From contig NZ_CP026514.1 in NCBI RefSeq assembly GCF_002953935.1, positions 4,154,001 to 4,218,000 of the forward strand: a DNA stretch of 64,000 bases. Direction: 5' to 3'. This DNA comes from Arthrobacter sp. PGP41 (GTDB lineage: Bacteria > Actinomycetota > Actinomycetes > Actinomycetales > Micrococcaceae). Made by a program: the position numbers and the translations under genes. A model generated the notes under the pieces. The model was not told where the DNA came from. It did not search any database and worked only from the letters and a program-made list of their open reading frames with translations. Below are positions 1 to 64,000 of this stretch, one piece after another (positions within the stretch are counted from its first letter, which is position 1; each line of letters begins with the position of its first letter).

Positions 1-143
1 TGCAGCAACTGGATGTCCCTGAATCCGGCCAGGACTTCCTCTGCCCGGACCAGGCAGACCGCCAAGCGATCGGCCAACTGGTCCACCTGGGAAACACGGA
101 TCATGCCGGCCTGCAGGTCAGCGCCCGCCAAGTCTCTGCCCAT
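1..143 (-). CDS. N-terminus of an unidentified protein, cut by the window edge
   Basis: An open minus-strand frame starts at ATG 143 and runs off the left edge with about 47 codons visible. A purine-rich GGAAGGG lies just before the ATG, closer than ideal; an internal ATG 14 codons in is an alternative start. The visible part is an amphipathic helix-like stretch (MIRVSQVDQLADRLAV...). It resembles the start of small helical proteins of the WXG100/ESX type found in actinobacteria, but the diagnostic WXG turn would lie outside the window. The gene diverges from purB. No function is assigned. Confidence 0.4.
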   Translation of the reverse strand, partial: MGRDLAGADLQAGMIRVSQVDQLADRLAVCLVRAEEVLAGFRDIQLL

Positions 144-329
144 TGCCCTTCCACCACACCTTTGCCTGTTGCATCCGAAAACTCCCCGGCCCTATCCGGG
201 AACTGCCTTTCCACTCCGGACGCTACGGAGCGGCCGCTCCGGACTGAAGAGCCGTCGCCGGCTATGTGGACAAGTAACGCGGACAGCGGCCGCTTAAGGG
301 GGTGCCGGACTTCATGAAAGAATCAGCAC

Positions 330-1772
330 ATGCCTGAAACTGCCGCCACAGCTGACACCCGTACGCCCTCAGGACGCCTGGCACTCGCCGCGTCCCCGGA
401 AAAAATTGCGCTCGGCCCGCTGGATGGCCGCTACCAGTCGGCTGTCGCACCCTTGGTGGACTACCTTTCGGAGGCGGCCCTCAACCGGGACCGGGTGGCG
501 GTGGAAGTTGAATGGCTCATCCACCTGACCAGCAACAACGTCCTTCCCGGCGCCGGCCCGCTCGCCCCGGAGCAGGAGGATCAGCTGCGTGCGATCGTCA
601 CGGAATTCGACGCCTCCTCCGTGGCCGAGCTTGCTGACATCGAGGCCGTCACGGTCCACGACGTCAAGGCCGTGGAGTACTACATCGGCCGGCGCCTGCC
701 CGCCATCGGGATCGAAAACCTGACGGCCATGGTCCACTTCGGCTGCACCTCCGAGGACATCAACAACCTGTCCTACGCCCTGGGCATCAAGGGCGCTGTG
801 GAGGACGTGTGGCTGCCCGCGGCACAGGCCCTGGTGGCACAGATCAGCACGATGGCCGAGGACAACCGCGCCGTCCCCATGCTGTCCCGCACCCACGGCC
901 AGCCCGCCACGCCCACAACCCTGGGCAAGGAACTCGCCGTCATCGCGCACCGCCTGAACCGCCAGCTGGACCGCATTGCCCGGACCGAATACCTGGGCAA
1001 GATCAACGGTGCCACCGGCACCTACGCCGCCCACGTCGCTTCCGTCCCGGGCGCCGACTGGCAGCAGGTCTCCAAATCCTTCGTCGAGGGCCTGGGCCTT
1101 ACCTGGAACCCGCTGACCACCCAGATCGAAAGCCACGACTGGCAGGCCGAGCTCTACGCCGACGTCGCCCGCTTCAACCGGATCCTGCACAACGTCTGCA
1201 CGGACATTTGGAGCTACATTTCCATCGGCTACTTCGCGCAGATCCCGGTGGCCGGCGCCACGGGCTCTTCCACGATGCCGCACAAGGTGAACCCGATCCG
1301 CTTCGAGAACGCGGAAGCCAACCTGGAGATCTCCAATGGCCTCCTGGACACCCTGGGCGCCACGCTGGTCACCTCCCGCTGGCAGCGGGACCTCACCGAC
1401 TCCTCCAGCCAGCGCAACATCGGCGTGGCGTTCGGCCACTCCCTGCTGGCCATCTCCAACGTGGCCAAGGGCCTGGAGCGCCTGGACGTTGCGGAAGACG
1501 TTCTGGCGGGCGACCTGGACACCAACTGGGAAGTGCTGGGGGAAGCCATCCAGATGGTGATGCGTGCTGAGGCGATTGCCGGCGTCGAAGGCATGGAGAA
1601 CCCCTACGAGCGGCTCAAGGACCTCACCCGGGGCCAGCGGGTGGACGCGGCCCGCATGCAGGAATTCGTGCAAAGCCTTGGCCTGTCACCGGAGGCCGAG
1701 GCCAGGCTGCTCGCCCTGACCCCCGGAAAGTACACCGGCATCGCCGACCAGCTGGTGGACCACCTCAAGTAA
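330..1772 (+). CDS. purB: Adenylosuccinate lyase
   Basis: PurB catalyses two fumarate-releasing steps of purine synthesis: SAICAR to AICAR, and adenylosuccinate to AMP. The 480-residue protein carries the fumarase/aspartase superfamily signature GSSTMPHKVNP at about residues 311-321, the flexible loop with the catalytic serine, and the conserved RTHGQPATPTT segment with a catalytic histidine near residue 190. Length and the opening LGPLDGRY region match the longer Escherichia coli-type PurB rather than the shorter Bacillus type. The ATG is preceded by GAAAG at suitable distance. The gene stands alone and ends in a strong hairpin terminator. Confidence 0.96.
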   Translation: MPETAATADTRTPSGRLALAASPEKIALGPLDGRYQSAVAPLVDYLSEAALNRDRVAVEVEWLIHLTSNNVLPGAGPLAPEQEDQLRAIVTEFDASSVAELADIEAVTVHDVKAVEYYIGRRLPAIGIENLTAMVHFGCTSEDINNLSYALGIKGAVEDVWLPAAQALVAQISTMAEDNRAVPMLSRTHGQPATPTTLGKELAVIAHRLNRQLDRIARTEYLGKINGATGTYAAHVASVPGADWQQVSKSFVEGLGLTWNPLTTQIESHDWQAELYADVARFNRILHNVCTDIWSYISIGYFAQIPVAGATGSSTMPHKVNPIRFENAEANLEISNGLLDTLGATLVTSRWQRDLTDSSSQRNIGVAFGHSLLAISNVAKGLERLDVAEDVLAGDLDTNWEVLGEAIQMVMRAEAIAGVEGMENPYERLKDLTRGQRVDAARMQEFVQSLGLSPEAEARLLALTPGKYTGIADQLVDHLK

Positions 1773-1784
1773 AAGTACGACGAC

Positions 1785-1817
1785 GGCGCCGGGCTCCCAA
1801 GGCCCGGCGCCTTTCTT
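1785..1817 (+). terminator. Rho-independent terminator of purB
   Basis: A perfect 10-bp GC stem (GGCGCCGGGC / GCCCGGCGCC) with a 7-base loop is followed by TTTCTT, 12 bases after the purB stop codon. Confidence 0.85.
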
Positions 1818-1876
1818 GCGGGTCATCCGGGCTTTCGGGCGTCGTTCAGGGGATAGGGGAGTGCGAAACTGAAAGC

Positions 1877-2548
1877 ATGAAACTGCTGCTCATCCGCCAC
1901 GGACAGACTCCCGGTAACGTGCTTGGCCAACTCGATACGGCGCATCCTGGCCCCGGCCTCACGGAACTCGGCGAACGGCAGGCCGAGGCCATGGCCCGCT
2001 CGCTGGCGAACGAGCCCATCGGCGCCCTGTACGCGTCCACGCTGATCAGGACCCAGATCACGGCCGCGCCGCTGGGCCGGCTGCACAGCCTGGATGTCGA
2101 GGTGCTGGAAGGCCTGCACGAAATCGAAGCCGGCTCCCTCGAGAAACTGACGGACCATGAAGCCTACAAGCGCTACATGGGGACGGTCTTCTCCTGGGCC
2201 GCCGGGGACCTGGACCGCCGGATGCCGGCAGGTCCGGACGGGCACACGTTCTTTGACCGCTTCGATGCTGCCATCCGCCGGGTCGTGGACCGGGCACTCG
2301 ACCAGCAGCATGAGGCCGCTGCAGTGGTCAGCCACGGTGCGGCGATCCGCACCTGGGCGGGACGCCGGGCGGAGGACGCGGACCACGAATTCGCCGCCCG
2401 GCACGTGCTGGCCAATACCGGAATCGTGGCGCTGGAAGGCGATCCGGACAGCGGGTGGAAGCTCATCCACTGGGACGGAAGCCCGGTGGGCGGACTTGCC
2501 CTCGCCGACGCAACCGCGGAGGACCCCACTGGCCGGGACGTAGCCTAG
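1877..2548 (+). CDS. Histidine phosphatase family protein (phosphoglycerate-mutase-like)
   Basis: A 223-residue histidine phosphatase. The catalytic RHG motif is at the N-terminus (LLIRHGQTPGN, residues 4-14), a second arginine sits in ASTLIRTQIT, the acid is in LHEIEAGSLE, and the second catalytic histidine is in VVSHGAAIRTW. These enzymes remove phosphate through a phosphohistidine intermediate; the family spans mutases and phosphatases, so the substrate cannot be told. Its TAG stop shares the palindrome CTAG (2545-2548) with the stop codon of the convergent kinase gene. Confidence 0.88.
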   Translation: MKLLLIRHGQTPGNVLGQLDTAHPGPGLTELGERQAEAMARSLANEPIGALYASTLIRTQITAAPLGRLHSLDVEVLEGLHEIEAGSLEKLTDHEAYKRYMGTVFSWAAGDLDRRMPAGPDGHTFFDRFDAAIRRVVDRALDQQHEAAAVVSHGAAIRTWAGRRAEDADHEFAARHVLANTGIVALEGDPDSGWKLIHWDGSPVGGLALADATAEDPTGRDVA

Positions 2549-3465
2549 GCCAGCTGGCGGATCCGCCGGGCGGGAAAAACCGCCATCCCGCGGCAGGGGC
2601 TGACTGCTTCGCCGGCGGGTACGGGAACGAGCCGCGCGGCCATGTCCGCCGCCTCCCCCGCCGTCGGACGTCCCGCGCTGTCCATGGCCGTCAGGGACCG
2701 GAGGAAGGAACACCAGCCGGAACCCAGGGAGTCCGGCACCTCCGGACTGCGAAGGGTCCTGGCCACGAGGGACTCGATGGCAGTGCCGGGAAACGCCTTG
2801 GTTCCGGTGAGCAGCTCCAGCAGGACCAGGCCCATGGCGTAGACATCCCAGGAGGCACGCGCCGGTCCTCCCGATGCCTGCTCAGGGCTCATGTAGTGCA
2901 CAGTCCCGGAGGAGACGCCTGGTTCAGGAGCGGAGCCGGCAGGCGCCACGATGCCGAAATCGATGATGCGGACAGGGCTGCGCCGCAGGCCGCTCAGCAT
3001 CAGGTTGGCGGGCTTGATGTCGCGGTGCACCATCCCCTGCCCGTGGAGGTGGGCCAGCGCCTCAAAGAGGCCCCGCGCCCAGCCGGCAACCACGTCGGGA
3101 TGGTACTGGCTGATGCGGGCAGCGTCCGAGAGGCTGGGGCCCAGTGCAAGTTCTTCCACAAGGAAAGGGCGGCCGGCGAGTGCAGAGTTCCCGGGCAGCA
3201 CGCCCTGGCCGATGAACCTGACGATCGAGGGGTGCTGCAGGCCCGCCAAGACGGCGGCTTCGTTGCTGATCCGCTCAAAGTGTTTGGCCGAGGCGCCTAC
3301 CGCCACCTTCACTGCCACGTCGGCCCCGCCTTCCAGGTCCGCCGCGCGGAAAACCTGCGCGAGCGCGCCACGGCCAACAAGCTCCTGGAGCTGGTAGCGT
3401 CCCGCCACTGTAGGTGCGGCGGCGTTGACGGCCGGGGTTGATCGAAGGTGCGCGGGGGCGGTCAT
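2545..3465 (-). CDS. Serine/threonine protein kinase, catalytic domain only
   Basis: A 306-residue Hanks-type kinase. The glycine loop is GRGALAQVF, the ATP-binding lysine is in VAVKVAV, the catalytic loop is HRDIKPANL, the magnesium loop is DFG, and the activation segment ends in GTVHYMSPEQ. No transmembrane segment or PASTA domain follows, so it is probably cytosolic, unlike PknB. I chose ATG 3465 because it overlaps the stop of the upstream membrane-protein gene in an ATGA junction (3462-3465) and begins just before the kinase fold; the frame stays open further upstream but that overlaps the neighbour. Targets are unknown. Confidence 0.9.
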   Translation of the reverse strand: MTAPAHLRSTPAVNAAAPTVAGRYQLQELVGRGALAQVFRAADLEGGADVAVKVAVGASAKHFERISNEAAVLAGLQHPSIVRFIGQGVLPGNSALAGRPFLVEELALGPSLSDAARISQYHPDVVAGWARGLFEALAHLHGQGMVHRDIKPANLMLSGLRRSPVRIIDFGIVAPAGSAPEPGVSSGTVHYMSPEQASGGPARASWDVYAMGLVLLELLTGTKAFPGTAIESLVARTLRSPEVPDSLGSGWCSFLRSLTAMDSAGRPTAGEAADMAARLVPVPAGEAVSPCRGMAVFPARRIRQLA

Positions 3466-3833
3466 GCGGAGAGCGCCGCTGGACGGGCCGGAACCGGCAT
3501 AACTGCCCCGTCCTCGGATCCGTGGCCATAAGGGGACTCGATCCAGGCATCCAGCTGGAAACCGCACCCGCACCGCCACACGGGGGGCAGGTGGACGGGG
3601 CCGCCGTTTTCAGGCTCGAAGGTGTAGCCGACGGCCGCAGGCCCCACGGCGGGGGTGACAAGTTCCATGGCGGAGCCGCAGTGGACGGCGGGACTGCTGA
3701 CCGCCCCGTCCTGCGGAGGCGAAGCGTTGAAGGACGCGCTGCACGCAAGGGATTCCAACGGCAAAAGCTCAGTAAAGGTAACCAAGACGCTCACGACTCC
3801 GGCTGTAAGGATTACGGGAATAATCGTAAGCAT
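3462..3833 (-). CDS. Small membrane-anchored protein coupled to the kinase
   Basis: Not recognised as a named family. The 123-residue protein begins with a hydrophobic helix (LTIIPVILTAGVVSVLVTF) and continues as a polar domain with a WRCGCGF segment that could bind metal or form a disulfide. Its TGA overlaps the kinase ATG by four bases, which suggests translational coupling and a shared function, perhaps as membrane partner or sensor of the kinase. No convincing ribosome-binding site precedes ATG 3833, so the start is tentative. The upstream 34 bases are packed with CTAG repeats. Confidence 0.6.
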   Translation of the reverse strand: MLTIIPVILTAGVVSVLVTFTELLPLESLACSASFNASPPQDGAVSSPAVHCGSAMELVTPAVGPAAVGYTFEPENGGPVHLPPVWRCGCGFQLDAWIESPYGHGSEDGAVMPVPARPAALSA

Positions 3834-3840
3834 ACATATT

Positions 3841-3867
3841 GCTAGCTCATCTAGCTAGCTAGGCTAG
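3841..3867. promoter_or_regulatory. CTAG-rich repeat between marR and the kinase operon
   Basis: The stretch GCTAGCTCATCTAGCTAGCT followed by AGGCTAGTT has four CTAG tetramers in 27 bases, a sequence that is rare in most bacterial DNA. It lies between the 3' end of marR and the start of the downstream membrane-protein/kinase pair, and a related CTAGT...ACTAG inverted repeat lies on the other side of marR. It may be a regulator binding site; this is inference. Confidence 0.4.
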
Positions 3868-4374
3868 TTACTTCTCTTCGTGTTGCGCCTGCTGCAGCGC
3901 CTCGGTCATCCGCTCCAGGAACTTAACCACCACCCGGGCCTCCTCCGCGGTCAGTCCTTCTGCCACGGACATCATCTGCCGGTGCATGGCACCGAGCGTC
4001 ACGCGCACCTCCTTGTCCGATTCGACGGTGGGAACCACCACTACGGACCGCCTGTCCGTGGGATGGGCCTCGCGGCGCACATGCCCGCTCGCCACAAGCC
4101 TGTCAATGAGGGAGGTGGTGGATGCGCTGGTGATGCCCAGGAAGTGGCTGATGTCCTTGGGAACCACCGTCTTGCCGGAGGCCTGGACCCGCAGCAGGTA
4201 GCGCAGGGCGAGGATATCCGTTTCACCCATTCCCATGGAATCCCGGGTGGACCGGCGCACCGCCGTTTCAGCAGTCCGATAGTCCCGCAACGACTTCAAT
4301 ACCGCCGCGCTGTAGTCCAACTGACCATCCGGCCCGTACCAATACCCGGAGCCTTCATTACCCATAGAGCGCAT
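3868..4374 (-). CDS. MarR family transcriptional regulator
   Basis: A 168-residue winged-helix regulator. The DNA-binding part is visible as DISHFLGITSASTTSLIDRL (recognition helix) followed by the wing HPTDRRSVVVVPT, whose D-x-R-S pattern is characteristic of MarR proteins. MarR proteins act as dimers and usually repress their own gene and a neighbour until a small phenolic or similar ligand binds. The gene lies just upstream of the membrane-protein/kinase pair on the same strand and is flanked by CTAG-containing repeats on both sides. Ligand and target are not known. Confidence 0.88.
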   Translation of the reverse strand: MRSMGNEGSGYWYGPDGQLDYSAAVLKSLRDYRTAETAVRRSTRDSMGMGETDILALRYLLRVQASGKTVVPKDISHFLGITSASTTSLIDRLVASGHVRREAHPTDRRSVVVVPTVESDKEVRVTLGAMHRQMMSVAEGLTAEEARVVVKFLERMTEALQQAQHEEK

Positions 4375-4383
4375 GGAATCATA

Positions 4384-4403
4384 CTAGTCCAGCTGATAAC
4401 TAG
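4384..4403. promoter_or_regulatory. Candidate MarR operator upstream of marR
   Basis: Inverted repeat CTAGT-N10-ACTAG lies about 10 bp upstream of the marR start codon, a usual position for autoregulation. It shares the CTAGT/ACTAG core with the CTAG cluster at 3841-3867. Confidence 0.45.
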
Positions 4404-4528
4404 GCAGCCAAGTGAGTTGGCGATGTGCATAAACTGCACGTTATCCCGCAGCTAACCGGGAAGAAACAACGGCGTAACGGCCGCCTCCTACTCTGGGTTT
4501 GCATAACCCTTCGGAGAATCGAGGCACA

Positions 4529-5032
4529 ATGCAGACCAACCCGCGGCTTAACATCAGGCAGGTCCCCTGGTCCAACCCCGTGGGCGCGGATCTGCGCCGC
4601 GCCCAGCAGGCCGAACTGGACGCCCGCTTTGGCACCCCCGACCACGAACCCGGGCCGCCGCCGTCGGGCGCCGATTGCGCAGTCTTCCTTGTTGCGTATG
4701 ACAAGGGCTCGGGACAGCCCGTGGGCTGCGGCGGCCTGCGGATGCTCGACGCGGAAACTGCGGAGATCAAACGTTTGTACGTGGTTCCGTACACCCGGGG
4801 TTCGGGTGTGGCGAGTTCCATCCTGGCAGCCCTTGAGGCGGAAGCCTTCAGGCAGGGAATCACGCGGATCAAGGCGGAAGCGGGATCGGCTCAGCCGGAC
4901 GGGCGGAACTTCTACGAAAACTCGGGGTTTGAAGCCGTTCCGAACTTCGGACCCTACATCGGGGTTGCACACTCTTACTGCTACGCGAAGAGCATCAACG
5001 CCCGCAGCGCGGCCCATACCGCCATGGCCTAG
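4529..5032 (+). CDS. GNAT family N-acetyltransferase
   Basis: A 167-residue acetyltransferase. The acetyl-CoA-binding region reads EIKRLYVVPYTRGSGVASSILAALEAEA, with R-G-S-G-V-A matching the R/Q-x-x-G-x-G/A loop of motif A, and the C-terminal NFYENSGFEAVPNFGPY is the typical motif B end. The substrate cannot be deduced; such proteins acetylate amines on small molecules, peptides or antibiotics. I chose ATG 4529 because GAGG lies five bases ahead of it; a TTG ten codons upstream has no such site. Confidence 0.87.
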   Translation: MQTNPRLNIRQVPWSNPVGADLRRAQQAELDARFGTPDHEPGPPPSGADCAVFLVAYDKGSGQPVGCGGLRMLDAETAEIKRLYVVPYTRGSGVASSILAALEAEAFRQGITRIKAEAGSAQPDGRNFYENSGFEAVPNFGPYIGVAHSYCYAKSINARSAAHTAMA

Positions 5033-5124
5033 GCTCGCGGGACCGGGGGGGCAGCCCGCCCCCGCCAGGCGTGCGGGTACGTCACACAGGATGCGCCTGC
5101 GCCGCCTTCAGCTAACCTCGCCCT

Positions 5125-5565
5125 ATGGAAACAGCAGACATCACTTTCCGCACCCGCAAGTGGGTCCGGCCCGAGGACCTCAACGCGAACGGGACGCTGT
5201 TCGGCGGCAGCCTGCTGAAGTGGATCGATGAGGAAGCGGCCATCTACGCCATCCTCCAGCTCGGCAACGGCCGCGCCGTCACCAAGTACATCTCTGAAAT
5301 CAACTTCGTCAGCTCCGCTGTGCAGGGCGATCTCATCGAGATGGGGCTGACCGCCACGCGCTTCGGCAGGACCTCGCTGACCATGCGCGCCGAGGTCCGC
5401 AACATGATCACCCGCCAAAGCATCCTCACCATCGAGGAAATCGTCTTCGTGAACCTCAACCCATCCGGCAAGCCGGAGCCGCACGGCTATACCGAGATCA
5501 CCTACGACCGGGACAGGATCCCCACGCACCACCTCACGGAGACGCTGAGTGGAGACGCACAGTAG
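5125..5565 (+). CDS. Acyl-CoA thioesterase, YciA-like hotdog fold
   Basis: A 146-residue single-hotdog thioesterase. The hallmark stretch is NANGTLFGGSLLKWIDEEAA, in which the N-x-x-G-x-x-F/H-G-G loop and the D-E on the long helix belong to the YciA/ACOT family active site. These hexameric enzymes hydrolyse acyl-CoA to the free acid and CoA. It follows the GNAT gene with a 92-base gap. A 9-bp GC hairpin (5573-5600) without a T run follows the stop and may act as a weak terminator. Confidence 0.85.
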   Translation: METADITFRTRKWVRPEDLNANGTLFGGSLLKWIDEEAAIYAILQLGNGRAVTKYISEINFVSSAVQGDLIEMGLTATRFGRTSLTMRAEVRNMITRQSILTIEEIVFVNLNPSGKPEPHGYTEITYDRDRIPTHHLTETLSGDAQ

Positions 5566-5807
5566 GGGCTGACGACGGCGGCGCGTACGTTCCGCCGTCG
5601 GGCCGCCGTTGCCGACGCCTGCCGCGGCGCCTTGGGCAACTTTTGCCGCCCGTTCATACGTACGCCTCCGACCGTTCTCCTGCCTGGACCAGAGTGGACA
5701 GCCGGGCTGTTTATCGAATCGATAGCCATAACAGCCGTGAATTCCGCATGCCCGGCGTTAGGCTTGCCGGACATGCTCCGATTCCAGTCCAGAAATGAGT
5801 CCAGATC

Positions 5808-6884
5808 GTGCGTAAATTGAAGACCTTGGCTGCCGCCGCCGTCGCCCTCACCCTTCTTGCCGGATGCGGCGGAGGGGCCGCCACCCCCGCCGCGTCAGGG
5901 GAGTCCTCCCCAGCTCCGGCAGGCGGTTCGGGAGAAACCCTGGTTGTCTACACGAACTCCAACGGCGAGGGCCGCGGGGACTGGCTGACTGCCAAGGCCG
6001 CTGAAGCAGGCTTCAAGATCGAGATTGTCGGTGCCGGCGGCGCAGACGCCACCAACAAGCTGATTGCCGAGAAGAACAACCCCATTGCCGACGTCGCGTT
6101 CGGGTTGAACAACATGTACTTCTCGCAGATCAAGGCCGCAGGCGCCCTAGAGCCCTACGAACCGGCCTGGGCCGGCGAAGTGGACAAGGAACTGGGTGAC
6201 GGCGAGGCCTACTGGCCCTTGGTAAAGCAGGCAATCCTCCTTGGCTACAACTCGGAGAAGATCTCGAAGGACAAGGCCCCGCAGGACTGGACCGACCTGT
6301 GGACCAAGGAGGAGTTCAAGGACCGTTACGAGCGCGTAACCGGACTGGGCACCGCCACCGCGCAGCTCGTTTTCGCTGGAATCCTCAGCCGCTACCGGGA
6401 CGATTCCGGCGACCTTGGGATCTCCGACGAGGGCTGGAAGCAGGTGGAGCAGTACTTCCAGAACGGCAGCCCGGCGGTTGCAAAGACCGATCTCTTTGCC
6501 CGCATCGCGTCCGGCGAAGTGGACATGGGCCAGATGCCGTCCTCGATCATCGCCGAGCGCGAGAAATCCTTCAAGGTGAATGTCGAGACTGTGATCCCGT
6601 CCGTGGGCGTCCCGCTCGCCGTGGAACAGATCGCCCTGGTGAAGGGCACCAAGAAGGAGGAGCAGGCCAAGAAATTCATCGACTGGTTCGGCAGCTCCGA
6701 GGTCCAGGGCGAGTTCGCAAAGCAATTCAATTCCATGCCGGTCAACAAGGAAGCCGAAGCCCAGGCCAACCCCGAGGTGGTGGACTTCTTCGCGGACCTC
6801 AAGCAGCAGGACATCGACTGGGAGTTCGTGCAGGAGAACATGGGCGCCTGGGTGGAGAAGATCGAACTCGAGTACATGACGTAA
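5808..6884 (+). CDS. ABC transporter substrate-binding lipoprotein (iron / 2-aminoethylphosphonate type)
   Basis: A 358-residue extracellular solute-binding protein. The N-terminus is a lipoprotein signal with lipobox LLAGC (Cys at about residue 20), followed by a Pro/Ser/Gly linker. The mature part opens LVVYTNSNGEGRGDWL, typical of the FbpA/PhnS group that binds ferric ion, putrescine-like or phosphonate ligands. No binding residues could be assigned with certainty, so the ligand is open. The start is GTG 5808 without a strong ribosome-binding site. ATPase and permease genes follow, making a complete importer. Confidence 0.85.
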   Translation: MRKLKTLAAAAVALTLLAGCGGGAATPAASGESSPAPAGGSGETLVVYTNSNGEGRGDWLTAKAAEAGFKIEIVGAGGADATNKLIAEKNNPIADVAFGLNNMYFSQIKAAGALEPYEPAWAGEVDKELGDGEAYWPLVKQAILLGYNSEKISKDKAPQDWTDLWTKEEFKDRYERVTGLGTATAQLVFAGILSRYRDDSGDLGISDEGWKQVEQYFQNGSPAVAKTDLFARIASGEVDMGQMPSSIIAEREKSFKVNVETVIPSVGVPLAVEQIALVKGTKKEEQAKKFIDWFGSSEVQGEFAKQFNSMPVNKEAEAQANPEVVDFFADLKQQDIDWEFVQENMGAWVEKIELEYMT

Positions 6885-6939
6885 CCGGTCCGCAGCCGGC
6901 CCCGTCAACCCGACCTTCGCTTCATCAGACAGGTTTGCC

Positions 6940-8007
6940 ATGATCCGCTTGGACAACATCGAAGTTTCCTTTGGTGATTTCACCGCCATCCCCAACCTTG
7001 ACCTGCACGTGCGCCCGGGGGAGTTTTTCACCCTCCTGGGGCCGTCCGGCTGCGGGAAAACGACTGCCCTGCGGACGTTGGCGGGCTTCATCCAGCCTTC
7101 CGCCGGCAGGGTGCACGTTGACGGCAAGGACGTTACCCGCCTTCCCAGCGACAAGAGGCAGGTGGGCATGGTGTTCCAAAACTATGCCCTCTTCCCCAGC
7201 ATGAGCGTGTGGGAGAACATCGCCTTCGGACTCAGGGTCAGGAAGGAGAAACCGGCGGACAGTGACCGCCTGGTCCGGGACATCGCGCGGCGGGTGGAGC
7301 TCAGCGATGAGCAGTTGTCCAAGAATGTGGCGGAGCTGTCCGGCGGACAGCAGCAGAGGGTTGCCGTGGCACGGGCGCTCGTGCTGCGGCCCAAAATCCT
7401 CCTGCTGGACGAGCCGCTGTCCAACCTGGATGCCAAACTGCGCCACCAGCTACGGCAGCAGCTCAAGGACCTGCAGAGCGAGTTCGGCATCACCACGGTG
7501 TACGTCACCCACGACCAGGACGAGGCGCTGGCCATGAGCGACCGGGTGGCAGTGTTCAACAAGGGCGTGGTGGAACAGGTGGGGACGCCGCAGGAGATCT
7601 ACGACCACTCGGCCTCGGAGTTTGTCTGCAACTTCATCGGCGACAGCTCCGCGCTGACCCCGGAGTTCGTGGCGGAACTGAACCGGCTTGCGGGGGCAGG
7701 GCTCAACACGGACGCCAAGTCCTACCTTCGGGTGGAAAAAGCGTCCCTGGACCGCGGGGCTGAAGGAGGCGGCGCCGTCGGACTTTCCGGCACGGTGGTG
7801 TCCCGCACCTACCACGGCCTGCACAGCCGCTATGTGGTGCGCAGCCACGGAGCGGACATCCGGTTGCTGGTGAAGGAGGACGGCGGCGCCCACCCTGAGC
7901 CGGGCACGGAAACCACGGTCTACCTCCAGCCCGGGCACGTCCTGCAGTACCACCCTGCGACGGGGGCTGCCCTTCGGCAGCAGCACCCGGCAGCAGTCCT
8001 GCCATGA
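6940..8007 (+). CDS. ABC transporter ATP-binding protein
   Basis: A 355-residue importer ATPase. Walker A GPSGCGKTT is at residues 34-42, the Q-loop is in VFQNYALFP, the signature LSGGQQQ is near 132, Walker B is LLLDEPLSNLD near 155, and the switch histidine is in VTHDQDEAL. After about residue 240 there is a TOBE-like C-terminal domain, as in FbpC/PotA-type ATPases. It energises the permease encoded next, with which it overlaps by four bases (ATGA, 8004-8007). Confidence 0.92.
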   Translation: MIRLDNIEVSFGDFTAIPNLDLHVRPGEFFTLLGPSGCGKTTALRTLAGFIQPSAGRVHVDGKDVTRLPSDKRQVGMVFQNYALFPSMSVWENIAFGLRVRKEKPADSDRLVRDIARRVELSDEQLSKNVAELSGGQQQRVAVARALVLRPKILLLDEPLSNLDAKLRHQLRQQLKDLQSEFGITTVYVTHDQDEALAMSDRVAVFNKGVVEQVGTPQEIYDHSASEFVCNFIGDSSALTPEFVAELNRLAGAGLNTDAKSYLRVEKASLDRGAEGGGAVGLSGTVVSRTYHGLHSRYVVRSHGADIRLLVKEDGGAHPEPGTETTVYLQPGHVLQYHPATGAALRQQHPAAVLP

Positions 8008-9824
8008 GCAGCACCGCGGTCCGCAGCATGGCCCGCTCCCCCTTCGTGCTGGTGGTTGGCGTGGTCCTGACCTGGTTCATTGCGGCATTCCTGGTGTGGC
8101 CGAACATCAACGTCCTGATAGCCACTTTCTTCCCGGACGGCAGCTTCTCCGGGAGGGCGGCGGAAAAGCTCTTCTCGTCCCAGCGGGCCATGAAGGCGCT
8201 CGGCAACAGTTTCCTGCTGGCGGTGGCCCTGTCCGTCACGGTGAACCTGGTGGGCGTGTTCATTGTCCTGGTGACGCACTACTTCCGGATCCGCGGCTCC
8301 AGGATCCTGTTCCTCGGCTATGCATCCACCTTTATCTACGGCGGCATTGTCCTGGCCGCCGGGTACAAGTTCATTTACGGGGACAAGGGAATCGTCACCT
8401 CGCTGCTGGTGAAGGTGTTCCCCGGCATGGACCCCGGCTGGTTCTCTGGCTTCTTCGCAGTCCTGGTGGTAATGACATTCGCCACCACCACCAACCACAT
8501 GCTGTTCGTGGCCAACGCGCTGAAGGGCATCGACTACCAGACCATTGAAGCGGCCCGGAACCTGGGGGCCTCAACCTGGACCATCCTGCGCCGGATCGTG
8601 CTGCCCATGCTCAAGCCCACCCTGTTCGCAGTCACCATCCTGTCCTTCCTCACCGGGCTGGGCGCCCTGAGCGCTCCGCAGGTGCTGGGCGGGCGGGACT
8701 TCCAGACCGTCACCCCAATGATCCTGACCTTCACTAACAGCCCCACTTCCAGGGACCTGGCTGCGCTGCTGGCGGTGATCCTTGGGCTGGCCACGATCCT
8801 GATGCTCGCAGTGATGTCGCGGCTGGAGAAGGGCGGCACCTACTTCTCGGTGTCCAAGGTTTCCTCGGCCCTGCAGAAGCAGGACATCACCAACCCGGCG
8901 GCCAACGCGGCTGTCCACGCTGTTGCCTACCTGCTGTTCGCCGTCTACACGCTGCCGGTGGTGCTGATTGTCCTGTACTCGTTCGCCGACGGCGCTGCGA
9001 TTCAGACCGGCCAGCTTTCACTCGGCAGCCTGACGCTTGAGAACTACGTGCGGGTCCTCACCCAGCCGTCGGGGCTGCGGCCGTTCATCGTCAGCGTGGT
9101 CTATAGCGCCCTGGCAGCCATCATTGCCGTGGGCGGGCTGCTGTTTGTGGCCCGGCTGCTGCAGAAGTACAAAAACTGGGTGGCGTCGGTCTTCGAATAC
9201 CTGCTCCACATCCCCTGGATCCTGCCGTCCGCGCTACTGGCCCTTGGCCTCATCATCAGCTACGACCACCCCAATCCCCTGGTGGGCGGGGCGGTGCTCA
9301 CCGGCACCACCGTGATCCTGCTGATCGCTTTTGTCACGGTCAAAATCCCGTTCACGCTGCGGATGCTCAAAGCGTCCTTCGCATCGGTGAATTCCTCCCT
9401 GGAGGAAGCAGCGGCCATCATGGGCGCCAAGACGCTGTATGTCTTCCGGCGGATCCTCCTGCCGCTGGTGCTCCCGGCTGCCGCTGCCATCACGGCACTG
9501 AATTTCAACAGCCTGCTCGACGACTACGACACCGCCATCTTCCTGGCCCACCCCTTGGTCCAGCCGCTGGGCCTGGTGATCAAGGCGAACACGGACGGCG
9601 CGGAGGGCGTGGCCGGCGTCGCCAACACCTTTGTGTATACCGTGCTCCTGATGGTCATCACCGGGGTGACCATGTACCTGGTGTACGGCCGCTCCAGCCG
9701 GGGCGGGTCACGGAAGAAGCGGCTGCCGGCCCTTCCGCCCGCGTCCGCCGCGCCTGGCCCCGGCGTTCCCGGGACCACCGGGTCCGGGGAGGGCGCCCTG
9801 CAGCCGGCCGCTCCTGTTCGCTGA
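8004..9824 (+). CDS. ABC transporter permease, two permease domains fused in one chain
   Basis: A 606-residue inner-membrane protein with about twelve hydrophobic helices. Two copies of the EAA loop that docks on the ATPase are visible: EAARNLGASTWTILRRIVLP near residue 185 and EAAAIMGAKTLYVFRRILLP near residue 470. It is thus an in-line duplication of the MetI-type permease, as in FbpB-like iron and PhnU-like phosphonate permeases. The C-terminal 45 residues are Pro/Gly/Ala-rich and probably disordered. No phosphonate-degrading or siderophore genes are nearby to settle the substrate. Confidence 0.9.
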   Translation: MSSTAVRSMARSPFVLVVGVVLTWFIAAFLVWPNINVLIATFFPDGSFSGRAAEKLFSSQRAMKALGNSFLLAVALSVTVNLVGVFIVLVTHYFRIRGSRILFLGYASTFIYGGIVLAAGYKFIYGDKGIVTSLLVKVFPGMDPGWFSGFFAVLVVMTFATTTNHMLFVANALKGIDYQTIEAARNLGASTWTILRRIVLPMLKPTLFAVTILSFLTGLGALSAPQVLGGRDFQTVTPMILTFTNSPTSRDLAALLAVILGLATILMLAVMSRLEKGGTYFSVSKVSSALQKQDITNPAANAAVHAVAYLLFAVYTLPVVLIVLYSFADGAAIQTGQLSLGSLTLENYVRVLTQPSGLRPFIVSVVYSALAAIIAVGGLLFVARLLQKYKNWVASVFEYLLHIPWILPSALLALGLIISYDHPNPLVGGAVLTGTTVILLIAFVTVKIPFTLRMLKASFASVNSSLEEAAAIMGAKTLYVFRRILLPLVLPAAAAITALNFNSLLDDYDTAIFLAHPLVQPLGLVIKANTDGAEGVAGVANTFVYTVLLMVITGVTMYLVYGRSSRGGSRKKRLPALPPASAAPGPGVPGTTGSGEGALQPAAPVR

Positions 9825-10164
9825 TCAGCCGGCGGAACCGTTGACGCGGCGGCGCAGCTCGCCGAAGGCACAAAGTCCAACTACTACCGGACCCGCGCGG
9901 CCCTGGTGGAGGCGGTGCTGAACCGCATGGAGCAGCTCCACGGCCAGCTGCTCCAGGGCCTCGCTCCGTCGAGCCCGCCGGAAAACGTTGCGGAGCTTGC
10001 CGACCAGCTGGCCAGGCTGGTGCTGTCCCTCACCGGCCGCCCGGGCCCGGGACGTGGCGGACTACGGCGACGGCTTGATGCTCCACCTGCTCACGGTCCG
10101 GCGGGACGGGCAGCCAGCTGCTGCAGCCATCGCCGCAGCAGTCCGGCGGCTGCTTGCGCCCTGA
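9825..10164 (+). pseudogene. Remnant of a TetR family regulator
   Basis: Directly after the permease stop, the frame reads AQLAEGTKSNYYRTRAALVE, the second half of a TetR helix-turn-helix, then continues as ligand-domain-like sequence to about 10045. There the reading shifts by +1 and the next frame gives RARDVADYGDGLMLHLL... ending RRLLAP and TGA at 10162, a typical TetR C-terminus. The first 35 or so residues of the DNA-binding domain and any start codon are missing. The gene therefore has both an N-terminal deletion and a frameshift. An assembly error could explain the shift but not the missing start. It may once have controlled the adjacent importer. Confidence 0.65.
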
Positions 10165-10327
10165 GCGCGCCTTCCGCTGGCGCGTGTCCAGCCGGCCCGG
10201 CAGCACCAGGAAGAAGAGCGGAACGAAGGCACCCACGACGTCCTCCAGGATCCTACGCCCGGCACGCGTCGCGAGATCGGAACAGCCGGGCAATACCCCC
10301 GAAACAGCGCCGCGCCATCCTTGGACC

Positions 10328-11167
10328 ATGAAGCCCAGCGCAAGGACCACTCCCGAGGCTGAACTGAGTTGCGAGGTCTGCGGCCTGATGCCGGAACCGA
10401 CCCGGACGCGGCTGACCCTGGCCAACGTGGCGGTGATGCTTCCCATTGAGCTCCTGGTCCACGCGCTGGTGGTGGGCACCGAACTTTCCTACCTGGCCAA
10501 GGTCATGGTGTTGACTGTCACTGCCACTGTCCTTGTCATCTGGGTGGCGGAGCCCTCCGCGGCCCGGGTGCTCCGTAGCTGGCTGCATGCTCCGGCCCTG
10601 CGGCACCGGCGGCGGCTGGCTGTGGCGCCGGCGCTGTGGCGGGCGCGCACCGTCCTCCGGGATGAGCCGGGAGCGCTGCAGAAGGTGACCAAGGCCCTGG
10701 CCCGCCTGGACACGAACATCCTGAGCATCCACGTGCATCCGGTGGCCGGCGGAGTGCTGGACGAGTTTGTGCTGTCCACGCCCGGTGATGTGGATGAACA
10801 CCAGCTGCTCGAGGCGCTGCAGCAGGCCGGCGGCACCCGGTCCCGCGCCTGGCCCACAACAGCCCTGGCCATGGCGGACGGGCAGACGAAGGCGCTCAGC
10901 CTCGCGGCACGGATCGCGGACGCGCCGGATGAGCTGCCGCTTGCCGTGGCGGAGCTGTTGCGGGCACGGATCCTTTCTCCGGCGGAGGCGCGCCTGGAAA
11001 GGCACGACGCCGGCACGCGGATCAAAATTCCCACGGCCTGGCACGGTCCCATCACCTTTGCGCGGCCCGGGGAGCCGTTCACCCCGGCGGAATCGGCCCG
11101 CGCCCACAGGCTGGCGGAGCTGGCCGAAATCCTGGCCCACCGTCCGGCCCCGGGTCTCCCCAACTAG
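10328..11167 (+). CDS. ACT-domain membrane protein
   Basis: A 279-residue protein. Residues about 30-75 form hydrophobic helices (ANVAVMLPIELLVHALVVG and VLTVTATVLVIWVA). An ACT-like regulatory fold follows from about 105 (TVLRDEPGALQKVTKALARLDTNILSIHVHPVAGG), the amino-acid-binding module of metabolic enzymes. No catalytic domain is attached. It may sense amino acids at the membrane; the role is unknown. The start ATG 10328 lacks a clear ribosome-binding site. The last two codons and the stop (CCC AAC TAG) lie inside a repeated inverted-repeat element. Confidence 0.7.
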   Translation: MKPSARTTPEAELSCEVCGLMPEPTRTRLTLANVAVMLPIELLVHALVVGTELSYLAKVMVLTVTATVLVIWVAEPSAARVLRSWLHAPALRHRRRLAVAPALWRARTVLRDEPGALQKVTKALARLDTNILSIHVHPVAGGVLDEFVLSTPGDVDEHQLLEALQQAGGTRSRAWPTTALAMADGQTKALSLAARIADAPDELPLAVAELLRARILSPAEARLERHDAGTRIKIPTAWHGPITFARPGEPFTPAESARAHRLAELAEILAHRPAPGLPN

Positions 11168-11224
11168 GTAGCGCTAAGTGTCGTTATAGGGCCCCAAAAC
11201 GACACTTGGCGCTACCTAGTTGGG
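11159..11224. repeat. Long inverted-repeat element, copy 1
   Basis: Arms 11159-11185 and 11198-11224 are 27 bases each, with one mismatch that still allows a G-U pair in RNA, around a 12-base loop. The left arm begins CCCAACTAGGTAGCGCTAAG. The element lies between two convergent genes and supplies the stop TAG of the ACT-domain gene. A second copy with perfect 29-base arms is at 22043-22108. It could act as a bidirectional transcript end or be a small mobile repeat. Confidence 0.85.
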
Positions 11225-12145
11225 CTACATCCGAATGATCAGGGCGGACGGGTCCATGGTCATCAGGACGTGCTTGCCCTGCCCTTCGTGGTCGCCGTCC
11301 AGCTGGTAGTCGTCGTTGTGCTCCAGGGTGATCTCCACGGTCTTGCCCTGGTAGTACTCCACCGCGGTGTCCTTGCCCCGGCCCTTGCCGATCATCCCCG
11401 CAACCACGGACAGCCATCCCAGCTTTCCGTGGTGCGGGGCCAGCACGGCCACATCGAGCAGGCCGTCGTCCATCTTGGCCTCGGGAAAGATCTCCAGGCC
11501 GCCCTGGACCTTGCCGCAGTTGCCCACCATGACGCTACGGACGCCGCGGTGCACGGCAGTCTTGCCGTCAATCACAATGGTGGCCTTCACCGGTTTGCCC
11601 GGGAGGTTGCGGATGCCGGCGTCCACGTAGGCCAGCCAGCCCACCTTGTCCTTCAGCTCCTCGTTGGTGTCGGCCATGATGGTGGCGTCGTATCCCACCC
11701 CGGCCATGACCAGGAACAGCTGCTCCTTGTCCGGGTCGCTGCGGCGGGCCCGGACGACGTCGATCTTCCGTTCGGTTCCGATCAGGGCGCCGGCCATGGC
11801 GCCGTCGTAGTCGGTGACGTCCATGCCAAGGTTGCGGGCCAGGAGGTTTCCCGTGCCGAGCGGGAGCAGGCCCATCGGGACGTCGCCACCGGAGAGGACC
11901 TCGGCAACGCACCGCACGGTCCCGTCGCCGCCGGCCGCGATGACTATGTCCGCACCCTGGGCGAGTGCTTCCTTGGCCTGGCCGACGCCGGGATCCTCCT
12001 TGGTGGTTTCGAACCAAAGCGGCTCGCCCCAGCCGTTTTCCACACAGTGCTTGGCCACCAGGCCGCGCACGTCGATGTCCACGGGCTTGGCTGGATTGAC
12101 GATGATTGCGGCGCGCTGGAGTGAAGTGGAGCTGTTGGCAGTCAT
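11225..12145 (-). CDS. Diacylglycerol kinase family lipid kinase (YegS/DgkB-like)
   Basis: A 306-residue lipid kinase. The nucleotide-binding GGDGT motif is at residues 72-76 and the conserved LPLGTGNLLARNLG follows at about 95. Family members phosphorylate diacylglycerol, sphingoid bases or related lipids using ATP; DgkB recycles diacylglycerol in Gram-positives. The exact substrate here is not determined. The start is ATG 12145. The gene stops immediately beside the inverted-repeat element, whose own TAG lies in frame two codons further on. Confidence 0.88.
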   Translation of the reverse strand: MTANSSTSLQRAAIIVNPAKPVDIDVRGLVAKHCVENGWGEPLWFETTKEDPGVGQAKEALAQGADIVIAAGGDGTVRCVAEVLSGGDVPMGLLPLGTGNLLARNLGMDVTDYDGAMAGALIGTERKIDVVRARRSDPDKEQLFLVMAGVGYDATIMADTNEELKDKVGWLAYVDAGIRNLPGKPVKATIVIDGKTAVHRGVRSVMVGNCGKVQGGLEIFPEAKMDDGLLDVAVLAPHHGKLGWLSVVAGMIGKGRGKDTAVEYYQGKTVEITLEHNDDYQLDGDHEGQGKHVLMTMDPSALIIRM

Positions 12146-12238
12146 GGCGTCCTTCGGTGGCGAATGGAAAGGCTACTTCTGGAAGAAGACTAGCCTGCCC
12201 CGCGAAGGGTTCGAAGCAGGCAGGCGGCAGGCCGGAAG

Positions 12239-13612
12239 CTACAGCGCCTTGACCGCCCCGAGCACCTGCGCCAGTGAGTCCTTTGCGTCGCCGAACAGCA
12301 GGGACGTCTGGGGCTCGTAGAGCAGGTCATTCTCGATCCCGGCGAAACCCGGCCGCATGGACCGCTTGAGGAAAATCACCTGCCGGGCGTCGGCCACTTC
12401 CAGGATGGGCATGCCGTAAATGGGCGAGCCCTGTGACGTCTTGGCCGCAGGGTTCACCACGTCGTTTGCACCCACCACCAGGGCAACATCCGCGGTTTTG
12501 AACTGCGGGTTGATCTCGCCCATTTCCTTCAGCGACTCGTACGGCACGTTCGCCTCGGCCAGGAGCACGTTCATATGACCGGGCATCCGGCCCGCCACGG
12601 GGTGGATGGCGAAATCCACCTCGATGCCCCGCCCCTCAAGGGCCAGCGCCAGTTCGGCAGCCGTGTGCTGGCCCTGCGCAACCGCCAGGCCATAGCCCGG
12701 AACAATGATCACACGCTGCGCGTAGCCCAGGAGCACCGCCACGTCCTCCGCGCTGGAGGACCGCACGGGACGCTCGCTCACGGCGGTGGATCCCGCCGTC
12801 GAACCTCCCCGGAAGGCGCCGAACAGGATACCGGCCACGCTCCGGCCCATGGCAGCCGCCATGGCCCGGGTAAGGATGGTACCGGAGGCGCCCACCAGCG
12901 TGCCGGCAACCACCAGGAGCACGTTCCCCAGCACCACGCCGGAGGCGGCGACGGCCAGGCCGGTGAACGCGTTGAGCAGCGAGATGACGATCGGGACGTC
13001 GGCCCCGCCCACGGGCAGCACCAGCAGGATGCCGGCGGCCAGGCCCAGGACCAGCAGCAGCGACGCGAGCGGCAGGGAACCGGTGAAAACGACGGCGGCG
13101 GCGGCCGCAACGGCGGCAAGCAGCACCGCGGCCATCACCACAGGCAGCCCGGGGAACACCACCGGCCGCGTTGTCATGAGTTCCTGCAGCTTCGCGAACG
13201 TGACCCCCGAGCCTGCGAAGGACACAGCGCCCACCAGGAGCGTGAAGACAATCGCCAGCCGCATCCAGGGGTCGCCGGCATGGCTGAGTTCAAGGAGCGC
13301 CACCAGCGCCGCCGCCCCGCCGCCCACGCCGTTGAACAGCGCCACGAGCTGCGGCATCTGGGTCATTTTGACCCGCCGCGCCACAGGGGCCGCAACCGCC
13401 GACCCCACGGCTATGGCCGCCAGGATCCAGGGAATGTTTTCCAGCCGTGCGGACAGGAACACGGTGACGACGGCGATCAGCGCTCCCAGAGCGCCAACCA
13501 GATTGCCCCGTCGGGCCGTCCGCGGGGAGCTGAGCCCGCGCAGCGCCAGGATAAAGAAGACGGCGGCAATGAGGTACAGGAGCGAGGTCCATACGGGATC
13601 GAGGAAGCTCAT
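12239..13612 (-). CDS. pntB: NAD(P) transhydrogenase subunit beta
   Basis: This 457-residue membrane subunit holds about nine N-terminal transmembrane helices (domain II) and the C-terminal NADP(H)-binding domain III, seen as IVPGYGLAVAQGQH and later VVGANDVVNPAA. With PntA it couples hydride transfer between NADH and NADP+ to proton movement, supplying NADPH. I chose ATG 13612 (MSFLDPVW): it overlaps the upstream stop in ATGA and gives the family length. The open frame runs further upstream but only over the neighbouring gene. Confidence 0.95.
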   Translation of the reverse strand: MSFLDPVWTSLLYLIAAVFFILALRGLSSPRTARRGNLVGALGALIAVVTVFLSARLENIPWILAAIAVGSAVAAPVARRVKMTQMPQLVALFNGVGGGAAALVALLELSHAGDPWMRLAIVFTLLVGAVSFAGSGVTFAKLQELMTTRPVVFPGLPVVMAAVLLAAVAAAAAVVFTGSLPLASLLLVLGLAAGILLVLPVGGADVPIVISLLNAFTGLAVAASGVVLGNVLLVVAGTLVGASGTILTRAMAAAMGRSVAGILFGAFRGGSTAGSTAVSERPVRSSSAEDVAVLLGYAQRVIIVPGYGLAVAQGQHTAAELALALEGRGIEVDFAIHPVAGRMPGHMNVLLAEANVPYESLKEMGEINPQFKTADVALVVGANDVVNPAAKTSQGSPIYGMPILEVADARQVIFLKRSMRPGFAGIENDLLYEPQTSLLFGDAKDSLAQVLGAVKAL

Positions 13613-13929
13613 CTGCCGTCCGCCTTCCCCGTTGCCTCTTTCGTGCTGACCTGTTTCTTTGCATGGAACATGTGCAGCATCCGGTCGGTCACCACGAAGC
13701 CGCCGACGAGGTTGGCGGTGGCAAGGACGACGGCGAGGAGGGCCACTGCGAGCACCCACGGGTCCGCTGCCTGGCCGGCCACAATGATGGCGCCCACCAG
13801 GATGATCCCGTGGATGGCGTTGGCGCCGGACATCAGGGGCGTGTGCAGGGTGCTGGAGACCTTCGAAACCACCTCGAAGCCCACGAACACCGCCAGCACC
13901 GTGATGGTCAGCAGGCTGATCCCGTCCAT
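13609..13929 (-). CDS. pntA2: NAD(P) transhydrogenase subunit alpha, membrane part
   Basis: A 106-residue protein with three or four hydrophobic helices (LLTITVLAVFVGFEVVSKV, HGIILVGAIIVAGQA, LAVALLAVVLATANLVGGF). It corresponds to the C-terminal membrane part of E. coli PntA, encoded as a separate gene as in many actinobacteria and alphaproteobacteria. It ends in a charged tail. It overlaps pntB by four bases and touches pntA1 by one base, so the three are translated as one operon. Confidence 0.92.
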   Translation of the reverse strand: MDGISLLTITVLAVFVGFEVVSKVSSTLHTPLMSGANAIHGIILVGAIIVAGQAADPWVLAVALLAVVLATANLVGGFVVTDRMLHMFHAKKQVSTKEATGKADGR

Positions 13930-15098
13930 CAGAGCACCCCTTCCCGCCGGCTGCCGGCCCGCTCCGCCAGCAGTTCCGCCGTCGGCCGGTGCCGCACTTC
14001 GCCGTCATGCGTCAGGCAGGCGCCCGCCAGCACCTCGTCCCCGAAGTCGGGGATCAGGGCGCCGTCCCGGACCATGAGCGCAAGCAGGTTGGCAACGTTC
14101 TTGGCGTAGAGGCGGGAAGCGTCCGAGGCCATGGCCGAGGGGGCATCCTTCAGTCCCACCAGCGTGACGAAGCCGGAACCGTCCGCCGTAGGCACCGAGA
14201 CGTCCTGGCCGGGAACCACGGCTTCCACGTTGCCGCCGGACTCTGCGGCGAGGTCGACGACGACGGAACCGGCCCGCATGCCCTGTACCATCTCGGTGGT
14301 GACCAGGAGGGGTGCGCGCCTGCCGGGGACGGCCGCCGTCGTAATCAGCACGTCCGCCTGGGCCACGTGCGGAGCGAGCAGCTGGCGCTGCCGGGTGCCG
14401 GCGTCGGAACTGAGCTGGCGCGCGTAGCCGCCCGCAGCCTCGGCCGCTTCAACGTCCAGCCGGACGAAGGTGCCGCCCATGGATGCCACCTCGTCCGCGG
14501 AGGCCGGGCGGATGTCGTTGGCGAAGACGCGCGCACCCAGGCGTTTTGCGGTGCCGATGGCCTGGAGGCCGGCCACGCCCGCGCCGAGCACCAGGACACG
14601 GGCGGGCGGAACGGTCCCTGCGGCGGTCATGTACAGCGGAAAAAACCTGGGCAGCCGGATGGCCGCTTCCAGGACGCACCGGTAGCCGGCCACCAGCGCC
14701 TGGGAGCTGAGGGCGTCCATGGATTGGGCCCGGGAGATGCGGGGCACCAATTCCAGGGCAAAGGCGGTCACCCCGGCGTCGGCGAGCGCTTCAACCGTTG
14801 GGAGTTCGGACGACGGTGATGCGAGGCCTACCGTGACGGCTCCCCTTTTCAGGGAGCGGGCGGTTTCCGGGTCCAGGGGCCGGACGTGGGCCAGGACGTC
14901 CAGTTGAGCCAGGTCGAGTTCACGGACGAGGCGCACGCCGGCCTGGGTGTATGCCAGGTCGGGATACCCTGCCGCCGCACCGGCATCTTCCTCCAGGAGT
15001 ACCTCGACGCCGAGCGCCGCCAGTTGCTTCACCGTTTCCGGTGTGGCTGCCACACGCCGTTCACCCTCCCGGCGTTCCCGCGGTATGCCTATTTTCAC
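13929..15098 (-). CDS. pntA: NAD(P) transhydrogenase subunit alpha, NAD-binding part
   Basis: A 389-residue soluble subunit (domain I) that binds NAD(H). It opens with MKIGIPRERREGERRVAATP, the alanine-dehydrogenase/PntA N-terminal signature, and has the nucleotide-binding VLVLGAGVAGLQAIGTAKRLGA near residue 170. It transfers hydride to domain III of PntB. The start is GTG 15098 with GGGGAG seven bases ahead. It is the first gene of pntA-pntA2-pntB; the 172-base gap upstream probably holds the promoter. Confidence 0.94.
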   Translation of the reverse strand: MKIGIPRERREGERRVAATPETVKQLAALGVEVLLEEDAGAAAGYPDLAYTQAGVRLVRELDLAQLDVLAHVRPLDPETARSLKRGAVTVGLASPSSELPTVEALADAGVTAFALELVPRISRAQSMDALSSQALVAGYRCVLEAAIRLPRFFPLYMTAAGTVPPARVLVLGAGVAGLQAIGTAKRLGARVFANDIRPASADEVASMGGTFVRLDVEAAEAAGGYARQLSSDAGTRQRQLLAPHVAQADVLITTAAVPGRRAPLLVTTEMVQGMRAGSVVVDLAAESGGNVEAVVPGQDVSVPTADGSGFVTLVGLKDAPSAMASDASRLYAKNVANLLALMVRDGALIPDFGDEVLAGACLTHDGEVRHRPTAELLAERAGSRREGVL

Positions 15099-15270
15099 CC
15101 GCCGACTCCCCTCGCTGCAGTAGCTCGCGGCAGGGCCTCACGGTGGCGCCCGACCGGCTGACCGGCGGGAACGTCGCGGAGCGGCTCTGCTGCACGTAGT
15201 TGGCTAGAGTCTATGGCCCGCACCGCTGCCGCGGGAGTGGGGCGGCGTGCTTGGGTGGCAAACAGTTACC

Positions 15271-16041
15271 TTAAGCCCGGTGCCCGCCGAAATCGATGGC
15301 GATCGACTTTGCCGTTTCCTGCAGCTGGGGGATTACGGTCTCTTCGAGGACTTCGGCGGAAGCCCTGTGGGTCTGCAGCGATACGTTCGCGGCCGCGACG
15401 AGGTCCTTTCCCCGCCACACCGGCACGGCGACGCCGCGCAGGCCCTCCTCGAGTTCTTCCGACACCATCGACCAGCCCTTTTTCCGGGCCGATTCCACTT
15501 CGGCGCGGAGCTCCTCAGGGCTTCCCACCGTCCGCCCGGTAAAACGCTGCAACTGGACCTGCTGCAGGTAGGAGTCCAGTTCGGGTTCCGGCAACCCCCC
15601 AAGGAGCACGCGGCCCATGGACGTTGCCCACGCCGGAAACCTCGTGCCGACGGTGATCGAGACGCTGAGCAGCCGAGGGGACGGGACACATACGACGTAG
15701 ACCACGTCAGCACCCTCAAGGATGCACAGGGCTGTTGTTTCGTTGAGGTTCGCGGCCAGGGCTTTGAGGTGGGGTTCTGCGATCCTGGGCAGGTCGAGTC
15801 CCGCCAGGAAAGACCTGCCGATGTTCAGGGAGCGGGCGGTCAACTCGAAATGGGGGCCTTCCGCACGGATGTAACCGAGGTCGGCAAGCGTCAGGAGGAA
15901 ACGTCGTGCAGACGCACGGGTCATATCCGTCCGGGCCGCTACCTGGGAAACCGTCAACCGTGGAGCCTCCGGGGTGAAGGCCAGCAGTACGTCGAAAGCC
16001 TTCTCAACCGACTTTACAAAGTAGGCCGCCTGCTCCTCCAT
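15271..16041 (-). CDS. IclR family regulator (Pca/Pob-type), left module
   Basis: A 256-residue IclR regulator. The winged helix-turn-helix is TVSQVAARTDMTRASARRFLLTLADLGYI (residues about 30-58). The ligand domain carries ISITVGTRFPAWATSMGRVLL, the hallmark of the PcaR/PobR subgroup that senses aromatic acids or beta-ketoadipate. It sits immediately downstream of a shikimate-dehydrogenase-family gene on the same strand, and probably controls the divergent dehydrogenase and MHS transporter genes. The inducer is not known. Confidence 0.88.
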   Translation of the reverse strand: MEEQAAYFVKSVEKAFDVLLAFTPEAPRLTVSQVAARTDMTRASARRFLLTLADLGYIRAEGPHFELTARSLNIGRSFLAGLDLPRIAEPHLKALAANLNETTALCILEGADVVYVVCVPSPRLLSVSITVGTRFPAWATSMGRVLLGGLPEPELDSYLQQVQLQRFTGRTVGSPEELRAEVESARKKGWSMVSEELEEGLRGVAVPVWRGKDLVAAANVSLQTHRASAEVLEETVIPQLQETAKSIAIDFGGHRA

Positions 16042-16162
16042 GAACAGTGGTGTTCCTCTCCGGACGCTCTGGGCTGGCCCACATGGGCGCGCCGGGTGCC
16101 AGCGCCTTTTCGATCATATAGTGACCGGCCCCAGGGGACAGTCCGGCGATCGCATTCACATG

Positions 16163-16999
16163 TCAGTGACTTGCCTTCAGGAGCTTGAGCTCTTCCTGCA
16201 ACAGGTCTGGGGCCTGTGCCTGCAGCCCCAGGATGGACACCATGGCGACGGCCTGCTCACGAAGATGGTCCCAGCCGTCGATGCACGAAGCCCCGAGCTC
16301 TTCAGCCCGGACAATGCTGGCGGTGGCATGGCTCGCGTACACAAAGTCGTAAACCAGGGCGTCCCGGGCCAGCGGCCCGTTACCCCAGACCGCTTCGTCG
16401 GCGGGGCTCTTTCCGATGGGAGTCGCATTGACAACCAAAGTGGCCCCGGCAGCCAGGTCCTGTGCTTCCTGCCAGGCCACACTCTCGGCGGCGATACCGA
16501 GGCCCCGGGCAAGGCCCAGCAGGTCTGCGGCGGCACGGGCGTCCCTGTCCGCGATAGTGACCCGGCCCACCTGCCCCTTGAGGGCGATCAGGGCCGCCCT
16601 GGCCGCACCGCCCGCCCCCATCATCAGGGCATGGCGCTGGTATCCATCGCCGAGCAGCGCGCCCGCGGCGATAATGTCCGTGTTATGACCGGACAGCGTG
16701 CTGCCCTGCCTGACCAGCAGGTTGCAGGCTCCGCCCAGCCGGACCGCTTCTGTTGCCGTGTCGGCCGCGCGGGCCGCCCACTGCTTGTGGGGCATGGTCA
16801 CGTTGGCCGCGACCACGTCCGGCATGAGGAGCCGGGCGCGGACGGCAGCCATGTCCGCATCCTGCCCCACGTCCCAAGCGTCATAGGTCCAGGGGCTGCC
16901 GAGCTGGTCCAGCACAGGATTCCAGAGTGCAGGGGACATCGCCTCAGAGGCCGCGGAGCCGATCAGGAACAGGCGGGAAGCTGCTGCAGGGTCTGCCAT
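16163..16999 (-). CDS. Shikimate dehydrogenase family protein, left module
   Basis: A 278-residue AroE-family enzyme. The catalytic lysine is in NVTMPHKQW, the catalytic aspartate in GHNTDIIAAG, and the Rossmann glycine loop is GAGGAARAAL. The strand-2 end reads TIADRDARA; an acidic residue there is usually linked to NAD rather than NADP use. Where most AroE proteins have GAVNT, this one has GACNLL, so substrate preference may differ. ATG 16999 was chosen because AAAGG lies seven bases ahead; earlier frame positions lack this. Together with the neighbouring transporter it suggests uptake and oxidation of shikimate, quinate or a related compound. Confidence 0.82.
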   Translation of the reverse strand: MADPAAASRLFLIGSAASEAMSPALWNPVLDQLGSPWTYDAWDVGQDADMAAVRARLLMPDVVAANVTMPHKQWAARAADTATEAVRLGGACNLLVRQGSTLSGHNTDIIAAGALLGDGYQRHALMMGAGGAARAALIALKGQVGRVTIADRDARAAADLLGLARGLGIAAESVAWQEAQDLAAGATLVVNATPIGKSPADEAVWGNGPLARDALVYDFVYASHATASIVRAEELGASCIDGWDHLREQAVAMVSILGLQAQAPDLLQEELKLLKASH

Positions 17000-17099
17000 A
17001 TTCTGCCTTTCGGAAAGGACGGACAGCTCTCGCTGAGTGCCTTGGGGAAACGGCGTTGTGATACGCCTCACCACCTAGTATGCTCGTTCTAAACGCATT

Positions 17100-17125
17100 T
17101 CGCACACTTGTTCGCTATGCGTACA
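17100..17125. promoter_or_regulatory. Candidate IclR operator in the divergent shikimate-module promoter
   Basis: The 26-base site (TCGCAC ... TTGTTC ... ATGCGTACA) contains the imperfect inverted repeat TGTTCG-N5-CGTACA (17109-17125). It matches a site in the promoter of the quinate/pca operon (29172-29197) at 19 of 26 positions by my count. It lies between the dehydrogenase gene (minus) and the transporter gene (plus). Confidence 0.55.
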
Positions 17126-17160
17126 TCAACCCACCGCCTTCAGCGTGGAAGGAACTGAAA

Positions 17161-18498
17161 ATGACGAACATCGCAGCGGGGACAGAGGCCGCGACGGCTG
17201 CCCAGGCGGAACGCCAGCTCAAGCGCGCCAAGAAAGCCGCCTTGGCCGCCTTCCTCGGAGGCGCACTTGAGTACTACGACTTCTTTATCTACGCGACCGC
17301 AGCGTCGCTGATCTTCTCCAAGATCTTCTTTCCCGCAGGCGATCCCACCGTCGCATTGATCGCCTCCTTCGCCACCTTCGGCGTCGCCTACGTCGCCCGG
17401 CCCTTCGGTGCTGTCGTGTTCGGCCACCTGGGCGACAAAATCGGCCGCAAGAACACACTGGTCCTGACCCTCGTCCTCATGGGCGCTGCCACGTTCCTCA
17501 TTGGGATCCTGCCGGACTTCAATAGCGCCGGCTACTGGGCGCCTGCCCTCCTGGTACTGCTCCGGCTGATGCAGGGCCTCTCCGCAGGAGCGGAAACCGC
17601 CGGCGCATCTGCCCTTTCCACCGAGGAAGCTCCCGAAGGCCGTCGCGGATTCTTCGCCAGCTTCGCTATGAGCGGCATCTCCGCCGGTATCGTCCTGGCG
17701 TCACTGGCCTTCCTTCCCGTGGCCGCCATGAGCGAGGCCGACCGGCTGGCGTGGGGCTGGCGAATCCCCTTCTGGGGATCCATCCTGGTGCTGATCGTTG
17801 CCTACCTGGTGCGGCGGTCGTTGGAGGAGCCGGAAGTCTTCGAAGAAAAGCACGACCACGGGGAACTGGTGAAGCTCCCCTTCGCGAAGATGTTCAAGAC
17901 CCATCCGGCCCAGTTCTTCCAGGTGGCCCTGATGTCCTTCGAAACCGTCACGAACACCTTCATGCAGTCCTTCGGCCTTGCCTACGCTGTCACCGTGGGA
18001 GTTCCGGCTTCAACCATGCTCTGGGTCAGCATCCTCGGAAACGTCCTGGCTATCGGCACGCAGCCGCTCATGGCCCATTTCTCGGACCGGTTCGGCCGGC
18101 GTCCGGTGTTCATCACCGGCGTGCTCGGATCCGGAGCCATGATCTTCGTGTACTTCTCGGTGATCTCCACTGGAAACATCCCCATGATCTTCCTGACCAG
18201 CACGCTGATCACCGCCGGCACCTACGCCATGTCCAACGCGATCTACCCTGCGTGGTTCTCCGAGCTGTTCAACGTGAAGGTCCGATACTCCGGCATGGCC
18301 ATCGGCCTGCAGATCGGCATCCTCTGCGCCGGCTTCACCCCGCTCCTGGGCACGGCCCTGGTGGGAGCAGACAAAGCCAACTGGGGACCGGCCGCATGGA
18401 TCGTCGCAGGCTCATCCGTACTGGCCGTCGCCGGCGCCCTCTGGGCGCGCGAAACCAGCAAGACCCCCCTTCGCCAGCTCGGCAACGCGGTCAACTGA
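17161..18498 (+). CDS. MHS-type MFS transporter, left module
   Basis: A 445-residue, twelve-helix proton symporter of the metabolite:H+ symporter group (ShiA/ProP/KgtP relatives). Typical features are GGALEYYDFFIYATAASLIF in helix 1, GHLGDKIGRKNTL between helices 2 and 3, and RLMQGLSAGAETAGA in helix 4. ATG 17161 has GGAAGGA eight bases ahead and was preferred to a longer frame. Divergence from a shikimate-dehydrogenase-family gene suggests shikimate, quinate or protocatechuate as substrate. It is a paralogue of the transporter at 30296-31615. Confidence 0.87.
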   Translation: MTNIAAGTEAATAAQAERQLKRAKKAALAAFLGGALEYYDFFIYATAASLIFSKIFFPAGDPTVALIASFATFGVAYVARPFGAVVFGHLGDKIGRKNTLVLTLVLMGAATFLIGILPDFNSAGYWAPALLVLLRLMQGLSAGAETAGASALSTEEAPEGRRGFFASFAMSGISAGIVLASLAFLPVAAMSEADRLAWGWRIPFWGSILVLIVAYLVRRSLEEPEVFEEKHDHGELVKLPFAKMFKTHPAQFFQVALMSFETVTNTFMQSFGLAYAVTVGVPASTMLWVSILGNVLAIGTQPLMAHFSDRFGRRPVFITGVLGSGAMIFVYFSVISTGNIPMIFLTSTLITAGTYAMSNAIYPAWFSELFNVKVRYSGMAIGLQIGILCAGFTPLLGTALVGADKANWGPAAWIVAGSSVLAVAGALWARETSKTPLRQLGNAVN

Positions 18499-18523
18499 AG
18501 CTGGCCGGACCACAGCGGACAGC

Positions 18524-18562
18524 AAGGGGCCGACGGCGGGAAGCACCCGCCGTCGGCCCCTT
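18524..18562. terminator. Bidirectional terminator between the transporter and pcaR-like genes
   Basis: A perfect 17-bp stem (AAGGGGCCGACGGCGGG with its complement) and a 5-base loop AAGCA lie between convergent genes. A/T ends are short but present on both sides. Confidence 0.7.
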
Positions 18563-18589
18563 CCAGTTTGAGGACACGGATGGGGCTGG

Positions 18590-19402
18590 TCAGCCCCGGG
18601 CCGTTAGGTCGGCCGAGATCAGCTTTGCGGTGGCGACGATTTCCTGGGCAACCGATGAAAGGTAGGCGTCAGGGTCCGGCTTGGCAGCCACGGACTGGGC
18701 CTGCAGGGACACGTTCACTGCCGCCACCACCTTTGGCCCGTCGTACACGGGGGCGGCCACGGACATCAGGCCAAGTTCGAGTTCCTGGTCCAGCAAGCAC
18801 CAGCCTTGGGCTCGGACGGTGTCCAGGACTGCCAGAAGTTCCTTGACGCTCCCCAATGCGCGTGGGGTCAGCGGCTTGATGTCGGCGGCAGCAAGGTACG
18901 CCTTGAGGTCAGCAGGAGGCAGCCCGGCCAGCAGCACCCTCCCCATGGAGGTGGCATAGGCGGGGAAACGGGTGCCCACGGTAATGCCTATGGTCATGAT
19001 GCGGCGGGTGGTCACGCGGGCGACGTACGCGATGTCGGTGCCGTCAAGCACAGCGGCGGAGGTGGACTCCCCCAGCTTCAGCGACAGTTCCTCAAGGTGC
19101 GGCTGGGCCAGCTGCGGCAGCGACAGCCCGGACAGGTATGCGTACCCGAGCTGGAGCACCTTGGCCGTGAGCGCGAAGGTCTTGCCGTCGGTCCTGACAT
19201 AGCCCAGCTCCACCAGGGTGTGCAGGAACCGCCGCGCAGTGGCTCGGGTGAGGCCGGTGCGGGCAGCAACCGCGGTGAGGGTCATGACCGGATGCTCTGT
19301 ATCAAACGCGCGGATCACCGCGAGCCCGCGGGCCAAGGACTGGACATATTGGTCACTGGCCTGCGGGGCGGGCTGGTTTTCTGTACTGACGGCGTCGGTC
19401 AT
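18590..19402 (-). CDS. pcaR: IclR family regulator, PcaR-like
   Basis: A 270-residue IclR protein. The helix-turn-helix is LTAVAARTGLTRATARRFLHTLVELGYV and the ligand domain includes ITVGTRFPAYATSMGRVLLAGLPP, as in PcaR/PobR regulators of beta-ketoadipate genes. It is the last gene after pcaF-pcaI-pcaJ on the same strand, the usual place for the pathway regulator. ATG 19402 was chosen because AGGA precedes it by nine bases; a TTG three codons earlier lacks spacing. The gene symbol rests on context. Confidence 0.85.
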   Translation of the reverse strand: MTDAVSTENQPAPQASDQYVQSLARGLAVIRAFDTEHPVMTLTAVAARTGLTRATARRFLHTLVELGYVRTDGKTFALTAKVLQLGYAYLSGLSLPQLAQPHLEELSLKLGESTSAAVLDGTDIAYVARVTTRRIMTIGITVGTRFPAYATSMGRVLLAGLPPADLKAYLAAADIKPLTPRALGSVKELLAVLDTVRAQGWCLLDQELELGLMSVAAPVYDGPKVVAAVNVSLQAQSVAAKPDPDAYLSSVAQEIVATAKLISADLTARG

Positions 19403-19426
19403 GATTACCAATCCTAGGGCCGCCTG

Positions 19427-20101
19427 CTATGGCGCGGCTGCCGCCTCGAGCGGGACCGGTACGAGTTCCTGGAGCTCTTCGAGGGTGCAGCCGAAGGTTT
19501 CCCGGACGGTGACCCCGTCGGGGCCGGTGAGGAAGACGGCCTTGTCTGTGTAGACGCGGGTGACGCAGCCGACGCCGGTGAGCGGGTATGTGCAGGACTC
19601 CACGATCTTGGAGGCGCCCTCGCGGGTGAGCAGGGTCATCATGACGAACACGTCTTTGGCGCCGGTGGCGAGGTCCATGGCACCGCCGACGGCGGGGATC
19701 GCCCCGGGTGCCCCGGTGTGCCAGTTCGCCAGGTCACCGGAGGCGGACACCTGGAAAGCGCCCAGGACGCAGATGTCCAGGTGCCCGCCGCGCATGATCG
19801 CGAACGAGTCCGCGTGGTGGAAGTACGAGGCGCCCGGGAGTTCGGTGACCGGGATCTTGCCGGCGTTGATGAGGTCCTCGTCGATCTCGTCGCCCTTGGC
19901 TTCCGGCCCCATGCCGAGCATCCCGTTCTCCGTGTGGAGCGTGATGTTCTGTTCCTCGGTGAGGTAGTTCGACACCAGGGTGGGCTGGCCGATGCCCAGG
20001 TTCACGAACGATCCCGGGGCGATGTCCCTGGCCACCAGGCGGGCGAGGTCGTCCCGGCCCAGGGGTGTGACGGAGGTCTGGAGGGTTGTTGCGGTGCTCA
20101 T
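19427..20101 (-). CDS. pcaJ: 3-oxoacid (3-oxoadipate) CoA-transferase subunit B
   Basis: A 224-residue beta subunit. The catalytic glutamate of the family is in the HTENGMLGMGP motif and the oxyanion-type GGAMDLATGA segment follows. With PcaI it moves CoA from succinyl-CoA to beta-ketoadipate. Family members also act on acetoacetate, but position between pcaI and pcaR supports the ketoadipate role. It starts one base after the pcaI stop codon. Confidence 0.93.
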   Translation of the reverse strand: MSTATTLQTSVTPLGRDDLARLVARDIAPGSFVNLGIGQPTLVSNYLTEEQNITLHTENGMLGMGPEAKGDEIDEDLINAGKIPVTELPGASYFHHADSFAIMRGGHLDICVLGAFQVSASGDLANWHTGAPGAIPAVGGAMDLATGAKDVFVMMTLLTREGASKIVESCTYPLTGVGCVTRVYTDKAVFLTGPDGVTVRETFGCTLEELQELVPVPLEAAAAP

Positions 20102-20102
20102 C

Positions 20103-20798
20103 TCAAGCGACCTTTCCTGCAGGGGAAGCGGTACTGGCCGCGGGCACGCGGACCACAGTGTTGACGTAAATGCCTGGGGTCACCACGTTTTCCGGGTCCA
20201 GTCCCCCGACGGGGACGATCTCGGAAACCTGGACGATGGTGTGCCTGGCCGCGGCGGCCATGATCGGGCCGAAGTTCCGGGCCGTCTTGCGGTACACAAG
20301 GTTGCCCTTGCCGTCGGCCTTCAGCGCCTTGATCAGGGCGACGTCGGCGTGGATAGGTGTTTCGAAGACCTGGCCGCGGCCGTCGATGATGCGGGTTTCC
20401 TTGCCCTCGGCCAGCATGGTGCCGTACCCGGTGGGGGTGAAGAACCCGCCGATCCCGGCCCCGGCGGCACGGATCCGCTCGGCCAGGTTTCCCTGCGGCA
20501 CGAGTTCGAGTTCGATCTCGCCGGCCTTGTACTTGGCGTCAAAGTGCCAGGAATCGGACTGCCGCGGGAAGGAACAGATCATCTTCCGCACCCGGCCCTC
20601 CTTGATCAGCAGCGCCAGGCCCTGATCGCCCTGGCCCGCGTTGTTGTTCACCACGGTCAGGTCCGTGGCGCCGCAGTCCAGCAGCGCGTCAATGAGTTCG
20701 AACGGCTGCCCGGCATTGCCGAACCCGCCAATCATCACGGTGGAACCGTCCTTAACACCGGACACGGCCTCCCGGACAGAATCTACGAAGTTCAGCAT
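20103..20798 (-). CDS. pcaI: 3-oxoacid (3-oxoadipate) CoA-transferase subunit A
   Basis: A 231-residue alpha subunit. The CoA-binding motif is VMIGGFGNAGQPFELIDAL near residue 22, followed by NNNAGQGDQGLALLI and the conserved TPTGYGTMLAEGKE segment. It partners PcaJ. The start overlaps the pcaF stop by one base, so pcaF-pcaI-pcaJ form a tight translational unit. Confidence 0.93.
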   Translation of the reverse strand: MLNFVDSVREAVSGVKDGSTVMIGGFGNAGQPFELIDALLDCGATDLTVVNNNAGQGDQGLALLIKEGRVRKMICSFPRQSDSWHFDAKYKAGEIELELVPQGNLAERIRAAGAGIGGFFTPTGYGTMLAEGKETRIIDGRGQVFETPIHADVALIKALKADGKGNLVYRKTARNFGPIMAAAARHTIVQVSEIVPVGGLDPENVVTPGIYVNTVVRVPAASTASPAGKVA

Positions 20799-22012
20799 TA
20801 CTGGTCCTTTCCAGTGTTGGTTCCGGCGGCGGTCACGTTTTCGAGGACCACGGCCAGGCCCTGGCCCACACCGATGCAGATCGCGGCCACGCCCCAGCGT
20901 TCACCGGAGGCCTGCAGGCTCCGGGCGAGGGTGCCCAGGATGCGGGTTCCGGACGCACCCAGCGGGTGGCCCATCGCGATCGCGCCGCCGTGCCGGTTCA
21001 CAATTTCGTGGTCGATCCCCCAGGCGTTGATGCACGCCAGGGACTGCGCGGCGAACGCTTCGTTAAGTTCGACGGCGCCCACCTGGTCCCAGCCGATCCC
21101 CGCCTTCGCGAGGGCCTTGTTCGCCGCCTCCACCGGGGCGTACCCGAAGTACTGGGGATCGTTCGCGTGCGCGCCGCGGCCGGCGATCCGGGCCAAAGGG
21201 TCCAGCCCCAGCAGCCCGGCGGCAGCCTCGCTCCCCACCCAGGCCGCGGAGGCGCCGTCGGACAACGGCGAAGCATTCCCCGCAGTGACCGTGCCGTCCT
21301 CGGTCCGGAACACCGTCTTCAAACCGGCCAGCTTCTCCGCCGAGGAACCGGGGCGGATGCCCTCATCACGCACCAGGTCCGTGCCCGGCACCGGCGCCAC
21401 CAGGTTGTCATAGAACCCCTCGTCCCACGCAGCGGCGGAAAGGTTATGCGAGGCAGCGGCGAACTCGTCCTGCGCCTCCCGGGTCACCCCGTACTTCTCG
21501 CGCAGCCGCTCAGTGGCCTCGCCCAGGGATATGGTCCACTCCTTCGGCATGGCCTTGTTCACCAGCCGCCAGCCCAGGGTGGTGGAGGCCAGGGTCATGT
21601 CACCGGCCGGGTAAGGCTTCGCCGTCTTGGGCAGCACCCACGGCGCCCGGGACATCGACTCCGCCCCGCCCACCAGCACCAGGTCGGCGTCGCCGGCGTT
21701 GACCTGGCGGGAGGCGATGATCGCAGCATCCAGCGAGGACCCGCAGAGCCGGTTCACCGTGGTGCCCGGGATCGATACCGGAAGGCCGGCGAGCAGGGTG
21801 CCCATCCGGGCGATATTCCGGTTTTCCTCACCCGCGCCGTTCGCGTTGCCGAACACCACCTCGTCAATCCGCCCAGGATCGAGGTCGGGGGCCCGCTTCA
21901 CGGATTCCTTAATGACGTGCGCGGCGAGGTCATCCGGGCGGACGGCGGCAAGGCCGGACCCGAATTTGCCGAACGGGGTGCGCACGGCGTCGTACACAAA
22001 AGCCTGGTTCAT
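20798..22012 (-). CDS. pcaF: Beta-ketoadipyl-CoA thiolase
   Basis: A 404-residue thiolase that cleaves 3-oxoadipyl-CoA into succinyl-CoA and acetyl-CoA, the last step of the pathway. The nucleophilic Cys90 is in NRLCGSSLDA, the histidine in GGAIAMGHPLGASG, and the second cysteine in CIGVGQGLA. PcaF and PaaJ cannot be separated by sequence alone, but its place before pcaIJ fits PcaF. An inverted-repeat element lies 31 bases upstream of its start, between it and pcaC. Confidence 0.93.
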   Translation of the reverse strand: MNQAFVYDAVRTPFGKFGSGLAAVRPDDLAAHVIKESVKRAPDLDPGRIDEVVFGNANGAGEENRNIARMGTLLAGLPVSIPGTTVNRLCGSSLDAAIIASRQVNAGDADLVLVGGAESMSRAPWVLPKTAKPYPAGDMTLASTTLGWRLVNKAMPKEWTISLGEATERLREKYGVTREAQDEFAAASHNLSAAAWDEGFYDNLVAPVPGTDLVRDEGIRPGSSAEKLAGLKTVFRTEDGTVTAGNASPLSDGASAAWVGSEAAAGLLGLDPLARIAGRGAHANDPQYFGYAPVEAANKALAKAGIGWDQVGAVELNEAFAAQSLACINAWGIDHEIVNRHGGAIAMGHPLGASGTRILGTLARSLQASGERWGVAAICIGVGQGLAVVLENVTAAGTNTGKDQ

Positions 22013-22042
22013 AACTCGTTCCTCTGGTTTGCGTCTGGGTTT

Positions 22043-22108
22043 CCCAACTAGGTAGCGCTAAGTGTCGTTTTCGGGGGTCAAAACGACACTTAGCGCTACC
22101 TAGTTGGG
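22043..22108. repeat. Long inverted-repeat element, copy 2
   Basis: Arms 22043-22071 and 22080-22108 are a perfect 29-base inverted repeat around an 8-base loop (CGGGGGTC). The outer end reads CCCAACTAG inward on both sides and supplies the last two codons and stop of pcaC on the minus strand. It is nearly identical to copy 1 at 11159-11224. Here it lies inside the pca operon between pcaC and pcaF, where the RNA would fold into a very stable hairpin with no T run after it. Confidence 0.9.
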
Positions 22109-22564
22109 CTGGGGTTCGTCGGTGTGGGTGTTGTCCAGTGCAGTGTTGTCCATTGCATGGAAGACCTCTTGGGCTGTCTTAAAGGCCGTGTTCGCCGAGG
22201 GGACGCCGCAGTAGATGGCCGTCTGCAGCAGGATTTCCTTGATCTCGTCCCGGCTCAGGCCGTTCCGGACCGCGGCACGGATGTGCATGGCCAGCTCTTC
22301 CCAGTGCCCGTGCGCCACCATCGCGGTGATGGTGACGGCGGAGCGCATCTGGCGGGAAAGGCCGGGCCGGGTCCAGATGCCGCCCCACGCGATCCGCGTG
22401 ATCATGTCCTGGAAGTCCTCGGTGAACTCGTCCTTGTTGGCGTTGGCCCGGTCCACGTGCGCGTCGCCCAGGACTTCGCGGCGGACAATCATGCCGCCGT
22501 CGTAAATGTCCTGGCTGGTGGCATCGGGCTGGACCACGCCGTGGCTCGGGTCATTCGTGCTCAT
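22100..22564 (-). CDS. pcaC: 4-carboxymuconolactone decarboxylase
   Basis: A 154-residue AhpD-fold enzyme that decarboxylates gamma-carboxymuconolactone to beta-ketoadipate enol-lactone. Family features are TRIAWGGIWTRPGLSRQMRSAVTI, the histidine-rich AMVAHGHWEELAMHIRAAVRNG, and AIYCGVPSANTAF. Many actinobacteria fuse this domain to PcaD as PcaL; here the two are separate but overlap by four bases (ATGA, 22561-22564). The last codons, CCC AAC TAG, come from the inverted-repeat element. Confidence 0.93.
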   Translation of the reverse strand: MSTNDPSHGVVQPDATSQDIYDGGMIVRREVLGDAHVDRANANKDEFTEDFQDMITRIAWGGIWTRPGLSRQMRSAVTITAMVAHGHWEELAMHIRAAVRNGLSRDEIKEILLQTAIYCGVPSANTAFKTAQEVFHAMDNTALDNTHTDEPQPN

Positions 22565-23391
22565 GAGTCTGTTCCCTTCGATTCGGCCCAGGTGATGAGG
22601 CTGCGCATCAGGTCTGCCACGTGGGCAGGCGCCTCGGCGGGGGCCAGGTGCGCCACGCCCTCGAGCGTGACGGCGGTTGCGGTGCCGCCGCCGGCTGTGA
22701 TGCCTGCGGCCACTTCCTCCGCGAACGACGGCGGGGCCACCCCGTCCAGCGCGCCGGCTATGACCTGGGTTGGCACCCGGATGCTGCCCAGTTCGTCACG
22801 CACGTCAAAAGCCGCGAGCGCCTCGCAGCAGAATGCATAGCTGAAGCGGTCGGCGTCGCGCAGGGCGTGCAGGAGCCGGCTGCTGAGTTCAGGCTCGCGC
22901 TCCATAAAGCCCGGCGCGAACCAGCGCTCGGCCGAGCCCTGGATCATCACCGGCGTGCCCTGGCTGCGGACGGTTTCGGCGCGCTCAAGCCACCCCTCCG
23001 GCGTGCCCAGCTTCGCGCCGCTGCACTGCACTGACAGGCTCTTGAGGCGTTCCCCGTGCTTGATGCCCAGCTGGAGGCCGGTGGCGCCGCCCAGGGAGAC
23101 GCCGGCGTAGTGAAAAGACGCGCCGGGGGCGATGGAATCGGCGAGGTCCACCACGGCGTCAGCCAGTGCGCCGACGTCGAACGATTCGGAGGCCGCAGGT
23201 GAGACGCCGTGGCCGGGCAGGTCCCAGGCCACCACGTCGTAGTCGTGGCCGAGCAGGGACGCAGCGCGGTTCCACAGGATGGTGGAGGTGCCCAGGGACG
23301 GCCCCACCACCAGCAGCGGGTGCTCGCCGAGGGGGCGTTGAGGCGACAGCAGTGCTGCCTTCAGTGCTGGCTTAGCCACGGGAAGATCCAT
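22561..23391 (-). CDS. pcaD: 3-oxoadipate enol-lactonase
   Basis: A 276-residue alpha/beta hydrolase that opens beta-ketoadipate enol-lactone to beta-ketoadipate. Nucleophile Ser99 lies in AGVSLGGATG, the acid in AGALDGVAPP and the histidine in EGVAHLAPAEAP. The oxyanion-hole region is VVGPSLGTSTILW. It overlaps pcaB by 20 bases at its start and pcaC by four at its end. Confidence 0.91.
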   Translation of the reverse strand: MDLPVAKPALKAALLSPQRPLGEHPLLVVGPSLGTSTILWNRAASLLGHDYDVVAWDLPGHGVSPAASESFDVGALADAVVDLADSIAPGASFHYAGVSLGGATGLQLGIKHGERLKSLSVQCSGAKLGTPEGWLERAETVRSQGTPVMIQGSAERWFAPGFMEREPELSSRLLHALRDADRFSYAFCCEALAAFDVRDELGSIRVPTQVIAGALDGVAPPSFAEEVAAGITAGGGTATAVTLEGVAHLAPAEAPAHVADLMRSLITWAESKGTDS

Positions 23392-24814
23392 TCTGTTCGG
23401 TGTCTGCAGGTGGATTGGCGGCGAAGTCCGGATACGCGGCCAGGATCCGCCGGGAAATTTCCGGGGCCTCGCCGAGGTAGCCGGCGGGGTTGAGGAGTTC
23501 CTCCAGCCGGAGGTCGCTCAGGACCCCGGCAGGGACCGCCTCGCGGAGCAGCTTGCGGTACGTGGCGGCCTGCTCCGCAGGCGGGGCCTGGAGTGTCTGG
23601 TCCACCACGGCCTGGAGCTGCTGCTTTCCGCTCATCCCGCCCTTGTCCGGAAGCAGCGGGGCGACAGCTGCACCCACGCCTTCAGCTAAAAGCAGCGGAC
23701 CGGCGAGATCCAGATTCCGGCGCATGGCGTCCGGGAAAACCTGAAGGCCCTCCGCCAGTTCGCGGACATGCCCGGCCGCCCCGAGGGCCAGCGCCAGGAG
23801 CTGCCGAAGCGCGGGCCACTCGGCGTGCCACGCGGCGTCCGGGCGTTCGTCGTTGAAGTTGGCGGCGGCCAGGTGCAGCTGGGCGGCCAGGGCCGGGGCC
23901 TGCAGCGCGGCGCTGCGGACCAGCACGGACAACACGGGGTTCTGCTTCTGCGGCATGGCGGATGAAACCCCGCGCCCGGCGGCCCGCGGCTCAGCCAGCT
24001 CGCCGACCTCGGGCCGGCTCAGGAACAGGACGTCCGCGGCGATTTTGCCGAAGGCATCCAGTACCGAGGCGAGCGCATGCCCCAGCGACGTCACGGCCAG
24101 CCGGTTGGTGTGCCACGGCGCGGGGGCCGCGGCAAGGCCCAGCTGGGAGGCCAGGGCATCGGCGAGCCCGAAGGGGGTGGCAGCTGAACCGCGGGTCAGT
24201 ACAGTGGCAGCCGCGAGGGTGCCCGCCGCGCCGCCGAACTGGACCGGAAACTCTTGGTCCTCCAGCTGCCGGCCCGCCGCGGCCAAGCCCTGGAACCACT
24301 GCGCAGCCCGCAGGCCGAACGTGAAGGGGAGGGAATGCTGCGTCAGGCTCCTGCCCACGCACAGCGTGTCCGCGTGCTGTTCCGCCAGGGCCGCGAGCGC
24401 CGCCGTGGTGCGTTTCAGGTCGCCCAGCAGCGCCTCCACGGTGTTGCGGGTCACCAGCATCAGCGCGCTATCCAGGACGTCCTGGCTGGTCAGCGACGTG
24501 TGCACCGCTTTCCCCGCCCCCACCTGCGAGGTGTCCAGCGCTGCCACGTGCCGGCGGAGGTCCGCCAGCAGCGGGATCACCGGGTTGCCGCCGCCCTGGG
24601 CACGGCGTGCGATGTCGGCGGGGTCATAGCGGCCGGCCTCGGCAGCGGATGCGACGACGGCGGCGGAGCCGGCAGGTGCCAGGCCCGCCCTTTCCAGCAC
24701 CGCGGCCCAGCCGGACTCGACGGCGAGGATCGCCGCCAGCACGGCGTCGTCACCCGTGAGCGCCGCCACGAGGGGCGACGCCGAGACGGGGCTGAGCAGG
24801 CCGGCGTCGTTCAC
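23372..24814 (-). CDS. pcaB: 3-carboxy-cis,cis-muconate cycloisomerase
   Basis: A 480-residue member of the fumarase/argininosuccinate lyase superfamily. The signature loop reads GVSSAMPQKQNPV (near residue 280) and the substrate segments TSQDVLDSAL and LTQHSLPFTFG are present. It turns 3-carboxymuconate into 4-carboxymuconolactone. The C-terminus is longer than in some homologues but resembles the bacterial PcaB domain. It overlaps pcaG by four bases at its start. Confidence 0.93.
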   Translation of the reverse strand: MNDAGLLSPVSASPLVAALTGDDAVLAAILAVESGWAAVLERAGLAPAGSAAVVASAAEAGRYDPADIARRAQGGGNPVIPLLADLRRHVAALDTSQVGAGKAVHTSLTSQDVLDSALMLVTRNTVEALLGDLKRTTAALAALAEQHADTLCVGRSLTQHSLPFTFGLRAAQWFQGLAAAGRQLEDQEFPVQFGGAAGTLAAATVLTRGSAATPFGLADALASQLGLAAAPAPWHTNRLAVTSLGHALASVLDAFGKIAADVLFLSRPEVGELAEPRAAGRGVSSAMPQKQNPVLSVLVRSAALQAPALAAQLHLAAANFNDERPDAAWHAEWPALRQLLALALGAAGHVRELAEGLQVFPDAMRRNLDLAGPLLLAEGVGAAVAPLLPDKGGMSGKQQLQAVVDQTLQAPPAEQAATYRKLLREAVPAGVLSDLRLEELLNPAGYLGEAPEISRRILAAYPDFAANPPADTEQNGSSRG

Positions 24815-25377
24815 TGGAAGTCCAGGAAGACGGTCTCGCCCTCACCCTGCAGGCGGATGTCAAAGGTCAGGCCGCCGTCGGCGTCGCGGCGGGCGATGAG
24901 TGTCTTGCGGCGCTCCGGCTCCAGGGAGCTCAGGAGCGGATCGTTGGCGAGAGCCTCGGTGTCTTCCGGCAGGTAGATGCGGGTGAACAGCCGGTTGGTC
25001 AGGCCCCGGGCGAAGATGGCAACCGATATGAAGGCCGCAGCACCGGGCCTGGTGGGCCCGGGGTTCACCGTGGTGAAGGTGAAGACGCCGGAGTTCCCCA
25101 CGGCGCCGCGGCCCCATCCGGTGAAGGTGTAGCCGTCGCGGACCAGGGAGCCCGTGCGCTGGACCACGTTGCCCTGGGCGTCCGGCTGCCAGATTTCCAG
25201 GATGGCGTCGGGGATGGTGTGTCCTGCGCCGTCATACACCGTGCCCTGCAGGCGGATGGAGCCCGGTGAACCCGGGGCCACGAGCTCGTTGTCCTTCTCG
25301 AAGGGCAGCGCATAGCCGTAAAACGGGCCAACGGTCTGGCCGGGGGTGGGAACAAGCTGGGTGCTCTGGTTGCTCAT
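24811..25377 (-). CDS. pcaG: Protocatechuate 3,4-dioxygenase subunit alpha
   Basis: The 188-residue alpha subunit of the intradiol ring-cleaving dioxygenase. It opens with the typical TPGQTVGPFYGYALPF and has ILEIWQPDAQGNV, equivalent to the beta-subunit strand but without the four iron ligands. It contributes to the substrate pocket in the alpha-beta heteromer. It begins 4 bases after the pcaH stop. Confidence 0.95.
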   Translation of the reverse strand: MSNQSTQLVPTPGQTVGPFYGYALPFEKDNELVAPGSPGSIRLQGTVYDGAGHTIPDAILEIWQPDAQGNVVQRTGSLVRDGYTFTGWGRGAVGNSGVFTFTTVNPGPTRPGAAAFISVAIFARGLTNRLFTRIYLPEDTEALANDPLLSSLEPERRKTLIARRDADGGLTFDIRLQGEGETVFLDFQ

Positions 25378-25381
25378 GTTC

Positions 25382-26269
25382 CTATTCCCCTGCCTCTTCG
25401 TTGCTGTCGCCTGCCGTACCGAACGCCTCGTTTTCGGTCCAGGTCCGCTTGGGCCCGGTGAGGACGATGTCCCAGTTGTAGCCCAGGGCCCACTCGGGTT
25501 CGGTGAGGCTGTGGTCGTAGCTGGCCACGAGCCGGTCGCGGGCGTCCTGGTCCACGATGGTCTGGTAGATCGGGTCCAGCGGGAAGAGCTGGTCCCCCGG
25601 GAAGTACATCTGGGTGATGATGCGCTGGGTGAACTCGGTGCCGAACAGGGAGAAGTGGATGTGCGCCGGGCGCCAGGCGTTCAGGTGGTTCTTCCACGGG
25701 TAGGCTCCGGGCTTGATGGTGGTGAACCGGTAGGAGCCGTCCGGGCCGGTGATGCAGCGGCCAATGCCCGTGAAGTTGGGGTCGATCGGGGCCGGGTGCT
25801 GGTCGCGCTTGTGGATGTAGCGGCCGGACGCGTTGGCCTGCCAGATCTCCACCAGCTGCCCGGCCACCGGGCGGCCGTCGCCGTCCAGGACCCGGCCGGC
25901 CACAATGATCCGCTCGCCCTGGGGTTCGCCGTTGTGCTGGATGGTCAGGTCCGACTCCAGCGCGTGCACGTCCTGGTGCCCGAACGCCGGGGAGTACAGC
26001 TCGATGGTCTCCGGGTCCGCGTGGTGCAGGCTCTTGGTGGGGTGCCGCAGGATGCTGGAGCGGTAAGGCGGGTAGTCCAGCCGGGGCTGGGTTTCCGCCG
26101 GGGCGCCGTCCTTCAGTGCACGGGCGTAGGCATCGGCCAGGCCGTTGATCTCCGCGCTGAGGTCAGCCTGGGTTTCAATGGAGCGGTCCAGCGGCACATG
26201 CGCGGCCTTTGGCTCGGCGGGCGGGACAGACTCGTCCGTTTCACGCGGAGTGGCGGCTTCTTCCGGCAC
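25382..26269 (-). CDS. pcaH: Protocatechuate 3,4-dioxygenase subunit beta
   Basis: The 295-residue catalytic subunit. The two iron-binding tyrosines are in ASGRYIHKRD and PGAYPWKN, and the two histidines in RPAHIHFS. It cleaves protocatechuate between its hydroxyls to 3-carboxymuconate. The chain is roughly 50 residues longer than the usual beta subunit of about 240; the extra part is an acidic, Ala/Pro-rich N-terminal extension. An internal start was considered, but no better ribosome-binding site was seen. Confidence 0.95.
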   Translation of the reverse strand: MPEEAATPRETDESVPPAEPKAAHVPLDRSIETQADLSAEINGLADAYARALKDGAPAETQPRLDYPPYRSSILRHPTKSLHHADPETIELYSPAFGHQDVHALESDLTIQHNGEPQGERIIVAGRVLDGDGRPVAGQLVEIWQANASGRYIHKRDQHPAPIDPNFTGIGRCITGPDGSYRFTTIKPGAYPWKNHLNAWRPAHIHFSLFGTEFTQRIITQMYFPGDQLFPLDPIYQTIVDQDARDRLVASYDHSLTEPEWALGYNWDIVLTGPKRTWTENEAFGTAGDSNEEAGE

Positions 26270-26320
26270 GGCTGGCTCCTTTCTGGTTTTCGTTTGGATC
26301 GGTCGGTTACGTGGTGCTGG

Positions 26321-28189
26321 TCAGATGCGGTGCAGCGAGTCGTACTGCACGGCGTGGCGGACGGGGGCATTGGGCGCCCCGTAACCGTCGTAGTTGCCGC
26401 GGCGTTCCACCATTTCGAAGAACACGCTGCCAATGGTGGCGGTGTAGAAATGGAGGAATTCGCCGTCGGCGTCGCGGTCATACAGGAGGTTCAGTTCCTG
26501 CAGTGTGGCAAGGAACGCGGGGTCGAGGTCGAACCGGGCATCCAGGTCCTCGTAGTAGTTGGCCGGGATCTGCAGGAACTCCAGTCCCCGGCCGCGGGCT
26601 GCCCGGGCCGCGGACACGAGGTCCTCCACCGCGAAGGCGATGTGCTCCTGGTAGGTCTTGTGCCCGGAGGCCTGTTGCGCCGGGGCGAGATTGAGCACCA
26701 GCCGCACGGCGCCGTCGGACGTCTGCATGACCTGCGAGCGGACCAGCCCGCTGGGGCTGGGCACCTCGGCGAACGGCTGCGGCTCCAGGGCCAGGGCGCT
26801 GGTGTAGAAGAGGACAGCTTCGTCGAAGTGCTGCCACGGCTGGGCCAGGTTCACGTGGTCAATGACCGCGTTCTGCGGCTGCCGCGGGTGTTCCAGCCCC
26901 TCGCCAAACTCACGCGTCCAGGCCGCCGTACCGTCGGGACTACCTTGGCACAGGAAGATTTCCGTGGAGTCCGGTGCGCAGATGCCCTGGAACACCTCCT
27001 CGTCCGCCTGGACCTTCCGGGCCACCACGGGCGCCTTCAACTGCTGCGCGCGGGCCGAGGCAATCACGGGGGAATCGACGTCGAACCCCAGCGCAGCGAT
27101 GGCAGGTTCCGCGTGCGACGCCGCCTGCTCGTTGATGATCACGCGGGCCTGGCCCATGGTCCACAGCTGGACGTCCTTGGTGCGGTGCCGGCCCTCGAAC
27201 CCGAAGCCGAGCTGGCTGAGGAGCTTCTCGAGCTGCGCGGTGTCTTCGGCCTTGACCTCGGCGAAGTTGAAGCCGGCGGGCTCGTTCACCTTGGGCAGGG
27301 TGGCGAGTTCCATGGGATAACGACGGCGGGACGCGGCAACAGTGCCCCCTTCGGCTTCCGGCGCGGTGCTTGCGAGCCACTTGGCGCTCTGCTCCTCCAG
27401 CCAGATCAGTGAGCGCATGGCGTCCACGGCGGTGCGTTCGACGTCGGACTGGCGGAAGACGTCGTTGAAGACTTCCAGTGACACGGGCCCCGTGTAGCCG
27501 GCGCGGACCACGTGGCCCATGAACTTGGCGAGCTCGAACTGGCCCTCGCCGGGGAACACGCGGTAGTGGCGGCTCCAGGACAGGACGTCCATGGAGAGCT
27601 TGGGGGCGTCGGCCACCTGGACGAAGAAGATCTTCTCCGCGTTGATCGTCTCGATCGGGGCGGTGTCCCAGTCGCGCGAGAGGATGTGGAAGGAGTCCAG
27701 GCAGGTACCGAAGTTGGGGTGGTCCACCATCTCCGCCAGGCGGTAGGCGTGCTCGTAGTCGTTGACGTGCTTGCCCCAGGCCAGGGCCTCGTAGGCGACC
27801 CTGATGCCGTGGTCCCCTGCCAGCTCCGCGAGTTCGGAGAGCTGGGAGGCGCGGAGTTCGTCGTCGTCGATGGTGGCCGTGGCCACGTTCGAGCAGACCA
27901 GGATGGTGTCCATGCCCAGCCGGGACATCAGCGTGAACTTCGCTTCAGCCCGCCGAAGGTTGGCCTTCAGCAGGTCCGGCGTGACGCCTTCGAAATCCCG
28001 GAACGGCTGGTAGAGGTCCAGCCCGAGGCCGAGGTCGGCGGCCATCCTGCGGACGTCCTCGGGGCTCAGCGGCGAGGTGACCAGGTCCTGTTCGAAAATC
28101 TCGATGCCGTCGAAGCCCGCGATGGCGCAAGCCTGCATTTTTTCCTTCAGTGTGCCGGAGAGGCAGACCGTGGCGATTCCGGTGCGCAT
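26321..28189 (-). CDS. quiC: Two-domain 3-dehydroshikimate dehydratase (QuiC1/QsuB-type)
   Basis: A 622-residue fusion. Residues 1 to about 280 are a sugar-phosphate-isomerase-like TIM barrel (GFDGIEIFEQDL, NFGTCLDSFHIL, GYTGPVSLEVFNDVF) that dehydrates 3-dehydroshikimate to protocatechuate. Residues about 300-622 are a glyoxalase/4-hydroxyphenylpyruvate-dioxygenase-like domain (IDHVNLAQPW, EHIAFAVEDL, FFEMVERRG). This architecture is known from Pseudomonas QuiC1 and Corynebacterium QsuB; the second domain is thought to be structural or of unknown activity. The next genes, pcaHG, consume its product. It touches the upstream dehydrogenase gene by one base. Confidence 0.9.
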   Translation of the reverse strand: MRTGIATVCLSGTLKEKMQACAIAGFDGIEIFEQDLVTSPLSPEDVRRMAADLGLGLDLYQPFRDFEGVTPDLLKANLRRAEAKFTLMSRLGMDTILVCSNVATATIDDDELRASQLSELAELAGDHGIRVAYEALAWGKHVNDYEHAYRLAEMVDHPNFGTCLDSFHILSRDWDTAPIETINAEKIFFVQVADAPKLSMDVLSWSRHYRVFPGEGQFELAKFMGHVVRAGYTGPVSLEVFNDVFRQSDVERTAVDAMRSLIWLEEQSAKWLASTAPEAEGGTVAASRRRYPMELATLPKVNEPAGFNFAEVKAEDTAQLEKLLSQLGFGFEGRHRTKDVQLWTMGQARVIINEQAASHAEPAIAALGFDVDSPVIASARAQQLKAPVVARKVQADEEVFQGICAPDSTEIFLCQGSPDGTAAWTREFGEGLEHPRQPQNAVIDHVNLAQPWQHFDEAVLFYTSALALEPQPFAEVPSPSGLVRSQVMQTSDGAVRLVLNLAPAQQASGHKTYQEHIAFAVEDLVSAARAARGRGLEFLQIPANYYEDLDARFDLDPAFLATLQELNLLYDRDADGEFLHFYTATIGSVFFEMVERRGNYDGYGAPNAPVRHAVQYDSLHRI

Positions 28190-29070
28190 CAGGCGGCCAC
28201 CTCCTCGGCGGCCACGAGCTCCAGGAAGTGCGAGCGCATACGGTCCGGGTCCGGCTCCAGGCCGGTGAAGATGCGGAACGCGTCGGCGGCCTGGCCCACG
28301 GCCATCCGGCCGCCGTCCAGGACCTCGCAGCCTTTGGCGCGGGCGCCCCGGACGAGTTCGGTGTCGATGGGGCGGTAGACAATGTCCGCCACCCAGTGCC
28401 GGGACTCCAAAAGGTCCAGGTCCAGTGGAACGCCGGGGTGGGCGGCCATGCCCACGGGGGTGCAGTGCACCAGGCCGTCGGCCAGGGGCATCAGCTGCGG
28501 CAGCTCCGTCGTCGTCCGTGCAATCACGGTACTGTCCGGGAAAAAGCCGGCCAGCTCGGCCGCACGGGCGGCGCCGCGCGCGGCGTCCATGTCCACGAGG
28601 TCCAGGTAGCGGACCCCGGCGGTGAGGAGGGCGTAGGCGACGGCGGAACCTGCCCCGCCGGCGCCCAACTGGACTACGCGGTCCAGCTTTGCGGCGGGGA
28701 GGCCTGAAGCCAGCGCGGCGGCAAAGCCGGAAAAGTCGGTGTTGTGGCCAACGAACCGGCCGTCCTCGATCACCACGGTGTTGACGGCCCCCAGCCGTCG
28801 GGCATCCGGAGAAATTTCATCCAGGTGCCGGAGGACCAGCTGCTTGCACGGGTGGGTGATGTTCAGGCCATTGAAGCCGAGGTTCCGGGCACTCTTGAGG
28901 AGCTCTCCCACGGATTCCCCGGAAAGGCCCAGTTCCAGGAGGTCGATGGGCCGGTAAAGGTAGCGCAGTCCCAGCACATCACCCTCGCGTTCATGCATGG
29001 GCGGGGTGAGTGACGGCATCACGCCGTCGCCGACCAGTCCCACGAGGTAGGACTCAGTTCGATTACTCAT
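28189..29070 (-). CDS. Quinate/shikimate dehydrogenase (NAD-type)
   Basis: A 293-residue AroE-family enzyme. The catalytic lysine is in NITHPCKQ, the substrate-site GAVNTVV is intact, and the catalytic aspartate is in GHNTDFSGF. The glycine loop is LGAGGAGSAVAYAL and strand 2 ends in LVDMDAARG; an aspartate there is characteristic of the NAD-dependent catabolic quinate/shikimate dehydrogenase of Corynebacterium rather than biosynthetic NADP-dependent AroE. ATG 29070 has AAAGGAG eight bases ahead. As first gene of the operon it would feed 3-dehydroquinate or 3-dehydroshikimate to QuiC. Confidence 0.9.
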   Translation of the reverse strand: MSNRTESYLVGLVGDGVMPSLTPPMHEREGDVLGLRYLYRPIDLLELGLSGESVGELLKSARNLGFNGLNITHPCKQLVLRHLDEISPDARRLGAVNTVVIEDGRFVGHNTDFSGFAAALASGLPAAKLDRVVQLGAGGAGSAVAYALLTAGVRYLDLVDMDAARGAARAAELAGFFPDSTVIARTTTELPQLMPLADGLVHCTPVGMAAHPGVPLDLDLLESRHWVADIVYRPIDTELVRGARAKGCEVLDGGRMAVGQAADAFRIFTGLEPDPDRMRSHFLELVAAEEVAA

Positions 29071-29171
29071 CCGTGCAGCTCCTTTGATACGGCACCGGGC
29101 GGCCGGCGTTTGCCGTTGGGCGTGCGCTGCCAGCAGGTGACTGGAATAACGATATAACAAATGTTCACTTC

Positions 29172-29199
29172 TCGCACTTTTGTTCTAGATACGAACAAA
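29172..29199. promoter_or_regulatory. Candidate IclR operator of the quinate/pca operon
   Basis: A perfect inverted repeat TTTGTTC-N7-GAACAAA (29179-29199) lies about 110 bases upstream of the dehydrogenase start. It is preceded by TCGCAC, and the whole site resembles the site at 17100-17125. Size and symmetry fit an IclR dimer site. A further partial GAACA...TGTT element lies at 29153-29166. Confidence 0.65.
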
Positions 29200-29238
29200 G
29201 GGGTCCTGAATTTGCGTAATTCGGGCGATTGGGCACGC

Positions 29239-30066
29239 TCACCGCTGCGGAAGACGTGCAGCCAGTTCCGCCGCGGCCTCCTGCAGCAGCGGAACGTGCG
29301 CCACCAAGCCTTCAAGGCTCAGGCGGAAAACAGGAACGGCCGTAGCCAGCGAGGCGAACGCGTGACCCTGGGAATTGAGCAAAGGGACCGCGACGGCGCG
29401 CATCCCGGCCTCGTTCTCCTCATCCATCACCGCATACCCCTCGGCCCGGACCTTCCCGATTTCGGCGCGGAAGGCGTCGCGGTCGGTGATGGACTTTTCC
29501 GTTAGCCCCTCCAGCGGAAGCTCCGCCAACAGCTTTTCCCGCTCGGAATCCTCGGCGAAGGCCACCAGGGCCTTTCCGACGGCGGTGGTGGAGAGGGAGC
29601 CCAGGTGTCCGGGGTCGCTGGTCACCCGGAACATCTGCGGGCCGTCCACCTTGTTCACCGTCAGGTGGTGGTGGCCGTCCCGGACGCTCAGGATGGTTGC
29701 CTCGCCCGTCTGCTCGGTCACCCGGCGCAAAACCGGCATGGCCGTTCCTGCGAAGCCGTGGTGGTTGGAGACCCGCTGGCCCAGCTGGAAGATCCGCAGG
29801 CCCAGGTGGTACCGGCGCCCGTCCGGTTCATAATCAACGAAACCGTCCCGCGTCAGCGAGCCCAGCAGGCGGTAGGTGGTGCTGAAGGGCAGGTCCGCAC
29901 GGCGGGAGATTTCCGCGGCACTCGCACCGAGCGGCTCATCGCCCAGGAGGACCAGGAGGCCGAGGGCCTTGCCCACCATGTCGGTACGGTCCGGTTTGGC
30001 CGCCTTGGCGTCCGCTTTGATCTCGGCAGCTACGTCATCGTCCGCTGTGGTTTGATTCACACTCAT
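29239..30066 (-). CDS. IclR family regulator, right module
   Basis: A 275-residue IclR regulator. The helix-turn-helix is SAAEISRRADLPFSTTYRLLGSLTRDGFV, and the ligand domain includes LSTTAVGKALVAF and DEENEAGMRAVAVPL. It belongs to the general KdgR/IclR branch rather than the PcaR branch of the other two regulators here. The GAGG before ATG 30066 is too close; GTG two codons later (30060) has ideal spacing and may be the true start. It lies between the quinate/pca promoter and the divergent MHS transporter and probably regulates one or both. Confidence 0.87.
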   Translation of the reverse strand: MSVNQTTADDDVAAEIKADAKAAKPDRTDMVGKALGLLVLLGDEPLGASAAEISRRADLPFSTTYRLLGSLTRDGFVDYEPDGRRYHLGLRIFQLGQRVSNHHGFAGTAMPVLRRVTEQTGEATILSVRDGHHHLTVNKVDGPQMFRVTSDPGHLGSLSTTAVGKALVAFAEDSEREKLLAELPLEGLTEKSITDRDAFRAEIGKVRAEGYAVMDEENEAGMRAVAVPLLNSQGHAFASLATAVPVFRLSLEGLVAHVPLLQEAAAELAARLPQR

Positions 30067-30117
30067 ACCTCGATGTTGCCACATAGTGAGAGCTATTTCT
30101 AGATGGTGATTATTTTC

Positions 30118-30147
30118 TTGACAAGTGACTCCACTCACAGCCATCAT
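30118..30147 (+). promoter_or_regulatory. Candidate promoter of the right-module transporter
   Basis: TTGACA at 30118-30123 is a consensus -35 box, with CATCAT at 30142-30147 as a plausible -10 after 18 bases. Just downstream, the inverted repeat AGTAGC-N12-GCTACT (30162-30185) overlaps the expected transcript start region and could be a repressor site. Confidence 0.5.
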
Positions 30148-30295
30148 TGCTGTATCGCACAAGTAGCTCCCACCATGTGGCTACTGTTCGGGTTTTCCAA
30201 ACTTTCCAGCCGTGCCAGCCAAGCCCCTACCCCAGGCCGTGCCGGCTGCGAGCCCTGATCCATCCGCGACAAAGTCGTCACATCTAAGGAACTCC

Positions 30296-31615
30296 ATGAG
30301 CCAGTTACTTCCGTCCACTGAGCCAGGCACCGCTGCCCCGGCCGGGACGCCGAAGAAGGCAGCCCTCGCCAGCTTCCTGGGCAGCGCCGTCGAATACTAC
30401 GACTTCTTCATCTTCGGTTCCGCCGCAGCGCTGATCTTCCCCACGGTCTTCTTCCCCAATGCTGACGCGAACGCGGCCATCATGTCCTTCGCCACCTTCG
30501 GTTTCGCCTATGTGGCGCGGCCGGTTGGCGCCGTCATCCTGGGCCACTTCGGTGACAGGGTGGGCCGCCGGAAGGTCCTGATGTTCACCCTCCTGCTGAT
30601 GGGTGCCTCAACCTTCCTGATCGGCTGCCTCCCGGACTTCAACACCGTTGGCTGGTGGGCTCCCGCCCTGCTGGTCCTGGCCCGGCTTTGCCAGGGCCTT
30701 TCGGCTGCCGGCGAGCAGGCCGGCGCCTCCTCCATGACGCTGGAGCACGCCCCGGACAACCGCCGCTCCTTCTTCACCTCCTGGACCCTCACCGGTACCC
30801 AGGGCGGCCAGGTCCTCGCCGCCCTCGTCTTCATCCCGGTGCTCGCACTTCCAGACGAGATCAAGTACGGCATCGGCTGGCGCGTCCCCTTCTGGCTGAG
30901 CGCCGTCGTCGTGGTGGTTGCCTTCTTCATCCGCCGCACCCTGCACGAGCCGCCGGCCTTCGAGGAAGCCCAGAAGTCCGCGCAGATCTCCAAGCTCCCC
31001 GTCGCTGACCTCCTCAAGGGCCACTGGCGCGACGTCCTCCGCGTCATCTGCTGCGCTTTCATCGCTGCCGTCTCCACGGTGTTCGGCACCCTCGCCATCA
31101 GCTACGCCAAGACGGTTGCCGGCGTGGACGGCACCACCACGCTGTGGCTCGTGGTCGGCGCCAACCTGGTGGCACTGGGCACCCAGCCGCTCTTCGGCAT
31201 GCTCGCTGACAAGATCGGCCGCAAGCCGGTGTTCATCTACGGTGCCGTGGCCAGTGCCGCGCTGACCCCCGTGTTCCTGCTCAGCCTGGAATCCGGCAGC
31301 GTGCCGCTCATGTTCCTGGCAGCAATCGGCTTCTTCTCCTGCGGCTACGCAGCCTCCAACGCCGTCTGGCCGTCCTTCTACGCCGAGATGTTCAGCACCA
31401 GGGTGCGCTTCTCCGGCCTGGCCATCGGCACCCAGCTGGGTTTCCTGATGGCAGGCTTCGCCCCGGCCATCGTCGCGGCCATGGGCGGCATCAAGCCCGG
31501 CGGGTGGGTCCAGATCAGCATCTTCACCGCCGTCATCTGCTCCATCGCTGCCATCTCCGCCCTCACGGCCAAGGAATCCTTCAGGACCCCCACCAAGCAG
31601 CTTGGCCTGAAGTAA
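30296..31615 (+). CDS. MHS-type MFS transporter, right module
   Basis: A 439-residue, twelve-helix metabolite:H+ symporter. Visible features are GSAVEYYDFFIFGSAAALIF, GHFGDRVGRRKVLM and RLCQGLSAAGEQAGA. It resembles the transporter at 17161-18498 along its length, suggesting an old duplication. ATG 30296 has AAGGA five bases ahead. Substrate is inferred as quinate, shikimate or protocatechuate from the catabolic genes beside it. A strong terminator follows. Confidence 0.88.
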   Translation: MSQLLPSTEPGTAAPAGTPKKAALASFLGSAVEYYDFFIFGSAAALIFPTVFFPNADANAAIMSFATFGFAYVARPVGAVILGHFGDRVGRRKVLMFTLLLMGASTFLIGCLPDFNTVGWWAPALLVLARLCQGLSAAGEQAGASSMTLEHAPDNRRSFFTSWTLTGTQGGQVLAALVFIPVLALPDEIKYGIGWRVPFWLSAVVVVVAFFIRRTLHEPPAFEEAQKSAQISKLPVADLLKGHWRDVLRVICCAFIAAVSTVFGTLAISYAKTVAGVDGTTTLWLVVGANLVALGTQPLFGMLADKIGRKPVFIYGAVASAALTPVFLLSLESGSVPLMFLAAIGFFSCGYAASNAVWPSFYAEMFSTRVRFSGLAIGTQLGFLMAGFAPAIVAAMGGIKPGGWVQISIFTAVICSIAAISALTAKESFRTPTKQLGLK

Positions 31616-31642
31616 CGCACCAGCCCGGTTTTAGGACCGGAC

Positions 31643-31674
31643 GGCCCGCCATTCCCCGGAATGGCGGGCCTTTA
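31643..31674. terminator. Terminator between the transporter and the ligase genes
   Basis: GGCCCGCCATTCC and its exact complement are separated by two bases (a realistic loop would open further) and followed by TTTA. It lies between convergent genes and can serve both. Confidence 0.75.
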
Positions 31675-31715
31675 CTGGGTAAAAATGGGCTGTTCCGGCA
31701 GCAACCCGGCAGCAA

Positions 31716-32801
31716 CTACGGCCGTCCGGTCTCCAGCACCGACGCCAAGTCAAAGCTGACCGGCTCCTCCAGCTGCGCGTAGGTGCAGGATTCCGGGTCC
31801 CGGTCCGGCCGCCAGCGGTTGAACTGGGCCGTGTGGCGGAACCTGTCGCCCTCCATGTGGTCGTAGCGGACCTCCACCACCAGTTCCGGGCGCAGCGGCA
31901 CGAAAGACAGGTCCTTGCCGGCGCTCCACCGGCTGCCTTCGGCGTTCCGCGGGGTCCGTTCGCCCTCCTCCTGCCTCGCCCACGCCCACGGGTGGTGGTC
32001 AAAATCGGTGACCAGTGGCTGGAGCTGTTCAAACAGTTCCTGCCGCCGCTTCATGGGGAAGGCGCCTATCACCCCCACACTGGCCAGGCCGCCGTCGTCC
32101 TTGTACAAGCCCAGCAGCAGGGATCCGATGGCGTCCGGCCCGCTCTTGTGCAGCCGGTAACCGGCCACCACGCAGTCGGCGGTGCGCTCGTGCTTGGTCT
32201 TGAACATCACCCGCTTGTCCGGCTCATACCTGCCGTCCAGGCGCTTGGCCACCACGCCGTCCAGCCCGGCACCCTCAAACTGCCGGAACCACTGCTCCGC
32301 CGTGTCCTTGCCCGTGGTGGCAGCGGTGAGGTGGACGGGTGCCTTGCTGGCGGCGAGCGCCTTCTCAAGCGCAGCCCGCCGTTCCGTGAATGGCCGGCCC
32401 GTGTAGTCGTCGTCGCCCAGGGCCAGCAGGTCGAAGGCCACGAAGGAGGCCGGCGTCTGCGCCGCAAGCAGCTTGACCCGGCTGGCGGCGGGGTGGATGC
32501 GCTGCTGGAGGGTGTCGAAATCCAGCCGGTCGCCGGAGGAACCGATCAGGATGATCTCGCCGTCCACCACGCAGCGTGGCGGCAGGTTCTCCTTCAGCGC
32601 CTCGACAAGTTCCGGGAAGTAGCGGGTCATGGGCTTTTCGTTGCGGCTGCCGATCTCCAGCTCATCGCCGTCGCGGAAGATGATGGACCGGAACCCGTCC
32701 CACTTGGGTTCATAACTGAGCTCCCCCTCCGGGATGCCGCTGACGGCCTTGGCGAGCATCGGCGGGACGGGCGGCATCACGGGGAGTTCCATGTGCCCCA
32801 T
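31716..32801 (-). CDS. ligC: ATP-dependent DNA ligase, LigC-type
   Basis: A 361-residue ligase. The adenylated Lys33 is in EPKWDGFR (motif I), with GSRNEKPMTRYFPEL (motif Ia), VVDGEIIL (motif III), FVAFDLLAL, GVVAKRLDGRY (motif IV) and MFKTKHERTADCVVAGYR (motif V). An OB domain forms the last third. Length matches mycobacterial LigC, a nick-sealing repair ligase, rather than the NHEJ fusion LigD. No ku or polymerase gene is nearby. An internal ATG at codon 4 is an equally good start. Confidence 0.87.
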   Translation of the reverse strand: MGHMELPVMPPVPPMLAKAVSGIPEGELSYEPKWDGFRSIIFRDGDELEIGSRNEKPMTRYFPELVEALKENLPPRCVVDGEIILIGSSGDRLDFDTLQQRIHPAASRVKLLAAQTPASFVAFDLLALGDDDYTGRPFTERRAALEKALAASKAPVHLTAATTGKDTAEQWFRQFEGAGLDGVVAKRLDGRYEPDKRVMFKTKHERTADCVVAGYRLHKSGPDAIGSLLLGLYKDDGGLASVGVIGAFPMKRRQELFEQLQPLVTDFDHHPWAWARQEEGERTPRNAEGSRWSAGKDLSFVPLRPELVVEVRYDHMEGDRFRHTAQFNRWRPDRDPESCTYAQLEEPVSFDLASVLETGRP

Positions 32802-32837
32802 CTTGCCGGGCGGCAGCCGCTTCCGGAAGACCGGCGC

Positions 32838-33761
32838 TCAGCCGGCGAGCAGCCACACAATGAGGATCAGCGCAGGGGCCGCCGCCGCCGTCGACAGCAG
32901 GACGGTTTCCCGGGCCACCGCAACGCCGCGCCCGTACTTGCCGGCGAACAGGAACACGTTTTGGGCAGAGGGCAGCGCCGCCATCAGCACCACGCCCAGG
33001 AGCATGTGCTGGTCCAGGTTGAAGGGAAAGCGGCCGACGACGAAGGCAACCATGGGCATCACCGCGGACTTCAGCGCGGTGGCAGTAAGGATTTCCGCGG
33101 TGTGGCCGCCGCCTTGGAGCATCCTGGTCCCGTGCAGGGACATGCCGAAGGCCAGCAGCACCACGGGAACGGCGGCTCCGCCCAGGAGTGCCAGCGGTGC
33201 CATTACGGGTTCGGGAAGTTCCACGTGGAACGCCGCGAGGACCACCCCCAGCAGGGATGCAATGATCATGGGGTTCCGGAAGGGCTGGGTGAGCAGCAGG
33301 CGCGGCGAGACCCGGCCGGCCGCGGAAAGGTCCAGCAGGGTGAGGACCAGCGGGGCGAACAGAAGCAGCTGGACCAGCAGCACCGGTGCCACGGGGGTGG
33401 CGTCGCCCAGGGCATACAGCGTGACGGGGATTCCGATGTTGTTCGCGTTGACGTAGGAACTGGCCATTGCCCCCACGGCGGTTTCCGCCAGGGGCCGCCG
33501 GAACCACAGCCGGCTGGCGAGAACGTACAGCAGTGCGGTGGCGGCTGCCGTGATCAGCGCCAGCGGCACGTAGGCCGAAAACACCACCGTGAGGTCCGAT
33601 TCCAACACCACGGTAAACAGCAGGACGGGATTGGTGATGAAGAAGGCGGTGCGGGTGAGGGCGGAGACCGTGGGCTCACCGCCCAGGCCGCACCGTGCGG
33701 CGATGTATCCCACCGCAATGACGACGCCGATCACCGCCAGGCCGATCAGCACACCGCCCAC
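32838..33761 (-). CDS. AEC family transporter (auxin efflux carrier-like)
   Basis: A 307-residue, roughly ten-helix protein with the AEC-family pattern of two five-helix repeats; NANNIGIPVTLYAL and LPSAQNVFLFAGKYG are the crossing helices. Bacterial members export or exchange organic acids such as malonate or malate. I chose GTG 33761 because GGAAGGA precedes it by nine bases and it begins just before helix 1; the frame stays open further upstream over the intergenic region. Confidence 0.85.
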   Translation of the reverse strand: MGGVLIGLAVIGVVIAVGYIAARCGLGGEPTVSALTRTAFFITNPVLLFTVVLESDLTVVFSAYVPLALITAAATALLYVLASRLWFRRPLAETAVGAMASSYVNANNIGIPVTLYALGDATPVAPVLLVQLLLFAPLVLTLLDLSAAGRVSPRLLLTQPFRNPMIIASLLGVVLAAFHVELPEPVMAPLALLGGAAVPVVLLAFGMSLHGTRMLQGGGHTAEILTATALKSAVMPMVAFVVGRFPFNLDQHMLLGVVLMAALPSAQNVFLFAGKYGRGVAVARETVLLSTAAAAPALILIVWLLAG

Positions 33762-33820
33762 AGGGGTACTTCCTTCCGTTTCCGCCACCTGCGCGCGAGT
33801 CCGAGGCAGGACAGTACTAC

Positions 33821-33833
33821 AAGTTACCAACTT
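33821..33833. promoter_or_regulatory. Short palindrome in the AEC / LLM divergent promoter
   Basis: AAGTT-ACC-AACTT lies about 60 bases upstream of the transporter start in the 171-base divergent intergenic region. It is a possible operator; short palindromes also occur by chance. Confidence 0.3.
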
Positions 33834-33932
33834 ATCCGACAAGTCGTGGGCAGCCGGACAGGCGCCATACCCTGACGCAGGAAGACCCACAACCCCTCGA
33901 CACAACACCTCCCCGGACGGTAGAGGTTAACG

Positions 33933-34925
33933 ATGGTTACTGTCGGCTTCCACGCCTCCCACGAACAGATCAGTCCCGGGCAACTCCTCAAGGACGTCCA
34001 GCACGCGGAACGGGCAGGATTCGATGCCGCGATGTGCTCGGACCATATCGAGCCGTGGTCCGCCCGGCAGGGGCATTCCGGGTTTGCCTGGTCCTGGCTG
34101 GGCGCCGCGCTGGCCACCACCGGCCTCCGGTTTGGAGTGGTGACGGCGCCTGGCCAGCGGTACCACCCGGCCATCATCGCCCACGCCTCCGCCACCCTTG
34201 CCGGCATGTTCCCTGGCCGGTTCTGGATGGCCCCGGGCAGCGGGGAGAACATGAATGAGCACATTACCGGCGACGCGTGGCCGCCCAAGGAAACGCGGCA
34301 GCGCCGGCTGGAGGAATGCGTTGAGGTGATCCGGCGGCTCCACCGGGGCGAGGACGTTACGCACCACGGCCTGGTCACCGTGGAACAGGCGCGGATCTGG
34401 GACGTTCCGGACACCCCGCCACCCCTGATCGCTCCTGCCATCAGTGTGGACACTGCCCGCCGTGCCGCCGCCTGGGCGGACGGCCTGGTCACGGTCAACC
34501 AACCGGCAGGCAAGCTCCAAGAGATGCTGGCCGCCTACCGGGACAACGGGGGCCGCGGCAAGGCTGTACTGCAGGTGCACCTGTCCTGGGCGTCCCGTGA
34601 AGGGGATGCGGCAGCGATCGCCCTGGACCAGTGGCGGACCAACACCTTTGCCCCGCCGGTCCCGTGGGACCTCCCCACGGCCGGGCATTTCGACGGCGTC
34701 AGCGGGCAGGTGGGCGAGGAACAGGTCCGCAAGGCCGTCAACGTTTCGGCGAGCCTGGACCAGCACGCCGAGTGGCTGGCCGGCTACTCCGAGCTGGGCT
34801 TCGACGAGCTCTACCTGCACTTCGTGGGGCAGGAGCAGGCACCGTTCATTGATGCGTTCGCAGCAGAGGTCCTCCCGCAGCTGCGTGGCTCGCGGCTCCA
34901 GGCGAAGGCCGAGGCTCCGGCATGA
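33933..34925 (+). CDS. LLM-class flavin oxidoreductase, F420-type (TIGR03885-like)
   Basis: A 330-residue luciferase-like monooxygenase-family protein. It opens MVTVGFHASHEQISPGQLL and contains FDAAMCSDHIEPWS, RFGVVTAPGQRYHP and FWMAPGSGENMNEH, all typical of F420-dependent LLM enzymes. The substrate is unknown. GAGG precedes ATG 33933. It overlaps the next gene, an amylase-family enzyme, by ATGA, a pairing I recall as recurrent in actinobacteria, so the two may act on a related metabolite. Confidence 0.83.
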   Translation: MVTVGFHASHEQISPGQLLKDVQHAERAGFDAAMCSDHIEPWSARQGHSGFAWSWLGAALATTGLRFGVVTAPGQRYHPAIIAHASATLAGMFPGRFWMAPGSGENMNEHITGDAWPPKETRQRRLEECVEVIRRLHRGEDVTHHGLVTVEQARIWDVPDTPPPLIAPAISVDTARRAAAWADGLVTVNQPAGKLQEMLAAYRDNGGRGKAVLQVHLSWASREGDAAAIALDQWRTNTFAPPVPWDLPTAGHFDGVSGQVGEEQVRKAVNVSASLDQHAEWLAGYSELGFDELYLHFVGQEQAPFIDAFAAEVLPQLRGSRLQAKAEAPA

Positions 34926-36616
34926 GGATCGCCGAAACCTCGGATCTCTGGTGGAAGAACGCAGTAGTGTACTGCCTGGACGTTGAGACATTCTTTGATG
35001 ACGACGGCGACGGCACCGGTGATTTCGCCGGCCTCACCCAGCGCGTGGACTACCTGGCCGCCCTGGGAGTGACCTGCATCTGGCTGATGCCGTTCTACCC
35101 CTCGCCGGACCGGGACGACGGCTACGACGTCACGGATTTCTTCACCGTGGACCCCCGGCTGGGCACCCTGGGAGACCTGGTGGAGTTCGTCCGGGCCGCC
35201 AAGGACCGCGGCATGCGGGTCATCGCCGACTTCGTGGTGAACCACACCTCGGACCAGCACCCCTGGTTTGTCGAGGCCCGGCAATCCACGGACAACCGGT
35301 ACCGGGACTACTACGTGTGGCGGAGCGACACGCCCCCGGATACCTCCTCCGAGGTGGTGTTCCCGGGTGAAGAGAACTCACTCTGGACCAAGGACGACGC
35401 CACCGGCGAGTGGTACCTGCATATGTTCGCCAAACACCAGCCGGACCTGAACGTGACCAACGAGTCCGTGCGGAACGAAATCGCCAAGGCCATGGGCTTG
35501 TGGCTGGAGCTGGGCCTGGACGGGTTCCGCCTGGATGCCGTGCCTTTCTTCCTGGAAACCCGGGGCCAGCCCAAGGACGAGGCCGCCAACCTGGATCCGC
35601 ATGAATACCTGGCAGCATTGCGGAGCTTCGTCAGCCGTCGGAACGGGAGCGCGGTCCTGCTGGGCGAGGTGAACCTGCCCTACAAGGAACAGGTGGAGTA
35701 CTTCGGCGGCCCCGAAGGCAACGAGCTGAACATGCAGTTCGACTTCATGTCCATGCAGCACATCTACCTGTCGCTGGCCCGCCGGGACGCCCGTCCCCTG
35801 GCCGAGACCCTGAAGAGCCGGCCACCGCTCCATCCCGACAACCAGTGGGCCATGTTCGTCCGCAACCATGACGAACTCACCCTGGACAAGCTCACGGACG
35901 GCGAGCGCGAAGAAGTTTTCGCGGCGTTCGGGCCCGAGAAGAACATGCAGATCTACGGGCGCGGGCTGCGCCGGCGGCTCCCCCCGATGCTCGGCGGCGA
36001 CCAGGAACGCCTGAGGATGGTGTACTCGCTGATGTTCTCACTGCCCGGCACGCCCGTGCTGTTCTACGGCGAGGAGATCGGGATGGGTGAGGACCTGCGG
36101 CAGAAGAGCCGCGCCGCCGTGCGCACCCCGATGCAGTGGAATGACGAAAAGAACGGCGGGTTCTCCACCGCCAACGTGTCCCAGCTGGTGGCGCCCGTCG
36201 TCCGGGGTGAGTACGGCCCCGAGAACCTGAATGCCGCCAAAGCCAAGCGGGACCCCGGTTCGTTGTTCAACTTCATGGTCACGCTGATCCGCCGCTACCG
36301 CGAATCGGCGGAGCTGGGCTGGGGCAAGTTCGCCGTCATCGACCAGCCGGAACCGGCCGTCTTCGCCCACACCCTCAGCTCGGACGGCGGCGCGCTGGTG
36401 CTGCTGCACAATTTCGGGGAAGAGCCCGTAAAAGTCCGGGGCACGGTGGCCGCGGAGGACGGGCCGCGGAATGCGTTCAGGGACGCTGTCCTGCTGGACC
36501 TGTTCGACGGCGACAACACAGCGCTGGATCCCGACGGCAGCTTCACGGTTGAGCTGGGACGCTACGGTTACCGCTGGTTCCGCCTGCACCGCAAGGGCGA
36601 TCGGCCGGCACCCTAG
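34922..36616 (+). CDS. Alpha-amylase family (GH13) protein, trehalose-synthase-like
   Basis: A 564-residue GH13 enzyme. Conserved regions are DFVVNHTS (region I), DGFRLDAVPF with the nucleophile Asp (region II), LLGEVNLPYK with the acid Glu (region III) and VRNHDELTL (region IV). It resembles trehalose synthase (TreS) but the region III context and the coupling to an LLM oxidoreductase suggest a distinct, uncharacterised subgroup. There is no signal peptide, so it acts in the cytoplasm, perhaps on trehalose, maltose or glucosylated compounds. Confidence 0.85.
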   Translation: MRIAETSDLWWKNAVVYCLDVETFFDDDGDGTGDFAGLTQRVDYLAALGVTCIWLMPFYPSPDRDDGYDVTDFFTVDPRLGTLGDLVEFVRAAKDRGMRVIADFVVNHTSDQHPWFVEARQSTDNRYRDYYVWRSDTPPDTSSEVVFPGEENSLWTKDDATGEWYLHMFAKHQPDLNVTNESVRNEIAKAMGLWLELGLDGFRLDAVPFFLETRGQPKDEAANLDPHEYLAALRSFVSRRNGSAVLLGEVNLPYKEQVEYFGGPEGNELNMQFDFMSMQHIYLSLARRDARPLAETLKSRPPLHPDNQWAMFVRNHDELTLDKLTDGEREEVFAAFGPEKNMQIYGRGLRRRLPPMLGGDQERLRMVYSLMFSLPGTPVLFYGEEIGMGEDLRQKSRAAVRTPMQWNDEKNGGFSTANVSQLVAPVVRGEYGPENLNAAKAKRDPGSLFNFMVTLIRRYRESAELGWGKFAVIDQPEPAVFAHTLSSDGGALVLLHNFGEEPVKVRGTVAAEDGPRNAFRDAVLLDLFDGDNTALDPDGSFTVELGRYGYRWFRLHRKGDRPAP

Positions 36617-36654
36617 CCGTGCGCCGGCGTCGTCCGTCTGTGAAAAAATCAACC

Positions 36655-37884
36655 ATGCGCCCCATGCAACACTCCAGCAAGCTCCAGAACGTGCGGTACG
36701 AACTCCGCGGACCCATCCTGCAGGCGGCCAAAGCCATGGAGGCGGAGGGGCACCGGATCCTCAAGATGAACCTGGGGGACACCGCACCGTTCGGGCTGGA
36801 GGCGCCGGAGTCCGTGGTGGTGGACATGATCCACCACCTTCGCGGGGCCCAGGGCTACAGCGACTCGAAGGGCATCTTCACGGCACGCACGGCGATCTCG
36901 CAGTACTACCAGACCCGCGGCCTGATGCAGATTGGCGTGGAGGACGTCTTCATCGGCAACGGCGTCAGCGAGCTCATTTCGATGTGCCTGCAGGCGTTCA
37001 TGGAAAACGGCGACGAGATCCTGGTGCCGGCACCGGACTACCCTCTCTGGACGGCCGCCATCACCCTGACCGGAGGCAAGCCGGTGCACTACCTCTGCGA
37101 CGAGGCGGAGAGCTGGTGGCCGGACATGGCCGACGTGGAAGCCAAGATCACCAGCCGCACCAAGGGGATTGTGATCATCAACCCCAACAACCCCACCGGC
37201 GCCGTCTACCCGCGCCACATCCTGGCGCAGTTCGCGGAACTGGCACGCAAGCACCACCTGGTCCTGTTCTCCGACGAGATCTACGAGAAGGTGCTGTATG
37301 AGGATGCGCAGCACATCCACACTGCCGCCGTGGCGGAGGACGTCTGCTGCCTGACGTTCAGCGGCCTGTCCAAGGCCTACCGGATGCCGGGCTACCGGGC
37401 CGGCTGGGTGGCAGTCACCGGCCCGCTCGCCGCAACCGCCGCCTATCGGGAAGGACTGGAACTGCTCGCCTCCCTGCGCCTGTGCGCCAACGTCCCCGCC
37501 CAGCACGCCATCCAGACCTGCCTTGGCGGCTACCAAAGCATCGAGGCGCTGGTGCGGCCCGGCGGCAGGCTCCGCGAACAGCGGGACCTTGCCTACCAAC
37601 TCCTGACGGACATTCCCGGCGTGACATGCGTGCCCGCGGCTGGAGCCATGTACCTGTTTCCCCGGCTGGATCCGGAGCTCTACCCCATCAGCAGCGACGA
37701 GCAGTTTGTCCTGGACCTGCTGCGGGACCAGAAGATCCTCGTCTCCCACGGTTCCGCGTTCAACTGGCCGGCGCCGGACCACTTCCGGTTTGTGATCCTT
37801 CCGTCCGTCCTGGACATCCGGGAGGCCGTGCGGCGGATCTCCACGTTCCTGGCGGCCTACCGCACCGGCCTGGAGCTGCCCTAG
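36655..37884 (+). CDS. Pyridoxal-phosphate aminotransferase (AlaT-like)
   Basis: A 409-residue class I/II aminotransferase. The PLP lysine is in FSGLSKAYRMPGYRAGW, the cofactor-binding NPNNPTGAVY and the aspartate of SDEIYEKVLYED are intact. The YSDSKGIFTAR and GAMYLFPRLD segments resemble AlaT, which makes alanine from pyruvate and glutamate. The start is uncertain: ATG 36655 and ATG 36664 are both possible, and neither has a strong ribosome-binding site. Confidence 0.86.
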   Translation: MRPMQHSSKLQNVRYELRGPILQAAKAMEAEGHRILKMNLGDTAPFGLEAPESVVVDMIHHLRGAQGYSDSKGIFTARTAISQYYQTRGLMQIGVEDVFIGNGVSELISMCLQAFMENGDEILVPAPDYPLWTAAITLTGGKPVHYLCDEAESWWPDMADVEAKITSRTKGIVIINPNNPTGAVYPRHILAQFAELARKHHLVLFSDEIYEKVLYEDAQHIHTAAVAEDVCCLTFSGLSKAYRMPGYRAGWVAVTGPLAATAAYREGLELLASLRLCANVPAQHAIQTCLGGYQSIEALVRPGGRLREQRDLAYQLLTDIPGVTCVPAAGAMYLFPRLDPELYPISSDEQFVLDLLRDQKILVSHGSAFNWPAPDHFRFVILPSVLDIREAVRRISTFLAAYRTGLELP

Positions 37885-38011
37885 GGGAAACAGCTCCGGC
37901 GCTAAAAGCTAACCCGCGCCTAACCGAGGGGAAACGCGGGCGCAACATTGCTTGGGCACACTTGATTCTGCAGGCAAGAGCCGGCACCAGCCCCAGCCAG
38001 GAGGCCACGCC

Positions 38012-38248
38012 ATGAAGCAGAAAGCGACACCACATGTGACCAGAGTCCGCGCCCTGGACCAGCTCCACCGCGGCGACGAGATCGAAGCCCGCCTTTCCGT
38101 CGGGCCCTCCTACGACGACGTGGTGATCCGCCGCGGCCGTGTCCAGGAAACGGCGCCGGGCATCGGCGTCGTCTGGATCATGGACCGGCTCACCGGCCTG
38201 CGCAAAGCCATCAATACGGACGAATGCAGCGTTTGGCGGGTGGCCTGA
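38012..38248 (+). CDS. Small conserved-looking protein of unknown function
   Basis: A 78-residue protein starting at ATG 38012 with AGGAGG eight bases ahead, which strongly supports real translation. The sequence (VRALDQLHRGDEIEARL ... VVIRRGRVQETAPGIGVVWIMDRLTGLRKAI) looks like a small beta-barrel and has no catalytic motif I recognise. It lies alone between convergent genes. Confidence 0.65.
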   Translation: MKQKATPHVTRVRALDQLHRGDEIEARLSVGPSYDDVVIRRGRVQETAPGIGVVWIMDRLTGLRKAINTDECSVWRVA

Positions 38249-38323
38249 CCCCATCCGGAAGCCGTTGCCGCGGGTGTAGCCAGTAAGGGCTGCCCGCCGC
38301 AGCGGACGTTCCCTGCCCGCCCC

Positions 38324-38632
38324 TCAGCCTCCGGCCACGGACTGGATGACCAGCACCTCCTGGCCCGGAACCACCTCTGTGTCCAGGCCCCGCAGCCGCC
38401 GTACGTCTTCTCCGCCCACGTAGACATTGACGAAACGCCGCAGCGCGCCCGTTTCATCGCGGAGTCGCCGGGCGAGCACTGCGAAGTCCGACGTCACCGC
38501 ATCCAGCAGCTTTCCCACCGTTACCGGCCCGTCGGCGGGCGCAGTCAGGACCGACTGCCCGCCGGCCAGCGGCTGCAGCACACTGGGGAGCACTACAGCG
38601 ATGTGCCGCGCGGTAGTGTCAGCCACCGGCAA
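38324..38632 (-). CDS. MoaD/ThiS family ubiquitin-like protein
   Basis: A 102-residue protein with a beta-grasp pattern. It ends in the double glycine VAGG that MoaD, ThiS and similar sulfur carriers need for adenylation and thiocarboxylation. No moa, thi or cys partner is adjacent; instead it follows a BNR-repeat protein gene, overlapping it by 14 bases. A role in molybdopterin, thiamine or other sulfur transfer cannot be assigned from the context. Confidence 0.8.
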   Translation of the reverse strand: MPVADTTARHIAVVLPSVLQPLAGGQSVLTAPADGPVTVGKLLDAVTSDFAVLARRLRDETGALRRFVNVYVGGEDVRRLRGLDTEVVPGQEVLVIQSVAGG

Positions 38633-39716
38633 TCACGGCTGCCCGGACACACAGCACATCCGGAAGGTGGGACACCACCTCCTGGAACACCTCACCCTCG
38701 TCAGCGCTTGCGTAGACGCTTCCGCCGCGGGTCCCGAAGTAGATCCCTGCCGGCTCCGCGGTGTCCACGGACGCAGCATCACGCAGCACGCTGTTGTACT
38801 CCTGCGTGGGCAGGCCATTACTGAGTCTCTTCCAGGTGCCGCCGGCGTCATCCGTGCGGTGGACTGCCAGTTCGCCGTCCGGCGGGATGCGTTCGCCATC
38901 GGCCTTCAGGGGAACCACCCATGCAGTGCCCTCGCGGCGGGGATGGGTCAGCATCACGAAGCCGAAATCGGCGGGCAGCCCCTCCGCAATGGAGTTCCAG
39001 TTCTCCGCGTTGTCATCCGTGCGGTAGACGCCGTGGTGGTTCTGGGCGTACAGGCGGCCTTCGACGACGGCATCCGCGGCGATCTTGTGCACGCACTGGC
39101 CGAATTCCGGGTTGGGGTCGGGCATGAAGTAGGCGGAAATGCCGCGGTTGCGCGGCTCCCAGGAGGTGCCGCCGTCGAGCGACCTGTAAACGCCTCCGGT
39201 ACTCATGGCCACATGGACCGTCTCACCCGACGGATGGACCACGATGGAGTGCGCGGCGGCTCCCCCATACCCGGCACCCCACTCGCTGCGGTGGGGATGG
39301 TCCCAGAGTCCCCGGTTCAGTTCGAAATGTTCGCCGCCATCCGTTGACTTCCACACGGAAATGGGTTCCGCACCCGCCCAAACGACGCCAGGACGGGACG
39401 CTGCGTCCGGGTAAATCTGCCAGATGCGCTCCAGCGCTGCGCCGGTGTCCTCCGGAAACGCGACGGCGCCCTGCTCCGGCTCTGACCAGCTGGCTCCGAG
39501 GTCATCCGAGTGGGCCACGGTGGGCCCCCAGTGTTCGCTGCGGACGCCCACCATGATCCGGGTCCGGCCTTCCCTCGTATCTATCCCGATGCTGGGGATC
39601 TCACTCATCAGGAAATGCGGGCCGGTGAAGGACCACCGGTGCCTGTCCTGGCTCGTGGCAAGCCACAGGCCCTTCTTGGTCCCGATCGCCAGGACAAAAT
39701 TCTCTGCGGTTGCCAT
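38619..39716 (-). CDS. BNR/WD40-like beta-propeller protein (exo-sialidase-like)
   Basis: A 365-residue protein rich in Asp-box repeats, S/T-x-D-G-G-x-x-W/F, visible as KSTDGGEHF, RSLDGGTSW, RTDDNAENW, RTDDAGGTW and YASADEGEVF. These mark a beta-propeller as in sialidases and photosystem-assembly proteins. There is no signal peptide and I see no complete sialidase active site, so hydrolase activity is doubtful. ATG 39716 was preferred; an ATG three codons upstream is possible. Overlap with the MoaD-like gene implies co-translation. Confidence 0.78.
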   Translation of the reverse strand: MATAENFVLAIGTKKGLWLATSQDRHRWSFTGPHFLMSEIPSIGIDTREGRTRIMVGVRSEHWGPTVAHSDDLGASWSEPEQGAVAFPEDTGAALERIWQIYPDAASRPGVVWAGAEPISVWKSTDGGEHFELNRGLWDHPHRSEWGAGYGGAAAHSIVVHPSGETVHVAMSTGGVYRSLDGGTSWEPRNRGISAYFMPDPNPEFGQCVHKIAADAVVEGRLYAQNHHGVYRTDDNAENWNSIAEGLPADFGFVMLTHPRREGTAWVVPLKADGERIPPDGELAVHRTDDAGGTWKRLSNGLPTQEYNSVLRDAASVDTAEPAGIYFGTRGGSVYASADEGEVFQEVVSHLPDVLCVRAAVIAGG

Positions 39717-39787
39717 GCCCACCATGCAACCACCGGCAAACGCAGCCCGCAACGGTTTTCTTGCTGCCGGGCCTGCCTGCCGGGCTG

Positions 39788-39988
39788 CTAGTCCACGAAC
39801 TCCGACTGGGTTTCGATGAAGTCCCAGTCAGCGGCGGTGAGTACTCCTGCGAGATTGTCCGGATGCGGGCCGCCGGCTTCCGCAATCCCCTGGAGCACCG
39901 GAAGGGGCAACTCCTCGGCGCGCAGGTTCTCCCGCAGCCATTCCTTGCTTGCCAGGTCCAGGTCCAGCCACCACATGAAGATTTCCAT
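39788..39988 (-). CDS. Small acidic protein of unknown function
   Basis: A 66-residue protein (MEIFMWWLDLDLASKEWL ...). It is tryptophan-rich at the N-terminus and acidic overall, with no motif I recognise. ATG 39988 or a GTG four codons earlier may be the start; AAAGG lies upstream of both. Confidence 0.5.
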   Translation of the reverse strand: MEIFMWWLDLDLASKEWLRENLRAEELPLPVLQGIAEAGGPHPDNLAGVLTAADWDFIETQSEFVD

Positions 39989-40283
39989 GACTCCACGCAC
40001 CTTTCGTCTGCTTCAACGTTAGGCCCGGCCGCATCCGCCGACAAGACACACCGCCCGGAAGGCAGGTAGCCAGCGCCGGCAGTCCCCCGTGATGCGGGTA
40101 CCCGCAAGTAACCAGAACCACCAAGGACGGGAAAAGACGAGTACCCCCTACTCAGGACTGGCCCGGGGGCAGCCGCCTAGCCTGAAAACTCAAGCAAGCT
40201 GACCGTGTTGCTGGGGCATTCGGCGCAAGCACTGTTCCTCCTCAGCATGGTCCGTTTCCGGCAAAGAACTGGGGAGAATCATC
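39989..40283. other. Gene-free region with a short palindrome
   Basis: This 295-base divergent spacer contains the palindrome GAGTA-CCCCC-TACTC at 40139-40153, about 130 bases before the sorting-signal protein gene, and GGGTACCCGCAAGTA at 40095-40109. Either could be a regulator or promoter element. No RNA or reading frame with support was seen. Confidence 0.4.
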
Positions 40284-40940
40284 ATGAAACGCACCATGGC
40301 CACGCTGGGGGTGCTGGGGCTGGCGGCGTTCACCGTCGCCGCTCCAGCCACCGCCGCCGCCGACAAAATCACCATCTGCCACGCTGAGGGCGGCGGCTTC
40401 TACAAGGCAGTCACCATCAGCGTCAGCGCCTTGGACGGGCACGACCTCCATCTGGAGGACATCGTTCCGCCAAACGACAACATGGGCGAACGGAACTGGG
40501 ACACGGCGGGAATCGCCATTCACGCTAACGACTGCGTTGCGCCCGTAGTGGTAACGCCGCCTGTGGAGGTGCCGCCGATCGTCGTGGTGCCACCCATTGT
40601 GGTCGAACAGCCGGTCGTCAACCAGCCCGTCGTCGAACAGCCCGTCGTCGTCGAACAGCCGGCGGTCAACCAGCCCGCCGTCGTTCCGCCAGCGGCGGCG
40701 CCAGCGGCGGCGCCCGCGGCCGCAGCACCGCAGGCTGCCGTCCAGCGGCAGGCACCTGCCGCCGCGCCGGCTGCACCGGCAGCCGTCAGCCGGGGAACCA
40801 ACCAGGGGTACAACGCCCAGACAGCCGTCGGCGGCGCTGAAAGCGCTCCGTCCTGGCTGGCTGGCTTGGGTGCCCTGATGGCTGCAGGAGCGGCCGTCGC
40901 GGTCCGTCGCAGGTCCCGCACGCTGCCCTTGGACGGCTGA
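40284..40940 (+). CDS. Secreted, Pro/Val-rich surface protein with a sorting-like signal
   Basis: A 218-residue protein. It has a cleavable signal peptide (residues 1-25, ending ATAAA), then a small domain DKITICHAEGGGFYKAVTISV of a type often found in surface proteins. A low-complexity P/V/Q/E repeat region (about 88-135, VEQPVVNQPVV) and an Ala/Pro-rich spacer follow. The C-terminus has NAQTA, a hydrophobic helix and RRRSR, the layout of a sortase signal but without a standard LPXTG. A sortase gene follows directly, so it is the probable substrate. Confidence 0.75.
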   Translation: MKRTMATLGVLGLAAFTVAAPATAAADKITICHAEGGGFYKAVTISVSALDGHDLHLEDIVPPNDNMGERNWDTAGIAIHANDCVAPVVVTPPVEVPPIVVVPPIVVEQPVVNQPVVEQPVVVEQPAVNQPAVVPPAAAPAAAPAAAAPQAAVQRQAPAAAPAAPAAVSRGTNQGYNAQTAVGGAESAPSWLAGLGALMAAGAAVAVRRRSRTLPLDG

Positions 40941-40974
40941 CGCCGGCAAAGCCGCAATTGCGGCCACCTGACAA

Positions 40975-41011
40975 GGAAGGCGTTCCGCCAGTGCCCGGCG
41001 GGACGCCTTCC
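40975..41011 (+). terminator. Hairpin between the surface-protein and sortase genes
   Basis: A 15-bp stem (GGAAGGCGTTCCGCC with its complement, one G-U pair) and a 7-base loop are followed by TTCC. It may attenuate rather than stop transcription into the sortase gene. Confidence 0.6.
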
Positions 41012-41043
41012 TTCCGGTTCCGTCTCGAGCATCGGGGAGCACC

Positions 41044-41784
41044 ATGGAAAAGGTCCACAGCCGGCACGTCGCTGAGGCAAAACCCCGGCGGTGGCGCTGG
41101 GACCGGGGAGACCTGGCCATTCTCCTGTGCGGTGTCCTGGCTTTCCTGTCCATTACCTTTGGCACACCCCTGTTCAGCCAGTCGCACCCCGCCTCAGGCG
41201 TCGGCGGAAGTGCCGTCGAATCCGCTACTACTGGAATTCCGGCCCCCGAGCCGGCGCCAGCCGCCGCAAGCGCTGCCGCACAAGTAACCGTGGCACCTGC
41301 GGACCCTCCTGCCAATTCTGTTCCGGAACCCCTACTGCCCGAAGCATCGCAGCCCCGCCGCATCCGGTACCCGTCCGCGGGCTTCGACGTTCCCGTGCAC
41401 CCCCTTGAACCGGACAGCGACGCCGAGTCGACCCAGACCATCGTGCCGCCCACCACGAAAGACGGCTACTGGTTGACTCCCTTCGGAACCCCGGGCAAAG
41501 GCTCGTCCAACACCACCTACGTGATCGGCCATAGCTGGGACGGCGCGGAAGCACCTTTCAACCATTTGAGTTCAGCCGCCGCAGTGGGCGACCGGTTCGA
41601 GGTCGACACCGCTGCAGGAACCATCACGTACCAGGTGGACAACATCACCACTTACGTGAAGTCCAGCCTGAAGGACAGCCCCATCTGGGAGATCGTGCCC
41701 AACCGCCTGGTCCTCATCAGCTGCTACACGGAAGATCCCTGGGGGAAAAACGTCGTTATCACGGCCTCACCTGCGGTTTCTTAG
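41044..41784 (+). CDS. Sortase, class F-like
   Basis: A 246-residue membrane-anchored sortase. A single helix (LAILLCGVLAFLSITF) follows a basic N-terminus, then an Ala/Pro-rich linker to about residue 110. The catalytic domain has the histidine in TYVIGHSWDG and the cysteine at residue 227 in LVLISCYTED. The arginine normally found a few residues after the cysteine is not present; the region reads PWGKNVVI, so a lysine may replace it. It probably anchors the preceding surface protein. Confidence 0.82.
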   Translation: MEKVHSRHVAEAKPRRWRWDRGDLAILLCGVLAFLSITFGTPLFSQSHPASGVGGSAVESATTGIPAPEPAPAAASAAAQVTVAPADPPANSVPEPLLPEASQPRRIRYPSAGFDVPVHPLEPDSDAESTQTIVPPTTKDGYWLTPFGTPGKGSSNTTYVIGHSWDGAEAPFNHLSSAAAVGDRFEVDTAAGTITYQVDNITTYVKSSLKDSPIWEIVPNRLVLISCYTEDPWGKNVVITASPAVS

Positions 41785-41839
41785 CGGCGGGACGTCCGCC
41801 TCCCTGTGCAGCGGCCTTTCGCTTGGCGGACAATGAGCT

Positions 41840-42358
41840 ATGACGTCTGATCGATTTAGCGGCACGGCCCCCCTCTTGGTGGGTGTCATGCCCAAGCAGC
41901 ATCCCGAAGTCCTCCAGACCGCTGCAGCCCTCGCCGCGCAGCTGGGCGTCCCGCTGGTCTGCGCCTACGTGGACGAGGCCAGTTATCTCGTGGAGTGGGA
42001 CCCGGCGCGCTCCGCCCACCGGCTGTCCCTCCATCCGGATGCGGATGACCAGGAGATCCGGTCCCTGACCTCGGAACTCACAGCAGTCATAGAAGCTGCG
42101 GTGGCAAAAGCGCCGGCAGGGGCGGACAACCTGAAGTGGACGCTCCGGACACTGGCGGGAGATCCCGCACGTGCCCTCTCGCAGCTTGCCGCGGAAATCA
42201 ATGCGCCGATGATTATCGTGGGCACCTCGGAGCGGGGGTTCTCGCACCGCCTCGCAGAAGCCCTGAATGGATCCGTGGGCGCGTGGCTCAGCCACCATCA
42301 AAGCAGGCCCGTCCTGGTGGTTCCGTACCGGATGCCCGCCCACGAAGACCGTCCGTAA
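41840..42358 (+). CDS. Universal stress protein (UspA family)
   Basis: A 172-residue single-domain Usp. The N-terminal strand is LLVGVMPKQHPEVLQTAAALA, and the ATP-binding C-terminus reads IIVGTSERGFSHRLAEALNG followed by SVGAWLSHHQSRPVLVVP. The usual G-2x-G-9x-G-S/T loop is slightly changed (GTSERG). Function is stress-linked nucleotide binding; the specific trigger is unknown. Confidence 0.83.
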   Translation: MTSDRFSGTAPLLVGVMPKQHPEVLQTAAALAAQLGVPLVCAYVDEASYLVEWDPARSAHRLSLHPDADDQEIRSLTSELTAVIEAAVAKAPAGADNLKWTLRTLAGDPARALSQLAAEINAPMIIVGTSERGFSHRLAEALNGSVGAWLSHHQSRPVLVVPYRMPAHEDRP

Positions 42359-42394
42359 AAACGGCGGCGTCCGGCTCCGATCAGGCCTTGGAGA

Positions 42395-42559
42395 AGCTTG
42401 GATAATAAAGCGAAAGTAGTTATTCGGGGCGCTGGCGGTCCGCGCTACCAGCCAGTAAGCTGAATCAAGCAGGCCGGTCCCAATCAAGATTGCCGCCGGA
42501 CATGCCCAAAAGCTGCTCCGGAGTGCGTATCCCCCAATAACGCACTCCGGAGCTTTTTT
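42395..42559 (+). ncRNA. Candidate small RNA ending in a strong terminator
   Basis: This stretch between the usp gene and csoR has no reading frame of note. It holds TTGGATAATAA (42399-42409), which could be a -10 region, a GC hairpin (CTGGCGGTCCGCGCTACCAG), and then a perfect 14-bp stem (42515-42528 with 42540-42553) ending in TTTTTT. The loop is C-rich (ATCCCCCAATA). The terminator is 157 bases after the usp stop, so an independent short transcript is possible. It could instead be the usp 3' UTR. Confidence 0.4.
42515..42559 (+). terminator. Strong Rho-independent terminator upstream of csoR
   Basis: A perfect 14-bp stem GCTCCGGAGTGCGT with its complement, an 11-base loop and six T residues. 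It insulates the copper operon from upstream transcription. Confidence 0.9.
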
Positions 42560-42592
42560 GTGCCTTCTTTGCCGTAGACGCCGTTCCGGCGA

Positions 42593-42636
42593 TACCCCCT
42601 GGGGGTACTTGTTTCGATACCCCTGAGGGGTATAAC
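42593..42636 (+). promoter_or_regulatory. csoR operator: Twin CsoR operators overlapping the csoR promoter
   Basis: Two palindromes of the CsoR GC-tract type: TACCCCCTGGGGGTA (42593-42607) and ATACCCCTGAGGGGTAT (42617-42633). The second merges into TATAAC (42631-42636), a good -10 box, with TTGTTT at 42609-42614 as a weak -35. Apo-CsoR bound here would block the promoter; Cu(I) binding would release it. The -10 lies only eight bases before the csoR ATG. Confidence 0.85.
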
Positions 42637-42644
42637 CTGATCCC

Positions 42645-42992
42645 ATGGACAGCATCGAAGAAGCGGTTTCGCCCGGGCCCGGGACGGCTCACCCGCCGAC
42701 GCACGGCTACACCGGCAATAAGGACGCATACCTTCGCAGGCTCAAGCGCATTGAGGGCCAGGTCCGCGGCATTGCGCGCATGGTGGATGAGGACAAGTAC
42801 TGCATCGACATCCTCACCCAGGTTTCCGCCGTTACCAAGGCCCTGCACGCGGTGAGCCTGGGCCTGATGGAGGAACACATCGGCCACTGCGTGGTGGGGG
42901 CCGCCTCCGAACCGGACCCGGCAGCACGCGCGGAAGCAATCGACGCCAAGGTAAAGGAAGCGGCAGACGCCATCGGCCGGCTGCTTCGCTGA
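42645..42992 (+). CDS. csoR: Copper-sensing repressor CsoR family
   Basis: A 115-residue all-helical DUF156 repressor. The Cu(I) ligands of the family are present: Cys in KYCIDILTQ and the His/Cys pair in EEHIGHCV. The core RRLKRIEGQVRGIARMV is the family signature. It represses the operon through the palindromes upstream and is followed by copZ and copA. No ribosome-binding site precedes the ATG and the -10 box is very near, so the mRNA may be leaderless. Confidence 0.92.
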   Translation: MDSIEEAVSPGPGTAHPPTHGYTGNKDAYLRRLKRIEGQVRGIARMVDEDKYCIDILTQVSAVTKALHAVSLGLMEEHIGHCVVGAASEPDPAARAEAIDAKVKEAADAIGRLLR

Positions 42993-43050
42993 CCCGCCAA
43001 TTACCCGATCACGTGCCGGCCACCGCCGGCCACCCCTTAAGGAGCAAGCC

Positions 43051-43287
43051 ATGAGCACCACCTCCCCCACTACCGTCGTCAACGTGTCCGGAATGACCTG
43101 CGGCCACTGCGTCTCCGCAGTCAGCGAAGAACTGGAAGCCCTGGCGGGCGTCGAAGAAGTGGACGTCGAACTGAATGCCGGGGGTATTTCCACGGTGACC
43201 ATCACCTCCAGCAAGGAACTCTCGCCTTCGGAGATCGGCGAGGCAGTGGCGGAGGCCGGCTACCTGGTCGTCGCCAACGAAGCCTAG
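43051..43287 (+). CDS. copZ: Copper chaperone, heavy-metal-associated domain protein
   Basis: A 78-residue single HMA domain with the metal-binding GMTCGHC motif (residues 14-20). It carries Cu(I) to the ATPase encoded next. AAGGAG precedes the ATG. The gap to copA is 26 bases, consistent with one operon. Confidence 0.93.
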   Translation: MSTTSPTTVVNVSGMTCGHCVSAVSEELEALAGVEEVDVELNAGGISTVTITSSKELSPSEIGEAVAEAGYLVVANEA

Positions 43288-43313
43288 AGACCACAACTGA
43301 CACGGGGAGCCGC

Positions 43314-45659
43314 ATGAGCAGCCAGGACCTTCTCCACCAGCCCGGCACCCGGGTGGTGGAGCTCGATATTGAGGGCATGACCTGTGCCTCCTGCGTCAAC
43401 CGGGTGGAGAAGAAACTCGGCAAGCTCGACGGCGTGCAGGCCACGGTGAACCTCCCCCTCGAATCAGCCCATGTGACCGTTCCGGCCGGGGTCACCGACC
43501 AGCAGCTGGTAGACACCGTCAATGCGGCCGGTTACAAGGCCACGCTTCGCAGGGCTTCGGCAGCGGAAGCGCCTTTCCCTGCCGGCGGAGAAACCGATGT
43601 GCTGCCCGCAGGCGGGGCCGCCGTCGGCGACCACGCGGCCCACGGCGGCGCCGCGCAGCTCCGCCCCCGGCTGATCCTGGCAGCAGTCCTGACCGTCCCG
43701 GTCTTCGTTATGTCCATGGTCCCGGCGGCCCAGTTCCCTCACTGGGGGTGGGTGGCCGCGCTCCTGGCACTGCCGGTGGTGACGTGGGCGGCCTGGCCGT
43801 TCCACCGCGCGGCGGCCATCAATGCGCGCCACCTGGCTTCCACCATGGACACCCTGGTGTCCATCGGCGTGGCGGCCGCCTACCTGTTCTCCGCCTGGCA
43901 GCTGCTGGCAGATCCGCGGATGACGGAACACCCGGGGATGGAAGGCATGGAAGCCGGCGGCCTCTACTTCGAGGTGGCCGCCGTCGTCACCACGTTCCTG
44001 CTCCTGGGCCGCTACCTGGAAGCCAATGCCAAGCAGAAAGCCGGCGATGCCCTGCAGGCCCTGCTGAACCTGGGCGCAAAGGACGCCACCGTCCTGCGGG
44101 ACGGCAAGGAGGAACGGATCCCGGCCGACCGGCTTCAGGTGGATGACGTCCTGGTGGTCCGGCCCGGCGAAAAGATTGCCACCGACGGCGTGGTGACAGA
44201 CGGGAATTCGGCCGTGGACGCTTCCCTGGTGACCGGAGAATCGGTACCCGTGGAGGTAGGTCCCGGCAGCCGCGTCACGGGCGCCACCATCAACACGTCC
44301 GGCCGCCTGCTGGTGCGCGCCACCCGTGTTGGCTCGGAAACAACCCTCGCCCACATGGCGCGCCTCGTATCCCAGGCACAGACGGGCAAAGCGCCCATAG
44401 CCCGCCTTGCGGACCGCATCAGCGCCGTGTTCGTTCCCGTGGTCCTGGGGATCGCCGCGCTGACGTTCGCGCTGTGGCTCCTCTTCACCGGACCTGACCT
44501 CAGCAGTGGCGACCTGCGCTCGGCCTTTACCGCCGCCGTCGCCGTCCTGGTGATCGCCTGCCCGTGCGCCCTGGGCCTTGCCACCCCCGTTGGGCTGCTG
44601 ACCGGGACCGGGCGCGGCGCCCAACTGGGCATCCTCATCAAGGGACCGCAGGTCCTGGAGGACACCAGGACCGTGGACACCATCCTGCTGGACAAGACGG
44701 GGACCGTAACCACTGGCGTCCTTGCCGTGGACGGCGTGCTGGCCTTCGAGGGGTTCGAGGCGGGTGACGTGCTGCGGCTGGCCGGCGCCGTGGAGGGGGC
44801 ATCCGAGCATCCGGTGGCCAGGGCTATCGCGGCCGCCGCCCGCGGGGGCACCAAGGGCATTTACGCAGCGGACGACGGCGGTGCCCTGCCTGCCGTGCAG
44901 GGCTTCCGGTCCGCGCCCGGAGGGGGCGTTTCGGGAACCGTCGAGGGCAGGCTGGTTGCTGCCGGCCGCGCGGGCTGGCTGCAGCAGGATGGCGTCACCT
45001 TTGCGCAGGAGCAGCAGGCCGCGTTGTCGGCGGCGGAAGCCACGGGTGCCACCGCCATTTGGGTTGTTGTGGACGGCGCTCCCGCCGGCATCATCAGCCT
45101 GCGCGACACCGTCAAGGAAGGCTCCGCGGCCGCCGTCGCGCGCTTGAAGGTGCTGGGCCTGCGCCCCATCCTGCTCACGGGCGACAATGCGGCCGTCGCC
45201 GCCCAGGTGGCCGCCGCCGTCGGCATTGGCAAGGAAGACGTTTTCGCCGGGGTACTGCCGGAGGGGAAAGTCGAGGCGGTGCGCAGGCTGCAGGCCGGCG
45301 GTGCCACGGTGGCCATGGCAGGCGACGGCGTCAATGATGCAGCCGCCCTGGCCCAGGCGGACCTCGGAATTGCCATGGGCTCCGGCACTGACGTGGCCAT
45401 CGAGGCGGCCGACCTGACCGTGATGGGCAACGACCTTGCCCAGGTGGCACAGGCGATCGAGCTGTCCCGGAAGACCCTGGCCACCATCAAGACCAACCTG
45501 TTCTGGGCGTTCTTCTATAACGCCGTCGGCATCCCCGTGGCCGCACTCGGCCTGCTCAACCCGATGATCGCCGGTGCCGCGATGGCTGCCAGTTCTGTGC
45601 TGGTGGTGGCCAACTCGCTGCGGCTGCGGAGCTTCGGAAAACCGTCGCCAGGCAAGTAG
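43314..45659 (+). CDS. copA: Copper-exporting P1B-type ATPase
   Basis: A 781-residue P-type ATPase. One N-terminal HMA domain has GMTCASC. The membrane metal site is C416-P-C418 in IACPCALG, the phosphorylated Asp460 is in DKTGTVTTG, the P1B-specific SEHPVARA is near 500, and the hinge is GDGVNDAAAL. A CPC motif together with the final helix NAVGIPVAALG and MAASSVLVV fits a Cu(I) exporter. It pumps copper out of the cytoplasm and is controlled by CsoR. Confidence 0.95.
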   Translation: MSSQDLLHQPGTRVVELDIEGMTCASCVNRVEKKLGKLDGVQATVNLPLESAHVTVPAGVTDQQLVDTVNAAGYKATLRRASAAEAPFPAGGETDVLPAGGAAVGDHAAHGGAAQLRPRLILAAVLTVPVFVMSMVPAAQFPHWGWVAALLALPVVTWAAWPFHRAAAINARHLASTMDTLVSIGVAAAYLFSAWQLLADPRMTEHPGMEGMEAGGLYFEVAAVVTTFLLLGRYLEANAKQKAGDALQALLNLGAKDATVLRDGKEERIPADRLQVDDVLVVRPGEKIATDGVVTDGNSAVDASLVTGESVPVEVGPGSRVTGATINTSGRLLVRATRVGSETTLAHMARLVSQAQTGKAPIARLADRISAVFVPVVLGIAALTFALWLLFTGPDLSSGDLRSAFTAAVAVLVIACPCALGLATPVGLLTGTGRGAQLGILIKGPQVLEDTRTVDTILLDKTGTVTTGVLAVDGVLAFEGFEAGDVLRLAGAVEGASEHPVARAIAAAARGGTKGIYAADDGGALPAVQGFRSAPGGGVSGTVEGRLVAAGRAGWLQQDGVTFAQEQQAALSAAEATGATAIWVVVDGAPAGIISLRDTVKEGSAAAVARLKVLGLRPILLTGDNAAVAAQVAAAVGIGKEDVFAGVLPEGKVEAVRRLQAGGATVAMAGDGVNDAAALAQADLGIAMGSGTDVAIEAADLTVMGNDLAQVAQAIELSRKTLATIKTNLFWAFFYNAVGIPVAALGLLNPMIAGAAMAASSVLVVANSLRLRSFGKPSPGK

Positions 45660-45668
45660 GCCGGGAGT

Positions 45669-45941
45669 TCAGGCCGCGCCGTACCGGACTGCGGCGCGGG
45701 CCCTGGCTTTGGCCGCCTCGGTTTCCCGGTCCTTCGGAGGCGCCTGCGACACCAGCGAGTCAAGGAGATGCTGCGTGATGTGGGCGATCTCGTGGACCGC
45801 CTCCTCGAAGGCTTCCTGGTTGGCCCTGGAGGGCTTGGTGCTGCCGCTGATCTTCCGCACATACTGCAGTGCGGCAGCATGGACCTCCTCGGACGTGGCG
45901 TGCGGCTCGAAGTTGTGAAGGGTTCGGATATTCCGGCACAT
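45669..45941 (-). CDS. DUF2277 family protein
   Basis: A 90-residue protein opening MCRNIRTLHNFEPHATSEEV, the signature of DUF2277, with the later YVRKISGSTKPS segment. Function unknown. The N-terminal MCRNI with a conserved cysteine is typical. It is convergent with copA, nine bases apart. Confidence 0.88.
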   Translation of the reverse strand: MCRNIRTLHNFEPHATSEEVHAAALQYVRKISGSTKPSRANQEAFEEAVHEIAHITQHLLDSLVSQAPPKDRETEAAKARARAAVRYGAA

Positions 45942-46154
45942 ACAGCCATGCTAGGCTCCGGAGCGCCTCCAATCGACCCCCTGCCCAGGCTTGCAAGGGC
46001 TGCCGTCCAGGGGGAGTCCGGCATGGGCAGGGGTGCCCATCGACACTGTTTTGCGGGCCGGGGTAGGTTTTAGGCAATGGATCTTCCGGATGAGCCGGGG
46101 GGCCGCGGGGGATGCCGACCTGGTTCGGATCCACGATCTAACAAGGAGAAACCA

Positions 46155-46418
46155 ATGGCCATGTGGGGTGCAGACGTTCAGCAGCTTCGTCAGCTGGGCA
46201 GCAAGCTTCAGGAGGGCGCGTCACAGATCGAGACGCAGAAGTCCAATCTCACCAGCTTGCTGAACAGCACCAACTGGAAGGGACCGGACGCGGACAAGTT
46301 CCGCGAAGAGTGGTCCGGAACCCACACCACCCAGCTGACCAAGGTGGCCGAAGCACTGAAGGAAGCCAGCACCCGCGCCAAGCGGAACGCCGACCAGCAG
46401 GAACAGGCTTCCAACTAG
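46155..46418 (+). CDS. WXG100 family small helical protein
   Basis: An 87-residue two-helix protein with the W-x-G turn (NWKGPDAD) near residue 43. ATG 46155 has AAGGAG in front; the frame upstream is open but has no such signal. WXG100 proteins are usually substrates of ESX/type VII secretion, but no EccC or other Esx gene is in this window. A strong terminator follows. Confidence 0.85.
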   Translation: MAMWGADVQQLRQLGSKLQEGASQIETQKSNLTSLLNSTNWKGPDADKFREEWSGTHTTQLTKVAEALKEASTRAKRNADQQEQASN

Positions 46419-46445
46419 CAGCGCGGCTGCGAAAGCTATTGCACA

Positions 46446-46480
46446 GGGGGCCCGGACACCAGTCCGGGCCCCCTGCTTTT
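46446..46480. terminator. Terminator of the WXG100 gene
   Basis: A perfect 12-bp stem (GGGGGCCCGGAC with its complement), loop ACCA, then TGCTTTT. It lies between convergent genes. Confidence 0.88.
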
Positions 46481-47516
46481 AAGGCACGGGCTCGACGTCG
46501 TTCGCGTGTTCCAGCGGGGACGCCGCCTTGGGCGTATCCTTACCGCCCGCTGCCGCCGACGCAGGGCCCCGGAGTTCGTCGAGCCGAACCAGGATGACGC
46601 CGCCGACGATCAGTGCTCCGCCGACGAGCTGGATGGCGCCCGGAAGCTCGCCCAACAGCAGCCATGCCCAGATGACGGCAAAGAGGACCTCGGTCAGCGA
46701 CACAAAGGAGGCAACCTTCGATCCGAGCGCCCGCGCGGCCATGATCCCGGACACGTACGCGAGGACCGTCGCCAGGACCACGAGACCCGCCAGCGAGACC
46801 CACCACGGGGTGATCCAGGGGCCGAGCCTGGTGTGGGCAGTGCTGAAGGCCATCGGCAGCAGGCCTGTGGCGGCGGAGAGCCACATAGCGGCCGCACCCA
46901 CGAGCAGCCCGCCGGAGGCCAGGACGATGGGCGGCAGGGAGTCGTTCTCCTTGGCCGTGATGAAGAAGTACATGGCAAGGCAGACGGCGGCCGCAATACC
47001 CCAGAGAACACCAATGAAGTCGATTTTCACGGCACCGGTGAGGTCCAGGACGAGGACCAGGCCGGCAAGGGAAAGCAGGGTACCGCCAAACGTCAGGACA
47101 CGCGGCCGCCTCCGGCTGGCGGCCCACAGCCACAGCACGATGATGACCGGCGCCAGGTATTCAAGCAGGAGTGCCACGCCCACGGAGAGCCTGGCCACTG
47201 CGTTGAAGTAGAAGAGCTGGCAGGCCGCGACGCCGATGAGCCCGAAGAGGAGGATGGTCCCCCAGTTGTCCCGCAGCTGGTGCCAGCGTCCCCTAAGGGC
47301 GGAAAACGCGGGCACGGCGAGAATCAGGGCTGCGCCCGTGAGCCGGGCAGTGACGGCAGCTCCCGGGGACCATCCTGTCTCGAGGAGCGCCTTGGCAAAG
47401 GACCCGGAGAGGCCGAAGACGGCTGAGGAGAACAGGGCTATGCCCAGGCCGGAGGCGAGGAAGTTCAGCTTGCCTGCGGACACGCGGCCGGGCGCGCGGT
47501 TGCTCGCAGCGGACAT
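46479..47516 (-). CDS. EamA/RhaT (DMT) family transporter
   Basis: A 345-residue membrane protein with ten predicted helices in two EamA repeats (for example GLSGSFAKALLETGWSPGAA, and later FVSLTEVLFAVIWAWLLLGE). DMT exporters move amino acids or other metabolites. AGGAGGTG precedes the ATG, inside the palindrome CTCCTG-T-CAGGAG. It diverges from a CGNR regulator gene, which probably controls it. Confidence 0.87.
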   Translation of the reverse strand: MSAASNRAPGRVSAGKLNFLASGLGIALFSSAVFGLSGSFAKALLETGWSPGAAVTARLTGAALILAVPAFSALRGRWHQLRDNWGTILLFGLIGVAACQLFYFNAVARLSVGVALLLEYLAPVIIVLWLWAASRRRPRVLTFGGTLLSLAGLVLVLDLTGAVKIDFIGVLWGIAAAVCLAMYFFITAKENDSLPPIVLASGGLLVGAAAMWLSAATGLLPMAFSTAHTRLGPWITPWWVSLAGLVVLATVLAYVSGIMAARALGSKVASFVSLTEVLFAVIWAWLLLGELPGAIQLVGGALIVGGVILVRLDELRGPASAAAGGKDTPKAASPLEHANDVEPVP

Positions 47517-47523
47517 TGAGCAC

Positions 47524-47577
47524 CTCCTGTCAGGAGTAAAGTGGGGTTATGGTCATGACAGTACGGGACGGCACTGT
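47524..47577. promoter_or_regulatory. Palindromes in the EamA / CGNR divergent promoter
   Basis: CTCCTG-T-CAGGAG (47524-47536) includes the transporter's ribosome-binding site, and ACAGT-N10-ACTGT (47558-47577) ends 12 bases before the CGNR gene start. The second is a plausible operator. Confidence 0.4.
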
Positions 47578-47588
47578 AAGGAGTCAAG

Positions 47589-48134
47589 ATGGTTTTTGCC
47601 CCTGACACCGAGGTGGCCCTGAGGACGGTGGTGAACCTGGTCAATTCAGCGGCGAATGGGGCCGAAGGCCTTGCTACCCAGGCGGACCTGGACCGCTTCC
47701 TGGCGGCCGAGGGTTTCACCGGATCGCGCACCAGGGATGAGCAGGAGCTGGAAAGCGTCCGGGAGTTGCGCCGGCAGCTCGCGGAGTTGTGGACGGCGGA
47801 TGAAGACGCGGCTGTCCGCACGGTGAACCGGCTCCTGCGCGAGGCGCGCGCACTGCCCCAATTGGTCAAGCACGACGACTGGGACTGGCACCTGCACGCC
47901 ACCACACCGGAAGCCCCGCTGGTGGACAGGATGAGCACGGAGGCCGCGATGGCACTGGCGGACGTCATCCGCGGCAAGGAGACGGACCGGATGCGGACCT
48001 GCGAAGCAGAGGACTGCGACGCCGCCGTGCTGGATCTCAGCCGGAACCGGTCAAAGAGGTACTGCGACACCGGCAATTGCGCCAACCGCGCGCATGTCGC
48101 CGCCTACCGCGCCCGGCAGGCGGCCTCCAGCTAG
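47589..48134 (+). CDS. CGNR zinc finger (ABATE domain) putative regulator
   Basis: A 181-residue protein. The first 130 residues are an ABATE-type helical domain; the C-terminus is a treble-clef zinc finger with Cys pairs in RTCEAEDCD and RYCDTGNCANRAHVAAYRAR, a variant of the CGNR motif. Family members are thought to bind DNA and respond to small molecules. It probably regulates the divergent exporter. Its TAG overlaps the stop of the next, convergent gene in a shared CTAG (48131-48134). Confidence 0.83.
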   Translation: MVFAPDTEVALRTVVNLVNSAANGAEGLATQADLDRFLAAEGFTGSRTRDEQELESVRELRRQLAELWTADEDAAVRTVNRLLREARALPQLVKHDDWDWHLHATTPEAPLVDRMSTEAAMALADVIRGKETDRMRTCEAEDCDAAVLDLSRNRSKRYCDTGNCANRAHVAAYRARQAASS

Positions 48135-48499
48135 TGGCCGCCCGGGGTGTCCGGCTGATCGGGGCGGTCGGCGGAGGCGGGCGGTTCCTGTGGGCCCGGG
48201 GCGCCGAAGCCGTGGGAGGGTTTCCGGGCCGAGCTGAGGTTCACGCCGGACCCCTTACCCAGGTGCTCGGCGTTTTCCTTGTAGCTCATGGCGAGCATTG
48301 CGGCGACCACCAGGGTGACAATGAAGGCGATGCCGGCAGCGGTGAAGGCCAGGTCGAAGCGCGGAGTCCGTGCACTTCCGCCCGAGGCAAAGATGACCAC
48401 GGCAAGGAAGGCGATCACGGCCCAAAACGCGGAGAACATGAGGGGCCCCTTCACCGAGGTCCGCAGCCTGCGCGGTTTTCCTGGATGCTGGTCTGCCAC
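48131..48499 (-). CDS. Small two-helix membrane protein
   Basis: A 122-residue protein with hydrophobic helices FSAFWAVIAFLAVVIF and AAGIAFIVTLVVAAMLAM and a Pro/Asp-rich C-terminal tail. I chose GTG 48499, preceded by GGAGGAACC; the longer open frame has no such signal. Not assigned to a known family. Confidence 0.65.
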   Translation of the reverse strand: MADQHPGKPRRLRTSVKGPLMFSAFWAVIAFLAVVIFASGGSARTPRFDLAFTAAGIAFIVTLVVAAMLAMSYKENAEHLGKGSGVNLSSARKPSHGFGAPGPQEPPASADRPDQPDTPGGH

Positions 48500-48602
48500 G
48501 GTGGTTCCTCCCTGCAGGCGGCACGCCGGCCGGCCTGGTTTAAGTATTGCGGTGGTTTGCCCGGCCAATTTTCTACAAGGAGTAGAACCGCGCTTTCCTA
48601 GT

Positions 48603-49193
48603 TTACGGCTTTCCGGCGGCGTGGCCGGCATCGTGCCGAAGCGTCAGGCCTGAAAGTACCCACAGCACGCCGGAAATAATTGCTCCGCCGCCAACCACCC
48701 CCAGCAGGGCATGGGCACCCAGGCCGATGAAGAACGGCAGCACGGCTGCGGTGCCAAGGCCGATGGCTCCGGAGGTGATCCAGTCCCGGGAGAGCACGTG
48801 GCGGCCGCGCAACGTCAACCCGCAGAGCAGCTCAAACGCTCCCGCCACACCAAGGCCCGCTGCGGCCACAACGCCAAACAAGAGGTCTCCGTGCAGCAAA
48901 ACCAGGGAAAGCCCCCCGCCGGCCAGCACTGCGCCTGCCGCCGAGAGCATCTTGCCCGGAGCAGCATTCCGCTGGAAGCCTGTTGCCGGGATACCCCGGA
49001 GGAGGAGCACGCCGGTGGTCAAAAGATACAGCCCCCCGGCCCAGCCCATGACTTCCACGGAGGGCGTTGCCCAAAAGATAGTGACTGCGCCGAACACCAG
49101 CGCTGCAGCGGCGCGGAGCAGGACCGGCTGCCAGAGGTTTGGCGGGGGGGCGGTTCCGGGGGTGGTGCCTGCGGGTGTCCTTGGTTGCGTCAC
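48603..49193 (-). CDS. Multi-helix membrane protein (DUF308/HdeD-like)
   Basis: A 196-residue protein with six hydrophobic helices in pairs, for example VLLRAAAALVFGAVTIFWA and LLHGDLLFGVVAAAGLGVAG. The arrangement is like the DUF308/HdeD family, whose E. coli member is linked to acid resistance. Function here is unknown. Confidence 0.7.
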   Translation of the reverse strand: MTQPRTPAGTTPGTAPPPNLWQPVLLRAAAALVFGAVTIFWATPSVEVMGWAGGLYLLTTGVLLLRGIPATGFQRNAAPGKMLSAAGAVLAGGGLSLVLLHGDLLFGVVAAAGLGVAGAFELLCGLTLRGRHVLSRDWITSGAIGLGTAAVLPFFIGLGAHALLGVVGGGAIISGVLWVLSGLTLRHDAGHAAGKP

Positions 49194-49251
49194 CGCTCCA
49201 GTTTAGTGGCGGCCATGGGTGGGCAGAATTTGGGGCCCGTTCCCGCCGCTC

Positions 49252-50604
49252 CTACCCCGAACCGAGCACCATCCACCGGTCGGACCGGGCACGCAGGCCG
49301 AGGGTCAGGGCGCGCGCAGCCATATAGCCGAGGGCGAAGGCGGCCCACAGCCAGCCCAGGCCTGCTGCACCCGATATGCCCGGCAGCGCCACGGCCGTCA
49401 ACAGCGGCACGTATACGGCGAGGTTCAGCACCCCGGCCAAGGCAAGGTACTTTGCGTCCCCGGCGCCTATCAGGACTCCATCCAGCACAAAGACATAGCC
49501 GGCGATGGGCTGGCCGGCAGCGAGGACCCAGAGGGCAATGGCCAAAACCGACTGCACCCCGGGATCGGAGGTGAAAAGGGCACCGGCCCAGGGAGCCGCC
49601 AGTGCCAGGAGCACACCGGTCACCACGCCAAAGCCCAGGCCCCAGCGGATCATCGTGCGGGTCAGGCGGCGCGCCTTCGCGGCGTTTGATGCGCCCAGCT
49701 CCCTGCCGATCAGGGCCTGTGCGGCGATGGCCAGGGCATCGAGGGCGAAGGCCAGGAAGGAAAAAATGGTCATGGCCAGCTGGTGGGCTGCCAGGTTGAC
49801 CGCCCCTTGCGCCGTGACCACCAGCACCGTGGCCAGGATCGCGATCCGAAGACTGAGCGTGCGAAGCATCAGCCAGGATCCAACCCGTGTCATACTGCGG
49901 ATCCCCCGCCAGCTTGGCAGCAGGCCGATTCCGCTGCTCACCGCGTTCCCCCTGATGATGAACAGGTATACGCCAGCCATCGCCCACTGGGCCACGCTGG
50001 TTCCCACCGCGGAGCCGGTCACCGACCAGCCCAGTCCGTAGACCAGCCACAGGTTCAGGACGATGTTGAGGCCAAAGCCCGCCGTGGCAACCACCAGCGG
50101 GGTCCGGGTGTCCTGAAGGCCACGGAGGAGGCCTGTGCCGGCGAAAATCAGGAGCATGGCCACCAACCCGGGCATGGACCAGCGGAGGTAATCGACGGCG
50201 AATCCCCGCACTTCACCTTCCGCCCCGAGCAGGCCGACCAGCGGGTCCGCTGCCAGGAACCCGGCCGCGGCCAGGACCAGGCCCAGCAGCAGTGCCAGCC
50301 AGACGCCGTCGCGCCCGGCCGCCAGGGCCTTGCCCGGCTGGCCGTCGCCGATGGCGCGGGCCACGGCAGGGGTAGTGGAGTAGGCCAGGAAGACCATCAG
50401 GCCGACGGCGGTGTGGAGCACCGCCGAGGCGAGTCCGACGCCCGCCAGCTGCGCCACCCCCAAGTGGCCCACAATGGCCGAGTCTGCAAGCAGGAACAGC
50501 GGCTCGGCCACAAGCGCACCAAAGGCGGGAACGGCAAGCCGGAGGATCTCCCGGCGCTGCCCCCTGGATGGCGCGGCAGTGGTGGAGGCAGGTAAGCGGG
50601 GCAC
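49252..50604 (-). CDS. MATE family efflux transporter (DinF-like)
   Basis: A 450-residue protein with twelve helices in two repeats. The opening ILRLAVPAFGALVAEPLFLLADSAIVGHLG is the MATE signature, and DTRTPLVVATAGFGLNIVLNLWLV lies after helix 4. DinF-type MATE proteins export cationic compounds using proton or sodium gradients. The substrate is not known. It is usually found near dnaB in this group. Confidence 0.88.
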   Translation of the reverse strand: MPRLPASTTAAPSRGQRREILRLAVPAFGALVAEPLFLLADSAIVGHLGVAQLAGVGLASAVLHTAVGLMVFLAYSTTPAVARAIGDGQPGKALAAGRDGVWLALLLGLVLAAAGFLAADPLVGLLGAEGEVRGFAVDYLRWSMPGLVAMLLIFAGTGLLRGLQDTRTPLVVATAGFGLNIVLNLWLVYGLGWSVTGSAVGTSVAQWAMAGVYLFIIRGNAVSSGIGLLPSWRGIRSMTRVGSWLMLRTLSLRIAILATVLVVTAQGAVNLAAHQLAMTIFSFLAFALDALAIAAQALIGRELGASNAAKARRLTRTMIRWGLGFGVVTGVLLALAAPWAGALFTSDPGVQSVLAIALWVLAAGQPIAGYVFVLDGVLIGAGDAKYLALAGVLNLAVYVPLLTAVALPGISGAAGLGWLWAAFALGYMAARALTLGLRARSDRWMVLGSG

Positions 50605-50711
50605 AATGCCAGCCTATCCGCCGGCCGCAATCAGGCCTGTGCGCATGACAAGGAACACATTGTGACGATTTTAGTTGACACTTCAACCATCCGGCCGGAA
50701 GACTGGACGGC

Positions 50712-51146
50712 ATGAACCAGTCACGACTTACCACCACCGCCATCACTGCCCTCCGCGTCATCCTGGGCTTCCTCTTCGCCGCCCACGGCTGGCAGAAGTT
50801 CAACGAATGGACCATCGCCGGCACCCAGGCGTCGTTCGCCAAGATGGGTGTTCCGGCAGCGGAAATCGCAGCCCCCGCAATCGCCGTCCTGGAGTTCGCC
50901 GGCGGCCTCGCCCTGGTCCTGGGCATCCTCACCCGCGTGGTTGCAGCCCTCCTGGTCCTGGACATGCTGGGGGCCCTGGTCCTGGTCCACGCCTCCGCCG
51001 GAGTTTTTGCCGCCAACGGCGGGTACGAGCTGGTGCTGCTCCTCGCGGCCGCAGCCTTCGCCCTGGCCCTCACCGGCGCCGGACGGCTTTCGGTGGACCG
51101 GACCCTCTTTGGCCGCAGCAATTCCAAGTTGTCCGTCCTGGCCTAA
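50712..51146 (+). CDS. DoxX family membrane protein
   Basis: A 144-residue, four-helix protein. The family pattern RVILGFLFAAHGWQKF near the N-terminus and FAGGLALVLGILTRVVAALLVLDMLGAL in the middle are clear. DoxX-type proteins are often linked to redox or thiol stress. A strong terminator follows. Confidence 0.86.
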   Translation: MNQSRLTTTAITALRVILGFLFAAHGWQKFNEWTIAGTQASFAKMGVPAAEIAAPAIAVLEFAGGLALVLGILTRVVAALLVLDMLGALVLVHASAGVFAANGGYELVLLLAAAAFALALTGAGRLSVDRTLFGRSNSKLSVLA

Positions 51147-51174
51147 GCCGCACCTCCGGCCACAGCCGGGAACC

Positions 51175-51223
51175 GCTCGACGGCGGGTGCCCACTCCGGC
51201 GGGCACCCGCCGTCGAGCCTTTT
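51175..51223 (+). terminator. Terminator of the DoxX gene
   Basis: A perfect 18-bp stem (GCTCGACGGCGGGTGCCC with its complement), an 8-base loop and CTTTT. Confidence 0.9.
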
Positions 51224-51276
51224 AATCCCGCGGACCCGACTGCTGGGTAACCCGCTGGCGTCAGTATGATCGCACC

Positions 51277-52248
51277 ATGACCGGTGCGCCTGCCTCCAAC
51301 TCCGTGACCCTCCGCTTCCTCGCCGCCCCCATGGACGTGGGACACAGCGGCTCGGTGGACGCCGGAACCGTCCTTGAGTGGGTGGACAAAGCCGCCTATG
51401 CCGCCGCAGTGGGGTGGGCGAAGTCCTACTGCGTGACTGCCTATGTGGGAAACATCCATTTCGCCGACCCCGTCAACAGCGGCGACATGGTGGAGGTAGA
51501 GGCCACCATCGTCTACACCGGCCGGTCCTCGATGCACATCCGCACCGTGGTCTCCTCCGGAGATCCGAAGGGCGGCCCGGCAACCATGCGGAGCCAGTGC
51601 ATGGTGATCTTCGTGGCCGTTGGCGAAGACGGGAAACCCATCCCGGTCCAGCAGTACGAACCAGTCACCGCGGCGGAGATCGAGCAGCGGGACCACGCCC
51701 TGGCACGGATCAAGGTGCGGGAACAGATTGTCGAAGCCATGAACCGCCAGGAATATACGGATGCGGGCACGGCCGAACGCGTGACGCTCCGCTTCATGGC
51801 TGCGCCCACAGACGTGAACTGGGGCGGAAAAGTGCACGGCGGGATTGTCATGAAGTGGATCGACGAGGCAGCCTACGTCTGCGCCTCCCGGTACTGCGGC
51901 ATGGATACAGTGGCCGTGTTCTCCGGCGGGGTCCGGTTCTACCGGCCGCTGCTGATAGGCCACGTCGTGGAGGTGGAAGCCCGCTTGGTGTACACGGGGA
52001 CGAAGGGCATGCATATCGCAGTCCACGTCCGCTCCGGCGATCCCAAGAGCCGCGACATGAACCTCACCACCTATTGCCTGACGGTGATGGTGGCGCGCGA
52101 CGCCGAAGGCAACTCTGTGCCTGTCCCTTCCTGGGTGCCGGTCACCGAGGAGGACAAGCGGCTGCATGCCCACGCGCGGGAGCTGCTCGAGATCCGGGGC
52201 ACCGCCCCGGGCAACCGCCTGCCGAACCACTTGCTGGCGCAGGGCTAA
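51277..52248 (+). CDS. Acyl-CoA thioesterase, double hotdog (ACOT-like)
   Basis: A 323-residue tandem of two hotdog domains. Domain 2 (from about residue 165) has the intact GGKVHGGIVMKWIDEAAY motif with the catalytic region D-E. Domain 1 has the matching but altered HSGSVDAGTVLEWVDKAAY, in which H-G-G is replaced and the Glu is Lys. Active sites in such enzymes form between domains, so one site may be inactive. It hydrolyses acyl-CoA; chain length is unknown. Confidence 0.85.
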   Translation: MTGAPASNSVTLRFLAAPMDVGHSGSVDAGTVLEWVDKAAYAAAVGWAKSYCVTAYVGNIHFADPVNSGDMVEVEATIVYTGRSSMHIRTVVSSGDPKGGPATMRSQCMVIFVAVGEDGKPIPVQQYEPVTAAEIEQRDHALARIKVREQIVEAMNRQEYTDAGTAERVTLRFMAAPTDVNWGGKVHGGIVMKWIDEAAYVCASRYCGMDTVAVFSGGVRFYRPLLIGHVVEVEARLVYTGTKGMHIAVHVRSGDPKSRDMNLTTYCLTVMVARDAEGNSVPVPSWVPVTEEDKRLHAHARELLEIRGTAPGNRLPNHLLAQG

Positions 52249-52273
52249 GCCACCGGCCGCCTGCGCGTGGCTT

Positions 52274-53656
52274 TTAGAAGCCCCCGCCGCCGGCGTCGGC
52301 CGCCATGTTGGCGAACCGGGAGTAATGGCCCTGGAAGGCCACCACGATGTCCTTTGTGGGACCGTTACGGTGCTTCGCAACCAGGATGTCGGCTTCGCCG
52401 GCGCGCGGCGATTCCTTGTCATAGACATCCTCGCGGTGGAGCAGGATCACCATGTCCGCGTCCTGCTCGATGGATCCTGATTCACGGAGGTCCGAAACCA
52501 TGGGCCGCTTGTCCTGGCGCTGCTCAGAGCCACGGTTCAGCTGGGACAGTGCGATGACCGGCACCTGCAGTTCCTTGGCCAGGAGCTTCAGGGCTCGCGA
52601 AAACTCGGATACTTCCTGCTGGCGGGACTCCACCTTCTTGCCGGAGCTCATGAGCTGAAGGTAGTCCAGTATGACCAGCTTGAGATCGTGCTGCTGCTTC
52701 AGGCGCCGGCATTTGGCCCGGATCTCCATCAGCGACATGTTGGGGCTGTCGTCAATGAACAGCGGGGCGTCGTTCATCCGGCCCATGGTGGTGGCGATCT
52801 TGGACCACTGCTCGTCCTTGATGGTCCCCTTCCGGAGGTCCTGCAGTCCGATGGTTGCCTCTGCGGAGAGGAGGCGCATGGCGATTTCGTTCCGGCCCAT
52901 TTCGAGGGAGAACATCACCGTGGAGAGGTTGTTCTTGATGGCGGCGGAGCGGGCAAAGTCCAGGGCGAAGGTTGATTTACCCACAGCCGGGCGGGCGGCG
53001 ATGACGATCATCTGGCCCGGGTGCAGTCCGTGGGTGAGCTCATCCAGCTCGTAAAATCCCGTAGGGACGCCGGTCATCCCCTCGCCGCGGTGCCCGGACG
53101 CCTCGATCTCGTCCACGGTGGACTCCATGACGTCCTTGAGGACCACATAATCCTCCGCAGTGCGCCGTTCGGCCACGGCGTAGACCTCCGCCTGGGCCTG
53201 GTTGACCAGGTCCTCCACCTCGCCGTCCGAACCGTAGCCCAGCTGGACGATCTTGGTCCCGGCGTTTACCAGGCGCCGGAGGACGGCACGCTCGGCAACG
53301 ATCTCGGCGTAGTAGCCGGCGTTGGCTGCCGTGGGGACGGTCTGGATCAGCTCATGCAGGTAGGCGGGGCCGCCGATCCGGTTGATCTCGGCACGCTTGG
53401 TGAGTTCGTCCGAGACGGTAACGGCGTCCGCCGGTTCGCCGCGGCCGTAGAGGTCGATGATGGCTTCGTAGATGGTTTCGTGGGCGGGGCGGTAAAAGTC
53501 CTGTCCCCGGAGAATCTCCACGACGTCGGCAATGGCGTCCTTGGACAGCATCATGCCGCCCAAAACGGACTGCTCGGCAGGGATGTCCTGCGGCGGCTTT
53601 CGGCTCGCGTCTGATCCGCGGGTTGCTTCGACCGGGTCAAGATGCGCGATTGACAA
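52274..53656 (-). CDS. dnaB: Replicative DNA helicase
   Basis: A 460-residue hexameric helicase. The N-terminal domain opens PPQDIPAEQSVLGGMMLSKDAI. Walker A is ARPAVGKST (most DnaB proteins have RPGVGKT or similar; the Ala is a mild change), Walker B is VILDYLQLM, and the DnaB-type LSQLNRGSEQR and arginine-finger region follow. It unwinds DNA at the fork. The start is TTG 53656 with GAGGA in front. Upstream is a gene-free stretch with DnaA-box-like sites. Confidence 0.95.
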   Translation of the reverse strand: MSIAHLDPVEATRGSDASRKPPQDIPAEQSVLGGMMLSKDAIADVVEILRGQDFYRPAHETIYEAIIDLYGRGEPADAVTVSDELTKRAEINRIGGPAYLHELIQTVPTAANAGYYAEIVAERAVLRRLVNAGTKIVQLGYGSDGEVEDLVNQAQAEVYAVAERRTAEDYVVLKDVMESTVDEIEASGHRGEGMTGVPTGFYELDELTHGLHPGQMIVIAARPAVGKSTFALDFARSAAIKNNLSTVMFSLEMGRNEIAMRLLSAEATIGLQDLRKGTIKDEQWSKIATTMGRMNDAPLFIDDSPNMSLMEIRAKCRRLKQQHDLKLVILDYLQLMSSGKKVESRQQEVSEFSRALKLLAKELQVPVIALSQLNRGSEQRQDKRPMVSDLRESGSIEQDADMVILLHREDVYDKESPRAGEADILVAKHRNGPTKDIVVAFQGHYSRFANMAADAGGGGF

Positions 53657-54304
53657 ATTTGCCGTCCTCTATATGAGCCGGGACCCTGGGGCCCGGCGGT
53701 GATCCATCCTGATGTGGCGTTGCACGAAGACCGCGCACCGCTACCCGTTCAGGTCTACCCGCGGGGTGTGACAACGAAGCGGGCCATGCCCTCCGCAGAC
53801 GGCAAGGCACGGGTTATCCCCACTATCCACAGGTTTTCCACAGCGGGCGGTTTCTTCCGGATCCGGCGATTCCGCAGGCTGCTGTTGGAACCGGCGGGAC
53901 CCTGAAGAACAGGTACCCCGCTACGCTAGCCCCCTCCGCTCCTGCTGCAAAGCCAACGGCGCGCGGGCCCTGTGGACAACCTGTGCACTAAGGGGCATAG
54001 CTTGTGCACAGCCTGTGGGAAAGGTTGTGGACAGCAAAAAACTTTGCCGTTCAATCGGGCCCTGACCTGCGGAAACGTTAGCATCGGCATGTGGAGTAAA
54101 TATTTCTTTCCGGGAATTTCATCCACAGCCCGTCTCACCGCCGGGGCACAGTTTGTCTCCGGGCACCGGGCGGTGACCCAGTTCGTTCACGGGCCGTGTC
54201 GTTCGTCATATGCCCGTGCGGACGTCTGGTCTTCGGCAGGCCAACACATATGCACAACAGTGAATATTGCTGTGGATAAACAGGAACTGGCATAAGCTCT
54301 ATAT
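53657..54304. other. Gene-free region with a DnaA-box-like cluster
   Basis: About 650 bases hold no convincing gene. I count several 9-mers close to TTATCCACA or the actinobacterial TTGTCCACA: TTATCCCCA (53814), CTATCCACA (53823), TTTTCCACA (53834), TGTGGACAA (53971, exact complement of TTGTCCACA), TTGTGCACA (54002), TGTGGACAG (54026) and TGTGGATAA (54271, exact complement of TTATCCACA). AT-richer patches lie at 54092-54120 and 54256-54306. It is both the dnaB promoter region and a possible DnaA-binding locus. Confidence 0.55.
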
Positions 54305-54580
54305 ATGGGCGAACTACTGCTGGTTCTGCTGCCGGCGATCGTCTTGGCGGCGCTTATTTGGGGGCTTGCCACGGCCCTTAGCCCACGCGATTCGGGCGTT
54401 TCGGACGCCGAGAAGTACCAGCGTGACCTCGCCGAACGCTCAGCCCGGCACTATGCGGCGCAGGTCCAGGCGGCCACCGCTGCGCGGGCCCGCCTTGAGG
54501 CCATTACGCGGCCAAGCCAGAACGCCCAGGCGATGCACTCAGATCTGGCTGCCACCAGGAAGTACACAGAACGGCTATGA
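54305..54580 (+). CDS. Small membrane protein of unknown function
   Basis: A 91-residue protein with one N-terminal helix (LLLVLLPAIVLAALIWGLATAL) and a basic, probably coiled-coil tail (RHYAAQVQAATAARARLEAI). It overlaps the next gene by ATGA (54577-54580). Not assigned to a family. Confidence 0.65.
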   Translation: MGELLLVLLPAIVLAALIWGLATALSPRDSGVSDAEKYQRDLAERSARHYAAQVQAATAARARLEAITRPSQNAQAMHSDLAATRKYTERL

Positions 54581-55155
54581 AAATGGAATCGCTCGTGATC
54601 CCTGTCCTTATCCTCCTGGCCGTGGCTGCCGGAGTCTCCCTGGCTGCACGCGCCATCAGCAGGCGAAGGGCTTCCGCCGGCGCGGCATCCGGGGCGCCGG
54701 CCGTCAGTTCCGCCGACCTCGCCCGCCAGGCGGCCGCAAAACTTTCCGAGGACGAACACCGGCGGCTATACGCCCTTATTGCCCAGGGCCAGGCCATGGC
54801 AGCCATCAAGCTCTACTACGAGGTCACGGGCGACGGGCTGCGCGCGTCACGCGATGCCGTCGGTGCGCTGGCCGCCCACCCCCAGCCCTACCGGGGCCCC
54901 GAAGCAGTGCCGCAGTCCACTGAGGACGACGAGGACGACGAGCCGCAGCGGTTCCCCTATCGCTACCGGGCCATCGCGAGCAAAGGCGACGTAACCCGCG
55001 AGGTCAGCAGCAATATGCTCAACGACGAGATCTACGGCAGGATCCGCACCCTGGCCCGCAACGGGGATACGGAGGCGGCTGCCACGGCCCTGACGCGGCA
55101 CTCCGATATTTCCATGAAGCAGGCCCGGGAGTTCATCGAACTGCTGGACGACTAA
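54577..55155 (+). CDS. Membrane-anchored protein with two L7/L12-like helical repeats
   Basis: A 192-residue protein. One N-terminal helix (VIPVLILLAVAAGVSLAARA) anchors it. Residues about 60-95 read LIAQGQAMAAIKLYYEVTGD followed by GLRASRDAVGAL, like the C-terminal fold of ribosomal L7/L12. A second similar unit is at about 155-190 (LARNGDTEAAATALTRHSDI then SMKQAREFIELL). An acidic run separates them. Such L7/L12-like domains occur in membrane proteins of actinobacteria; function unknown. Confidence 0.65.
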   Translation: MKMESLVIPVLILLAVAAGVSLAARAISRRRASAGAASGAPAVSSADLARQAAAKLSEDEHRRLYALIAQGQAMAAIKLYYEVTGDGLRASRDAVGALAAHPQPYRGPEAVPQSTEDDEDDEPQRFPYRYRAIASKGDVTREVSSNMLNDEIYGRIRTLARNGDTEAAATALTRHSDISMKQAREFIELLDD

Positions 55156-55214
55156 GCCCGGCTGCACCCATGGAGGGGCCCACTGGAAGTTGGCTTCGCT
55201 CGCGGCGAGGAACT

Positions 55215-55841
55215 TCAGGCGTTCCCGGAGATGCCCGCCAGCAGCTGCTCGAATGGCAATGACTCCATGGCAGCATGCTTCCGGCCCGGCTGCCGCCCCT
55301 CAAGCAGGCGGGTGAACTCCCCGGCGGCGCGGTCGATGCGGGCGGCAAGGGATGACCCGTCGTCGTCCGCGGTGCCCCAGTCCAGAGGGCCGGCAAAGAC
55401 ACCTGTGGCCGCGATCCTGGTGCGCAGGTAGCTGAAGAGCGGGCGGAGCGCGTAGTCCAGGACCATCTGGTGGCGGTCGGTGCCGCCGGTGGCGCCGAGC
55501 AGGACGGCCTTGCCGTCCAAGGACTTGGGGTCGAGGACGTCGATGAAGGATTTGAACAGGCCGCTGTAGGACGCGCTGAACACAGGCGTCACGGCGATGA
55601 TCCCGTCGGCGGCTTCCACCCCTGCGATTACCTCTGCGAGGCGCGGAGGAGCGTAGCCGGTGACGAAGTTGTTGGCGATGTCCACCGCGAGATCGCGGAG
55701 TTCGACGACGTCAACGGCCGCGTTGTAGCCGGCCGCACCCAACTGCCGCTCGGCCGAGGCGGCGAGCTGATCGGCAAGCAGACGGCTCGACGACGGCACG
55801 CCCAAGCCGGCGGAAAGGACAGTAATACGGCGGGTTTCCAT
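55215..55841 (-). CDS. NADPH-dependent FMN reductase family protein
   Basis: A 208-residue flavodoxin-like protein. The phosphate-binding loop is SAGLGVPSSSRLLADQL, and VTPVFSASYSGLFKSFIDVL is the family's second FMN contact. It resembles the actinobacterial FMN reductases (CE1759 group) that supply reduced flavin to monooxygenases. ATG 55841 has AGGAG seven bases ahead. A perfect 16-base palindrome lies 38 bases upstream. Confidence 0.86.
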   Translation of the reverse strand: METRRITVLSAGLGVPSSSRLLADQLAASAERQLGAAGYNAAVDVVELRDLAVDIANNFVTGYAPPRLAEVIAGVEAADGIIAVTPVFSASYSGLFKSFIDVLDPKSLDGKAVLLGATGGTDRHQMVLDYALRPLFSYLRTRIAATGVFAGPLDWGTADDDGSSLAARIDRAAGEFTRLLEGRQPGRKHAAMESLPFEQLLAGISGNA

Positions 55842-56144
55842 GGCGGTCTCCTGTTGCTCGGCAGCTCGTGTACAAGTTACATGCATTTGCATGTTTGCAT
55901 CCAAAAGGGAAAACCGGGGAACGTGCCAGGTTATTCCCTTGTCCCGCCAGCCTCGAGCACAATGCCAGGGGTCGGCGGGGGTGCATTCAAGGCCTCGCGG
56001 GTCCGTATCGCGACGCGGGACCGGGGCGTAGAATCACGGCAGGCTGGGTCGTCGTCGCAGCCGGCGCCTGGCGGTCCGCCAAGCATCCCGATGCGACACC
56101 TTCCGTATGTTTGCGCAGGGTCTGCCCGATCGAAAGTCACCACC
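55842..56144. other. Divergent intergenic region
   Basis: This 303-base spacer contains the palindrome at 55879-55894 near the reductase promoter. The rest shows no gene, RNA or repeat that I can support. Confidence 0.4.
55879..55894. promoter_or_regulatory. Perfect 16-base palindrome upstream of the FMN reductase
   Basis: ACATGCA-TT-TGCATGT is fully symmetrical and lies where a repressor would overlap the promoter of the minus-strand reductase gene. A partly repeated TTTGCAT follows at 55894-55900. It is likely an operator for a MarR-, TetR- or HxlR-like regulator encoded elsewhere. Confidence 0.6.
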
Positions 56145-56690
56145 ATGCTCAGTAAACTCAGCCCATTCGTCACCGCGCTCCTCCTCGGCGGCCTCGCCGT
56201 CACCGGAGCTGCCCCCGCCAACGCGGAGGTCGTGGAACGCTACAGCCTCGATTTTTCGAGCAGCGGAGTAAACGGCGACTTCTGCGGTTCGGGGCTGCAG
56301 GTCGCATTCACCTATGACCGGACCGGTTCGGGCTCAACCATGACCCGCGGCGGGGATAGCCTGCTGTGGGTTCACGAGAAGCTCAGGATCGTCCAGACAT
56401 TCACGTACAACGGGATGACCGTGACCGACATCCAGCCGAACACGCTCGCCAAAGACCTCAAGATTGTCGACAACGGGGACGGGACGCTCAGCATCACCGT
56501 GCTGCTGACCGGAGAGAATCGGCTGATTGGAAGTGACGGCAAGATCCTCGCCAAGGGCGACGGCCAGGTCCGCAGGCTCCTCACCATCGACCAGGCGTCG
56601 GGCAACGTGATCAGCGACGAGCTGATCTTCGGTTCTACGGGTACGAACGACGACTTCTGCGAAGCAATCCTGGCTCACTGGGGCGTCTGA
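56145..56690 (+). CDS. Secreted protein of unknown function
   Basis: A 181-residue protein with a clear signal peptide (MLSKLSPFVTALLLGGLAVT to about residue 27, ending ANA). The mature part is rich in beta strands and has two widely spaced cysteines (DFCGSG and DDFCEA) that may form a disulfide. ATG 56145 with GAAAG ahead is preferred; the frame is open for hundreds of codons upstream but over another gene. Family not recognised. Confidence 0.65.
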   Translation: MLSKLSPFVTALLLGGLAVTGAAPANAEVVERYSLDFSSSGVNGDFCGSGLQVAFTYDRTGSGSTMTRGGDSLLWVHEKLRIVQTFTYNGMTVTDIQPNTLAKDLKIVDNGDGTLSITVLLTGENRLIGSDGKILAKGDGQVRRLLTIDQASGNVISDELIFGSTGTNDDFCEAILAHWGV

Positions 56691-56721
56691 CCCGGCTGGC
56701 CCGTCCACGGTCCAAAGCAAA

Positions 56722-56756
56722 AGACCCCCGCTGCCGGGATCCGGCGACGGGGGTCT
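56722..56756 (-). terminator. Terminator of the rpsF-ssb-rpsR-rplI operon
   Basis: AGACCCCCG...CGGGGGTCT stem with inner GCCGG/CCGGC pairing. On the minus strand it is followed by TTTTGCTTT, as expected for the end of the rplI transcript; it can also serve the plus-strand gene. Confidence 0.8.
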
Positions 56757-56787
56757 CTGTACAGTCGGAACTGTTGAGCCGTAAAGG

Positions 56788-57240
56788 CTACTTGCCTGCC
56801 ACTACATCGAGTTCGATGACAGCGGCAACGTCCTCGTGCAGACGGACGTTGGCCTGGTACGAACCAACCGACTTGATGTGGACCGGCAGTTCAACCTTGC
56901 GCTTGTCGATGCGGCCAAGGCCAGCGGCCTCAACAGCGTCAGCGACGTCGCCCTGCTTGACGGTGCCGAACAGGCGTCCGGTTTCGCCGGCCTTGACGAC
57001 GAGCTTGACCGGCTTGGACTGCAGTGCAGCAGCCTGCTTCTGAGCGTCTTCCAGGGAAGCGTGCTCGCGGGCAGCGCGGGCAGCCTTGATGGACTCAACC
57101 TGCTTTTCGCCGCCCTTCGACCAGGTCAGGGCGAAGTTGCGGGGCAGCAGGTAGTTACGGGCGTAACCGTCCTTGACCTCGACAACGTCGCCAGCAGCAC
57201 CGAGACCGGTTACTTCGTGGGTCAGAATGAGCTTTGCCAT
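56788..57240 (-). CDS. rplI: 50S ribosomal protein L9
   Basis: A 150-residue ribosomal protein. It opens [34 protein letters not shown], the universal L9 signature. The N-domain binds 23S rRNA and a long helix links it to the C-domain. It is the last gene of the operon, 17 bases after rpsR. Confidence 0.97.
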
Positions 57241-57257
57241 GTTAGTTAATCCCTTCC

Positions 57258-57497
57258 TTAGCCGCGGCCAGCGCCGGAGTAAGGCAGCAGAGCAACTTCG
57301 CGGGCGTTCTTGATTGCCTGGGCGATCTTGCGCTGTTCCTGCACCGTAACGCCAGTGACGCGACGGGCGCGGATCTTTCCGCGGTCGGAGATGAACTTGC
57401 GCAGCAATGCTACGTCCTTGTAGTCGATGACAGTGATGTCAGCGGCCTTCAAGGGGTTGGACTTTGGTTTGGGCTTACGGAGTTCAGCCTTAGCCAT
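57258..57497 (-). CDS. rpsR: 30S ribosomal protein S18
   Basis: A 79-residue S18 protein with [19 protein letters not shown] and the [29 protein letters not shown] block. It forms a heterodimer with S6 on 16S rRNA. No zinc-binding cysteines are present. It is separated from ssb by a 127-base gap holding a hairpin. Confidence 0.97.
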
Positions 57498-57520
57498 CGT
57501 GGAGCTCCTATTCTAGGGAG

Positions 57521-57542
57521 CCCGTGGATGTTGATCCACGGG
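57521..57542 (-). promoter_or_regulatory. Hairpin in the ssb-rpsR spacer
   Basis: CCCGTGGAT-GTTG-ATCCACGGG is a perfect 9-bp stem in the mRNA 24 bases upstream of rpsR, with no T run. It may be a processing or translation-control element. Confidence 0.4.
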
Positions 57543-57624
57543 ATGGTGGTGGTCCGACGGCGGCAGGCGCCCTGGTGCTCGTTGGCACTGTGGCGGTCCC
57601 GGCGTCGGGCCTTAATGGGGTTGT

Positions 57625-58200
57625 TTAGAAGGGAGGTTCGGAATCGGGGCCGTTGCCCCAGCCACCTGCACTGGACACGCCGGGCGTGGCCCAGGGATCG
57701 TCCTGCGCAGCCTGCTGGTTGCCGCCGCCCCAGCTTCCACCGGAGTTGCCGCCCTGGTTTCCGCCAGAGTTGCCGCCTCCGAAGCCGCCGCCGCTGTTGC
57801 CGCCCCCGAAGCCGCCCTGGCCACCCGCGCCGGAGCGCTGGGTGCGGTTGACCTTGGCGTTGGCATAGCGCAGGCTGGGGCCGATTTCATCGACCTCAAG
57901 CTCGATAACGGTGCGCTTTTCGCCTTCTTTGGTTTCGTAGGAACGGCTCTTCAGGCGGCCGGTAACAATCACGCGCATGCCCTTGGTGAGGGACTCCGCG
58001 ACGTTCTCGGCTGCTTCACGCCAGACAGCGGCGCGGAGGAACAGGGTTTCCCCGTCCTTCCACTCGTTGGACTGGCGATCAAAGGTACGCGGGGTGGAAG
58101 CGATGGTGAAGTTCGCTACTGCCGAACCGGACGGTGTGAACCGCAATTCCGGGTCATTGGTGAGATTACCGATGACCGTAATGGTAGTTTCGCCTGCCAT
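57625..58200 (-). CDS. ssb: Single-stranded DNA-binding protein
   Basis: A 191-residue SSB. The OB-fold (residues 1-110) includes [18 protein letters not shown] and [17 protein letters not shown] Gly/Asn/Gln-rich linker with GGFGGGN repeats follows. The C-terminus ends DSEPPF, the acidic tip that recruits partners. It coats single-stranded DNA in replication and repair. It lies between rpsF and rpsR as in most bacteria. Confidence 0.97.
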
Positions 58201-58273
58201 CTACTGCCTCCTTGTTCGATCCTGGGTGAAGAGTGCGTTCCTGCGGGTGAAGAATGAAGATCAGTGCTGAAAA

Positions 58274-58579
58274 TTACTCAGCAACAACCTTCTGCTCTTC
58301 GGGGCGGGTGATCTTGGTGCGCATGATGGTCTCGTTAAGAGACAGCTGGCGGTCAAGTTCCTTCGCGGTTTCCGGCTTGGCGGTGAAGTTCACCACGGCG
58401 TAGATACCTTCAGACTTCTTCTTGATTTCGTAAGCCAGGCGGCGACGGCCCCAAATGTCAACCTTCTCGATGGTTCCACCATCGTTGGTGATGACGTTCA
58501 GGAACTTCTGAAGCGACGGCTCAACGGTACGCTCTTCGACCTCGGGGTCGATGATTACCATCAATTCGTAAGGACGCAT
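58274..58579 (-). CDS. rpsF: 30S ribosomal protein S6
   Basis: A 101-residue S6 protein opening [19 protein letters not shown] and containing [25 protein letters not shown] 58579 follows GGAGGTG at good distance; a GTG inside that ribosome-binding site is in frame but unlikely to be the start. It heads the rpsF-ssb-rpsR-rplI operon. Confidence 0.97.
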
Positions 58580-58927
58580 ATGTGAACCCACCTCCTTTGG
58601 GCTAAGCGGTTACGGCATTTCCGTAACAGGAGGTTCATTTGCGATTCCATGCGATGCCCCGCCGCCGGAAGGGAGGCAGGGCGCAGCACAGACTTCACTA
58701 TCCTAGTGCATCTGGGCCGGATAGGCGATTTATCCTTGCCTCAAGGCTAGGCGGCTGGCAACGGCCTGGAAAGCGCTGGTACGACGATGTGGAAAACCCT
58801 GCCACCCGCAGGCTTGGCTGGTCGGCGGAATCCTGGTCACGCGTGACTTCCGGCCCGTTTTGGCCAATGACAATGGGTCGGAACCACTGGAGGCGCCCAC
58901 GCCGGGGAAGCCCTTATCATCTGACGT
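58580..58927. other. rpsF leader and divergent promoter region
   Basis: The minus-strand leader contains the hairpin GTTACGG-N5-CCGTAAC (58609-58627), about 30 bases before the rpsF ATG. TAGGAT (complement at 58700-58705) may be the rpsF -10 box. The part near 58900 should hold the promoter of the plus-strand lipoprotein gene. No RNA gene was recognised. Confidence 0.45.
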
Positions 58928-59971
58928 ATGGGTAAACATTTGGTCGCCCTTGGGGTGGCGGCAATCTTCCTGGGCGGCTGCTCGGCCCCTTCACCACCAC
59001 AGCCAGCAACGGCGACCGCGACGGCGACGGCGGACCAAGCAGGAACCACCCCAGCCACAACCGACGGCGGAGGGACCACCCAGCAAGCGTCCACCGACTC
59101 TTTCGAGTTCGCCGCAGCCGGGGACATGAACCCGGACAGGAACACGTCCACGGCATCGCCCAGTGGCAAGAATGCCGCGTCCATCATAGCCAGTCTGAAC
59201 GACGGCAGCCTGGACAACTTCATCGCCACGGGTGACTTCCAGTACGACAAGTCGGTGTGCTCCGCGCTCGGATCCTATGACCAGCTGTGGGGACCGGCCA
59301 AGTCCAAAACGTACTGGACGGCAGGACCGAACCACGACGTTCAGCCCGGCAGGAACGATGAGCTGGACAAATATATGAACGGTGAGTGCGTTTCCACCAC
59401 GAAAAGCGCAACCAACACCCACCTTGGCCGGTTCGTGGACGCCCTCGAATGGTACTCATTCGATAAGGGCAACTGGCACTTCCTTGTAGCCCCTACGGCC
59501 ACCTGGCGGTACGACGCTGCGCGTGCGCGGGCGATGACGTCGGAAATGGATGCTGATCTAAAGGCAGCTAAAGCGGCCGGCAGGCATCTGGCCGTCGTTT
59601 ACCATGACCCATACTTCACCTCTGACACGTCCAGCCACTCCCGCTTCACTGAGGCCAAGCCGTGGATTGATGTGTTCTGGGCGAACCGTGTCCGGATACT
59701 GCTTTCAGGCAGCCAGCACAATTATGAGCGGACCTGCCCAGTGAACAACGTGGACCAATGCGTTGCGGACGGGATGCAACAATTCCAGGTGTCCACGGGT
59801 GGAATCGGCCTCCGGCGGTTTAACAGCAACCCCTCTTATGTGCAGCAGAAGTTTAGCGACACCTGGGGTCACCTAAGGATGAGCCTCAAGGCTGACGGCT
59901 CTTATACGTGGGAATTCCGTGCTGTTGCCGGCGGAATGCAGACTGACAGCGGGTCACGAAGCAAGGGCTGA
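58928..59971 (+). CDS. Metallophosphoesterase-like lipoprotein
   Basis: A 347-residue lipoprotein (lipobox LGGC, Cys about residue 19) with a Thr/Ala-rich linker. The phosphoesterase core is recognisable but altered: AAGDMNPD, GDFQYD, GPNHDV (usual GNHD), YHDPYFTS and SGSQHNYERT (usual GHxHxYER). The changes at GNHD and GHxH affect metal-binding positions. It is related to acid phosphatase/PhoD-like secreted enzymes but may be inactive or have another substrate. Confidence 0.75.
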   Translation: MGKHLVALGVAAIFLGGCSAPSPPQPATATATATADQAGTTPATTDGGGTTQQASTDSFEFAAAGDMNPDRNTSTASPSGKNAASIIASLNDGSLDNFIATGDFQYDKSVCSALGSYDQLWGPAKSKTYWTAGPNHDVQPGRNDELDKYMNGECVSTTKSATNTHLGRFVDALEWYSFDKGNWHFLVAPTATWRYDAARARAMTSEMDADLKAAKAAGRHLAVVYHDPYFTSDTSSHSRFTEAKPWIDVFWANRVRILLSGSQHNYERTCPVNNVDQCVADGMQQFQVSTGGIGLRRFNSNPSYVQQKFSDTWGHLRMSLKADGSYTWEFRAVAGGMQTDSGSRSKG

Positions 59972-60032
59972 GTCAACGCCAGGGTAAGTGAGCCGGGACC
60001 TCGCCACGTGGGGCGTGAACCCCGCCCCGTCA

Positions 60033-61106
60033 CTACTCTGGCACCGGTACGGCTGAGCCGCCGTCCGGACGCCAGTACCGCAAGCCGCCGCTCGTGGCGC
60101 CGTCGCGGGCGACGTCTATCACGGCGTAGGGGAACGCCCGGCGATCCAGCCGGTCAGGTCCGCGACCGCGGACGTCCGAACACCACGTGCCGGTGTTGAG
60201 GTACCGCGTTGGGCACGCCTCCAGCTCCGATTCGAGGGCGCGGTGCGTGTGGCCTGATACGTACCAGGACACCCCGGAACCATACTCTTCGAGGGTGCGT
60301 GCGAACCGACCCGCTGCTGCGGGAGGCTCCTCGCCCGCGGTCCTGCGCCCGGCTGCCGCGAGCACCATGCGAGTGGCGGCGCGGGGGAGCGCCGACACCG
60401 TCCGGAACCGGGACAGGCGTGCCAGGTCCCGAACGGCCGCCTCGTCCAGCGCAAGGCGAAATGACTCGGACTGCAACATCTCGTCGTACGCGGGCTCCCG
60501 GATGCGACGTTCCGCCAGCTCGGACGCCAGGCAGGACCGGGCAACGGCCCCGGCCCGGCTCAGGCGCGAGTTCGACGGGTGGGCGTTCCAGGCGGCGAGC
60601 GGTGGCAGGTTCAACTCGTCGGTCCCGTTGACCGCCGACCGGAGCACCTCAGGAATCCGGTGCAGCGCGTGGTGCTGGTGTCCATGCTCGGCCACGAGCA
60701 CGCGGGGCACGTGCAAGAACCACGGGTGCACCCGCACCCGTGAGGGCTCACCGGGTGACAGCAGCGCTGACAGGCGGGCGGCGACCGACGGCCGGGCCAG
60801 CTCGACGTCGTGGTTGCCGCATACGAAGTGCAGCTGCACGCCGCGGGCCGCACACGCTTCCAGCGCCCGGAACGTGTCAACGTGCCGGGCGAGGATTGAC
60901 TCCAGCCGGGCAAGGCTCTCGTCTTCGGCTAAGCCGACCAGCTCGAACGTGTCACCCACGAAGGCGACGTGCCGCTGCGTACCGGTTACCGCAAGGACCT
61001 CGCGGCGCAGGAATCCGGGCAGCACTGCGCTTGGGCGGCGGGGGTCGTCGTCCGATAAGCCCAGGTGGAGGTCGCTGAGGAGCCACCACCGCGATGCGGA
61101 GTTCAC
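60033..61106 (-). CDS. Calcineurin-like metallophosphoesterase
   Basis: A 357-residue phosphoesterase. Metal-binding motifs are complete: SDLHLG (about residue 10), GDTFELV, GNHDVE and SGHTHRAL. The layout resembles LpxH-type UDP-diacylglucosamine hydrolases, but the substrate in an actinobacterium is unknown. I chose GTG 61106 because it overlaps the upstream stop in GTGA (61103-61106) and begins just before the first motif. It is the last gene of the envelope cassette. Confidence 0.83.
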   Translation of the reverse strand: MNSASRWWLLSDLHLGLSDDDPRRPSAVLPGFLRREVLAVTGTQRHVAFVGDTFELVGLAEDESLARLESILARHVDTFRALEACAARGVQLHFVCGNHDVELARPSVAARLSALLSPGEPSRVRVHPWFLHVPRVLVAEHGHQHHALHRIPEVLRSAVNGTDELNLPPLAAWNAHPSNSRLSRAGAVARSCLASELAERRIREPAYDEMLQSESFRLALDEAAVRDLARLSRFRTVSALPRAATRMVLAAAGRRTAGEEPPAAAGRFARTLEEYGSGVSWYVSGHTHRALESELEACPTRYLNTGTWCSDVRGRGPDRLDRRAFPYAVIDVARDGATSGGLRYWRPDGGSAVPVPE

Positions 61107-61318
61107 GTGAGCAGTCCCACCACGCGTGGAAGGAAAAGGACGAGGTACATCGCCCACATGACACCGACCACCTTACGACTCATGGTCAGGCCGAGGAGCC
61201 TCGTGGGCCGTTCGGCGTCTGGTCCCGCACGTCGGATCTCGAGCGCGACAAGGGTAACGAGCAGGGCAATGGTGATGAGTAGGGCGGCAATCGCGAGCAG
61301 TCCCCCCAGATCGATCAT
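61103..61318 (-). CDS. Small two-helix membrane protein
   Basis: A 71-residue protein with helices LGGLLAIAALLITIALLVTLVALEI and VVGVMWAMYLVLFLPRVVGLL. Start ATG 61318 overlaps the upstream stop in ATGA (61315-61318). Not assigned to a family. Confidence 0.65.
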   Translation of the reverse strand: MIDLGGLLAIAALLITIALLVTLVALEIRRAGPDAERPTRLLGLTMSRKVVGVMWAMYLVLFLPRVVGLLT

Positions 61319-61653
61319 GACACGACCTCCTGACGTGCGCGTGCCATGCACGCGCCAATGGTGATGACGCCCATCGAGACGACACACGCCTGCCACGACC
61401 ACACAGCGAGGTAGAACATCGCGGTGGACACCGCCGTTAGCGTGGCGAGGCCGAGAGCCAGAACGAGCAGCCCGCGGAGGGCAAGGTCGGTAACCGACGT
61501 GAGTCGGACCAGTGCCTGCCCTGGTAGCAGGATGAGGACGGCTATCGCAGCAACCACCTGCAGCGGTGTCGGCAGCCCGACGAGCGCAACCAGTGACAAG
61601 GCGACGGCCGAGAGAGCGAGGACCAAGGTTGGCCGGCTGATGGGGCGGTTCAT
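61315..61653 (-). CDS. Small multi-helix membrane protein
   Basis: A 112-residue protein with about four hydrophobic helices, including TLVLALSAVALSLVALVGL and QVVAAIAVLILLPGQALV. ATG 61653 overlaps the upstream stop in ATGA. The LLPGQALVRL stretch resembles membrane parts of polysaccharide or glycosyltransferase-linked proteins. Function unknown. Confidence 0.65.
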   Translation of the reverse strand: MNRPISRPTLVLALSAVALSLVALVGLPTPLQVVAAIAVLILLPGQALVRLTSVTDLALRGLLVLALGLATLTAVSTAMFYLAVWSWQACVVSMGVITIGACMARARQEVVS

Positions 61654-63428
61654 GGCGTCACCCGGTAGGCGCGTGCATCGACATTGCTGAACACGAGCTC
61701 CACGCCGGCCTGCTCGCGCAGCCACCCCTCCAGCTCGGCGAAGCCGCTGGCGCTGGTGGCGCCCCGGAGCACAAGACTCGCTTCCGACGAGCGGGTGAAC
61801 AGCGCGACGGCACCGGCAGGGTTCTGCCGGGCATGCTCGTAAACGACTGGGCCGCAGGCCGCCGTAGACAAGTCGGACCGGCACATGTAGTCGATGGTCC
61901 GATACGGGTGATCAAGGTAGGCCTCGCTGCGCCACGGCGTCGGGGGGGCTGCCGAGATGATCGTCGAGCCAGGCGGCGCGAGACGCTGTACGGCGGCGAC
62001 GGCAGCGATCTCGCTGTCGGTGAAGACGTCAAACTGGGCGTTCCCGAACCGGCCTGTCACCGTCAGCAGGCCCAACAAGCAAAACGTCAGCGCGAGGCCC
62101 CCCGCGGCACGGAGGGAGGGCTGTGTGCCGCCTTCTGTGGGAAGCAGGATCGAGCATGCCTGCAAAGCGATGAAGGGCAGAGCGAAAAGCGAGACCCGGA
62201 TGAGCATTTCCCCGCCGTACAACTGCACGGGGAAGAGCAGCAGGGGGGTGACGGCAAGGAGGACCACCCGGATATCGAGCCGTCCCCGGCGCCGGTCGCG
62301 CACCGCGCCCGCCACCGCGAGACCCCACAGCAGGAGGGTGAGAACCACCCGGGCCTGCACCACGAGCACGTGCCCGGGGGTCCCGCTCACGCGGTCGACG
62401 ACGTTGGCATTGATCGCGGCCAGCACGCCTCCTTCCGCCAGGGGTGGGTTTCCGGAGAGGTATGTACTGGCGGGATATGCGAGCCAGAGTGCCAGCACGA
62501 CCGCGGTGATCAGGGGCAGCCGGCCGGGCCAGACATGCCCGCTCAAGGTGAGGGCGGTGAGGGCGATCAGCAACAGGAAGGGCGTCAGCTGATGGCTCGC
62601 ACAAATGACCGCGACGAGCACGAGAGTCACCGCGAGGGCGCTCACCCGGTACCCTGGCCGGGGCTCAGCCGGGGACCTCCCTTGCCACCAGGTGGCCAGG
62701 TCGGTATCTCGGAAGCCGCGGAACTTGGGGGGCCGCGCGGCCAGCGGGCCGACGACAAGTGCGATCACGACGAGGTACAGGAAGAAGCCGAAGGCTTGGG
62801 GAGACAAGTAGTCCTGGTCCTGCCAGTTGCCGAAGCAGAAGAGCCAGAGCACGAGCCAGCGCCGTCGCGGATCCTGCGTAAGGTACCGCATCAGCACGCC
62901 CAGGGCAGCGAGCCACAGGCCCACGTTAAGCACCGGCGCCCACAGGGCAAGGGCTACCGGGTCGAGGCCGGTTGCCTTTAGTACTGTCGCCAGAAGGGCG
63001 AAGAAACCCGGCCAGTTAAAGTAAGCGTCAATGTCCGGGTCGATCCCCTGGCTGCGCGAGAGGGCGTCGGCAATGCCGAGATGACGGAACGCGACCTCAC
63101 CACGTGGTACGTCGGTGACGAAGGCTGCCGTCCCGAAGAGCACGAGCACCAACACCAGCAGCAGCCACATCATGACCGCCCGGCCCGCCGGACCTGAGAC
63201 ATCCCCTCGTAGCGCCACAACGAAGGCGACGTTCAGAATCAGAACCCCCGCCCAGAACGGGTAGGGGAGCACGGCAACGAGCCCCAAGTCGCTGTTCACG
63301 GGAACGGCGACCATGGAAGCGGCCCATATGGCTAGCGCCAGCGCCACCGCCCCCGCCAGTGCGCACCACGCGTCACGGGCCTTCCAGCGTCCTTGGATGC
63401 GGCTGGGCGCATCAATCGCGGTGGTCAT
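61650..63428 (-). CDS. Large polytopic membrane protein (glycosyltransferase-like)
   Basis: A 592-residue protein with ten or more transmembrane helices followed by a soluble C-terminal domain (about residues 480-592). The layout, with a loop GIADALSRSQGIDPDIDAYF early in the chain, resembles GT-C-type or polysaccharide-assembly membrane proteins, but I see no motif that fixes the activity. ATG 63428 has AAGGAG five bases ahead and overlaps the upstream stop (ATGA, 63425-63428). Confidence 0.7.
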   Translation of the reverse strand: MTTAIDAPSRIQGRWKARDAWCALAGAVALALAIWAASMVAVPVNSDLGLVAVLPYPFWAGVLILNVAFVVALRGDVSGPAGRAVMMWLLLVLVLVLFGTAAFVTDVPRGEVAFRHLGIADALSRSQGIDPDIDAYFNWPGFFALLATVLKATGLDPVALALWAPVLNVGLWLAALGVLMRYLTQDPRRRWLVLWLFCFGNWQDQDYLSPQAFGFFLYLVVIALVVGPLAARPPKFRGFRDTDLATWWQGRSPAEPRPGYRVSALAVTLVLVAVICASHQLTPFLLLIALTALTLSGHVWPGRLPLITAVVLALWLAYPASTYLSGNPPLAEGGVLAAINANVVDRVSGTPGHVLVVQARVVLTLLLWGLAVAGAVRDRRRGRLDIRVVLLAVTPLLLFPVQLYGGEMLIRVSLFALPFIALQACSILLPTEGGTQPSLRAAGGLALTFCLLGLLTVTGRFGNAQFDVFTDSEIAAVAAVQRLAPPGSTIISAAPPTPWRSEAYLDHPYRTIDYMCRSDLSTAACGPVVYEHARQNPAGAVALFTRSSEASLVLRGATSASGFAELEGWLREQAGVELVFSNVDARAYRVTP

Positions 63429-64000
63429 CGTGACTCCTTCGTGACGCGCCGGAGAACGGCGATTAACCGGAGGCCGGCAGCGACAGCCCCAATGGAGAGC
63501 ACCACCAGCCACGCAAGGGCCATGGCGCCGGGGCCCGCTTCGGCGACCAACAGCGCTGACGCGCAGAGGGCAACCCCGAGCGTCACGCCGACCACGATCG
63601 GCTCTGTATACCGGCCGAGAGCCCGGCACACGGCGTTGTAGGCCTGCAGCACCGCGTACGGGACCAGTCCGGCCGCCAACCACCGCAGAGCGTCAGCGGA
63701 TGCGTCGGCGTATCGCTCCCCCAGCAGACTAAGCAGCGGGTGAGCGAGGAGGACGAGGACGACTGCCGCCAGACCTCCTACGGCGAGCGACCAACGGAGA
63801 CTCGCCCAGGTTGTAGACGCCAGGCGGTGAGGGTCGCGGACACCTTCGGAAAACTGGACGATGCCCATCAGCATCGGAGCGGAGTAGGCGGCCCAGGCCA
63901 TCATCCATGCGGGATACCAGTAGGCAGCGATCTCCGGCGCCACCGTGTGGGCGAGCAGGAGAGGCAGCACCAGCCCGGGGGCGCGCTCGGTGAGGGTGAG
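63425..64000 (-). CDS. Polysaccharide flippase-like membrane protein, C-terminal part
   Basis: The frame is open to the right edge (192 codons visible including the stop), so the N-terminus lies outside. Five or six helices are seen. The stretch AYWYPAWMMAWAAYSAPM and the following FSEGVRDP resemble Wzx/MurJ-type flippases that move lipid-linked sugars across the membrane. It is the first visible gene of the coupled envelope cassette. Confidence 0.7.
   Translation of the reverse strand, partial: LTLTERAPGLVLPLLLAHTVAPEIAAYWYPAWMMAWAAYSAPMLMGIVQFSEGVRDPHRLASTTWASLRWSLAVGGLAAVVLVLLAHPLLSLLGERYADASADALRWLAAGLVPYAVLQAYNAVCRALGRYTEPIVVGVTLGVALCASALLVAEAGPGAMALAWLVVLSIGAVAAGLRLIAVLRRVTKESR

Follow-up and report, generated by a model that had tools for sequence, protein, structure and literature searches.

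Described palindrome families and the Arthrobacter element

A long-standing question is whether extragenic palindromes represent junk, mobile DNA, or working parts. Mycobacterial MIRUs are dispersed actinobacterial repeats that overlap stop codons in operons; the elements analyzed here share this dispersal in an actinobacterium and the overlap with stop codons but are palindromes, whereas MIRUs are direct repeats. In the passages of Di Nocera et al. (2013; PMC3733652) cited here, GTAG-tagged REPs are 20 to 40 bp long, bear GTAG at one end, and are linked to RAYTs. The same passages describe REP termini as a frequent source of TAG stops for flanking ORFs, and the donation of stops by REP palindromes has been published before. 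REPINs, in the cases described in the cited portions of Bertels and Rainey (2011; PMC3116915) and of PMC8049555, are populations duplicated by a RAYT, and genomes without a RAYT can, according to these sources, still carry them. In the cited part of the RepRanger article (PMC12306157), ribosome stalling is reported for E. coli REPs located at most 15 nt from a stop codon. According to a table in that article, predicted palindromes number in the thousands in Arthrobacter livingstonensis, and copies of the family analyzed here could be among them. Uptake-sequence pairs are described as terminators in Neisseria and Pasteurellaceae in the cited part of Kingsford et al. (2007; PMC1852404). In the main text of open-access papers, we found no published description of this sequence or of Arthrobacter palindromic repeats.

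We analyzed a 64,000-nucleotide stretch of DNA from Arthrobacter sp. PGP41 (the window), in which a first-pass annotation had proposed two nearly identical inverted repeats that donate stop codons to neighboring genes. Both elements were found where they had been placed (Table 1). In each, CCCAACTAGGTAGCGCTAAGTGTCGTTTT is followed by 8 nt and the complement of CCCAACTAGGTAGCGCTAAGTGTCGTTTT to give a 66-bp palindrome, and the two copies share 91% identity across 68 nt. As annotated, the arms of copy 1 have a single mismatch in their outer 27 nt (T/C, arm position 17); a second mismatch lies at position 28. The 29-nt arms of copy 2 are fully complementary around their 8-nt loop. We also confirmed that CCC AAC TAG from the element closes both the ACT-domain gene (Pfam ACT match) and pcaC (TIGR02425 match above the cut-off), and that the stop of the lipid kinase gene abuts copy 1. 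Because the gap between them is 0, the TAG of the element lies in the kinase frame. RNA folding of the 66-mers gave -49.1 to -54 kcal/mol, with z from -9.8 to -14.1.

Table 1. Positions of the two palindromes and their flanking genes within the window
Feature	Coordinates	Strand	Remarks
Copy 1, 66-bp palindrome	11159..11224	none	Between convergent ACT-domain and lipid kinase genes
Copy 1, left half-site	11159..11187	+	29 nt; position 28 is A
Copy 1, loop	11188..11195	none	8 nt, agggcccc
Copy 1, right half-site	11196..11224	-	29 nt; position 17 is C
TAG in copy 1	11165..11167	+	Stop of ACT-domain gene
ACT-domain gene	10388..11167	+	Start from codon-model caller; 10154 in open-reading-frame list
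YegS-type lipid kinase gene	11225..12145	-	Stop (11225-11227) abuts copy 1
Copy 2, 66-bp palindrome	22043..22108	none	Flanked by pcaC and thiolase gene; 29-nt arms without mismatch, 8-nt loop cgggggtc
TAG in copy 2	22100..22102	-	Stop of pcaC
pcaC (4-carboxymuconolactone decarboxylase)	22100..22564	-	
Thiolase gene	20798..22012	-	Start 30 nt past copy 2, co-oriented

The long palindrome is beyond chance; the decamer CCCAACTAGG alone, with at most one mismatch, matched the window five times, which is within chance (at least five matches in 21/100 shuffles). A search of the window against Rfam 15 gave no match at the gathering score. In 10 further element loci, Rfam 15 matched nothing at the element and detected only an RNase P RNA (L052, 1740-2131) and a TPP riboswitch (L053, 277-384), both distant from the element.

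Compared with GTAG REPs as described in the cited passages (PMC3733652), the Arthrobacter elements are likewise palindromic, dispersed, and located mostly between unidirectional and convergent genes near 3' ends, and they share both the downstream position and the donation of stops. Unlike GTAG REPs, the Arthrobacter element is 66 bp long and has GTAG at arm positions 10 to 13 rather than at its end; in relatives GTAG is replaced by GTCG, CTCG, or CTGG, and a search of its own genome detected no RAYT domain. The likeness to REPINs, as far as the cited portions describe them, extends to two inverted conserved ends around a less conserved, variable spacer, a hairpin, compensatory change in the spacer, and largely vertical inheritance. 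Differences from REPINs are the loop of only 8 nt, a second conserved core near the loop, and half-sites conserved at orthologous places. An associated RAYT was also not detected: the RAYT domain (PF01797) had 0 matches in the host genome (G000) and was present in 1/41 genus genomes (G032) and in 5/14 genomes of the control rings. The element works like a REP or REPIN, with the same place and stop donation, but two defining features, the end tag and the RAYT, fail. It resembles the E. coli REPs of the cited RepRanger passages in forming a hairpin close behind a stop codon; its sequence is unrelated.

Distribution, placement, and inheritance of the copies

A search of the host genome (4,270,237 bases, one contig) with at most three mismatches gave 38 + 38 matches to the arm and 44 + 44 matches to the palindromic core, with 0 for the reversed-pattern control of the first and 0 for the backward control of the second. 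Together with a 45th copy that has a 9-nt loop, the 4.27-Mb genome contained 45 copies, two of which lie in the window. These findings bear out the annotated dispersal of the element, which, with empty controls, is not due to chance. As in the inverted pairs of uptake sequences at gene ends (PMC1852404, cited part), a conserved half-site is used. Unlike the element, uptake sequences also occur singly and in about 1000 or more copies. When we scanned the G000 loci at up to seven mismatches, 87/89 arm matches lay inside the 44 elements and the other two were the 45th copy; single half-sites were absent there, and a DNA uptake sequence analogue was rejected.

Across the genus, the strict end pattern detected copies in 58/101 genomes and a generalized pattern in 87/101, at 0 to 107 per genome, with a control of 0. 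The strict pattern misses 43 genomes and the general one 14; therefore, having no copy by the strict pattern often means having another dialect. At the family level, the end pattern with at most one mismatch occurred in 58/395 genomes and 2/32 genera. Among 45 named loci encoding the kinase, 44 were labelled Arthrobacter or Pseudarthrobacter and one Micrococcaceae bacterium. Three plasmid records, from Arthrobacter/Paenarthrobacter, had a match. In one of them, from a plasmid of Paenarthrobacter ureafaciens that is typed conjugative, the copy (L353, 2501-2567) sits between aceA and aceB, with 8 nt separating aceA from its start and 19 nt separating its end from aceB. A phage origin was rejected, with 0 matches in phage records and viral contigs without an exact match to the pattern of the host dialect. 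The G000 chromosome contained a copy-free stretch of 939 kb (C1, 1425668-2364855), and a gap this large arose in 22/20000 random placements. Because what we take to be a dnaN-like gene lies near position 3000 of this chromosome, the replication terminus may fall within this gap.

To place copies relative to genes, we used the flanks of 195 copies from five genomes (G000, 44/45 copies; G091, 51/56; G086, 25/37; G062, 40/40; and G021, 35/35 by the extraction pattern, with 36 by the general pattern), with starts and gene ends from a codon-model gene caller trained on the window. None of the 195 copies was inside a called gene or read through by one. The neighboring genes were convergent at 68 copies, codirectional at 112, and divergent at 15. 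Gene ends facing the element were tightly placed, with 218/248 at -13 to 29 nt and the majority of copies 0 to 30 nt past a stop codon; on the far side, element-to-start gaps were loose (2 to 662 nt; at most 30 nt in 35/142). Among the G000 loci, convergent ends made up 25/51 with an element versus 46/149 without (P = 0.027). In the 112 codirectional copies, orthologues counted separately, CCC was also better conserved on the gene side than on the far side (deviation 0.009 versus 0.092). Flanks of codirectional copies (L036-L070, L133-L272) were C-rich between stop codon and element and G-rich beyond. A stem longer than 66 bp formed by these flanks was rejected, since flank pairing was below the shuffled mean (1919/2000 shuffles at or above the observed value).

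The annotation had viewed the element as one that disperses to gene ends and brings its own stop in a common coding phase. Its dispersal, its location at gene ends, and its donation of a stop at 43/248 gene ends in the five genomes (38 at -9 and 5 at -13) were upheld. The phase rule was not, as gaps modulo 3 over orthologous gene ends, each counted once, were 30/25/17, although -9 prevails among coding sequences that extend into the element (-9 in some member at 17/94 gene ends and -13 at 4/94). Insertion at stop codons under a phase rule was likewise not supported by these gap phases. Nor was selection to keep the stop supported by the triplet at half-site positions 7 to 9, which was a stop as often in out-of-frame arms (83/108) as in in-frame arms behind a gene's own stop (59/76); it was also a stop in 113/163 arms facing no gene end. 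This triplet is located in a degenerate stretch of the arm, and orthologous gene ends alternate between their own stop, -9, and -13. The donated stop codon thus looks like an incidental by-product because of its degenerate position, its equal frequency out of frame, and the lack of a phase rule in the gaps. It would arise from the CCC AAC TRR with which the element begins and would come into use once a gene's own stop is lost.

When copies were grouped into sites, for which both flanks had to match, the 195 copies fell into 73 sites. Of these, 52 were shared by two or more of the five genomes, 37 by three or more, and 8 by all five. The other 21/73 sites occurred in one genome only, as counted with 51/56 copies of G091 and 25/37 of G086. 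These findings show that copies in the five-genome set are mostly inherited in place. Sites also get lost. Among 30 purN loci, the element was present in 17 and absent in 12, with G036 not read, and at the kinase locus several relatives (G091, G077, G013, and G115) had apparent remnants and others nothing. Ancestral presence at the same loci in all relatives, which the first-pass annotation had set against its own proposal, therefore applies in part: many sites are ancestral (52/73 shared), and some relatives lack the element. At purN 3' ends without the element (L325-L329, L332, L337, L339, and L341), we observed another repeat-like sequence of the CGACGCGCA ... TGCGCGTCGA type, which gives the impression that rival palindrome families occupy gene ends in the Arthrobacter-type group.

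Half-site conservation and species dialects

Over 233 orthologous pairs, core positions of the half-site (4, 10, 11, 13, 14, 18, and 21 to 27) diverged at 18/6058 (0.3%) and the loop at 502/1864 (27%), a contrast flattered somewhat by the choice of the position classes after the arm variation had been viewed. Divergence elsewhere in the half-site was 314/1864 at positions 6 to 9, 251/1398 at 15 to 17, and 81/1398 at 1 to 3. We take these findings to show that half-sites are held at their sites by purifying selection and are not decaying dead insertions.

The conserved arms and differing loops of the two window copies had been taken as a sign of selection on pairing. As the cause of arm conservation, pairing was not supported. 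Among 186 distinct elements, with 100 distinct loops, A4, G10, T11, C14, T21, G22, and C24 were invariant in both arms, and agreement between arms at positions 1 to 9 and 28 was close to that expected from independence (position 6, 0.77 versus 0.78; position 28, 0.63 versus 0.64). Agreement exceeded expectation at positions 15 to 17. We also compared pairing with within-genome shuffles in seven other genomes, using 14/14 copies of G088, 12/12 of G077, 12/12 of G060, 20/23 of G009, 13/17 of G002 (17 in this listing, 21 by the general pattern), 20/100 of G087, and 20/27 of G032. At positions 1 to 14, excess pairing was below 0.05 in none of the seven. Excess pairing was mainly at positions 15 to 20, in G009 (0/2000), G032 (6/5000), and G087 (55/5000), and was not significant there in G088 (213/2000), G077 (338/2000), G002 (419/2000), and G060 (984/2000). 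Positions 21 to 29 gave 28/2000 in G088 and 31/5000 in G032. Fixed letters are thus held as letters, and free letters are partly held in pairing; the excess pairing could also come from arm-to-arm template correction.

The arm consensus was specific to each genome: the host has TGTCGTT after GCYAAG, G088 has GCGCGTT, G002 has GGGCGTTC, and G077 has AGATGTCGTT. At the purN 3' end, where CTGTGGATAAC follows the element in 16/17 genomes carrying it, we observed the dialects GCTAAGTG in the G000 group, AGCAGATG in G121, G077, and G029, TTAACG in G020, G116, and G122, and AGTTGTTG in G001, G017, and G120. A second element site lies about 1.05 kb beyond the purN site. Over the inner 12 letters, these two sites differed on average by 1.38 letters within a genome versus 4.98 for the same site between genomes (0/10000 shuffles; n = 30, with rows inspected in the 12 genomes that had a kinase-site call and other false rows possible among the 30). 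Stricter extraction of the same two sites gave 1.43 versus 4.65 (0/10000; n = 21). If two inherited sites drifted independently, 1.38 versus 4.98 would not result; the two neighboring orthologous sites therefore evolve in concert. The comparison of purN with the distant kinase site was weak (2.78 versus 3.97, 14/10000; n = 8, including two false calls, G079 and G091, without an intact element there). Comparison of the second site with the kinase site was not significant (597/10000; n = 9). The second-site row of G060 was also a false call.

Neighboring copies near purN shared unusual centers, TCGGAATAG in G077 (L335) and CCCAATgaggcctgAGTAG in G105 (L363), which suggests copying between neighboring copies; local copying therefore contributes somewhere. 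Because cores are uniform but 100 loops occur among the 186 elements, whole-element copying is not enough to account for the data from the five genomes. This loop diversity also led us to consider the loop as a possible variable spacer for a recombinase.

Candidate explanations for the gene-end palindromes

We lean toward the explanation that the family consists of genus-wide, REP/REPIN-like gene-end palindromes of 66 bp with a role at RNA 3' ends, whose half-site is read by a putative genome-encoded factor. Both this reading factor and the role at transcript 3' ends are what we infer from the patterns described above. The element would be transcribed as a long hairpin directly past the stop codon, and the hairpin would limit the reach of the transcript or of its 3' decay, acting as a partial terminator or as a processing or protecting element. 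The putative factor, in reading the half-site, would keep the dialect uniform. Complete termination of transcription at copy 2 is unlikely, given its location within the pca genes and 30 nt ahead of the start of the thiolase gene, and the elements are unlikely to be absolute terminators.

More tentatively, and with considerable doubt, the family could represent an unrecognized Arthrobacter-type gene-end system, in which dozens of 3' ends carry a 29- to 33-nt half-site as an inverted pair and a putative trans-acting factor would read this half-site; the specificity of the factor would drift, and sites would be rewritten together into a species dialect with their places unchanged. If true, bacterial gene ends would bear a mark that a factor reads in a sequence-specific manner, independently of RAYTs and of U-tract terminators. 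With dozens of copies at the same gene ends across several species, selection is measurable site by site, and selection on half-site letters that change in step makes a concrete, testable case for a gene-end-reading factor, in a group in which no RAYT was found in 40/41 genomes.

It is unlikely that the element is instead a MITE or REPIN that inserts just past stop codons, with the half-site conserved for recognition by a transposase. Dispersed copies at 0 to 107 per genome, copies on plasmid records, and sites confined to one of five genomes (21/73, as counted with 51/56 copies of G091 and 25/37 of G086) are consistent with mobility, as is the description of REPINs, in the cited portion of PMC3116915, as a conserved end pair around a variable spacer. 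However, the RAYT domain was not detected in its own genome, by which a RAYT-driven REPIN was rejected, and matched in just one of 41 genus genomes; target duplication was not evident by eye; no autonomous version was encountered incidentally; and the core persists in old copies at shared sites, as it would not in idle relics. The single genome of the 41 with a RAYT domain, G032, has two Y1 transposase matches (L131 and L132) and 27 copies by the general pattern.

We consider it quite unlikely that the copies are ordinary bidirectional transcription terminators sharing their sequence by happenstance. Such terminators would fit the tight placement past stops, the excess at convergent ends (25/51 versus 46/149, P = 0.027), the hairpins of -49 to -54 kcal/mol, and an additional perfect hairpin past the element at 7/51 gene ends. 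Terminators do not need fixed letters, yet the core has them, and positions 1 to 14 show no excess of pairing. The Rho-independent hallmark of a GC-rich hairpin with a T-run was not found, as a run of four T's lay near the far end in 3/42 codirectional groups, and a Rho-independent terminator scan of positions 10000 to 24000 of the window listed neither copy. Copy 2, so close before a co-oriented start, and the 35/142 element-to-start gaps of at most 30 nt, which leave little room for a promoter, further argue against this explanation.

Improbable in our estimate is a DNA-level site for a chromosome-organizing or recombining protein, for which gene ends would be the places that tolerate a 66-bp palindrome. 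The two-fold symmetric, independently varying half-sites and the 939-kb stretch without copies (22/20000 random placements) would be compatible with such a site, but the tightness to stop codons and the asymmetry between gene side and far end indicate a connection to transcription or translation. Integron attC-like recombination sites are highly improbable: the element ends, CCCAAC...GTTGGG, resemble attC boxes (RYYYAAC/GTTRRRY) and lie past stop codons, but an integron integrase above the TIGR02249 cut-off was found in 0/10 genomes (weaker matches occurred in this set and in each of the 14 control genomes), copies are scattered over the chromosome rather than in cassette arrays, and 46/372 arms have G rather than C at position 6.

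Elsewhere in the window (40544-40690), we observed a short-period direct repeat with five 48-nt copies in register at spacings of 15 to 36 nt, which is probably a repetitive protein segment.
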